From Gracilaria domingensis (Eukaryota; Rhodophyta; Florideophyceae; Gracilariales; Gracilariaceae), in NCBI GenBank assembly GCA_022539475.1, contig VCMS01000374.1:1-46238 (forward strand): DNA of 46,238 nucleotides, read 5' to 3'. This document shows, piece by piece, positions 1 through 46,238 of the stretch. Position 1 is the first letter of the stretch, and each line of letters starts with the position of its first letter. Both the position numbers and the translations under genes were made by a program. The notes beneath the pieces were generated by a model that was not told the DNA's origin, did not search any database, and saw only the letters and a program-made list of their open reading frames with translations.

Positions 1-1479
1 AGATGTTGCGTATAATGCAATCAATGGAGACTTTCGTTCGTTCTTCAGTTTCCCGGAAGTAGAAAAGTGAAGAGCAAGGAGGCGCGTTTAATGGGCTGTG
101 CAGAGGATTTTTAAAGAACGTCACTCGTTCTTCGTGGCGAGCTGGAAAGAAGATCTTACAAGTAACGACTATCTATTAACGTTCTTTCTATGTTTGTCTA
201 TGCCGGTGTGTATTGGTGGAAGCTATGAGAAGAAATCGCCATTTACGTTCTTTTGCCCTTCGACAACTTGTTCAAGTCCGTCGTCTGCGACTGCCTGAGC
301 GCAGTTTTACCTGCCAGCAACGAATTCGACGCAAACGAGAAAACGACTAGCCGATTGAGAGGTTCAAATGCTCTTTTCTGCGCTATGAACGATCGTTTGC
401 TTCCTTCTCAGTCCCTGAATGAAAAGAATGGAGACGATTGTGGGAAAGATTGGGACAAACGTTGATAAGGACACCTCTGCTCTGGCCACAGAATTGAACA
501 TAAGCAGTCGGGGATGAAGATGCTTGTGGTGAGTGATCTGCAGAAGCTGTTGTTCTTGACTACGATACGGAGATGATGTTTCTCTCCTTCCTGCTGATGA
601 GAACGTCTCCGATGCAGGTGAAAATGAAATGCACAAGGTGACGATACGGAGGGCACATACGTGAATAGTTTCTACGAAAGAAGCAAGTGATAAGGTCACT
701 CCACTAGCGTATCAACGATTCGATCCGATGTTGAAAAGATGACGGGCTCTCTCTCTTTCTGTCGGTTCATCCTTACAATAGGTGCCTGGCTATGCTGGAG
801 CTGTCGCTCCTGAGTTTTTAAAAAACATCACGGGAATGAATACTTGTATTCCGTGTTCAAGTGGTTCGTTTACTTTCGAATCGTTTGGAGATATGTGGAG
901 AGCTAGTTTAACATAGGTGCAAAGACGGAGACAGAGAGTGAACGAAGGGTGTGTAGCGCCAGGTGGAAGTTCATAGATGGGGCGTTCATAGATGGAGGCC
1001 AAGGTAGACTGTATCGGATGAGGTGAAGTGCGACGTGTTAGGCTATGGGTAGACTGGAGCTTACTTAGATAGTTGATAGAAATGACTACGAAGTTGCGAA
1101 CTGCGTATGACTGAAAACACAATGGTGCGTTAGAAACTCATTGACGAGCCCCAACGCACAACACTCCAGTGCCGCACTCAGCCGCACTCAACGACGGCGA
1201 AGCGTGCAACTTGACGAGAAGAAGATCAAACTATAGAGCTCGTTCATATAAGATGTGTCTGGCGCGCCGGTGTTGTGATGATTGAGGCGGTGGGCGTAAT
1301 TGGCAATGTTTGACAGGTGATGGCGATGTGCCCCATTTCAGATTACTTGCTTTCCGGGGACGAATGTAGCGAGAGGCACGATCAGCGTACATGATTGATT
1401 AGTGCAGGAGAGGAAATCATTACGATGTTCAACTCACCGAAACTCCACAAGAGCCTTTGAATGCCGAATTTTGGTATGA
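1..1479. other. No gene supported
   Basis: Only short overlapping ORFs occur on both strands (the longest is about 110 codons), with no recognisable domain and no clear splice-site pair. Base composition is mixed and unlike the GC-rich stretch that follows. UTR, intron or an eroded gene cannot be excluded. Confidence 0.4.
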
Positions 1480-2028
1480 CTATGCATGATGCGTACCCAT
1501 TCCAGAAGCTGAATGGTTCCTCTGTCTGTCGTGCAGGTCTATTACGCCGTTCTTATTCTCATCGGAGCGACAAAGGGGGTCGAGAAAGTGCGCGGAAAGG
1601 CTCTTGACGTTGTTTTCAATCTCCTTTGCTCTTTTATGATGCGCAGACTTTCGAGTATTACTCGCGAAAACACTGGCTTCGAAAAGCAGCTTATGGTCCT
1701 TCCACAACTCTCGGCGCAAGTGGACAAGTGCAGCCTATTCGCTGACGCATCGCGTGAATGGTGACTCATTTCGGCAGCACCAATTTGTCGAAACGACTCG
1801 AGAATGACCTCTGGACGCATAGTGTCCGTGTGGGTAGCGCTGGTCGCAGCTCGAGAACCCAAACGCCCGCGGCTCATTGACGGGGAACATGGGGAAAATC
1901 TTCTCTTCCACCAACTCGATGCAGCCCTGGTACTTTTCGAGCAAGCGTTGAATGCGCGAGCGCGGCATCCAGTGATACTTGTCACAAAGCTGGTCAAGCT
2001 GGAAGCAGCGTCCAATGTTGTTATTGGT
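1480..2028 (-). pseudogene. Unknown gene, two ORF parts in one frame split by TAG
   Basis: Two reverse-strand ORFs lie in the same frame. The upstream part runs from 2028 to a TAG at 1735-1737. The downstream part continues without another stop to 1480. The translation is rich in Leu, Glu and Lys (for example LLEKYQGCIELVEEKIFP) and looks like real protein, with the codon choice of the neighbours. Directly upstream of 2028 the reverse strand reads CCTAG|ACC, which could be a 3' splice site, so 5' exons may lie in the GC-rich stretch above 2030. I recognise no domain. It is either a pseudogene with one nonsense mutation or two exons around a short intron containing the TAG. Confidence 0.4.
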
Positions 2029-2039
2029 CTAGGCCCCCT

Positions 2040-2817
2040 GCGTACAAGGTGGACGTGTCGTGGACGCTGAGGCGGACGGCTTTGGGACGGAAAGTGGCGC
2101 GACGGCGTCTCGATGAGCGATGGGTGATGGCGGAGGGCTGCGGGGGCTCGATTCTGCTCGCGCACACCCTGATCTGGCTCCTTGTTCTCGTCTCGGGCAT
2201 AAGGGGGTTGCTGAGTGCAGGCGGGGGAAAGAAGAAGGCAATGAGGAGTGGGGGTGGACGAGGGGAGACATTGGTCAGAGGAGGCGCTATGCGATGGAGT
2301 AGCAGGAGGCGAGAGCACGCGGAGATATGCAGCGCGGGCAGCAAGCATCGCCGGCGCGCACAAACCGGGTTAAAAAAAGCGCGAGTAGGAAGAGTGAGCG
2401 CGGGTGAGATATGAGCGGCGAGCAATGAGGTGGGGGTGGGGAAGTGAGGCGGGCGGGGATGCGGCAGCACGCGCACGCCGGCGCTTGGACGGGGACGTCG
2501 GCGCGTGGTGGCATGCGGCGGCAGAACGGGAGGTGGGGGAGGAAGAGCGAGAGGAGGCGTCAACGGCGCGTTGAGCGGCAGCGGACGGCGACGACTAAAG
2601 CGGCGGAGCCGCCACCTTGGCATGTGCCCGCGCGTGCGCGCCTCGTCCCGTGCAAAGCAGCGCGCCCCTTTTTGGAACAAGGGGCGGCGCACGCAACGTA
2701 AGCAACACAGCGCGCGGCACGCGTCGGGACACGTGCGGCACTTGTGCGAGCCGCGCGCGAGCGACAGCGCGCATCCGCACAAGCGTTCATCGCGCGCGCC
2801 AGACGGGCTTGCGCGGT
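2040..2817. other. GC-rich low-complexity island
   Basis: This stretch is dominated by GCG, CGC and GGC words. Its extreme composition leaves long open frames on both strands, including one of 460 codons on the reverse strand. These translate into Arg/Ala/Pro-rich strings without domains and shadow each other, so I do not call them genes. It may be a promoter/CpG-type island for the gene starting at 3002 or an expanded simple-repeat region. Confidence 0.5.
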
Positions 2818-3083
2818 GCAATGCGATGAGACGCGACGTCGATGACGGCGCGGCGCTGGGCACGCGTTTAGCGGCGCGCCGGCGGCGCGCGGATGGCGGC
2901 GCGCGGCGCAATGCGATGAGGCACGATGTCGATAACGGGCGCGGCGCTGGGCGCGCGTTTGGCGGCGCGCGGGCGCCACGCCGCTGGCGCCGCGCGACGC
3001 AATGCAATGCGGCGCGACGTCGATGAGGGGCGCGGCGTTGCAGCGCTCGTTTGGTGGCGAGCCGGCGCCGCGCGGCTTGCTCG
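2818..3083. repeat. Tandem repeat, three units of about 90 bp
   Basis: Three imperfect units start at about 2818, 2908 and 2999. Each begins with a variant of GCAATGCGATGAG, followed by CGACGTCGATGA-like and GCGCGGCGCTGG-like blocks. Unit spacing is 90 and then 91 bp. The third unit contains the ATG at 3002 that opens the DUF1640-like protein, so the repeat overlaps the start of a gene. Confidence 0.75.
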
Positions 3084-3724
3084 CCGCGCTTGGCGCACGC
3101 TTCGGTGTCGCGCGCCGCTGCTGCCTGCCCATGCATGGCGACGCGCATGCCGTCGAGTTGCACGCGTCGCTCACGCCCGAGATGGAGCAAGCCATCTTCA
3201 TCGAGACGCGGCTGACTTTCGACATGCATCGCATGGGACGCTTCGCCCCCTCTTCTCCCTCGTTTTGCGCGAGCGAGCGCGCGAGTGCTGTTCTGACGGC
3301 TGTGTAGATCGCGTTCGTGAGACAGGCGGGCTTTGCGCAGATGCAGAGCGAGGCCATCATGGATGCCATGATGCGCGTGTCGCAGCACGCCAATCGCCAT
3401 CAACAGAACCAGATGGTGACCAAGAACGAGTGTGTGAGCCTGCGCTCAGAGCTCAGCATTTTGGACAGAGCCGATTTTGCGCTGCTCAAGACCGACACCA
3501 ACGATATTGAGAAGCGCATAGAGAGGTCGCTGGCCGAGATTTACACTGCCGTGGAGCGCGTAGAGAATCGCGTCATCAAGTGGTTCATTGCCGTCGCCGG
3601 CGCCATTGGGCTGGCCATCATTCGCCTCACCACCACTTTGAGTAGCGCGGCCGCCAACAAAAGCACGGGCCATCTGCCGCCTTCAAACGTGCTCGACCAC
3701 GATAAGCGCGTGTTGGTCACTTGA
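3002..3724 (+). CDS. DUF1640/MCUR1 (CCDC90, FMP32)-like mitochondrial coiled-coil protein
   Basis: Proteins of this family are inner-mitochondrial-membrane coiled-coil proteins; animal MCUR1 acts with the calcium uniporter and yeast FMP32 is mitochondrial. The N-terminus is Arg/Ala-rich without acidic residues, like a targeting presequence. The motif FDMHRM (3221-3235) matches the FDTHK-type start of the domain, followed after an interruption by FVRQAGF and a heptad-rich segment with FALLK, then a C-terminal hydrophobic segment (about 3580-3630). An in-frame TAG at 3305-3307 separates the two parts. The 72 bases 3236-3307 end in CTGAC...TGTGTAG and look like an intron kept in frame, but its first bases are GGACGC instead of GTACGC. 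The start could be 3002 or the next ATG at 3023. It is convergent with the reverse-strand gene at 3964. Confidence 0.65.
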
Positions 3725-3845
3725 TGCGCGCGCTACTGTACTTTTTGTCATTTTCTTTGCGTTAGCTTCGGCTTGATGGGTGCGTCGCACAATGGACATC
3801 GGTTTTCGTACAGAAACCATTGCTCGATGCATTTTCTACGCGTCG

Positions 3846-3893
3846 CGACAAAAACAACAACAACAACAACAGCAACAAAAGCAACACACACGG
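3846..3893. repeat. CAA/ACA microsatellite
   Basis: Runs of CAA/ACA triplets with one CAG interruption and a CACACA tail lie about 125 bp after the DUF1640-like stop, in the convergent intergenic space. A short TA dinucleotide run follows at about 3936-3951. Confidence 0.8.
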
Positions 3894-3963
3894 TTAATCG
3901 TCTAGCCTATGGTTTTGTACAAATGGTATACATGTAATATATATATATATACAGAAGTCCACT

Positions 3964-4740
3964 TCAAGTGCTCAGCGTGTCCAAGCAGATGGTGCAGTTG
4001 ACTTGGCGTGACCTGGAGCGATCATCAATGGGATCCACGCCCTGTAACGACGCTGCGAGAGCCGGTTGTAAATAGCGTCGCGCACGAAGACGGCTGATAC
4101 CCTGTCCTAGGCTGAGAAACCAGGTGCTGGTTGCGCCAAGATTCTCGTCACCAATGTGGGACCAAGCGAAACAGATGCGAAGGGCGACGTCGCTCTCAAA
4201 CTGATGGGCCCACTGTTTCACGGACAACTCGACTGGAACCTTGACGTCCTCGGAGGTGTTCGGAGAGTAGTTGACGAAAATAACGGACTTGTCGCCAGGG
4301 ATGGCCACGCGGACGTTTGAACTGATGTACTGCTGAGTGGACTGGGTGGATTGGTGGTCGGCGGTCAAAAGGTGGTGTTCGGGATCGATTCCGGGTATGG
4401 GCAAGCCCATGGAACGCAGAATTTGCAAGTCAGAGGTTGGTTGTTTAGGGGCAGTTAGGTATCGGGGAATGAAGGAGCCGTTCGGTTGTCGTTCGTGAGC
4501 AAGCTCGCTGTAGAAGGTGTACAGCGGATTGTAGATTACATGTTGAGAAAGATTGAGCAGTTGTTGCAGGCGTTGATGCCCTCCATTGTCAAGGTACTAG
4601 TGCACGGTTTGTTGGAGCGAAAGAGATTAGGCGAGCAGGGCGTGCTGCCTGGACGATGGTATGAGGCAGGCGGTGCAATCGAAGTTGAATAGCAGCAACA
4701 GGACTGGAAGCAGGGCGGCGCGGCGACGGCGACGCTCCAT
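3964..4740 (-). pseudogene. Secreted protein of unknown function, two in-frame stops or one intron
   Basis: The ATG at 4740 (reverse strand) opens a classic signal peptide: five Arg, then a hydrophobic core of Leu and Val (LLPVLLLL), then Phe/Asn/Asp and CTACLIPS as a plausible cleavage region. The same frame reaches a TAA and then a TAG within about 40 nt, and afterwards stays open to 3964. The stop-containing stretch holds CTAAT and ends in CACTAG, like a branch point and acceptor, so it may be an intron, but I find no donor that keeps the frame. The mature part (about 210 residues) contains a segment rich in Tyr, Asn and Leu near its start and ends with CTICLDTLST. I recognise no family. 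The translation is too protein-like to be chance. It is head-to-head with the gene at 5262. Confidence 0.5.
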
Positions 4741-5261
4741 GTGTTCAGCGCAGCGTAACAGAGAGCGAGGAGGCGGCGCGCGCGGGCGGGGAAGAAGGCG
4801 GCCGGGGGGCGCTAGGAGTTGCGGAGGAGAGGGCTGCGGCGAGAAGCGAGCAGGAGCAGCCGGCGTGCGGCGCCGAAGACTCGCGCGGGTTCACCCCGCC
4901 GGGGTGGCACAAAAGCGCGGCGCCCTTGTGCGGCTGGGGAAGGGCAGCTGTAAAGCGCGCGTGGAGAAAATGCGCGTGCCAAGCGAGCGGCAGCCCGCAA
5001 CGTCAACCACTAGCCGCGCGCGCCGTACGCTTCGCGGTGCGCGCGGCGACGGCGGCGGCAGCCGGCCATTGGCATTGCCAATTTGGCAGCCGACATAGCT
5101 GATGCGACCTTGCTCAATAACTTGAACTCCCAAGGTTGAACTCTATGCACCCAGCGCGCAACACAACGTTTAGAATCATTAGCGTTGGCCAAGCATAGCA
5201 ACTCTTTGAGTGCTTGCATTTCTTTTCGCTTCGTCTTTACACTGAAATACAACTTTCCAGA
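4741..5261. promoter_or_regulatory. Divergent intergenic region
   Basis: This 520-bp gap separates the start codons of a reverse-strand gene (4740) and a forward-strand gene (5262). The first two thirds (to about 5090) are very GC-rich; the rest is AT-richer. ORFs inside are compositional. By position it should carry promoters for both genes, but no TATA box or known operator is obvious. Confidence 0.45.
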
Positions 5262-6745
5262 ATGTCGTACGTCACCATAATCTCGTTGCTTTACCCAGGT
5301 TTCTTACTAATGTTCATTTGTTTTGTACAGATTATCTAGTCTGTTGGCAGAAAATTCTTATTCCGATCCATTAGTAGATCTTTTGAAAACTTCTACTCAT
5401 GAATTTTCTGAGAGCATGTATGAGCGCTTGATGTTATCTCTCACTAACTTTCTGTGGGTAAACGTTCTGCCCTTTGACGTCACTAAGCCTGCGTACAAAT
5501 ACATATCAATGCGGATTGCGGCAAAACATTCATGGTGGGAACAGGAGGATGTTACAACGCTAGAAGTGATGAATCTTGTTCAGGAAAACCACAACTACAT
5601 ACAAAAGAATAACATCAAATACATTCGTCGCGTTGTTGCCGCACCCTCGTCGCACATTCTTAGTGTTTATATTCATTCTCTCTATCATTCAGATGGAAAG
5701 GTAGTACTCACTTTCATCCTTGACATTGATCGGTCGGAAAAGTTCAGAATTCACCTTGGATCAATTTTGGTTTTCTACAAGGAGACTACTTATAACATAT
5801 TTTCAGAAAGAGTTCAGTCACTCATTGAGGAATTTGTCGCGCTTGAGGATGTGACGCTCATTGCAGGAACTTCATTTGTTTGCGATGGCTTCTTTGATTT
5901 GTTTTGCTCTGAACACAGCATTATCAGGTACCGTCATTATGAAGCTTCAAATTGCATCGCTTTCTTGATGTTAGAGAAGCTCTCAGTGAAAACTTTGGAT
6001 ATTTTCAGCGATCGAGTTCCGAAGCATCTTCGAAAGCTTTACTTGTTTGGTTTGTGGAACTTAGCACTGAAGTTTCCGCGAAGTTGGGGACGCTTTTATT
6101 TTGCAGAAAGTCGTGACATATTTGCTGTACGTTATCTGTTTCTGTCTCGTTAATACTATTTTAGTTGTATATATTCTGACCATCATCAACATTTCTCATA
6201 GTTACCTGAGAAGAGTTCAGAGCGCTCGTGAATTTGTCCCCTTTACAGGAATCAAAGAAGTGGAACTGTTGGAGCAGCATGCCATAATAAAACATAGCCC
6301 TATGGCTGAGCTCGTTTCCGAGAGTAACCAGATCGACAAGTATGCATGGCATATTCAGCTTGAGAGGGGTCTTGATGTCATTGGATTTCTTCCACAACAT
6401 TCGGTTCCAGACAAGCTCTTCCTTTCTCCAGTAGATGTTGCCCTTCCTATGCTAGGCTGCGAACCGGCGGAACGCCTCATGCAAAGCCCTGTTCTCGCGC
6501 TGGCTGCCGAGAGAATAGGCATACTTGCGAGACCTGTAGTGTCGGAGAGAGGCGCTCCAACTCTGGCGTATCTCTGGCGAAGAATCGAGGTCAACAAGGA
6601 CACTTCGACGCTAGAGAGGTGTTTTTTGTTCATCGTCAACATACCTATGAAGGAACACATTCGCTACTTTCCGTTCGCCAGTCTTGATGACTTATACAAG
6701 GATATTCAGAAGGAGGCCGTTGATACCATGGACAGCTTCATTTGA
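5262..6745 (+). CDS. Unknown protein, spliced
   Basis: Exon 1 is only ATGTC (5262-5266). A donor GTACGT at 5267 and an acceptor TTTTGTACAG ending at 5330 define a 64-nt intron with TACTAAT as branch point; splicing gives MSLSSLL... in the frame of the following 800-nt exon. A second intron is needed between frames near 6110-6220. The best pair is GTACGT at 6127 with GTTCAG at 6220 (94 nt, frame kept); 6110-6164 also keeps the frame. The product is about 460 residues, without signal peptide or strong membrane segment, and I recognise no domain. The stop is TGA at 6743-6745. The frame is open again right after it and joins the protease ORF at 6776, so these may be one gene with a nonsense codon. 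Confidence 0.55.
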
Positions 6746-6775
6746 AGTGCGTTAGTTGATGTCGATGATGACACA

Positions 6776-7909
6776 ATGGATGACTCTGACGACGAAGACG
6801 AACCAATATGGCCCTCGGAGCTTGGCAACCCGAATTTGGATTGGTTTCATACATGCATTATTCATAGGGCTCTGGCTGGACCAGAAGAAACCGATTGGCC
6901 ACCTCTTGCGCAATGGCATCGCGACTTAATGGATCCGATGCATTATCTCAAGAAGTATAACAACGAGCAATTTGAAAAGAACCTGGACGAGTTGAGCAAA
7001 GTTGTGCCGTTGACACCCGTACCATCTAAAACGAAAAAGTTCAAGCCAGTCCATCAGGCGGTTGCTGGAGAGGACACAGTACTTCGCGAGTACCTTCCTA
7101 GAAATGAAACGGAGAAGCCAGAAAGAGACGAGGAGGATGAAGAGCATCAAGACGGCTTGGAAGTTAACTACAATCGTGAAAGTCTACAAGACATGGATCA
7201 AGTTGCCTCTCATATAACAGACGAGGGGTTGAAGGATATCAGTGAGGAGCATCCAGAATCGGACTTTGCAACTTTACTCGAAAGGGATGGAATGGTGTTT
7301 GCGCTTACTTCTGCACATGTGGCTGCTCCGCATAGATACGAGAATTACTTTCCACACGAGTGGTTGCGTCATGTGCAAGATGGGAACTGCAGAAGTTTGA
7401 TTGAAACAAGAGGAAAAGATGGGAAGGAAGTAAAATCGACTATTTGCAACCTGCCGCTATCGTCAGGGTTCAGACATTCCGCTCTAGATGTGGCCGCGTT
7501 TGCACTTGATGAGACGTCAGAGAAATTCATCAGAAGTCAGAATATCTCCATATTGAAGATCGATGATGCTGAACCCCAGGTTGGTGCAGAAACGACAATA
7601 GGGAACTTCCGATTGCTTGGAGAAAGCGGGTCTGAAACAAAAGCAGTTTTTGAGGCAACTTTGGACGGCAAGGTATCAGAAGTCATGAAATCTTGAGCTT
7701 TCGTGGACACTGGAGAGAATGAAAGCGAAATGGGGATGTGCGGCGGACCTGTGGTCTCAAAGGACAGCCCGGAAAAGTGCTTTGGAATTCTAGAGGAGCT
7801 TGTGCCGCGGGTTAAAAAAGGCCAAGACGCTGGGGGGTTCATCTTCGAGTTTCATGACATTCAGTTCTTGTTACGGCAGGCGAATTGCAGATGTTTTTGC
7901 ACGACATAG
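6776..7909 (+). pseudogene. Trypsin-fold (PA clan) protease-like protein with Cys nucleophile
   Basis: The first 150 residues are acidic and unrecognised. The C-terminal half has the three landmarks of a chymotrypsin-type protease in order: TSAHV (catalytic His, about 7309), ALDVAAF (catalytic Asp, about 7483) and GMCGGPVV (nucleophile position, Cys codon TGC at 7739-7741) where serine proteases have GxSGGP. An in-frame TGA at 7694-7696 separates Asp and Cys motifs. It may be a nonsense mutation, or lie in a 45-nt intron (GTATCA at 7673 to GAGAG at 7717) that keeps the frame but lacks a pyrimidine tract. Cys at the nucleophile is normal in some viral PA-clan proteases but unusual in cellular ones; it is also one base from a Ser codon. 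Catalytic activity is uncertain. Confidence 0.55.
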
Positions 7910-8218
7910 AAACGGAAATGGCTCGGGCCAGTAGCTCTGAACGAGCGAAGAAGTACACGGTTCAAACGTTTGCCCGCAGTGTAATATAACACGAGCCGTA
8001 GTATAAAGATCAAGACAGGTTGGGTTTTTTCTTCGCAAGCTGAAGAGCTGGGATTAGAACTACTATTTTTTCGGTTGTGTTTCCTGTTATGCTGAAGATC
8101 CAAAGCAAATGGTTGAAAGAAAGGATGACAAGAAGGCTGTACCTTCGTTTTGCTCCGCCTATTGCACAGCACGGCGATTCACACGACGGAAAACCTTCTT
8201 GCGGTGAGCACGGGCGAA
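7910..8218. other. No gene supported
   Basis: AT-rich sequence after the protease-like gene. The reverse strand holds a 103-codon ORF (7861-8172) overlapping the protease 3' end, without domain or convincing composition. Probably 3' UTR of the flanking genes. Confidence 0.35.
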
Positions 8219-8797
8219 TTACAAATTACGTAGGCTCTTCTCCTTTCTAAGATCTTTTCGACAGCGCATGGTAATGGTAGCCACTGTGGGCATGATTAGT
8301 GCTTCCACTGATTGGAGTTGTGACAGAGGGAGAGTTGAAAGCGCCTTGGCAGAGGATGTGGGCAGCGGGAGTGCGTTGACGAATGCAAAGTTCATTGTGG
8401 TGGCAGGGGTAGAAGCGGAGGTCAAATACTGCAAACTGATGTTGTTGTAGATCAAGCGTTAGCTCAGCCGCACGTAAGAGAAGAACTTGGTCAACAGATT
8501 CGAAGGAACGCGTGCTTCTACTTCTTTAAGTTGTTTGTACAAAGGTATGGCGTCGAGAGTGAACGCGCATTCGAACTCTGCGACGAAGATCGAGAGCAGA
8601 TAAAGTTCAGATGAAGAACCCTGTGCGACTGAGCAGTGCTCTGAAAGCGAAGCAGCGGGCACGAAAGTCCCTCCCAAGCGGTTGCCTCCACGACAACTCC
8701 CGTCGAAGGACCGGTTGGAATCTTTATTAGCGTAGCTGCGCAGCGCGAGATGCGCAAGTTCAGTAGCCGAGGAGCGCAGTCCAGCAATGCACAGCAC
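8219..8797 (-). pseudogene. Unknown protein, two ORF parts in one frame
   Basis: A reverse-strand ORF starts at ATG 8797 and runs 112 codons to a TAA at 8459-8461; the same frame then stays open for another 79 codons to 8219. The first part has a moderately hydrophobic N-terminus (LCIAGL...) and balanced amino-acid composition; the second ends in a basic tail (RCRKDLRKEKSLRNL). Codon choice resembles neighbouring genes. I recognise no domain. It may be one gene with a nonsense codon, or a short gene followed by chance. Confidence 0.3.
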
Positions 8798-9538
8798 TAG
8801 CGGTGCAAGTGCCAGAATTGCTCACACACTCCCCCCCTTGCCCGTGATATTACGGGCCAAGAATTTCGGGGCGGTCCGTCCTTGAAATGTATAAATGACG
8901 GGCGACGAGCCGCAAAGCCTGGCTGCGAAGCCATGGCAACGAAGGCAGCACTCGTAACCGCGCCAACCAAGCCACAAGGCGGCGACGCAAACGCAGCGAG
9001 AGCTCGTCGCGCGCGCAATAGCTGAACCAGTAGGCACCGGCTAGACCTCTTCGGGGGTGATGCCCGAGTCCCGATACACTGTGGGAAGCGACGGCTGCGC
9101 GGCGGGCTAAAACTAGCGTCTTGTATCGTCTGTTGCGTGCTTAATCACAGCCCTGCCATTAGGTAAAGGCTACCATGGGCTGGCTACTGATCCTCTGATC
9201 ATTGTTAGTCCTTACAAAACAGAGAGTTCAAATTGAATTCAAAGATCTTCTTGTGTGCGCCCTGGATCATGGGTCTCGAAGTAGGCATATTCGTATCGAA
9301 GAGAGCGTTTGGTTCGTATCAAGGTAAAATCGTTATCCGTCCTTCGTGTTCGCTCAATACGCCGCAGAGAGCCACACCAGGGTACGATTCTGTGAATCTT
9401 GCCCACGGGCTTTTTTTAACTTTCACATGAACCTGTCTGCGCGCCTGCGCATCGTTATTGTTGCGGAATCTTGAACAGCTTACTATTCGTCCCATTATCG
9501 CGGCGAAATAATCTTCCGGCCATCAATCTGGAACAAAA
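8798..9538. other. Intergenic region upstream of the NUP188-like gene
   Basis: No supported gene. It contains an inverted repeat at 8837-8861 (CTTGCCCGT / ACGGGCCAAG around GATATT) and a TATAAA at about 8889-8894. Either could belong to a promoter, but I cannot tie them to a transcript. Confidence 0.35.
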
Positions 9539-12500
9539 ATGAGACAAGAACACGCAGCAAGCTTCTCTTTTATTTCTCTTTGCGCCCGACTACGTTCCGC
9601 AAGATTGAATCGCACAGAGCTGAAGTCAATTCTGGAAGATCACGTAGAGGACTTGCTTCGCGCCGTTAACATTCAACAACTCGGGAAAAATGCTGATCTT
9701 GACTACGTTCGATATCGCAAAGATGCAGCTGAGACTTTGGAAATTCCAAGGCCAACAGATGCGGGGCTTGATTTCATCCCGTCTATAGAAAAAGAGCTGT
9801 CATTGGGCCAGTATGATGCTGCCTTGCTGCCGCGCGATTATCTTGCCTATGCCGAAGTCGATGATGTCACCGATATTCTTGGCTATCGCACTGATTTGAA
9901 ATCTAGTACTGCGATTCAAGCTCTCGAGCAGTTCTGGAAGAAGCAGAAGAGAGCTGCATTTTCTGCCCTTACGACGATTCTTATCCTATCGCAAAAGGAG
10001 GAGGGTCATGTGTGCTGCGAGCAGTTCTCAGAATTTGTTTTGAACAACAAAGAAAACATTCAAAACATCATCATCGGAAGCGTTATCGCTGTGCTGGACG
10101 CCCAAAAGAATCAAAACGCGTCAACCGCACGTACCATCGAAGTCGTGGAGCATTGGTGGGTTCTAGAATCTTTATTTGCGTTTTCTGTCGTGGTGGGACT
10201 TGATCCGCAATCGAAGGAAAAAATACTTTCCAAGTTAACAGAGATCGTTCAAGCGCGAAAAGACCCGTTGAATCATTCTCCTTCGCTTTCGAACTCCATC
10301 ATCCATGGTCGGGAAGGCACAATTTTGTTTGCTGCAGCTCTTAATTGGTCGAATCATCTATCATCTGTAACATACCCAGAGGATCCAAGTGATAATACCA
10401 TGGTAGAAGACGAGGAGCATAAAATTGTTTTGTCCAAGAAAGCTCATGAGGACTTAGAAACGTTAAACAAGCAGTATAGCTCGCTCCATGTTTCTCCTTT
10501 CGCAGAAAACGCCCATCTCTGTTTTTCTTGGTCATCAAGGGTTCAGTTTTTTTCATCGTACGTAAGAAGAAAGAGCTCTTTAGGGGTACAGATGAACCCA
10601 AACGGCGTTACACATATGGCATATGGTCTAAGCGCAAATGTTTTCCCCACACTTCAGGATATCTCTAAAAGGAACATGGGCATCTGTCAATCTTTGGAGA
10701 GTTACGTGTTTAGATGTTATTGGGATGATATCGCAGCGTTTCGAACCATGTTTTCTCCGTCTAACTTTACATCCTCACAAGTTTTGGAGATTGTTGAATT
10801 GTCAGCTGCTGTTCTCACCCGGAGTGGAGAGAGCACATGTGTCACAGTGGCTCAAACGCTATGGCAGAGTACGGAGCTAGGGTTCGAGCTCAAAGGGATC
10901 AATGTGTTACTTCACCTCGCCTCTGGGATTTTTCCATTATCATATGCACCTCTTATCAAGTTGCTGTCAGTGCTTGTCAATGATAAGAAGAGTGCTGCTC
11001 ATGCATTTTTTTATCTTGAGAATTGTTTGGACACAGTGACTAAAGTGTCAGATGGTTATCGAAACAGACTCATTGTGATTGACGAAGAACCGAGCACATA
11101 TCGCAGTCTCCTGCAGAACAACGCGGCGGTGAAATCAATCGGGTCGCATCAACGTTTTCCATAGTTCAACCGGGTGAGGGTGATGTTGTTTTTGTTCAAT
11201 GTTCAGAGGATCTTCCGGCGCATAGGTATCGATCAGTTCCTCCCTGTGGCTCTCTTGGTATTGGAAGCATGGCCCATTCTATCGTAACTTTGTTATGTCC
11301 ATTCAATGGTCTTGATGCTGTGTTGTACATTATTGACATGCTTCGGAGAATATTAGTAGAAGATGATGTATGTTTGAGTTCAGATGAGACCGTAATCGAT
11401 GAGCTGGTTTCGTCGGGTTTGGTAAGTATGTTGCTTATTGATAGACTCTGTAGGAAGGCCTCACCAATGCTTCATGTTCACATAACAAGAGACCTACAGC
11501 TCACTAGCTTGATAGCCAAGATCTTCCGGGAACTTGCTGACCCTTCAGAAAGAGTACTGAACTCGTGGCTATCTAAAGTACGACACGAGGTGCTGCTCAC
11601 AGCCTCCGCATCATGCTTAGCATCAATCGCTATTGGATCGCGAGAATGTGCAGTGATTGCTTTGGAGCATCTCGAATCTACGGAAAGAGGCATGTACCTA
11701 CGTACGGCTATAGCAACACTTGGTGAGGGTGCATTCCCTGCGCTTGCAGCTATTTCTCTAGTTACTGACGCATGGTCGGCAACTGGATCTCCGTCAGAAC
11801 GCATAATGGACGTTTTGCAAACTGCGTCACAATCTCTGATTCAAAGAGCAGCATGGGAATTTCTTGAGCGTTTTCGAGCAAGCCAGAAGAAGATTCACGA
11901 TTTTCTTGCTTCAACCGCGCTTGCTTTATGGTTGACCACACCAACGTACGAATCCACACTGCGGCAAACAGCAGAACTTCACTGGCGTCTACCCGCATGC
12001 AGTTTGCAATTCTTTTCTTGCAGTCCGGATTTGTTGCTGAGGGAGTCAACGGTGTGCGCTGTTTTTGGAGAAGTTGTAAGCAGTTGTAACCAGCTGCTAC
12101 AAGCTCAAGATTTTGAAAGAGGCAGATACCTTTTTGTTCCCTGCATTGTGGGGAGGGCTTGCGGCCTGCGTTGAAGCACTTCAGTTGCGGAATGGATCAT
12201 TACAAGCTAAGAGAGATAAAACCTCGAAACTTGGAAGTTTCTTGGAAGATGATGCCCCTACCATACTAGAAAGGGTGCTATTGAGCCCTGAGGTAACCTA
12301 CGCGATGACCATGATTGCTTCTGGGAACGTTCGCATTCTGTCTTCTGCAGAGTTATACAAGAGATGGGAGTGATCTCAGTTCAAGCACCTGTTTAACACT
12401 ATCGACAGGGATTGGCTCCTGAGCTTAACTAGTGGTGCAGAAATCACAGATGATCAATACGTTTCCGGCTGGCCCTCGTGGATCCCGGACATGAGTGCGA

Positions 12501-12660
12501 GATGCCTTTCGCTACAGTTTTCTTGTCTAAGGCATATTCAGAGAAACGGGTCTACAATTCAAGTTCCATGGCCAAGTCGGCAAATATCGGCACTTGGTTT
12601 GTGGCGTGGTGGTAGAGATACTGTTTGTAGCGGGTTTGCTCGACGTATTCAAGAGGAAAG
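9539..12660 (+). pseudogene. NUP188: NUP188-like nucleoporin, N-terminal part, broken
   Basis: NUP188 is a large alpha-solenoid scaffold protein of the nuclear pore inner ring. The segment around 10890-11030 (ELKGINVLLHLASGIFP, then PLIKLLSVLVNDK) follows the order and spacing of the conserved family block that precedes the SH3-like insertion. After it comes PPCGSLGIG (about 11237), matching the P-x-GT-x-G start of that insertion. Earlier parts also follow the family pattern (EQFWKKQKRAAFSAL..., EHWWVLESLFAFSV). Breaks: a frameshift within 11100-11160, a second near 12110-12130, and an in-frame TGA at 12371-12373, after which the frame stays coding-like to about 12545 and then deteriorates. 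About 1,000 residues are recoverable versus roughly 1,700-1,800 in known homologues, so the C-terminal half is missing. Confidence 0.7.
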
Positions 12661-13102
12661 GTCCGTGGCCACGATTGAAATGTTAATGCAAGTTCTCTCC
12701 AGTAGACAACGTGCGGCTTCGAGGTCACTAATGGAATCCCGTAGGAGAGATGATTCCTTTGCGCAAACATCTCAAAGGAGGTGGCCGACGAGCGCACAAC
12801 GCTCTACAAAAGCCACGCACCATCCGCATATCGCAAGTGCTACTGCGTGAAGAAGTTCTTGACGCGGCGACGGCGTAGGAACGCTTATGAAGGTGTAGCG
12901 CAACGACGTATATCTTGTACAGGCACGAGCAACAAGACGGTTTCGCAACTAGAACATCATTTACAACTCTATCTTAGAAGCGTTCTTCATCATACCAATT
13001 CTCAATTGCACCGTAATCGCAAGTCGGAAACACATTAAATGCAAGTTATAACCCGAAATCTATGCCCCTCTCCTGAATCATGAAAATCATACCGATCTGC
13101 AC
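12661..13102. other. Possible eroded NUP188 3' part; no gene supported
   Basis: Several short ORFs of basic composition alternate between frames. They follow the NUP188-like remnant and might be its decayed continuation, but no stretch is recognisable. Confidence 0.3.
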
Positions 13103-13600
13103 CTACCATTCGATGAGAGGACAAACCAACGCGGCTAACTCTTCCTGTACTATACTGTACAAGACTCGTTTGAGTTTGACGCGGAATTTCTTCCTGACGG
13201 CCTTGCTGCGTCTCGCGTCCCACACGCAGACATTACTGTCGTACAATCCAGATGCACTGACTCTGCCGTCCGCGTGCATAGAAACGATAGTCACGAGCTT
13301 TTCCTGGCAGCACAGCGGTCTGCCAACGGCGCGCACCAGTATGTCGTAGCCGCAAGACAAGAACCGCCGCCCCTACTTGCTCAATGACACGCAAGGCACA
13401 AAGCAGCAGTGCCGGCGTAGCATCAAGGGTAACAGAGTGCCGCTGTCGTCGTCCTGTCTCCGAACTGCCTCGTCGAAAAAGGTCGTCGCGATCCGCTGCC
13501 TATCCCCAGTGGCGAACACGCTTAGCATCTTCGCGTCATGCGAGTTCTTGCAATAGTATGAATTTGCGCTTTCCTGGTTGTCATATCTTACATTCAAAAC
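13103..13600 (-). pseudogene. WD40-repeat protein fragment
   Basis: WD40 proteins form beta-propellers used as interaction scaffolds. On the reverse strand the frame reads a partial repeat (AKMLSVFATGD, RIATTFFDEAVR), then GRRFLSCGYDILVR, then a clear full unit with HADGRVSASGLYDSNVCVWDARR, which has the Asp-Gly turn, the Ser-Gly/Tyr-Asp strand and the terminal Trp-Asp. An in-frame TAG at 13373-13375 lies exactly at the turn between two blades. A TAG also precedes the first blade at about 13609, where it could be part of a 3' splice site. Only two to three blades are visible and no ATG start, so this is a partial, probably dead gene. The specific WD40 subfamily cannot be told. Confidence 0.6.
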
Positions 13601-14245
13601 TTTCCGTCCCTACACATGCAAAGTCTCTCTGACCCATCACCAGACTCACTCCAGTACGAAGCTCGTTTGCCCCCGCAAACAAAAGTCTTCACAGTGTCTC
13701 TATTGACATACCCCAACATCACGAGCGTTCGTCTTTAGACGCGCAAAAGAATCCAGTTTGGCGCAGCATACGTTGCTGGGCTAAACCAGTCTCTAAGCTT
13801 CATCTCAGCAATACAAAAACATTGTTTAGTCTTTGCATCTCAAAGAAGCACTCTATAAAGGTTTGATTTCAAAAGACCAAAGCTGCTGAATAGTCATCAT
13901 GACAAAGTAGTTTTGCAATGTAAATATGGGAAGGATTATAGAAGATGTCAGCTCCGTTCTGCGCTCCTTTCGTTGCGGCTGAGGAAAGTGACGGTGTGAT
14001 CAAGAAATGTGGTTTAGAGAGTGAAGTACATTCAAAAATCTGTGCACGTGGGAGAACTGCTTCTTTTCTGTGCGTTTCGGTCTTCATTGGTATTGGTGTA
14101 CCTTCGAATAGATCTAATTTGATCCTTTAGTTAACGGTTCTAGTTGTTTTCAGACAAGTGGCGGTTCTTTTCGGTGGCATGCGAAATTTTCATTTAGACA
14201 GATTCTTGGCTCGAGAAGAGGGATTCCTATTTTTCAAGAATTGGT
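13601..14245. other. Flank between WD40 fragment and transposon
   Basis: No supported gene. The 5' part may hold further decayed WD40 exons on the reverse strand. The last five bases (14241-14245, TTGGT) are the left copy of the transposon target duplication. Confidence 0.4.
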
Positions 14246-14445
14246 GGATATCCCCGTTATGCCAGGGTGAGGTTTTTTCCTCACCATTTATTTGGGTGAG
14301 AAGGGGGTGAAGAGGTCCCACGTCACCCACGGAGGGTGACGTGGTCCCACTGTGGGGTGATATCACCCTACGAAAGGATGAACTCACCAGGTGAACTCAC
14401 CAAACGGGACGACGGACTCACCTAGCGGGACTCCCGACTCACCCG
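14246..14445 (+). repeat. Left terminal inverted repeat
   Basis: It matches the reverse complement of 19243-19442 along its length with scattered mismatches. It contains about 11 GGTGA/TCACC motifs in both orientations, among them the perfect palindrome GGGTGATATCACCC and an 11-bp stem CCACGTCACCC / GGGTGACGTGG. These are candidates for multiple transposase binding sites. Confidence 0.9.
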
Positions 14446-14557
14446 CGCATTGCCCTGCTTACCTGTTAAGACATATGCCCAAGTAGATCGTTTCTGAACT
14501 CGTGATATGAGATCATGGTGATTTACACCCTGATCGACACAGCTCGTTCTCCGGCAG

Positions 14558-17500
14558 GTTGATACTTTTGAACCAAGTCCTGACAAAGCCAATGACTTTT
14601 ATCAGGAACCAAAAAAACAACCTGAAACAGACACACGTCCAACACAACCATCCGCAGCTAGTGATCCTCAACAAAATCTTTTAACGCTCTTTGAAGACTC
14701 AACACCTTCCTCAAGCCAAACAGCGTTTAAAAACCAAATAAAGACACAATTCTTCCCAAATTGACTCCCAAACAGTTTTTCCTAATATTAACCACAATCT
14801 TGAAGAAAGTACTTCAATATTCACCGCAGACATCTTAGAGATCATTGAAGACTCTGCGACAGCTATGGTTAGAAACACACAGGACCAAGAGGATTCCTTA
14901 TACATACCATCAAACATTTCAATACAAACGACCGATCACGGCAATATTGAACCCGAAGTAGAATTGATGCATGTTTCAGAATCTAAACTTCAAGATATAA
15001 AAGCAGAGAACATACAGTCGTGTGTTGGTAGTAGAATCAGTATTCAGAGAAACAATATAACTGACGCAAGGGAATCTATCATTTCAGACATTTAATCTTC
15101 TCTCTTTTACAACGAGGCAGATGAAATTATGAATACCAGTGAGGAAACAGAAGGTTCAAGTTCACAAAGAGGTGGTGCAAACAATGCAATTGTGAACAAT
15201 CGGAATACGGATGTTGTTGGCGGATTAGATGGGTGGACGTACTCATCGCCATTTCAATCCTTTCAAACTGATTTGGATGAAATCAACCACGTTTTGGCCA
15301 AACGTTTTCTGGCGAAATGCAATGAAGTTCTCGATAGAGTGACCTTGGATATACAGCAACGGCAAAAAGAACACGAAGTTTTTGCGAAGACTAATCTGAG
15401 TAGAATGGCTATTCTTGACATTTTTCTACCGGATCATATTCTGAGCAAACTTTCTGCTAGTATTAATCGGGTTCTTGGTTCTCAGGGAAGAAAACTAACT
15501 ACTTCTTTTGAATTTAAAGGCGTTCTTATCTTGCACGTTTTGGCAGCGTCTTATTCCTGTTCAGTGAGCACATTTACTGCGAAGGAAAACAGCAGTTTCT
15601 TCTTTGAAATGAATATAACGGGAGAGCGGTATTTGGAGATATGGTCTGCGCTTTCTTGTACTGTTCACAAAAGGCAGCCAGTCGAAACGTTTGCTGAGGG
15701 ATGGTTTAACTTCCCACAGGGAGCTAACGCTATGATCACCGAATTTGAAGATGAGCTTGCCGCTGTCAATCGGTTGTTTCTTGACATTCCAGGTTCAACT
15801 ATTTTTAGCCTTGACGATGACCACCAGCGCCTTCGATCGCGAGCTGTTGCTCAGCTTACAGCATTGTCACATGTGAACAATCCCAAAAAAGCTTTGGGGC
15901 CTGTGAACAATGCGCTTTACTCTGCGCTGAATCCGGTCTTTTTGGCAAGCCACTATTCCAGGCCAGTGAAAAGCATATTGATGTATGGGAGCGCCTTGTT
16001 CGGTTGCTGCAGGGCGTTCCAACGGCAGGCCCAATGCTTCCAAAGGTGGACGCAATATTTGCCTCCGATCGTGGGTACAACACGACTTCTACCATTGACT
16101 ATATCAATGACCGAATTGGGGCTACAGGACTAGGAACACATAGGCGAAGTGAAGACTACTCGTTTGTATGGGGTGTTGGAGCAATCCGTAAAAAGCACAA
16201 AGGACGAGTTATCAGCGAAAGTGGGTGTCGGGCTATTTACTATGCTACTAGGAAGCCTAAAACAACCTCTGGGAGATCCGTAGAAGCCGCGGTATATCGC
16301 GAAAGTTTCAGCAGTCGCATTGCAGCCATTTATCCTAACAATAGTCGACTGTTCTCCGCAACGAAGTTTACTTTGATTCCGAAGTTTAGACATGAGCGCC
16401 TGAGGACCGTGAATTTTTTCACATCGTCTTCGATAGATCTGTTTTTGACGATTTCCAGGCAAATGAAGCTGGAGAAACTACAGTATCTGCAGCAAGATTG
16501 ATGGTTGGCCAAATTTTATTGCGAGTTGACGAAATAACCCTACTACAATCTGAGGACCCAGGATGGTTCCTTTCACGTGCATTTCGGTTCACGTCAAGAA
16601 CGTCACAATCGTTTTTGAAAGCAATCGCAGACGGTTTGGTAGATAACATGGACACACTTTCACTTCTTGTAGCCGGCAAATCGATTAACAGATTGACATC
16701 TGTCACGTTCCCAAGCTCAATTGAGGAGACATTACAACGCTTGCTGTCAAAAATGGCTAGCGTTTGCCACGCTACGAAGATGATTACAACCACAGCGCCT
16801 AGCAATAATGAGAAAGAGCTCGCTCTGGCACAATTTATGACCGCTACAGCTGCATCTCTTCAGTCGATGACAGTAAGAGATATTCATTCGATGATGCTCA
16901 CAATTGGGCATCGCCAGTCGACATCGCAGCGCAAACCGCAGCTGATTGAACGAGTGCTTCACTTACAACAGCAGGTCAATGATGGAAGTATCAATCTCCC
17001 CGTTGCTTCTTCTCAAGAGCTGACTGAAGAAGAGCGACAAGCCCAGAAGACAAACACGTTTTTGCAGCGTCTTTATAGAGCCTCTTTGACCTCCTGGGTC
17101 ATGAAGCCTTTGATAAGTACGTCTGGAATGCGAGAGGGAAGTTTCAACGAAACCCAGGTACTGAAGGCGTTGCCTTCCTTTTTTGAGAGTAACAAAGTTA
17201 CGAATGGATCTTTCTTCAGCTCTAATAATGTGAACCTTGCTGACCAGAAGTACACTGTAGAGTTTATTCGCACAGTTGGATTATTATCATCACGAACAGA
17301 GAAGTTGATTGCTGATTCTCCGGACGCAATATTATGTTTCTCAGATTGCAATGGCCAAAATCATGTCTGCGTTGTCGAAGTGAAGACAATGACGTCGCTG
17401 TCTACAATTGAAGCAGCGCGTCAGAGACGGGCTTCGTTTACTTCTATTACTTTGTTGAATGATGTCGGACGGAACGAAATATCAACTCAGCAATTCCAAT

Positions 17501-18585
17501 CTCTGGTCCCTTCATCTGAATACCGGACGCAGTGTATTCATCACGCCGTTACCTCACAGCTGAAGTACGTTATGTATGTAGAATCAAAAGGAAGCAACTG
17601 TGGGATTGGTGAGATACTTTATGTTGTCATCATTGAATTTCATTCAAGCTTAACGTCTGCCTACAGCTACGTACTTGCTGCACTAGTTGCAGCTGGTTTC
17701 GAATGGATTGGGAAGAGTGCAGAGAATATACCGCGCGCATACGACACTTTACTGCAGCAGTCTCACGCTACAGACTTGCACTCTTACGCCTCTTATTACA
17801 GTCTGAGCGAAGCTTATCGGACTCTAGTGAGAACTACTGGAACGCTGCCGCTCGCTAAAATGATACGGCCTACTGCACTCGTCTACTGCAACTACTTAAA
17901 GGGTGGGGTGGATGAGTTCAGTCGTGCAATGACTGATCTTTGCTACACGAACACTGGTGAAAATCCAATCGTTAGTATCATTGGTAGGCTGATATGTGCC
18001 CAAGTTAATAATGCGGCCGTCGTCTATCGTCTCTCGCTGGCAAAAAGGAAAGGAAAACTACCGGATAACTATCAAGAACATGGTGGGAAAGAATATAGAG
18101 AAGTAAGGAAAGGCGTTTCTCAGTGCAAATCTTTTGCAGATTATGCAAGACGATTGGCAATGGAGTATGTTGATATATCTTCAGCGCGGTCACGATCCGC
18201 AACCTGTATAAGTAATAATAACAATCACGTGTCTGACGGCATTCCTGGAAGCACTGAAACAGTGGAAGAACCGCTTTACCGTCGAAACATTGTCGAAATG
18301 TACAATCGTCCTGAGGACAGGAAACGAAGACTCACGAGAAGGAGAGCACATATCAAAGTGAAAGGCAAAGACCTTTACTGTGCATTGTGCTCGTATAGTC
18401 ACACGATTTCGAAGAATGGGGTAAACGTTCGTAAGAAAGGAGGGGCCAGACAAAAGCAGTGGTGCTCTGTCTGTTGTCAAGCAATTTGTTCGGGATGCTG
18501 GGAGACATGGCACGAGAAGCAAGTATTGCAGAAGGCGAAAATATCTGATGAAGAACTTCAAAAGCTGCAAGATAAGATTGGATAG
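14558..18585 (+). pseudogene. Transposase: DDE-like core, SAP-like motif, YqaJ-like nuclease, Cys/His cluster
   Basis: The N-terminal part (14558-15130) is acidic, Gln/Ser/Asp-rich and broken (TGA at about 14763, TAA at 15093-15095). From 15129 the core has IFSLDDDHQRLRSRA and, in the next frame, FASDRGY with TGLGTHRRS, which resemble the first and second Asp motifs of piggyBac-type DDE transposases. The block QSEDPGWFLSRAF follows and may hold the third acidic residue. Then come TVRDIHSMML...LIERVLHLQ (SAP-like), MREGSFNE plus ADSPD and, about 18 residues on, VVEVK with a following RTQCIHHA (PD-(D/E)XK, YqaJ/lambda-exonuclease style), and a tail with CALC, WCSVC, CSGC and WH. Single-base frameshifts lie near 15961-15970 and 16390-16410. 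The second copy shows that all parts are one reading frame. Confidence 0.75.
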
Positions 18586-19242
18586 CTCACAATCGTTCTT
18601 CTCGTAACGATAGGACAGGAGGCTTATAGAAGAAGCTATCCTTGTTTGCATCGAAGCCGTCATTTCAGTGTATTAGACATCTGGCGTCAAAGCAATGAGC
18701 ATTAAAACATTACAGGCATATTTGCAGCTGGTCGGAGCAACAAATTGCGTGTTCCACAACACCTCTGTGCCTACGAGTCGTTGTTTCTGTTTGCACTCTC
18801 CCGAAACATTCCTACTTCAAATCAACGCCTTCACTTCCCAGCGATGTGCTCACCACCGCTCAGTGTCACACTCACATATAAAACAATTTAGAATGACGCA
18901 TCGCGCCTGCCTGTTCTGAAACGATCCCATCTCCAATCTTTTCCGTCCCCAAGTTCGCCGACGATGACACCCAGTTCATCGGTGACAGTTCGATAATGCC
19001 TTCCAGCAAAATTTGCCTATTCTCGTGACCGTTGTCCGCGCACTTCGAAACGGCCTGCTTCACCACCATGGAGCATCCTGCTTCCTGCTGCTGTTGCTTT
19101 TCAGATGTCAAGCGTCAGGTTGCTGTAAAGCGCGGTGCCATCGAAAAGAATGGTCGGATACGCTCGCGCATCAAGCTAAACATCCCACAAGCTTTATGCC
19201 TGATCTGTGAACGACGGTACGCGTGCACTCGTTCCTCCAGTC
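18586..19242. other. Transposon 3' non-coding region
   Basis: No supported gene between the transposase stop and the right TIR. Short ORFs on both strands are without domains. Likely 3' UTR and subterminal sequence. Confidence 0.45.
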
Positions 19243-19442
19243 CGGGTGAGTCGGCAATCCCGCTGGGTGAGTGCGTCGTCCCGTTTGGTGAGTTCATCGG
19301 GTGACTTCACCCTTTCGTAGGGTGATGTCACCCCACAGTGGGACCACGTCTCCCTCCGTGGGTGACGTGGGACCTCTTCACCCCCTCCTCACCCAAATAA
19401 GTGGTGAGGAAAAATCCTCACCTTGACATAACGGGGATATCT
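19243..19442 (-). repeat. Right terminal inverted repeat
   Basis: Reverse complement of the left TIR, from CGGGTGAGTCGG to the outer end GGGGATATCT. It keeps the same series of GGTGA/TCACC motifs, including the GGGTGA-TCACCC palindrome with one change. Confidence 0.9.
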
Positions 19443-19636
19443 TTGGTGAGAGAATGCAGTTCACTAGTAAAAGATCCATTGACTCTCATTTACCTTCTAC
19501 GTATAAGGCTTCTTTCTGCTACCCTATGTAATCGTCCAACGGCTGCCAAAACGGGTCTTTAACGTTTAACCGATGAAGTGTGACACTAAGTGCACCGATA
19601 ATGGGGGCAACATGGCATTTTATGGATGAAAAGTAG

Positions 19637-20033
19637 AAGCCGTGCTCCGTTCTTATTGCAACAGTGAATATTGGCAAACTGTCAAAAAGTGTTCAACAAC
19701 TTTGCGCTGTCTTGCACAAAATTGTCTCCACTAATTTGGTTATTGGCTCTGAAGATATAATTGTGTCAGAAGCAACAACAGACAATCAACCAGCAACACC
19801 GGCCGCTGTGGATATGTTTAAAAAGTATGTGAGTTCTGTTAGGTGTGATGTTCACACGCTTGCGTGAGTAGTAAATGATGTGCTTAAAAAGGGCAGATTA
19901 TGGCAAATGTTTATGGCCCATGTCAACAGAGTTACGTCTCTCCTCAATTATCACCCCAAGAAAAGCATCAAACTACGAGAATTACAAATTAAGGAACGTT
20001 TTATATCTGCATGGCGCGTGCGTAGTGAGCTCT
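19637..20033 (+). pseudogene. Unknown protein fragment with in-frame TGA
   Basis: The frame opens after a TAG at 19634 and runs to a TAA at 20031-20033, broken once by TGA at 19865-19867. The translation looks like genuine protein on both sides of the TGA (SVQQLCAVLHKIVSTNLV; then LWQMFMAHVNRVTSLLNY and a basic segment KSIKLRELQIKERF). I recognise no family. The upstream side borders the transposon, so it could be a remnant gene the transposon landed beside. Confidence 0.4.
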
Positions 20034-20359
20034 AAACGGAGACGGTGACGAAAGGCGAAGCGAGAGCCTCAGAGGGAGATGGGCTAGAAAGGCCTCTGTT
20101 TTCTTGATTGCTTTCTCTCAGCGTCCGCTAGGCAAGCGCTTGCGGACCCCCGTTTAATGGCGTTGCTCGCGTGCTCTCAGCTGCCCTTCGGTGAGATCAC
20201 CGGGAGCTCGCTGGAGGTCACGATCAGAATTCCAGCGGGGCGCTGTGCGCAGGCGGAGCTTTATGCCATGTTTACATTCCCCTCCTTCGGGAGGAATGGA
20301 GGAAGCTGATCCTGCGTTAAGGCCGTCACGAAGTTTGGCTTCCGTACAGTGCTGAGAAC
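20034..20359. other. Non-coding stretch with two stable hairpins, flanking the 5' LTR
   Basis: No gene supported. GTCCGC (20123-20128) pairs with GCGGAC (20142-20147) around the palindrome CAAGCGCTTG, and CCTCC-TTCG-GGAGG (20281-20294) is a UUCG-type hairpin. TTTCTCTCAG at about 20112-20121 resembles a 3' splice site. A short structured RNA or the end of a SINE is possible but unsupported. Confidence 0.3.
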
Positions 20360-21132
20360 TGTAGTGCAACGCCCTCGATTGAGGTATTTACTTGAGACTA
20401 TTCATAATTTCCCGCTACGCGGTGAGTGTGGGTCCGGGAATATATGACTGTAGACATCACTGAGATGGGAGTAGGACACGTGGGACACGGTGTGTGAGTC
20501 ATGGGAGGTTGGCCACTACACGTGGAGAATTGCCACAATTTGTGGAATGTTTATTTAATATTATTCATTAATTTTAGCGCGAGCAGTACTTAGCGCGCCG
20601 GCGTCGCCGCCGTCGCGCCCAGTAAAGTTCCCCAACCAGGGTGACCCTACTGACGGGTCTTGGCTCTAATCGTTCACGCCTTCGGCGGTGCTCGACTCCT
20701 AATCGGAGAGACCCCCCGTTGACACGGTTCGTTTATCCACCCTGCGTCCTCTAAAGGAACCCAACTGTGGGAGTGTTTTACCGCTGTTTGTCGCGTTCGC
20801 CCCTGTATAGGGAAAGCCCCGGCAGTACGCCGTTATCCTTCGTCACCTTGTCGCGAGGCCCCACCCCGTGGTGCTCTCGCTCTCCTTTTCCTTTTCCATT
20901 TCTTTCCTCCAACCCTCTTCCGAGGTATTGCACACCCACGTGTCGTGGTACTCCCTTCTTTGCTCCACCTTTCTATTTCAACTCTCATCGCCCCGTCGTG
21001 ACGGTTTGGCCCCGGTCTTACACCCGGCTCGTTGTGCCATTCCAGAGGGGCTCTGTTCGCTTCGCTACCCTCCGTAAAGGAAGATCCCAAACGTCTTCGT
21101 GGTGTCTTTTCCCGCTCACGGGTTGCACTACA
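20360..21132 (+). repeat. 5' LTR of element 1
   Basis: It begins TGTAGTGCAAC and ends GTTGCACTACA, an exact 11-bp inverted pair. A weak AT-rich, TATA-like stretch lies at about 20548-20577 and is followed by GC-rich sequence. ORFs inside (for example 20767-21168) are identical in both LTRs and carry no domain; I do not call them genes. Confidence 0.92.
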
Positions 21133-21135
21133 AAG

Positions 21136-21148
21136 TGGTCTCCCGACC
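21136..21148 (+). promoter_or_regulatory. Primer binding site, element 1
   Basis: TGGTCTCCCGACC starts three bases after the LTR end and begins with TGG, the complement of a tRNA CCA end. It is not the initiator-Met type (TGGTATCAGAGC or similar). Element 2 has nearly the same site. Confidence 0.7.
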
Positions 21149-21249
21149 TAGAAAGATTAGGAGATTGAAGGGTTTGACACTCTTGTGTATTCCGTCTTTG
21201 AGGTTCGTTTCCCCTTGGAAGTTCCCGTGTAACGGTTCGCTGGATACCG

Positions 21250-23449
21250 ATGTCTCGGAAGCCCTCGGATGCGGAGCCTGCGATCACTCGCAGTCGTTCC
21301 CACAACGGTGGTGCTCCCGCCGATAGTCGACCTCCTTCGAAGATCCTGGTGCGCCCTGGATCGACCCTTGGCGTCAGGCCGTCCTCGAGGCTGTCCACCC
21401 AACCGGCACGCCGGACACTTCCGTTTTCCCCGTTGATTCCTCCTACGGATGGTGCTACTCCGGAAGCTCCCGTCGTTTCTGGCACAGCTCCTGCTGTTCA
21501 AGCTACGTCCGCTGCCACGGTGCAACAACCCCGTCGGGAGAAGGTCAACAACATCTAGGGAATTACCCTGGAAGAGCAGGTTCGCATCTTGCGGGCTGCT
21601 CACAATTCCCTTTTGGGAGCTCATGATTCCCTCATTGGAGAGTTTAGGTCCCTTCGCGATGAAGTGAGGGCTGCTCCTGTGAAGGATGTCGCAGAGGATC
21701 TCCGTATCCTACGGTCTGACGGCAACACTGCTGGAATGTCTTGGAGGACCCGCTGCCTTCGTGGAAGGAGTTGAGACCCGATTCGATCGGATTCGAGAGC
21801 GTCTGGAGACGTTGGAAAAAGCTGCTATGGCAGGATTCAACACTCCGGCGGAGCCGGTTGTCGTGTCGCACCGCGACAAGCACACTGGTCGGGATAGGTC
21901 TCGCCGCAGGCGGAAGTTCAAGGAAGAAGACCAGGACTCGGACTCGTCGAGTACGTCGATTGACAACCCGAATGGCTCGCAAGGTTGCGACTCGTCGGAC
22001 TGCTCCGAGGACGATCGTCGCGCTGGGCGCTATTTACGCTCAAAGCGGTCGTCGGCCTCCCATGGTGCCGTTCGAGCTCGTTCGAAAGGACGGAAACACT
22101 CCGGCCTTAAGGAGCTGAATCCGACAAACCCGATGTATCGGAAGTTATTGTCTTACCGGTACTACCGTTTGGAAGATTCTTCACTGGATCGTACACCCGG
22201 TGGAACGGGAAAAGTCAAGGATTGCATCAAGCGCATGCAACTCTCTCTTCGTAACCAGACCTTTTCTGGAGAAGACCCAGTGTTGGTGCTTGATTTTCTT
22301 GCCCGCTTCGTAGCGGAAGCCGATATTCTCGGTATGAATGAAGGCCAAGCGTACATCGCGTTACCGTATTTCTTACGTAGTGTGGCCGAGGACCAGTACA
22401 ACTCCATGCGGAGCTCTTCACGGGCCTCCGAGGAGGGAGTTACCTGCTGGCCCGAAGCAGTTCAATACCTGCTGAGGTCATACGCCACCAATGATGCTAT
22501 TGGGAATGCCATACTCGCTTTGCGAGACACTCGTCAGCGTCAGGGAGAGAGCGAAACCGATTACTCGGTACGCCTGAACAAGGCTTTCCACCGCAGTGGG
22601 AATGTCTAACCCGTCGGGGAACGCTGCACGATGTTCGTGGATGGGCTGGATCCTGCTATCAAGACCTTAGTCGCCCGCTACCGCGAGGATAAGCGGAAGG
22701 TTACCTACATCGAGTTGGTCCAATACGCTCGAGCGGAAGGTGATGCACTACGTGCACGAGGCCCTAGTACTAGGATCAGGTCCGCCAAGGCGTTGATGAT
22801 GGAGAAAAAATCCCCATCTTTGTCGCTAATAGCGAATGAGGCCTCCCAACGGGAGTATGATAAAGTACAGCTTGCCCATGATGGGTTGGGTTCCATTCCA
22901 ACGACCAAACTACCGTCGACAACGGACGCTTCTTTCGACACGGCCCAAGACGGCACCCTGCTTTACGCAGATGCCAACCGTGTTCACGGACCTCGAATTC
23001 CGTACTCGAACGGAGCAACCCGTTTTCAACGTCCAGGATGGAAGGACACCCGACCTTGGGTAGGGTTCACCGATGCTCGGAATGCGGCCCCGCGTACGGG
23101 TGGTAGATTGGCAATCTGTCACCTCTGCTACACGCATGGTCACATCTCGCCCCAGTGTCTACTCTCCATGAGAGATATGGCCAAAGTTACGGTGAACTAC
23201 GAGGCCCTCACTCCTGAGGAGAAGCAATCCGTCCCAATGAAGTCGTATCTGCGTGCCAAGACGGACTTTTCACATGCCGTCACGACAGCTCCGCCACAAC
23301 GGAATGTCCCCGCACAGCCGGTACGCCCTGCTCCACAGGTTGTTGCCGATCAAAACACCGCTCATGCGGGACCCCACGGCCAACGGGCCCATGCACTTGT
23401 TGCCGAGGAACCTGAGCAGCCGCCGCAGGCGGAAGCCCAGGGAAACTAA
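21250..23449 (+). pseudogene. gag: gag of element 1 (matrix/capsid region plus zinc knuckle)
   Basis: Gag packages the element RNA. The ATG at 21250 opens a Ser/Pro/Arg-rich N-terminus. The reading frame is interrupted by TAG at 21556-21558, a frameshift near 21720, and TAA at 22607-22609, but is protein-like throughout. The middle part (DPVLVLDFLARFVAEAD, about 22275) resembles retrotransposon capsid proteins and aligns by eye with gag of element 2 (DPIAIIDFLQRF). The nucleocapsid motif CHLCYTHGHISPQC (about 23117-23160) is a CX2CX4HX4C zinc knuckle. The stop TAA at 23447 is directly preceded by the slippery heptamer GGGAAAC. Confidence 0.8.
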
Positions 23450-23483
23450 ACGAGGGAGTCTCCCTTTCGGGAGAGACGTCCTC
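23440..23483 (+). promoter_or_regulatory. Programmed -1 frameshift signal at the gag/pol junction, element 1
   Basis: In the gag frame the last codons are CAG GGA AAC TAA, so 23440-23446 is a canonical X XXY YYZ heptamer, G GGA AAC. The pol frame is the -1 frame and is open from 23416. Twelve bases after the heptamer, TCTCCC (23459-23464) pairs with GGGAGA (23469-23474) around TTTC; GAGG and CCTC may extend it outward. This is the usual slippery site plus stem-loop layout. Confidence 0.7.
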
Positions 23484-24436
23484 AGGATCGAGGCTGTTGA
23501 CGTCCGAGGCGTCACCGCCTCGCTCCCCGGTGAAAATCCTTTCGAGGATTGACGCCGCTGACGCGGATTCGGAACACCTTGGTGTTTTGCGTCGACCGTG
23601 GATACGGGTGAAGAATAACCGGGTCCCGGATAAAATCATGGTGATGGCCAAGCGTAACTATAAGGTATACGCTGACCTTGGCCTTGACCCCCAGTTTATG
23701 GTGCGTTACCTGACTGTATTAGACACAGGTGCAGGTCCGAACTTCATCGTTGAATCGCTCCTAACACCGCCATTGCGGGCTCGTATGCGCAGCGGCACCT
23801 TGCCGGACGTCGCAGATGCGAACAACAACCCGTTATCAACGGTGGGAACAATCGGCTTAGTCGTGCGTTTGGGAACATATGTGGTGAAGGTCGACTTCAT
23901 CGTGTGCCGGTCATTAGCTGCCCCAATCATCTTGGGTTGTGACTATTGCGACAGGTTTGTCGATTCGATAAGACCCCGCCTCAGGCTTGTGGAACTTGAG
24001 GACGGTTCGTCCGTCCCTATTGTTGGTCGTCCTCTGAAGCGTGCGTCGAAGAAACATGTTCCTCTGCCTGCTGCGCAGGAATCTCAACCAGCTTCACGTG
24101 AGTCCACCAAGCTTCGCGTCGCTGCGTCGATCGCAATCCCGCCGGAGTCCCAAGAAATGGTGTCAGTTAATTCCCGCCAACACGGTCTTCGGGTTATTCA
24201 ACCTCTTCCCTCGTTGTACGAGAAATACCAACTCGCTGTCGCGAATGGTGTTGTGCAAGTCACACCGGATACTCCGTTTCGGATACTTGTTGCCAACCTT
24301 GGCAGTACCCCCCAGTATCTGGTGAAGAACCAAGTCATTGGGTCTGTGACGCCGCATCCGCTCGCGATGCTCCCAACGAAGATGACGGCTGCCGATGTCC
24401 TCGGATTAGTTACCTCCGAAGAGGACGACACCCCAT

Positions 24437-24450
24437 CTAAGGAGGGGGAG
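24437..24450 (+). promoter_or_regulatory. Internal copy of the polypurine tract, between protease and RT
   Basis: CTAAGGAGGGGGAG, identical to the 14-mer that includes the 3' polypurine tract at 31329-31342. Its wider context (CCATCT upstream, GA downstream) is shared with the second internal copy at 27664-27677. Confidence 0.6.
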
Positions 24451-27400
24451 GAAGCGGTTGTTTTCGCGGGTAAAACTACCGTTGCAACGGAGAAGTTCCC
24501 GGCTGACTCGGAAGCCAACCCTGTGTCAGGGACAGAAGAGCGCAAGCCCACGAGCTACGACAAGGTTGACCCCTTGAAGGCGCTCGAGGAACTTGATCTC
24601 GGTCATGTACCGGAGTCGCACCGTGAACGTCTGAGAGACATGTTACGGGAGTTTACCACAATGTGGGATGGCTCTCTTGGAGAGATATATGCAACGGAAC
24701 ACCGTATCGATTTGCTGCCGAATACGCGTCCGATAGCGCAACCACCTTACAGGGCAGGACCGAAGGCTCGGGAAGAAGAACAGTTCCAAGTGGATAAGAT
24801 GCTCCGCGCAGGCGTGATTGAAAACGCCGAGTCGCCATGGGCATCCCCAGTTGTACTGGCACTCAAAGCCGACGGAACCTGGAGGTTCTGTGTCGACCAC
24901 CGCCGGCTTACTGCCGTGACGATCAGAGATACGTACCCCATCCCTCGTATGGACGAGTGCATCGATTCGCTCGGCAACGCTACCGTGTTCACGGCATTGG
25001 ACGCCAATTGGGGATACTGGCAAGTTTCCGTTAGGGAGCAAGACCGCGATAAGACCGCGTTCGTTTGCCACTCGAGCAGTTACCGCTTCAAGCGGATGCC
25101 TTTTGGCCTAACCAACGCGCCCGCTACGTTCCAGCGTGCCATCGACATCTTGTTGAGCCGCTTCAAGTGGCGTACCTGTCTCGTCTACCTTGACGATATC
25201 ATCGTGTTTTCCAGTAATCTGGACGACCATCTCGCCCATGTCAGGGACGTGATGACCACTCTGCGCAATGCAGGTATAACCCTCAAGCTGAGGAAGTGTG
25301 AATTCTTCACCGATACTGTCAAGTATCTTGGACACATCATCCATCCAGGACGGTTGATGATCGAGGAGGCTCGCGTCAAATCACTCGCCAAGGCGAAGGC
25401 ACCGCGGACTCAAACGGAATTACGCTCCTTCTTAGGGCTGGTCAACGTCTACAGACGGTTCGTGCCGAACTTTTCGGTCATTGCGGCTCCCTTAAACGCA
25501 CTTTTGCGGAAAGGTCAGCCACCAAAACTGGACCCATTCACGCCCGCACAAGCGGAAGCATTTAACTCCTTAAAGGAGGCTGTCACATCAGCACCGATCT
25601 TATCGTTACCACAACCCGGCCTGCCGTTCTCTGTGGACACGGACTCAAGCGACGACCAAGTGGGATGCGCATTGTTCCAAACCACTCCTGAAGGAGAACG
25701 AAAGCCAATTGGTTATTGGTCACGTTCGCTGAACGTTCACGAACGGAACTACTTCGCTTCGGAGAAAGAGTGTCTCGCAGTTGTTTGGGCACTTTCTACT
25801 CTCCGCCTCTATCTCTTGGGTGTGCACTTTACCGTGTACACGGATCATTCCTCGTTGAGGTGGTTGATGAATATTTGCGATCCATCAGGCCGCCTCATGC
25901 GGTGGAGACTCCGCCTTGCGGAATTCGACTTCGAGGTGGTATACAAGAAGGGGACCCTGAACACTCAGGCGGACGCCTTGTCACGCTTACCCACTGATGG
26001 GGAGACTGTTGTTGCCGAAGACGAGGAAATACCTTGCTTCGTCGCTGACGATAATAACCCGGAACCTCCGGAATGGCAGTTTGACAACTGGCCAGAAGAC
26101 TGGGACGATATAGACGCTGACATTGACGAATGCTTGCTGCAGGCGAAAATGAGGCTGCAAAGCCCCTACCGGGGAATTTTGTCCCGGTAGCACCGGAAGA
26201 GATGATCCGAGAGCAACATGGAGACCCGTTTTGCATCAGGGTCCGTGCCCTACTTAACGGTGGTGATACCCTCCCATTCGTGGTTAACGACATCGGCTAC
26301 CTCGTGAGGACAGTCGAGTCACACCCACAAGTTGTGGTACCACACTCGTTGCAAACGAGGATCCCACACCTTTCGCATTACGCAAAGCTTGTCGGCCACG
26401 CAGGTGGAAGAAAACTGTACCTCACTTTGAGGAAAGACTTCTACTGGCCCGCCATGGCGGTGGATTGTTACGCTACGGTGCGGTTCTGCACCGAGTGCGC
26501 GAAGAATCGCGTGAAACTCCGAAAGAATTCGAAAAAAGTGAAACTATTCCCTGCCAGGGCGCCGCTTGAATTTGTGGCAATCGATATCCTCGGACCATTG
26601 CTTACCACTCGGAGAGGTAACAAATTTCTTCTCGTTATCACCGATCGGTTCTCGAAACTGGTTCGGACAGTACCTCTCAAGAGGATTACCGCATTCACAG
26701 TCGCGAAGGCATTTGCCACGCACTGGATCTTTGTGTACGGCCCTCCTGTGGAGTTATTATTCGATAACGGAAAGCAGTTCGCATCCCGGTTCTTCCAGGA
26801 TGTTTGCCGCATCATGGACGTGTAAAATCTTTTCACAACCACTTACCATCTCCAGTGTAATGGGCAGGTTGAACGGTATAACCGTACGATGCTGGCATCT
26901 CTCCGTTCTTACGTTGCTGACCACCCAAAAACATGGGACTTATACACTGACGCGTTAACCTTTGCGTATAACACGCAGGTGCACAGGACTACTGGTGTTT
27001 CCCCATTCGAACTGGTCTTGTCAAGAGCACCCCCACCTGTGGCGTTAGAATCACAAGCTACCTTGGGCAATTTCTCATCCGTGGGTGATTACCGCCAAAA
27101 ATGGAAGGCTTCGCTAACGAAATTAGTCCCCGCTGCCCGGAAGTCCATGGCAAAAGCCCAAGCCGCTTACAACCGTGATTTTGACGCTCGCTTGCGAGGA
27201 AGAACCCCTGAACCACTTACTGTGGGTCACCGTGTCTTTGTACGGAAGGAAAAATACAACCCTGAAAGGGATAAACGTCATAAGCTCTCGCCTGTGGCGG
27301 ATGGACCCTTCAAGGTAGTCTCGGTTACACCGGACACTTTGGTGGTACAAGTCGCTCACGCGCAGGAGCGGATCTCCCGCGATCGCGTGGTACTGGCCCC

Positions 27401-27663
27401 CCCACCCTCGTCTGAGTTTACCCCGTCTCGTACGGAACCCGTGTCTACGGACTCAACAGCACCGGTACAACCGGAAACAAATGTGATGTCAAGACCTTCA
27501 GTCTTGCCCCACCCCAACAGAGGCCTTACAGACCTCCCGGTGGAGTCGGATCACCCGACTGCGTCGGAAAACAATAGCCACACTGGCACCCCCGTTTCTA
27601 CCCCATCGTTGGGTTCGCTAACCCGCGATGCGGGACGCTCTGCCACTCCCCACGCCGCTCCAT

Positions 27664-27677
27664 CTAAGGAGGGGGAG
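27664..27677 (+). promoter_or_regulatory. Second internal polypurine tract copy
   Basis: The same 14-mer as at 24437 and 31329, inside the linker after integrase. The 20-mer starting CCATCT is exact between 24433 and 27660. Confidence 0.6.
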
Positions 27678-28493
27678 GAGGATATCTGCTCTGCTGAGGA
27701 TTCAATTCCGACGTCGCGTCGTGAGAACAACCGTGCAGCACGGACTGGTCCGACATCTCCGGATGTTCCGGTCAGTGAAGGGACCACGCGCTCGCAACGA
27801 TCGCAACATACACCCGTCCACAAGAAGTCTACACCGTCGCCGGTTGAGGGCACTCACGCAGAAGCGGAATCATTGAAGTCACAAGAAACTCGTGGTTTAC
27901 CAGCCGCGCTCGGTCAAACGGAGTCGAATGATGTCGCCGGCATAAAGCCGACGTCGTCGGAACGAAGCCCCACTGGGGAAAGCGCAGCGACACCGCAACC
28001 CACCGCGCAACGCGATGCAGAAGGACCAGGAACCCTGGGAAATACAGCGGAGCAGCCTCGAGCAGGAAAAAAAGGGACCCCAAGTGCCTCGGTATACACT
28101 GACACCACCGTTGGTGGAATGCCGGACCCTCCGGGGAGAGTTCACGTCAAGGACGGTACGAAATCACCAAGTGCTGGGTATAAGATATCGGCGCAGGCGC
28201 AGCCGCGCGTCGAGATCGCGAGATCGAACGCCGTCGGCGGTGTCAAAAGCCCCGGTAACCCGGACGTAGCCGTTCAGAACGGGAATCAAAAAGTTGGAAA
28301 AATTGGAAATTCAACGGCGCAGCCGTTGAGCGACACCTGTAACAGGGAGGCAGTTCTCCCAAGGGATCGTGGAAACCAACCGTTGGAGCAGTCACGTGCA
28401 CGCACGGTGGTCGAGCCCCGTGAGAAGGCATCTCCCGCGTCAAGCGGAAACGGCGATCAGCAAGCCGCTGCGGCACCGACTGAACCGTCATGA

Positions 28494-28995
28494 CGGAAGG
28501 ATCCACGCAAACTTGCGGTACGACGGCAAGGCGTCGCCAGCTCATCTAGCGTCACCACCCCTCAAAAGGGAATTGCCACCGCCGAGCGGGATACTGCGCA
28601 GGCAGAAATTGCGCTCCATGAGAAGGCGAGGCGACCACCGTGATTCGGGTATTGAGCGCTCCCTAAGAGGTGAAGCAATCGCACGAATTACGGCAAGCTG
28701 CGCGGAAGTTCCACTCGTGGATATCGCACCCCCACAAGGGTTGTCGCAAGGAGATGTGACTACAACACGGCAAGGCCGGCAAGTGTACGTTCAGGAGTAC
28801 GTTGTCGTCGACATTGTCGGGCATACCTGGGACCAGGAGGGCATCTTGTTATACCGCGTCCGTTGGTACGGTTACGACCCAAGTTGGGATACTCTTGAGC
28901 CAATCGAGCACCTGCCTCGCTCGAAGGTCATTAGTTATCACCGTAAAACGGGTACTGCACCGCCAGCGACGCTGGATCAAGCCCAAGTGGGATAA
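28494..28995 (+). pseudogene. Chromodomain segment of element 1 pol
   Basis: Chromodomains at integrase C-termini tether integration to marked histones. The motif runs from about 28787 (EYVVVDIVGH) through LYRVRWYGYDPSWDTLEP to HLPRSKVISYHRK at about 28960, with aromatic positions Tyr, Trp and Trp of the histone-binding cage region. It is in a different frame from the end of the pol linker; frames cross somewhere in 28500-28660, another frameshift or a spliced junction. It ends at TAA 28993-28995. Confidence 0.8.
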
Positions 28996-29384
28996 GGTTG
29001 CCGTAGAAACGGAGGAAGTCAGATCGTTGGCACACACACGTCATGCGACGGGATTGAGTCCATACCACCTTGGTGGGAATGCTCGCCGTATGGACGGTTT
29101 GACCGGCTCGCGGCGCTCGAACACCGATTTTCGGAAAGAAGACTCATTCCTGAGGGTATTTCATCCAGCTCGCTGGTAGTGGCACCCACGCCACGCAATG
29201 GGTATGGTTTTTCCGCCCGGAAGGGTGCGCGTTTTCGGGCGTACCGCAAAGCAAAACCGGCTATGCCGGGAGGAACAAAAGGACACCGTCCGAGACGGGT
29301 AAGAAGAAAGGATACTATTTATCTCAAGCTACACTACTGTATTCAGGTATACACCCAAGCTATGGGGACGGAAGGAGACGACGG
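28996..29384. other. Spacer between chromodomain and antisense ORF, element 1
   Basis: No supported gene. It separates the convergent 3' ends of pol and the antisense ORF and may hold their polyadenylation signals. Confidence 0.4.
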
Positions 29385-31303
29385 CTACTGGCCGGTACCA
29401 CCGCCCTCCTCGGGAGGTTGTACACCGCCAAGGCGTTGAGCCAAGGACTCGGTCATTGCGGCGACATCGCCGGAGGCCATGTTCGCGCCCAGACCCGCGC
29501 CGCGGAGGAAACGAGCAATGATAGCCCCTTCGTCCATACCCGCAGGCGGGGGATTCGCCTCGGAGGCCGCAACCGGAGGGACCGGAGCAGGGTCTGCAGC
29601 TGACTCCGTCGCGACGGGGACCGTGCTCGGCGCAATGCCGCTCGCTCCCTCCGCCGGAGGTTCAGGCGTCTCGTCCATCACTCCCCCATCGTCACCACCC
29701 GTATCATCGGGATCGTTATCCATCATTGGAGCAACCTCGAGGTAATCTCGGTAGTACTCGTCGGAGTGAACGAACCCAGTGAGGTGATCGGCCGGCACGC
29801 GCCGGGGAGCGAAACGGAGCTCAGCCGCTTCCTCAGCGGAGGTCTCCCGGTACTCCCACGGGTCGAAGAAGACATAGTCGCCCGCCAAGGCGGTATTTCT
29901 TCCCATACCTGGGCCGAAGCCACCCGTGTTGGGGGAGTCCGCTCGTCCGCTCTGTCCGAGAGGGACTTCACTCCAGTCGGCGCTGTCGATATAGTCCAGC
30001 AAACCGAGGACTTCCTCGTTGTTGGCACGACCCCCGAGGGGGACTGCAAGATCCAATCCTCAAATGGCGGCTCGCACGCGAGGTTGAATGAACCACAGTC
30101 TGTACTGGTCGTACGCCTCAGCGAGGATATAAGCCGCGGTGCGGACTGCCCATTCGGTGACGACGACCGACCACAACCCGGTACGGGGATCTGTCAGCAG
30201 ATAGGACCCTAAGTAGGTGAACACAACTCAACATAGCACCCCCGGCACGCCTCCAGGTAATTCCACCACTCTAAGAGGGCTACATACCGACCTTTTCGGT
30301 GCGCCGGAGCGATGCGCTGGATTTCCACGTTCTGGTACGGGACAAATTACCCATGTTGGGACCGAGCGCGCCGTTCAAAACGGATGAAGTTCTGAAGGAA
30401 GTTCGACCGCGAACGGCGGGAGAGGTATCGAAACTCTGCCCGAATAATCGGTCGCTGCCAACAGATGGCTTCTTGCCGCGCTACGGGCATCCCGCGCCAC
30501 GTGAAGGTCTCCAACGCCGCGAGGCGGTCGCAGTAGCTGATCTCCCCGCGAGTGCGGTATAGCTCAACGTCGAAGTTGAGACCCGGAGGAATCGGAAACT
30601 CGAATGGAGCCCGGCTTTGCCGTTTGTAAGCCACCTGCACGAACGCAGCATGAGCTTCAGCCCGGGACTCCCGGTTATTCCGCAGCACATGGTGCAAGGA
30701 GATGGCCACGCGACTGCGCCAATCCCACGAAGTGGTCACAATGGCACGCAGGTCCCCCGGAAGGGTGTCTCGCCCGTCGGCGTACTCAGCGATGAGGTTC
30801 TCGTTGAACACCGTTGTCGGGTGAAACCACGGCGCGAGCCGGAGGCGTCTAGCGTGACCCCGGTTCGCCGGATTGAGCCCCACAAGGGAGTTGTACGGCG
30901 GCCAGAGCACGCCAGCTGGAAACCCTTCGAAGGGACCCGCGTTAGCGGCCTGTTGCGCGGAGGAGCCAGAACCGTGTTGGGCGGCAGAACCAGCGGCGGT
31001 GCTGGGAGTTCGGTTGGTCAGTTGCCCGCCTTGCGGGGGCGGTACGGATCGGAACCCGGTGAAGCCCCCGGAGGGGAACGGAGGTTGGTTCGGAGGTTGG
31101 TTCGGCGGCAGTCCACTCATCGTGAGGTCGATTACCGGCGTTGTCGGAGGGTTGGTTTGGAGCGCTGTGGCGTTGGGTTCACTCGAAGGAGGTTCGTTCA
31201 CTGCTACGGCAGGTGTGGGTGTGTGAGTGTGTGAGGGAGAAGTTTGTTGCACCGGCGAGCCGGAAGAGGGCGTGCTTTTATGCGCTATCGCTGGCCTCGC
31301 CAA
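29385..31303 (-). pseudogene. Antisense ORF of element 1, unknown function, broken
   Basis: The reverse strand is coding-like across the whole interval. Part A (31303-30347) is Pro/Ser/Gln-rich at its start; the first real ATG is at 31120 (MSGLPPNQPP). It then becomes a folded-looking region with many Trp, Arg and Tyr (TTSWDWRSRVAISLHHVLRN). Part B, in shifted frames between 30346 and 30057, reads ALLEWWNYLEACRGCYVEL and LWSVVVTEWAVRTAAYILAE. Part C (30056-29385) follows after one in-frame TGA and ends in an Asp/Gly/Pro-rich acidic tail. About 600 residues in all. No domain recognised. A comparable antisense ORF sits at the same place in element 2, so this is a conserved gene of these elements and not a shadow. 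Confidence 0.65.
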
Positions 31304-31328
31304 CCTCGTTCCGAGGACGTCTTGCCGC

Positions 31329-31343
31329 CTAAGGAGGGGGAGA
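31329..31343 (+). promoter_or_regulatory. 3' polypurine tract, element 1
   Basis: AAGGAGGGGGAGA lies immediately upstream of the 3' LTR TG at 31344, the expected primer for plus-strand synthesis. Confidence 0.9.
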
Positions 31344-32116
31344 TGTAGTGCAACGCCCTCGATTGAGGTATTTACTTGAGACTATTCATAATTTCCCGCT
31401 ACGCGGTGAGTGTGGGTCGGGGAATATATGACTGTAGCCATCACTGAGATGGAAGTAGGACACGTGGGACACGGTGTGTGAGTCATGGGAGGTTGGCCAC
31501 TACACGTGGAGAATTGCCACAATTTGTGGAATGTTTAGTTAATATTATTCATTAATTTTAGCGCGAGCAGTACTTAGCGCGCCGGCGTCGCCGCCGTCGC
31601 GCCCAGTAAAGTTCCCCAACCAGGGTGACCCTACTGACGGGTCTTGGCTCTAATCGTTCACGCCTTCGGCGGTGCTCGACTCCTAATCGGAGAGACCCCC
31701 CGTTGACACGGTTCGTTTATCCACCCTGCGTCCTCTAAAGGAACCCAACTGTGGGAGTGTTTTACCGCTGTTTGTCGCGTTCGCCCCTGTATAGGGAAAG
31801 CCCCGGCAGTACGCCGTTATCCTTCGTCACCTTGTCGCGAGGCCCCACCCCGTGGTGCTCTCGCTCTCCTTTTCCTTTTCCATTTCTTTCCTCCAACCCT
31901 CTTCCGAGGTATTGCACACCCACGTGTCGTGGTACTCCCTTCTTTGCTCCACCTTTCTATTTCAACTCTCATCGCCCCGTCGTGACGGTTTGGCCCCGGT
32001 CTTACACCCGGCTCGTTGTGCCATTCCAGAGAGGCTCTGTTCGCTTCGCTACCCTCCGTAGAGGAAGATCACGAACGTCTTCGTGGTGTCTTTTCCCGCT
32101 CACGGGTTGCACTACA
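31344..32116 (+). repeat. 3' LTR of element 1
   Basis: Same length as the 5' LTR (773 bp) with about eight substitutions by eye and no indels: for example near 31417, 31438, 31453, 31537 and four in the last 90 bp. Confidence 0.92.
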
Positions 32117-33029
32117 ACAACAGGAACCGATGGGGCGCGTCGTGGCGCTGGCGTGGAGGCAAAAAAAAATTTCTTCGCCGCCTGGTGGGCTGAGCCACAG
32201 TTTGGTAGTATAAAACGTCGCCGGCACAGGCGACAGCGTAGACTGCGGTAAGTTGATCGGCGCCCAAACCCAGTCCATCGGTCCATTGGCTGATTAGAAC
32301 AGCGTGGTAGTCCGTCGATTCGCGCCTCTGTCCACCGATCTATTCATCGGGTCGGGCGGGCAAAGGACGCTGCTGACTCATTACTGTAGTGCAGTACTCG
32401 ACGAGTGACAAACACGTAGCGTGCGACAAAAAAGACGCAGACAAGTTGATTGACAGCAAGTAAGGAGAAAGCCGATCAAGACGTGAAGCGAAGTCAGTAT
32501 GGCGCTTTACTACGCGCGAAGCGCCGCATCCCAGCACGAGGGTACCAGCGCATATGGTTCAAGGCAAGGCCGTGCTGTACGGTTCGAGGATGCGCCTGGC
32601 TCTGGTTTCTAGCCACCGGGGCGACGGCTGCGGACAACGATCGCCGCTATTGAGACCAGGGTTATGTGAAGTGGCTCGCTGTACATTCGCAAGAAGCGTA
32701 AAGTGAGAGGCCGCAAGGAGCATGCTCATGCAGGTCTCGATTATGGGGGCGTTGACAAGCGCCCGCTTCTGCGTACAGAGCGCAATCTGAAGATTCAATA
32801 CAGAAATGATTCTGCTACCAACACTCATGGGTCGGACTGGGTTATGCCCTTATCCCTATATCCTTTGCAAGACCGATTTTGATCACGCTGGCCAGCAAGA
32901 TTTTGCGAGAATGAGAGAAAATCTCGCTGGCCAGCGAGACGTTCTCAGTGTAGCAGCGAGAGCTTCTCGCTACTAATGTGAGAGCTCTCGCATGCGCGCC
33001 GTCGTTCTCGCACCGTAGCTCGTCTCTCC
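32117..33029. other. Non-coding flank with palindrome cluster
   Basis: No supported gene. It holds an A9 run (about 32161), TATAAAA (about 32210) next to a GTCGCC/GGCGAC hairpin, and a palindrome cluster near 32886-32995. Confidence 0.4.
32886..32995. repeat. Cluster of TCTCGC-type palindromes
   Basis: GCTGGCCAGC (32887-32896), the perfect 18-bp TCTCGCTGGCCAGCGAGA (32922-32939), a near-palindrome AGCGAGA/TTCTCGCT (32955-32971) and GAGAGCTCTC (32980-32989) lie within 105 bp. The shared half-site is GCGAGA. Confidence 0.7.
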
Positions 33030-34020
33030 TTCTAGCTGCTGTTGTCTGCCTCTGCCCCTCCGCCTCGCCGCTTTGTTTTTCCTTCGCCTCGCAGCCCTGC
33101 GTCGTCCCTCACCGCTCGCTTCTTTGCTGTGCCGGGGCTCTTTCGCCGCTTTAGCGCCTGCTTCGCCGCCATCTGCCTCGCTTTCATCCGCTTTGCTACC
33201 GTCTGCTTCGCCGCCGCACTGCCTTCCGCATTGCCGCATTACGTCTTGCCGCCCGTCCTGTGACCGCAATCCACATCACCGCTCTCTGCCCCGCCGCCCT
33301 CCGCTACGCCACTTTCTGCCTCGCTGCACTCTGTGTCGCTGTCCTCCGCCTCGGTGCCCTCCGCCTCTTCGTTCTTTGCCTCGCCGCCCTCCGTGTGGCT
33401 TTATCATCATCGCCGCCCTGCGCATCACGGCCCTCCGCTGCTCTGCCGTAAGTGTCGCTGCCATCCGCATCGTCACCCTTCCGCTTTCCGCCATGTGTGG
33501 CGCTGCTCCTTGCCTCGCCGCCCTCCGCGTCGCTCTCTCCATCTCGCTACCGTTCTTCTTACTGTCGTTCTTCTCGCCGCCTTTCGTCTCTTCGCCGTTC
33601 GTCTCGCCGCTCCACGCTTCGTCGCCCTTCCCATCGTCGCCCCTCACATCCCCGCTGTCTGCCTTGCCGCCGTCCGTGTCTCTGCTCTCCGCCCCACCGC
33701 TCTCTCCCTTGCTGCTCTCCGCCTCGCCGCCCTCCACCTCGCCGCCGTACGCCTCTCCGCCGTCAGTGTCGCCGCCCCTCGCTTCCCGCCCTTCGTGTCA
33801 CTGCTCTCCGTCCCTCCGCCCTCCGCCCCACCACTCTCTGCCTCGCTGCTCTCTGCCTCTCTGCTCTCCGCCTCGCTGCCCTCCGCCTCTCCGCCGTCAG
33901 TGTCGCCGCCCCTCGCTTCCCGCCCTCCGTATCGCTGCCTCCGTTTCGCTGCCTTTTATTTTCGGCTTTCGGCCTTGTAACCCTCCGCCTCTACGCCCTG
34001 CGCATTACAGCTCCTGCTTA
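33030..34020. repeat. CT-rich degenerate minisatellite
   Basis: About 1 kb of imperfect units built from CCGCCCTCCGCCTC-like and CTGCTCTCCGCCTCG-like words, with a loose period near 15 bp. All three forward frames and one reverse frame stay open because of composition, giving Ser/Pro/Ala/Leu strings or Gly/Glu/Ser/Asp strings. A reverse-strand repeat protein (GGEADGSKADESEADGG) cannot be excluded but lacks a domain. Confidence 0.65.
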
Positions 34021-34135
34021 TGAAGTTGTTGCTCTCAATTTTCTGTCCCTCGCCAACCTTGCAGGGTTCTAGTTTAACGCAAACATTTTCGTGGGTCTCG
34101 AGACACGAAACTGATTTCAAGACGTTCATATCTGT

Positions 34136-37100
34136 GTGACGCGGACTACGAGCATGCCTTACGCTTCAACTAAGGCTTCAGGACCGCCGGTTTGCGTCTT
34201 TACACCATCGCCAACTAAGAAAAAGAGGCCCAGCACACAGACGAACTATGCGGGCAATAGCGCTCAAAGGGGAAATCGTGATGCGATTGTGATTGATTTC
34301 GGGCCAAAGCCTTTGAAAAAGGATGCTTGTAATACTATAGATGCGCACAGTACTGGATCGGAGTCTTTCACATCTGAAATGAGGTCACAACTCCATCGCA
34401 TGGTCGCAGAAGAAATTCAGGAAGAGGAGCAGAATGATAAAGAGGAACAGCCACCCAAATCTTTTGATGTTCTCCATGATCCAAATGATAATGAATATCC
34501 ATCTACGGACTCTGGGTCTTCTTTTCACGGGGATGATTATATCTCCTCTTCACAAGAGAGTGCCAGTGATAACACATCATTGTCACCCTCTGAGGTAGAA
34601 ACACAGCACACAGAAGTACAAATGCTGCATAACAAAGAGGAGCATAAAACGTTGTTGAATCATTCCAATATGATGCCTAATATCGTGGATGCAGGCAAGA
34701 ACGCGAAAGAGGACTTTTGTTCCACTCTCTTTGTAGACTCTGTGGAATTTCTTGACGACATCACAAACGAACTGGAGAACGATATGTAGAGCAAAACCCT
34801 GCGCTAGGCGCGATGGGGAATCTCGACTAGGATGTCCGAGTCCTACTCTCTGGATGGGATAGAAACAGCGGTAGAACCCTCTGTCCGTGCTCGAGTCGCG
34901 AGACAAGCCGAGTGTAAGACCGGAGACGGTCACTGGATATACCTACAGAGGTGAGATGCAAAGAACGGTGTAGATCCAGAGGTGGAGTGTGATCCGAACC
35001 TGGAGAGATGGGGAAAAAGGGAACCGTGTCAGCGTGGGAAAGCTCACGGTGCAACCCACCGGAGTGGAGCTACGGACCGTGCCAACCAGCGGGAACAGGT
35101 CCGATAGCGGCGCGACGCACAAACGCGTGCCAAAAAAATATACCCAACACTGGGGCGGAAGCAATACCTGAACCAGGTGAACGGGTGACAACAACAGTCA
35201 CGAAAGTAAACAACAGAATACAATGACAACAACAGTGGACCGACGCTTTCTAAGTGACCCTGAGGGGTAGTAGCGCCGAAACCAATCGTGGTTACTCTCC
35301 GATGGGAGTGGTAAACCTACGTAGGCAGCTGTCTACTATAGCCCGATCCTCAACAGGACGCGACTCAGTTGTCCATTTACTTGGAGGCTCCAGGGTGAGA
35401 TCACCGGAGCATATATACTATTACTACTACGGTATCTACAATGCACACCTCCCGAGGGTCATACACGTGGACGAACCACTGTCAGGGTGCAGGGTATTCC
35501 CCGACGGGCGTGGCACAAATATCTAACTAGCCAGCTGCACCACGTGGCGTACTATCACACCTACTAGGCACTTCCCATGCAGGGTCCACCTATTAAGGGT
35601 CCAACCAAACCATCCCAACAATACCCAAAATTAAAGGGAGTTTTCATAACTTAGCCACCTCACCGGCCATCGGTACCATCTCATTATGAGAACCGTGATG
35701 CATCCGATAGCGGAAAGGCGTTGCTCCACACGATATGGTTCGTAATGAGAGGACCACGAGCGTAACTGACAGGGAAGAAAGAAGTGTAAACGACAGGGTT
35801 GGAGGTCTTCCTGGATGGAAGTATGCAGGGTCTTTCGAGGACATACGAATCGACGTGGACAATGCAGAAGGAATTCTCGACCGTCGGTTTTTGGTTAAAG
35901 CAAACCATATATTAGACAGCGTCATGAATGAAATTGAGTTTAACACTACAAGCAATTCTCAAACAAATCTAGGACATATGACCAGAATGCAAGCATTGGA
36001 TGTGTTTCTCCCTAACTCTGTGCTAGAGAAACTTAAAGAATTTGTCAATCGAGTTTTATCGAAGCGCAAGATATCGCTCACAAAAACTTTGGAGATCAAG
36101 GGGGTCATAATTACGCATGTACTTGCTGCGTCTTATGGAACATCCGTATCGATCATGACGTCAGCGGAACATCGAGAATTTTACTTTCAAACTGGAGTTT
36201 CGGGGGAGCGATACAATGCAGTGTGGTCGGCGTTAAGTGGCACTCTGAAACGGCGTGAGCGGGTGCAAGACTGTGGCCTCGGATGGTCTAATAGGCCAAT
36301 TGCCGGGAACCAGCTGATAACGGAATTGGAGCAGCAACTCGCAGCACTGAACCGAAGGTTCTTATACGTTTCAGGACAGACAATATTTTCCTTGGATGAC
36401 GATCATCAGCGGCTAAGGTCACGGGCAGTAACTCAGTTGACTAATCTTTCGCACGTCAACAACCATCAGAAGGCCTTAGGTCCTGTTAGTAATGCGCTGT
36501 GCTCGGCTTTGACTTCCGCCTTTCTAGCTTGCCACTACTCCAGACCACACGAGAATATCATTCACGTATGGCAGCGTCTTGTTCAACTGGTTCAAGGAGC
36601 ATCGACCCCTGGCTGCGTTGTTCCAATGACTGATGCCATATTTGCAGCTGACAGAGGCTACAATGGAAAGGAGACCATAGATTTTATTAACGACAGACTA
36701 GGGGCCACTGGTATAGGGACCCATAAACGGAGCTTGGATTATCCCTTTGTTTCTGGTGAGAGACCTATCCGGAAGAAACACAAGGGCATGGTCATAGAGG
36801 AGAAAGGGTGCCGTGCGGTGTACAGCGCTGTGCGACCGCCAACAGAGAAGGGTGGATGGGAGGTTTAAGTCATTGTATATCGAGAGAGCTATTCTGGGAG
36901 AATTGCCAGTGTATACCACAACAATTTGAGCATGTTCGGTGCAAGTAATTTTACGCTGATCCCGAAGACGGAATTTGGGTCAAGGTCTCTTACTGCAGAG
37001 GATATTCAAGACCTGCGGGAAGTGTACAGCCTATTTTGCAAGAACAAGGCAGGATTTGCAGAGAACGGCGAAAAGCGGTGTAATCCAGATCAGAATGATA

Positions 37101-37685
37101 CAGCACAGACCTCATAATTGCATCTTTCTCTTGCCACAAGGCAGTTTCACGAGTACACAATCTTACAATCCGAAGATCCCGGATGGTTTCTCGCCAGAGC
37201 ATTTAGGTTCACATCTCGAACAACGAACTTGTTTTTCAGGGCTATGGCCTCTGATTTCGAGAAGCACATGCGAGGCGGAGCACTACTCCTTTGCGGTAAA
37301 ACTGTCATGAAAGGGGCGCAGTCTCTTCCGACTCAGGAGACTAAGACGAGAACATTGCTCAGTGACAAAATGGCGGCTGTAATAGACGGTTCAGGAATGA
37401 CACAGCGAAATTCGGCGACTGATGGCGAGGTGACAGAAGCCGTCCGTCACATAATGCCGGCCACGCAAGAATCGCTGTCGGCCCTGGTGAAGACGGCGTT
37501 GGTGACAATGCTGACAAGAGTAGACCATCGACCGCCAGCATCACTTAAAAAACTGCAGTTGGTTGACAAAACACTCAAACTGCAGAAGAACGTGGTCAAT
37601 GGCTCAATAACACTCACAGCTTCACTAAATGACTCAGAAACAAACGACAGCTTGCGCAAACGTATTCAAAAGTGTCTTTACAAAT
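34136..37685 (+). mobile_element. Second copy of the TIR transposon gene, left-truncated and nested
   Basis: The coding sequence matches the copy at 14246-19442 in order and motifs. No copy of the 200-bp TIR is found to its left; the minisatellite ends about 100 bp upstream, so the left end is lost or diverged. It is interrupted at 34787-35729 by a small element and ends at 37685 where element 2 begins; the rest presumably lies beyond the window. Confidence 0.75.
34136..37685 (+). pseudogene. Transposase of copy 2, N-terminal two thirds
   Basis: The first part (34154-34786) is an acidic Ser/Asp/Glu-rich N-terminus with basic patch KKKRP. After the 943-bp insertion the same frame resumes exactly at 35738. 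The core shows FSLDDDHQRLRSRA (about 36388) and FAADRGY (about 36641) with TGIGTHKRS, identical or near identical to copy 1, then SNFTLIP and LQSEDPGWFLARAF, then a SAP-like block (LVKTALVTMLTRVDHRPP). In-frame TAA codons at 36866 and 37115 are the only breaks; there is no frameshift, which shows the intact gene is one long reading frame. The text stops at CLYK (37685), upstream of the nuclease part. About 70% similarity to copy 1 by eye in the best blocks, so the copies are old relatives. Confidence 0.75.
34787..35729. mobile_element. 943-bp insertion with target duplication, MITE/hAT-like
   Basis: ACGATATG occurs directly before (34779-34786) and directly after (35730-35737) the insert. Ends are imperfect inverted repeats: GTAGAGCAA at left and GTGGAGCAA (reverse complement) at right, with further matches over about 28 bp. 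A 7- or 8-bp duplication and TAGAG-type ends fit non-autonomous hAT-like elements. Removing it restores the transposase frame. It has no transposase gene; internal ORFs are short. A solo LTR is unlikely because the ends are not TG...CA. Confidence 0.7.
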
Positions 37686-38257
37686 TGTAGTATAGCTCGG
37701 CCAGATCAACGGGGGCTCTACAAGACCAAGTGGTGACGTCACGGGCTCCCGGGCACGTGTGTCTACTGTACCACGTGGGACGCGCAAGCGCAGGCTTGGA
37801 CAGGACTAATTAGTCTATTCTCGATAATTTAGAATTAATAATTACTAGGTAGTGTAGATATGTGGCCGGGGTGGTGCACCACAAATGCACCTCCCGGTGG
37901 CCCACGTGGCACTAGGCCCGTGAGAGCCGGAGGGGCGCTCGGGGGTACTAAACCCCCGAGCCGCCAACCTCCCACACCAAATGGTAAAGTCAAGCACCAA
38001 CTAGGCTAATTTGACACCAGTTCGGTTCTACAGTCACCAATTGGTAAGTCTAGTAGTCCTCTAATAGTTTTGCTGACCTCGAGGGTTATACGTGCCTGCC
38101 GCACACCAGTGCAGGCGTATTTACCACTTGGTCACCGTGCACTATAGGCAACGGCGGGTGCTGCCGACCTATTAGGTGTCACGCGTTTCACTCCTCCGCC
38201 GGGTCGAGCCCACGCAGGGCTCCCCACTAGCAGCTCGCACCGATCGGTTATACCACA
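37686..38257 (+). repeat. 5' LTR of element 2 (boundaries inferred)
   Basis: The LTR begins TGTAGTATAGC where the transposase homology stops and ends GTTATACCACA, six bases before the primer binding site; the ends are inverted with two mismatches. The 3' partner is not in the window, so limits cannot be confirmed. It contains four exact ACCANNTGGT palindromes. Confidence 0.7.
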
Positions 38258-38262
38258 TATTT

Positions 38263-38275
38263 TGGTCTCCCGACT
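38263..38275 (+). promoter_or_regulatory. Primer binding site, element 2
   Basis: TGGTCTCCCGACT, followed by TAGAAA, is the same as in element 1 apart from one base in 18, implying the same tRNA primer in two families. Confidence 0.7.
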
Positions 38276-38390
38276 TAGAAATCTGTGGATTACCAAGTGG
38301 TTTTGGGAAGGGAGGATTTGGAAGTCACGAGATACCCGAGTAGTTTGGTTCCCGTTGCCGAAGCAATTGGCTCCGACGCCAGTTACCTAA

Positions 38391-40657
38391 ATGGAGAAAC
38401 GGGGCGCGCGCTACCCAAATAGGGCGCCGAGCGCTCCACCAAGTGGTCACCCCATACGGGGTTCAGTGTCCTATCTGGTGTTGGATAGCCCGGAGGACCT
38501 GATTCGGAAGGAACGCCCACCGAGGGGGAAGAAGGTAGACCGAGAGGCTGGGGGCCCCTCGACCCTTCCCCGGGCTGACCAAATGGATGGAGGAGCAGGC
38601 TCCGCAAGGGCGGAGCCCGCTCCTGTAACAACCCCAGTGGTAGACCAAAGGGAGGTGCCAGTCGGACCGCGACTGGACTTGGACGAGGTCACCCGAGTGG
38701 TAGTTGATCGAGCCTCCCAGGAGGTCCTCGACAAGGTACCTGTGGTGGTGTTACAGTACCTCGAAAACGAGGTGCGAGGACACATCGACCGATTGGTTAT
38801 GCTGGCTCTGCAGCAGCAGGGGGCTAAGCTTCAACCTGAGATGGTGGCCCAGGCCGCGCTCATGAAGCAAGCTCCCCCGCCTGCAGTAGACGCCACCAAA
38901 CCACTTGGTATTCTCCACCCTAACCTTCCTACACAACCGACTGGTGAAGGATTTATCGACCGTATGGGGAAAGGGGCAGAGCCTCCAGGGATGGAGGGCC
39001 CGAGGTACGTTTACCTCCCCCAACCTACTGGTGTAGCTCCGTCAGGACCCAGTGGTGGAGACCCTGATGGAGATTCGTCGAGCTCAGGAGACGAGCGTCG
39101 ACGTAAACCAAATGGTAAGAAGAAGAAAACCAAAAGGGGAAAGAGAAAGAGTCGCCGGTCGGACTCGGACTCTTCGTCCTCAGACACCGATTCGGATTCG
39201 TCAGGAGACGACGACCGTACAGGTTCACGACGCAAGAGGAAGGACTCTCGCAAGAAGAAAGGAAAGAATCCCCGCAAGGGTAAGACCAAAAGGTATAACG
39301 ATTCGGACTCAACTTCCGACGAGGAGACTGACCTAGAGGTGCTTACGCCGCTCAATGATTTATTCACCAAAGCGGTTGACTATCGTACCTATAGGTTAGA
39401 GAACAGACAGGCTGAGTATACCAAAGAGGTAGCTCAGAAGATAACGAAGCATCATAGGAAGCTTCGTTTCCAACTGGGTGAAACTCGCTTTAGCGGGGAT
39501 GACCCTATTGCGATCATTGATTTCCTTCAAAGGTTCAAGATCGCTTGTGATCAGAATGGGTTTTCAGAGGCAGCAGCCATGTGGCTGTTTCAATTTTACC
39601 TAACTGGTCAGGCTGGAGCGTTGCTCCACAGCCGCCTCCAAGGAAACACCATGGCGGTGGACGAAGACCAAACGGAAATGTTGACAACATACCCACAGGT
39701 GGTTAACTTCCTACTGGAAACCTACGCGACCGATGAGATAATCCAGGAGGCGTACGCAGAGGTGCTTGCGTACCGCCAGCGCGCGGGACAAACCGAATTG
39801 GAATTCGCTCCCTCCTTATGGGCATTAGCCTCCCGCTGTGGAAGCGTCTTTACTACCAAAAGGTTGAAATCGATGTACGCCGACAACGTGGCGAAGTCTA
39901 TCCGATCACAGGTTCGTAACTACCTAGCTACCAACCGCACTGTCGACTACAACGCACTAGCCCGCCATGCACAGGGACTAGGCGACACCGTTCGGTCAGG
40001 GGCCAGGAAAGACTCCGCACCACTCGGCAAACCATCGAAGGAGAAAGGAAAGACCAGGCGGTCAGTGTTTGACGTAGAGGAAGAGGAGACCACTACGGAG
40101 GAGGCGTCCACACAATACGCCTCCCAGGGTCACCCAGTCCACTTGGTGCATGCGCAACCGACAACTCGATCGCACGGTAATACCTCTTGGTCCAACTCGC
40201 TATCCAGCGAGCCACCCTCAAGACAAACCTCAGCTCCACCATCACAGGTATCCGTACCGGTCAGCCCGGTCCTAGCGGTACCATTCAAGCAATATGGTAA
40301 ACGAGGACCATCCCCGCCGCAACGGAGTGCAGTACCTATTGGAGGCCGTCCCCATCGCGCGCGTCGTCGCTCGCGATGAAGGACCCCACAACCGGCAATC
40401 TCCTCTGTTGGTTCTGTTTGTCGCCCCACCACTTGGCAACAGCGTGCCCAAGTGTGGCTCCGCAGAACAGGAACGCTCTCCTGACTGCTCGCCAGCAGAA
40501 CCACCAGGATATATTTGGGCCCACGGCGCGAAGCGCAGGCACGGGACACGCAAATGCGCGACCCAATGCAGCCACACCTCATCAGGTACACCTCGTTACG
40601 GAGCAGGACCAAACGGATCCCGCCCCGCAGGCGGAAAACGCCGAACAGTTGGGATAG
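38391..40657 (+). pseudogene. gag: gag of element 2 with zinc knuckle in a second frame
   Basis: The first ORF (38391-40379, 662 codons) has a Pro-rich N-terminus, a Lys/Arg/Ser/Asp-rich tract (about 39100-39300), then a capsid-like segment (DPIAIIDFLQRFKIACD, LLETYATDEIIQEAY) related to element 1 gag. It ends in TGA at 40377-40379. A second ORF in the -1 frame begins with the overlapping ATG (ATGA, 40376) and carries CWFCLSPHHLATAC, a CX2CX4HX4C knuckle, to TAG at 40655-40657. Element 1 has both parts in one frame, so this is either a one-base indel or a stop/start-coupled pair. Confidence 0.8.
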
Positions 40658-40691
40658 AGGCCTTCCACAACTGTCCAAAGACGGAAGGCCT
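40658..40691 (+). promoter_or_regulatory. Strong stem-loop directly after the gag stop, element 2
   Basis: AGGCCTTCC (40658-40666) and GGAAGGCCT (40683-40691) form a perfect 9-bp stem with a 16-nt loop, starting at the base after the gag TAG. Pol is in the -1 frame, as in element 1, so the stem may stimulate frameshifting; the nearest slippery-like string (G GAA AAC, 40633-40639) is not canonical. Confidence 0.5.
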
Positions 40692-41538
40692 TCCAGAACC
40701 AAGTGGTGCAAGTATGGACAATTACCCATTGGTTACAGGGGAGGAGAGCCTCATGGACGGCACCGAACCGATATGCTTTCTCAAGCATAGTAACTATAAG
40801 GTAAACGTCACCCTCGGGTTTACTTCTAACCACTTGGTACCATGCGTCACTGTCCTGGACACCGGGGCAGGACCTAATCTGGTGAATGCCAAACTATTAA
40901 CTAACAGACAACTTAATAAGCTTCAGCCATGTACATTAACTAACCCACTGGTTGACGCCAACAACAGACCACTAACCGTCATGGGAGCGCTTACCATAAT
41001 GGTATTGATTGACACCATGAGGGTCCGAGTTCGCTTCATAGTCGTTAACCAACTGGCAACAGACTGTATCCTCGGCACAACTTTTATAGACCAGCATGTC
41101 AGGGCAATTTTTCCACGTTCTAAGACAGTTCTGTTCCATAATGGCCCCCGGATCGCCATTATTGGTAACCACAAGGGTGTCTCTCCGAAAGAGAACCGCA
41201 CTCGACACCAACCGGTCCCGGAAAACACACTCTCCAACAAGGTGCGATTGGCAAAGGCGGTAACAATACCGCCTATGAACCACTTGGTAGTGAAGGTCAC
41301 ATGCCAACAACCTGGCCTGTTATCCGTTCAGAACCATTCACGGTTGGCCGAACGACACATGACCTTAATGGCGAATGGTATAGTCGACAACATACCGACA
41401 AAACCGTTTCAGGTCTACCTGAGTACCTTCAGCAACCGCCCGGTCAAGTTGCCAAAGCACACCGTAATTGGTCTTGCCTTACCGGCTCCCCGTACGATCT
41501 TTACAATTATACCACAATGGTCCCACGAGGTCGTGGAT

Positions 41539-41553
41539 GCTAAGGAAGGGGGG
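41539..41553 (+). promoter_or_regulatory. Polypurine tract-like site between protease and RT, element 2
   Basis: GCTAAGGAAGGGGGG lies in the same protease-RT linker as the internal tract of element 1 and has the same CTAAGGA start. A second copy is at 44952-44968. Confidence 0.5.
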
Positions 41554-44408
41554 TGCAGTGTCAATTCGTTGAATTCGTCGCGAACAGACCATGTGGTGCA
41601 GCGACTAGCTGAGCGAGAAGACCAGAAACTGGAGCTCGACCCAGTGACCAATTGGAAGACGGAGGTGAATATAGGACTTGAAGGGGAAGAGCTCAGAGCT
41701 CGGATCCTTGGACTCCTGGAGCCATTCAGTACCATGTGGTCGGGTAAGCTGGGAGCCATTAAGGCCACCCAGCACAGGATTGACCTCAAACCGGACTCCC
41801 GTCCCATCCACCAACAGCCATACCGCGCGGGACATAAGGCCCGTGAGGTAGAGCTGGAGGAGGTAGAGCGGATGCTCCGCGAGGGGGTTATAGAACCGGC
41901 AAACTCGGAATGGGCTAGCCCTGTAGTGCTAGTCCAAAAACGAGGAGAGACCCGTATGAGGTTCTGTATTGACTACAGAAAACTTAATGCCGTAACGGTA
42001 AGGGACTCGTACCCCATCCCGAGGATGGATGAATGCATCGACTCCCTAGGAGATGCGAACATCTTTACCACACTGGACGCCAACTGCGGGTATTGGCAGA
42101 TCGAAATACCAGAGGGTGACCGTGATAAGACAGCGTTTACATGCCACGCAGGCCTGTATCGCTTCTTACGCATGCCGTTTGGTTTAAGAAACGCCCCCGC
42201 TACCTTCCAAAGGGCGTTAGACATCATACTGTCTAAAGTGAAGTGGACAACCGCATTGGTATACATAGATGACGTAGTCATCTACTCGAGGTCCATAGAG
42301 GAGCACTTCTCACACGTCCAAGTGGTACTGCAGTTGCTACAAGAGGCAGGCGTGACCCTCAAACTACGAAAGTGTATGTTCTTCAACCAAGAGGTAGAGT
42401 ACCTAGGGCATACAATAAGCCCCGGGAAACTCGAAGTGACCAAACGGAATATCCGAGCGGTACAGGAAGCGAAGCTCCCTACGTCGCAGACGGACATACG
42501 ATCCTTTATAGGTCTATGCAACGTCTACCGGCGGTTCATCAAGGGTTTCGCAAAGATAGCCGCACCCCTGAACCGGAGGTTGCAGAAGGGGCAGCCCACA
42601 CACTTTGACCACCTGGAAGAGGACGAGGTAGAGGCGTTCTATACATTGTAAGCAGCGCTTCTCTCCCCACCGGTACTGGCATTGCCCAAAACGGGACTCC
42701 CGTATACACTGGACACGGATGCGTCGGACGCCCAAATAGGTTGCTGCCTAATGCAGGAACAGGAGGACGGCAAGCTCGCACCAATTGGGTATTGGAGTAG
42801 AGCTCTTAACCAAGCGGAGCAGAACTACACCGTAACGGAGAAGGAATGCCTAGCGGTTGTTTGGAGCATGCTCATGCTACGTCCTTACCTATATGGTGTG
42901 CGCTTCACGCTCCGAACGGATCACGACTCCTTGAGGTGGATATTAGGCTTGGCGGACGCATCGGGTCGTCTGGCCCGATGGCGTCTGAGACTCTCGGAGT
43001 TTGAGTACGATGTGCAGTACCGCCCCGGGGTCAAGCACCGAGTGGCGGATGCATTGTCCCGGTTGAATACCGAAGGATTGGACACTGACCCAGTGGACGA
43101 CGACATCCCATGCTTTACTATAGAACCAGCTAACCACGAGGTCAATGAAGTTCTGAAGGGATACTGGCATGATGACAGTACGCACCATGTGGTAGTGGAG
43201 ACCCTCCTTCCTGTGGAGGAAGGGGAACACGCTCCAATCACCCGTGAGGAATTCTTACGCGAACAATCGACCGATAGGCTGTGCAAAACGCTCGCTGACG
43301 TACTTGGAAGGAAGGATTCTCATTTCGACGTCGACCACAATGGGTACCTCATCAGACGCTCACCTTTAGACGGAGCTCTCCAGAAGGTCGTACCTGAGTC
43401 ATTAAGACAAAGGGTGTTATATCTGTCACACAATCCACGGCTTTCGGGACACCCTGGAGCCACGCGGTTGTACTATACCCTTCGGAGGCAATTCTACTGG
43501 CCGCATATGGCTAACGATGTATATACCTATGTGGCGCAATGCAATTCGTGCATTAAGACCCGAGGTGGTGTGGCGAAGCACAGGAAGTACCTAAAGCTAT
43601 TCCCGGCGGCGGGGCCCCTGGAATTCGTAGCAATCGACATACTGGGGCCCCTGCTCAAGACCTCAGAGGGTTATCGCTTTGTAGTAGTCATAACCGACAG
43701 GTTCACAAAGCTCACCAGAGCCATACCTCTGAAGAACCAAACGGCAACGACACTAGCGACAGCCTTCCTGGAGAATTGGGTCTACCCGTACGGTGCTCCC
43801 ATGTACCTACTGACCGATAACGGTTCGAACCTAGCTTCTAAGTTCTTCGAGGCGGTTTGTACAATGCTAGGGGTCAAGCACTACTTTACCACGGCCTATC
43901 ATCCGCAAACAAACGGCCAAGTGGAACGCTTCAATAAGACCCTAGTGGCACGCCTACGGCACTATGTCGAAGAGCACCAAACCACATGGTCGGAGTATGT
44001 CCAACCATTGACATATGCGTACAACCTCCAGGTCCACAGGGTCACTCAAACAACCCCATTCGACCTGGTACTTTCGCGAACACCACATGGTATTATCGTC
44101 CAGCCCGGACCTGACCGCTCGGAAGCGGCCGGAACACTCACACCGGCGAAGGTCAAGAGAAACATACTCCAGAAGTTACGCGCCGCTTTGGCTGCTGCCA
44201 AAGTTAAGATGACAGCAGCCCAAGAACGGTATAAAGCGGAATATGACCGAACGGTGAGCAAAGTGACCAAAGTGGTAGCAGGAGACATGGTCTTCCTTGA
44301 CGTGCCACCAAAAGGTAAGCGACCAACCCCAGCGGAGATGGAAGAGGACATCCGCCTTGAGGAGGATATCAATTCTAAACTACTACCCAAGTCCACGGAC
44401 CATACAAG

Positions 44409-44984
44409 GTGATTCGCTCCGACGAGCATACCGCTACGGTCATAATGGAAGGTTTGGAGAACACGGTCTCCATCGACAGGATTGTCAAGGCCGCACAACC
44501 GACGACAGCGAATGCACAACCAATAGGTGAGCCAACGCAGCAGGAAGCGGAGAGGGAGCAAACGTCTCCCATACCCCCTCCTATGATGAGTCAGCCGAGC
44601 GGTCAACCTTCCACCAGAGCCGTAACGGCTGACCCCACGACCCAAGCGGCACAGGAGATCGAGCCTCGGCAAGACCAACGGGTCACACCACCCACGGGGA
44701 GCCACGCACCCCATGACCAAATGGAAGAGTCACACCCTCAAGTAGACACTCAGGAGTGCGCTATTGACACCATTGTAGGTCACGAACACACCACAAAGGG
44801 TATGCGCTACCGGGTAAGATGGTATGGATGGTCGCCCGAGCACGACTCTATGGAACCACCTGGTCATATCCCTAGCAACTTCATCATCCGATACTGGCGC
44901 AAGCAAGGGCGAACGCCCCACCAACTGGTATTGCTTCGCGTGGTACGCGTCGCTAAGGAAGGGGGGGGTTATCGAAGCCGTTGA
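44409..44984 (+). pseudogene. Integrase tail and chromodomain of element 2
   Basis: Continues pol in a new frame after the shift near 44390: IRSDEHTATVIMEGL is the integrase C-terminal strand region, followed by a polar linker and the chromodomain (about 44750-44915: ECAIDTIVGHEH, MRYRVRWYGWSPEHDSMEP, IPSNFIIRYWRK). It reads through the ACCANNTGGT sites at 44856 and 44920. Confidence 0.8.
44952..44968 (+). promoter_or_regulatory. Polypurine tract-like site after the chromodomain, element 2
   Basis: GCTAAGGAAGGGGGGGG at the end of the sense genes and before the antisense ORF. It could be an old 3' tract, now separated from the LTR by the antisense ORF segment. Confidence 0.5.
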
Positions 44985-45106
44985 ACGCCACGCTACACGA
45001 AAAGCTAACTAACTAACCTAACAGGAAAACAAAAGAAGATCAGAGATCACAATGCAAGACACTTTATTAGTCGGGAAGAATCCACGAGAGGGAACCACGA
45101 GGTGAC

Positions 45107-46238
45107 TTAGGAGGCCTTGGAGGACCCACGGCCACGTCCGCGTCCACGACTGGTTCCACGACCGCGACCACGTCCACGGGAGGTCCCGCGAGATGAAGCG
45201 GAACCTCCACGACCAGAGGACACCGACATAGGTCCGGCGGAGCTTCCGCCCCCGCCGCTAGCCGCGCTCGGTGGCGCACCACCACTTGGTAAGGGAGCAG
45301 AAGTACCAGCAGGTCCCGCAGGGGTACCGCTGCTGACTACCGGCATGGTATTCGCAGGACCAGTGGGTGGATGGAAGGAAGGCGGTAAGCTAGACGGAGG
45401 GATGCCACCAGAGGTCGGAGGAGCAAGACCACTAGACGGCCCTGCACCGGGGGTCAGACCAGTAGGCGGCCTAGGAGCACCGCACGTCGGCGGAAGCGGA
45501 GCCGAACGGAAACCAGTTGAGAAACCACTTGGTGCTCCTGTCCCAGTACTTGCTGGAGGAAGAGGAACGTTGTGAGGACCAAGCGGAGTATGGAAAGGTG
45601 CCGCAGGATCACCACCAGGAGGTCCACCAGGGAGTTGATACGTACCAAGGCCACCAAAGCCTACCATTGGGGTCGCAGGTTGCTGTGACGCAGGAGCGTA
45701 CGGGTTGAAACTTTCCACAGGGGGTCGATGTAACGGCGCGTGGCCTTCCACAAGGTTGCTCAACTGACCAACATAGGCTGTCACCTCACGGTAGAGATTG
45801 CGCTGGAAGTAGTCGCGGAACTGTCGCAGCTCAGAAGTGCGCCGCTCGTGGTGAGAAACCACGGGGAGCAAGTTGGTAAGAGTATCCACAGCGGTGAGGA
45901 TGTCATTTGGACCAGGACGGTTGAAGTGCACCATCGAGGCGTGGTTGAGACGAGCCAGAAGCGCTCGCGTATGCGCCCTATCAGCCACCAGGGGGCACGC
46001 GGATTCACCGGGAGCGACTGGAAACCAACCCGAAGAGCCCCCTGGCAGCCCGTTTCCGGAGGGTGAGCAGCCGCCTGAAGGGTTAGCCGGACGCACTTGG
46101 AACAGGGCGCAGCCACGCTGTCGGAGGAGTAGCTGTACAGGTGAGACGGAGGCATGCGGGGGACCATAGTTCTCGGCAGCCACCATCACGTATTTCGTCA
46201 TTACCAAATGGGTCTTTCGCCAGCGCATGTGCTGCTGT
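45107..46238 (-). CDS. Antisense ORF of element 2, partial, RG-rich C-terminus
   Basis: An uninterrupted reverse-strand ORF of at least 376 codons enters from the window end (open upstream of the ATG at 46228) and stops at 45107. The N-terminal visible part (THLVMTKYVMVAAENYG) resembles TEWAVRTAAYILAEAYD of the element 1 antisense ORF. A Leu/Arg/His-rich helical segment follows (RRTSELRQFRDYFQRN), then a long Pro/Gly/Thr-rich linker, then a tail of SRGRGRGRG repeats ending SSKAS, typical of RNA-binding RG motifs. Function unknown; a nucleic-acid-binding accessory protein is an inference. No stops or frameshifts, unlike the sense genes of the same element. Confidence 0.7.
   Translation of the reverse strand, partial: QQHMRWRKTHLVMTKYVMVAAENYGPPHASVSPVQLLLRQRGCALFQVRPANPSGGCSPSGNGLPGGSSGWFPVAPGESACPLVADRAHTRALLARLNHASMVHFNRPGPNDILTAVDTLTNLLPVVSHHERRTSELRQFRDYFQRNLYREVTAYVGQLSNLVEGHAPLHRPPVESFNPYAPASQQPATPMVGFGGLGTYQLPGGPPGGDPAAPFHTPLGPHNVPLPPASTGTGAPSGFSTGFRSAPLPPTCGAPRPPTGLTPGAGPSSGLAPPTSGGIPPSSLPPSFHPPTGPANTMPVVSSGTPAGPAGTSAPLPSGGAPPSAASGGGGSSAGPMSVSSGRGGSASSRGTSRGRGRGRGTSRGRGRGRGSSKAS

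Follow-up and report, generated by a model that had tools for sequence, protein, structure and literature searches.

The Drosophila gypsy insulator consists of clustered Su(Hw) sites in one region of the element, read by a host zinc-finger protein. In Arabidopsis, VANDAL elements encode their own reader, VANC, in a sequence-specific anti-silencing system for which motif binding was shown (PMC5735166). The motifs are YAGTATTAY, and AGTTGTCC and AGTTGTAC; they are same-orientation repeats in non-coding regions and not palindromic, and related VANDAL families have different motifs with fast gain and loss (PMC5735166). The plant Gypsy elements Retand, Grande, and RIRE2 carry antisense ORFs between pol and the 3′ LTR, for which prediction suggested DNA binding; Retand elements are non-chromoviruses and mostly encode a TRP28 domain (PF04195) (PMC11963269). 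RNA viruses have dispersed packaging signals, with many short elements across the genome (PMC6281560).

Here, we describe short dyads dispersed through two Ty3/Gypsy elements of the red alga Gracilaria domingensis, found in a window (the whole stretch of DNA analyzed) of 46,238 bases. Like Drosophila gypsy, these are Ty3-type elements in which the site of a factor (putative in the alga) recurs many times, but the sites are element-wide rather than clustered in one region. The algal dyads resemble the VANC motifs in that a family-specific short motif is rich in its own element and rare elsewhere, and in that related families have different motifs that are quickly gained and lost. Unlike the VANC motifs, however, they are palindromic and dispersed singly through LTR retrotransposons, in coding as well as non-coding DNA, with 15 of the 20 exact sites in element 2 lying in coding frames. 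VANC-type proteins bind the motif and remove DNA methylation; the algal reader is putative. As in Retand, Grande, and RIRE2, there is a large antisense ORF at the same place, but unlike Retand, the algal elements have a chromodomain and antisense proteins without a Pfam match at E ≤ 1. The excerpt of PMC11963269 mentions no dispersed dyad code for these plant elements. Many short dispersed elements also recall RNA-virus packaging signals, and the dyads of element 1 could be stem-loops; yet there is no strand preference and no excess of sense wobble pairs, and the CC...GG ends are identical on both strands.

Results

Element 2 is a Ty3/Gypsy chromovirus, judging by its LTRs, the order reverse transcriptase–RNase H–integrase, and a C-terminal chromodomain (Chromo score, 28.3 bits; cutoff, 25.1; element 1, 28.6 bits). 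Its parts are as follows:

37686–38257, + strand: 5′ LTR (572 bp, TG...CA)
38260–38276, + strand: probable primer binding site region (TGG..., directly after the LTR), predicted from sequence
38391–40379, + strand: gag ORF (662 aa)
40294–42651, + strand: pol ORF with reverse transcriptase (RVT_1 match)
42682–44412, + strand: pol ORF with RNase H and integrase
44409–44984, + strand: chromodomain ORF (Chromo match)
45107–46228, − strand: antisense ORF, C-terminal part, continuing past the window end

The stretch around the probable primer binding site (38249–38280) is 94% identical in the sister family L051. Full copies of element 2 elsewhere have an LTR at each end and, for the most part, 5-bp target duplications. 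These are exact in six of the seven copies that can be read at both ends (aggtt, cttag, ctgat, cgaag, ctctt, and gttat); the seventh, C156, has no exact duplication. Integration targeted to the motif was rejected, as ACCA/TGGT is absent from all six. No relatives were confirmed among viral contigs and prokaryote genome contigs.

The original prediction was that element 2 is studded with the palindrome ACCANNTGGT, in the LTR, leader, gag, pol, chromodomain, and antisense ORF, with many one-mismatch versions, and that element 1 has no exact site. All of this was reproduced. The window holds 21 exact sites (mean of 0.67 and largest value of 4 in 100 dinucleotide shuffles), 20 of them within 37725–45533 and the remaining one at 3408; element 2 alone has 20 against a shuffle mean of 0.21, and element 1 has 0. 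Allowing at most one mismatch, the window has 71 sites versus 16.4 expected. Site mapping places four in the LTR, one in the leader, 13 in the gag, pol, and chromodomain frames, and two in the antisense ORF:

37725–37734: ACCAAGTGGT, LTR
37976–37985: ACCAAATGGT, LTR
38036–38045: ACCAATTGGT, LTR
38123–38132: ACCACTTGGT, LTR
38292–38301: ACCAAGTGGT, leader
38438–38447: ACCAAGTGGT, gag
38900–38909: ACCACTTGGT, gag
39107–39116: ACCAAATGGT, gag
40698–40707: ACCAAGTGGT, pol
40829–40838: ACCACTTGGT, pol
41279–41288: ACCACTTGGT, pol
41588–41597: ACCATGTGGT, pol
41731–41740: ACCATGTGGT, pol
43184–43193: ACCATGTGGT, pol
43981–43990: ACCACATGGT, integrase-bearing ORF
44082–44091: ACCACATGGT, integrase-bearing ORF
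44855–44864: ACCACCTGGT, chromodomain ORF
44920–44929: ACCAACTGGT, chromodomain ORF
45281–45290: ACCACTTGGT, antisense ORF
45524–45533: ACCACTTGGT, antisense ORF

Among gapped 4+4 dyads with gaps of 0 to 20, ACCA-N2-TGGT is the extreme of element 2 (z = 38.4 versus ≤10.1; 200 shuffles). A gap of 2 between half-sites yields 20 sites, and the other gaps from 0 to 10 yield 0 to 3 each. The site center is used both ways round (AG four and CT six; TG three and CA two), and helical phasing of the 20 sites at 10.5 bp gives a Rayleigh R of 0.32.

There is a negligible probability that chance, base composition, or protein sequence accounts for the dyads. Some strong sites do coincide with positions at which the protein is conserved (39023, 39855, and 40943, common to element 2 and L051), but the explanation is contradicted by the shuffles and by codon shuffles and is refuted for the bulk of sites. 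In the codon-shuffled control that had been proposed with the original prediction, the coding part of element 2 has 15 exact sites against a mean of 2.4 and a maximum of 7 (2000 synonymous shuffles), which supports the view that protein sequence does not explain the bulk of them. The accompanying claim that all three codon phases are used holds for pol (2,1,1,1,0 and 1,0,2) and fails for gag alone (2,2,2); the chromodomain sites are in phases 2,1.

We find a wider dyad code in element 2, (A)CC(A)NN(T)GG(T), of which ACCANNTGGT is the strongest form. CC-N4-GG occurs 152 times against about 59 expected, with A/T favored at four places, and ACC-N4-GGT occurs 35 times in the three gag/pol frames against 8.0 in codon shuffles (maximum 18; 300 shuffles). 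Single half-sites are in excess too (176 versus 85). The A/T preferences are near-independent, and the outer A/T need not pair. Mismatches at single-mismatch sites are confined to half-site positions 1 and 4, both in element 2 (11 at A1, 21 at A4/T7, and 0 in CC/GG; n = 32) and in L051 (8, 6, and 0; n = 14). An earlier interpretation as an E-box, CANNTG with fixed AC/GT flanks bound by a bHLH-like factor, is disfavored because the A and T of CANNTG change most often in element 2 (21 of 32, and 6 of 14 in L051) and CC and GG never in either set; the CA...TG core is not the conserved part.

Element 1, a neighbor and distant relative of element 2 and also a Ty3 chromovirus, has its own code, CC-XY-N(3-5)-Y′X′-GG, with 142 dyads versus 14.5 expected, formed by Watson-Crick pairs only. 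Its density is similar to or above that of the element 2 code. The dyads are distributed as follows:

20360–21133, + strand: 5′ LTR of element 1 (774 bp); 12 dyads versus 0.9
21134–28995, + strand: leader, gag, pol, and chromodomain; 89 dyads versus 8.4
28996–31343, − strand: antisense part, with ORFs at 29385–30056 and 30347–31303; 41 dyads versus 4.6
31344–32117, + strand: 3′ LTR, 99.0% identical to the 5′ LTR

A plain CCGT-N4-ACGG motif (15 sites in the window, every one inside element 1) was too narrow and was widened to the form above. Individual sites are:

20716–20727: CCGTTGACACGG, a CCGT-N4-ACGG site in element 1
24983–24994: CCGTGTTCACGG, element 1 pol
28485–28496: CCGTCATGACGG, element 1, end of pol/start of chromodomain ORF
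29606–29617: CCGTCGCGACGG, element 1 antisense ORF

Both codes extend to relatives, with turnover of sites. The sister family L051 (gag about 61% aa) has 18 sites of the element 2 code (rule 2) versus 1.2, and over 1926 aligned bases, only three site positions are shared among 11 and 6. In the diverged copy C408, the antisense gene has eight such sites versus 0.8, with sites both gained and lost at dS 1.15. The element 1 code is likewise present in two diverged relatives. Outside its own type, each code is near chance, that of element 1 in six element 2–type stretches, that of element 2 in five element 1–type stretches, and both in four other stretches; equal density, which had been named as an argument against a special role, was not seen in these.

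Motif conservation between copies was found at modest significance only (P = 0.016 to 0.073). Variable columns are fewer at the fixed site bases (10/160) than in the remaining columns (952/8393; P = 0.023), the flanks (51/400; P = 0.016), and the central NN (6/40; P = 0.073), counted over 11 loci plus eight 3′-end loci for the LTR. Another within-family conservation test covered 31 loci, with the window (L002) left out and nine 10-kb loci omitted as repeats of copies already included; L001, among the 31, matches the window at 100% identity and is possibly a duplicate contig. Genome-wide counts of patterns against their reversed forms (ACCANNTGGT, 4164/1620; CCGTN4ACGG, 5927/1517; CCGTN5ACGG, 4417/1063) were demoted to indecisive because ACCAN3TGGT (3109/1727) and an arbitrary dyad, CCTGN4CAGG (1590/530), also show an excess. 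These data are informative only for clustering among the matches listed first, and for a two-site pattern (224 versus 0).

Codon shuffles, near-chance counts in the other stretches tested, and turnover with kept density support a nucleic-acid-level role beyond protein; this much of the DNA-level role originally predicted stands, and its E-box form is disfavored. We favor an element-specific over a general host meaning, since the family of element 1 has a code of its own and not that of element 2. If the element instead exploited the sites of a host factor, be it a transcriptional activator, an insulator, or a chromatin protein, this would suit the four sites in the LTR, the expected start of transcription, and have a precedent in gypsy-type insulator arrays. 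This is nevertheless improbable: two families of one genome have mutually exclusive codes, sites occur throughout the coding regions and the antisense gene, where a promoter does not need them, and repressor sites ought to be lost rather than kept.

The antisense ORF of element 2 is placed between pol and the 3′ LTR, as in Retand-type elements, and reaches 941 codons stop to stop in copy C4. With dN/dS values of 0.11 to 0.51 in eight comparisons, its sequence indicates that it is under purifying selection (nine of the 11 copies fetched at length, all except C91 and C189; longest stop-free frame of each). The antisense proteins of elements 1 and 2 are homologous (30% over 210 aa; pairwise E = 8e-15). 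Four antisense proteins or parts matched no Pfam family at E ≤ 1, hence no recognized DNA-binding domain and no TRP28 domain (PF04195). Comparison of the antisense protein with solved structures gave nothing convincing, and for that of element 2 no relative at E ≤ 0.01 was found among 7999 scored candidates of a protein collection. The length of this antisense gene, together with the purifying selection on it, strengthens its product as a possible binder of the dyads.

Discussion

Our preferred, tentative reading is that the dyads are a family-specific "self" mark read by a dimeric, probably element-encoded factor, with anti-silencing or autoregulation as its likely purpose. Such a factor would bind both half-sites on double-stranded DNA and so recognize copies of its own family, with specificity arising from the density of dispersed weak sites rather than from a single strong one. 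The element itself would be the likeliest user, via an encoded protein, the product of the long antisense ORF being the lead candidate; its own copies would be kept transcribable or marked as self, as VANC does for VANDAL. The element 1 code, which demands complementarity of unspecified bases, counts against this, because one dimer reading double-stranded DNA does not predict such pairing. So do the excess of lone half-sites in element 2, the modest significance of conservation within the family, and the finding of neither a recognized DNA-binding domain nor, for element 2, a relative of the antisense protein in the searches above.

Base-paired hairpins explain this strict complementarity at least as well. 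The dyads would then be RNA- or single-strand-level signals that form small stem-loops, either in the genomic RNA or in the cDNA, for repeated Gag or nucleocapsid binding in packaging or for shaping of the RNA. Most element 1 dyads are stems of 4 to 5 bp with loops of 3 to 5 bases, and A/T-only inner pairs are scarce (5/142 versus 154/888 CCXY tetramers). CC/GG as an absolute end rule had to be softened, since stems whose outer step is not CC likewise occur more often than by chance (CG, 83 versus 16.5; CT, 38 versus 7.3; TC, 32 versus 10.5); 29 of the 83 CG-ended stems, 18 of the 38 CT-ended, and 12 of the 32 TC-ended belong to a stem that includes a CC step. Pairing, not one sequence, is therefore the common property, and this excess led us to favor hairpins slightly more, still as an unlikely explanation, and the self mark slightly less. 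Mean folding z values also fit (element 1, −0.86; element 2, −1.20; positions 1–14246 of the window, +0.30). However, the folding bias is equal for both strands and not peculiar to these elements (TIR element, −0.69; sem, 0.38). Near-dyads in element 1 show no excess of sense G.U pairs (15 versus 12.4; antisense G.U, 26 versus 13.0; other mismatches, 71 versus 53.7), loop bases are strand-symmetric, and the GG...CC orientation has no enriched gap. In element 2, outer A/T pairing is unneeded and a two-pair CC/GG stem would not fold. Neither a sense wobble excess nor a strand bias was seen as a sign of one-strand RNA folding, and the strict pairing of element 1 would still be compatible with RNA stem-loops.

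Strict Watson-Crick symmetry without sense wobble, together with rapid gain and loss of dyads, could also come from a mutational or copying process without selection, such as quasi-palindrome templated repair in reverse transcription or biased gene conversion. We regard this as very improbable: it does not predict CC...GG ends, the stems are bounded (positions −1/+1 complementary in 14/164), and it leaves unexplained why the two families differ in spacing and why the A/T preferences in element 2 are near-independent.

Returning to the self mark, a broader form of it is possible but more doubtful. In red-algal Ty3 elements, dyad codes would run element-wide, within coding sequence, be selected through constant turnover, and each be read by a matching antisense-encoded protein, amounting to self/non-self recognition among retrotransposons. 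The code would change between families, with element 2 relying on a sequence-specific dyad and element 1 on C-rich ends, span, and internal complementarity. A literature search for family-specific dyad codes found no precedent. The novelty lies in the pattern, from which we infer a function; it is quantitative and lends itself to an immediate search of any LTR retrotransposon collection. If the function is real, then a second message is laid over protein-coding DNA along the whole length of the element, and related families in one genome carry different messages. These elements would then offer a clean system for how selfish DNA distinguishes its own copies from others, and for the joint change of binding specificity and numerous dispersed sites.

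Two chromoviruses and their relatives

The window (contig C374 of a 77.9-Mb assembly of 680 contigs) contains two Ty3 chromoviruses, element 1 and element 2, with LTRs at the following positions.

20360-21133 and 31344-32117: LTRs of element 1, 99.0% identical to each other
37686-38257: LTR of element 2, an element that the window end truncates

Both carry a chromodomain and, in the interval between it and the 3' LTR, an open reading frame (ORF) antisense to gag-pol. The gag relatives bearing a name are from Agarophyton chilense (43-53% identical), and the element 1 antisense protein has two relatives, one of them from Gracilaria domingensis; these matches make a gracilarialean red alga the most likely host. 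Element 2 belongs to a young, high-copy family: among 40 copies scored from 635 first-look candidates, 39 (window included) are 99-100% identical and one is 95% identical. Two copies (L033/L034 and L035/L036) have flanks matching element 1 at 71-84% (short ends up to 92%) and are probably nested insertions. The flank of another copy, C4, has an open frame (L032:2-1660) that by eye resembles a non-LTR reverse transcriptase.

The window also holds a DNA-transposon-like element at 14247-19441, with inverted repeats of 199 bp (92% complementary) and ORFs at 15129-18585; no Pfam match was found for the 16498-18585 ORF. By eye, ORFs at 35735-37690, directly upstream of element 2, resemble those of this TIR element (common stretch ILQSEDPGWFL). 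A C-rich region at 33285-33953 comprises a direct repeat family with a 15-base period and long overlapping low-complexity ORFs.

A palindromic code in element 2

Exact ACCANNTGGT sites number 20 in element 2, as originally counted, against 0.21 expected from dinucleotide shuffles. The many one-mismatch versions that had been noted number 32, and the single exact site elsewhere in the window lies outside element 1, from which such sites had been reported absent. Protein sequence had been dismissed as the cause, and codon shuffling agrees: coding frames hold 15 sites, whereas 2000 shuffles average 2.4 and never exceed 7. The C4 copy, which includes the 3' part missing from the window, has 29 sites with both LTRs (22 + 7, in two stretches).

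ACCANNTGGT is, however, part of a wider motif than the original prediction stated. Element 2 contains 152 CC-N4-GG (about 59 expected) and 101 CC-N5-GG (59 expected), positions 1 and 4 favoring A and positions 7 and 10 favoring T. All 32 one-mismatch sites differ at half-site position 1 (11) or 4 (21) and none within CC/GG; the 14 such sites of the sister family, L051, behave alike (8, 6, and 0). The ACCA/TGGT form occurs 20 times with a gap of 2, and 0-3 times at any of the remaining gaps between 0 and 10. Central dinucleotides of the 20 sites occur in both orientations (AG 4, CT 6, TG 3, CA 2). The A and T preferences in CC-N4-GG sites are nearly independent (A4 together with T7 in 35, against 30 expected from the margins). 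The fixed gap, the constancy of CC/GG and this near-independence fit two half-sites on double-stranded DNA, read by a dimer. The E-box (CANNTG) first proposed fits poorly, because its A and T are where the sites vary most.

A complementary dyad code in element 1

A blind dyad scan recovered CCGT-N4-ACGG, with 15 sites in the window, all within element 1. It is the commonest member of a wider class, in which CC and GG enclose two Watson-Crick pairs, whatever their sequence, around 3-5 free bases (142 versus 14.5 expected). These dyads, mostly spanning 11-13 bases, are distributed over the entire element. Four sense coding stretches hold 70; 300 codon shuffles average 11.7 and reach at most 20. 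CC is the most strongly preferred end, without being obligatory: four-pair stems with outer CG (83 versus 16.5), CT (38 versus 7.3), and TC (32 versus 10.5) are also in excess, 29, 18, and 12 of them, respectively, belonging to a CC-step stem. No enriched gap was found for GG...CC. Stems usually end at CC/GG, with complementarity extending one pair further out in 14 of 164. Elsewhere in the assembly, a stretch at about 14.5-27.6 kb of G000:C1 has 15 CCGT-N4-ACGG and 12 interleaved CCGT-N5-ACGG, spaced differently than in element 1, and is perhaps another element with this code.

The pairing requirement is strict, with lower ratios when one Watson-Crick pair is combined with a sense G.U pair (15 versus 12.4), an antisense G.U pair (26 versus 13.0), or another mismatch (71 versus 53.7). 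Because the paired bases are unspecified yet strictly complementary, single-strand base pairing (RNA or cDNA) explains these dyads better than plain double-stranded reading. A signal in one RNA strand is nevertheless opposed by the lack of excess sense wobble, by symmetric loops, and by a folding bias that is equal on both strands (-0.86 and -0.83) and present in the unrelated TIR element (-0.69). This conflict is the chief weak point in explaining both codes by one mechanism.

The codes are family specific

In each of 15 stretches, we counted matches to the element 1 rule and the element 2 rule (CC-N4-GG carrying three or all four of the preferred A/T bases) and compared them with 200 shuffles. 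The former was strong in every element 1-type stretch (5/5) and near chance in every one of element 2 type (6/6); the latter was strong in 6/6 element 2-type stretches and near chance in 5/5 of element 1 type. Both were near chance in window 1-14246, the TIR element, 32118-37685, and one LINE-bearing flank (1.5 kb). The two codes are thus mutually exclusive, and the comparison with other transposable elements proposed at the outset sets element 2 apart from element 1-type stretches and the TIR element.

Sites turn over while enrichment persists

The sister family shares about 61% amino acid identity with element 2 in gag (337 residues) and nucleotide identities of 0.52-0.62 in five aligned stretches, and has 18 strong sites versus 1.2 expected. 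Across 1926 aligned bases, element 2 has 11 strong sites and L051 has 6, with three positions in common; none of the three exact element 2 sites there is exact in L051. The primer-binding region (38249-38280) is 94% identical between the families, which otherwise have no LTR nucleotide match. In the antisense gene, copies C408 and C4 (dS 1.15, dN 0.12) are both enriched despite their divergence (8 versus 0.8 and 15 versus 1.0). In C4 this ORF has four sites: C408 retains one and has lost one, and the other two lie beyond the alignment; two of three C408 sites lack a C4 counterpart. Two element-1-like relatives flanking element 2 copies (1.2 kb each) have 17 dyads versus 1.8 and 12 versus 0.9. 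The stretches aligned to the relatives (identity 0.70-0.84) contain 17 element 1 dyads, of which 5 are unchanged, 5 retained in altered form, and 7 lost; 11 of the relatives' 23 dyads have no element 1 counterpart.

Conservation within the element 2 family is modest, and the tests overlap in the copies used. Among close copies, fixed bases vary in 10/160 columns, against 952/8393 in the remainder (p 0.023) and 51/400 in flanks (p 0.016); NN columns vary in 6/40 (p 0.073). Across 31 loci over 40100-45100, 5/80 fixed and 5/20 NN columns vary (P 0.044 versus random masks). In a separate test, strong sites compared with other CC/GG give 11/112 versus 143/895 (p 0.053). The cross-family result is stronger than these tests.

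An antisense gene common to both families

Stop to stop, the antisense ORF of the element 2 family spans 941 codons in C4 and 935 in C65 and C181; it is fragmented in several other copies. It looks like a selected gene, because comparing C4 with eight other copies gives dN/dS values of 0.11-0.51: six lie at 0.16-0.26, C347 is at 0.51, and C408 is at 0.11. The C408 module is 77% identical in nucleotides, versus 93% for most of the sense part, and modules in the genome form identity groups near 100, 87, and 73%, which suggests exchange, possibly between lineages, or fast divergence. The element 1 ORF is split in the window copy (30057-30349), and relatives P0036/P0037 read through. The antisense proteins of the two elements are homologous (30% over 210 amino acids; profile comparison probability 96.7%). 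No known domain was found in them, and the single match among solved structures was nonsignificant (E 0.7). Because it is common to both families and diverges quickly, the antisense gene product is the lead candidate for a possible reader of the codes; Gag and integrase are also candidates.

A possible self-address

VANDAL transposons encode VANC proteins, which bind short motifs specific to the family in their own elements and lift silencing; these motifs are repeats in the same orientation in noncoding regions (PMC5735166; PMC10398659). Plant Retand elements typically have antisense ORFs, with a TRP28 domain that is possibly DNA-binding (PMC11963269). Unlike in elements 1 and 2, dyads across coding sequence are not among the features described in the relevant passages of these sources (PMC5735166; PMC10398659; PMC11963269). 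A search of titles and abstract openings, mainly in open literature and with limited wordings, found no precedent for such codes, or for this feature in red-algal elements.

We favor reading the codes as a self-address. The codes, their persistence through turnover, their family specificity, and the conserved antisense gene are observed; from these we infer binding, the reader's identity, and its effect. A dimer would recognize many degenerate sites, with family specificity arising from site density, so that the reader factor would concentrate on its own copies and may keep them active or mark them otherwise.
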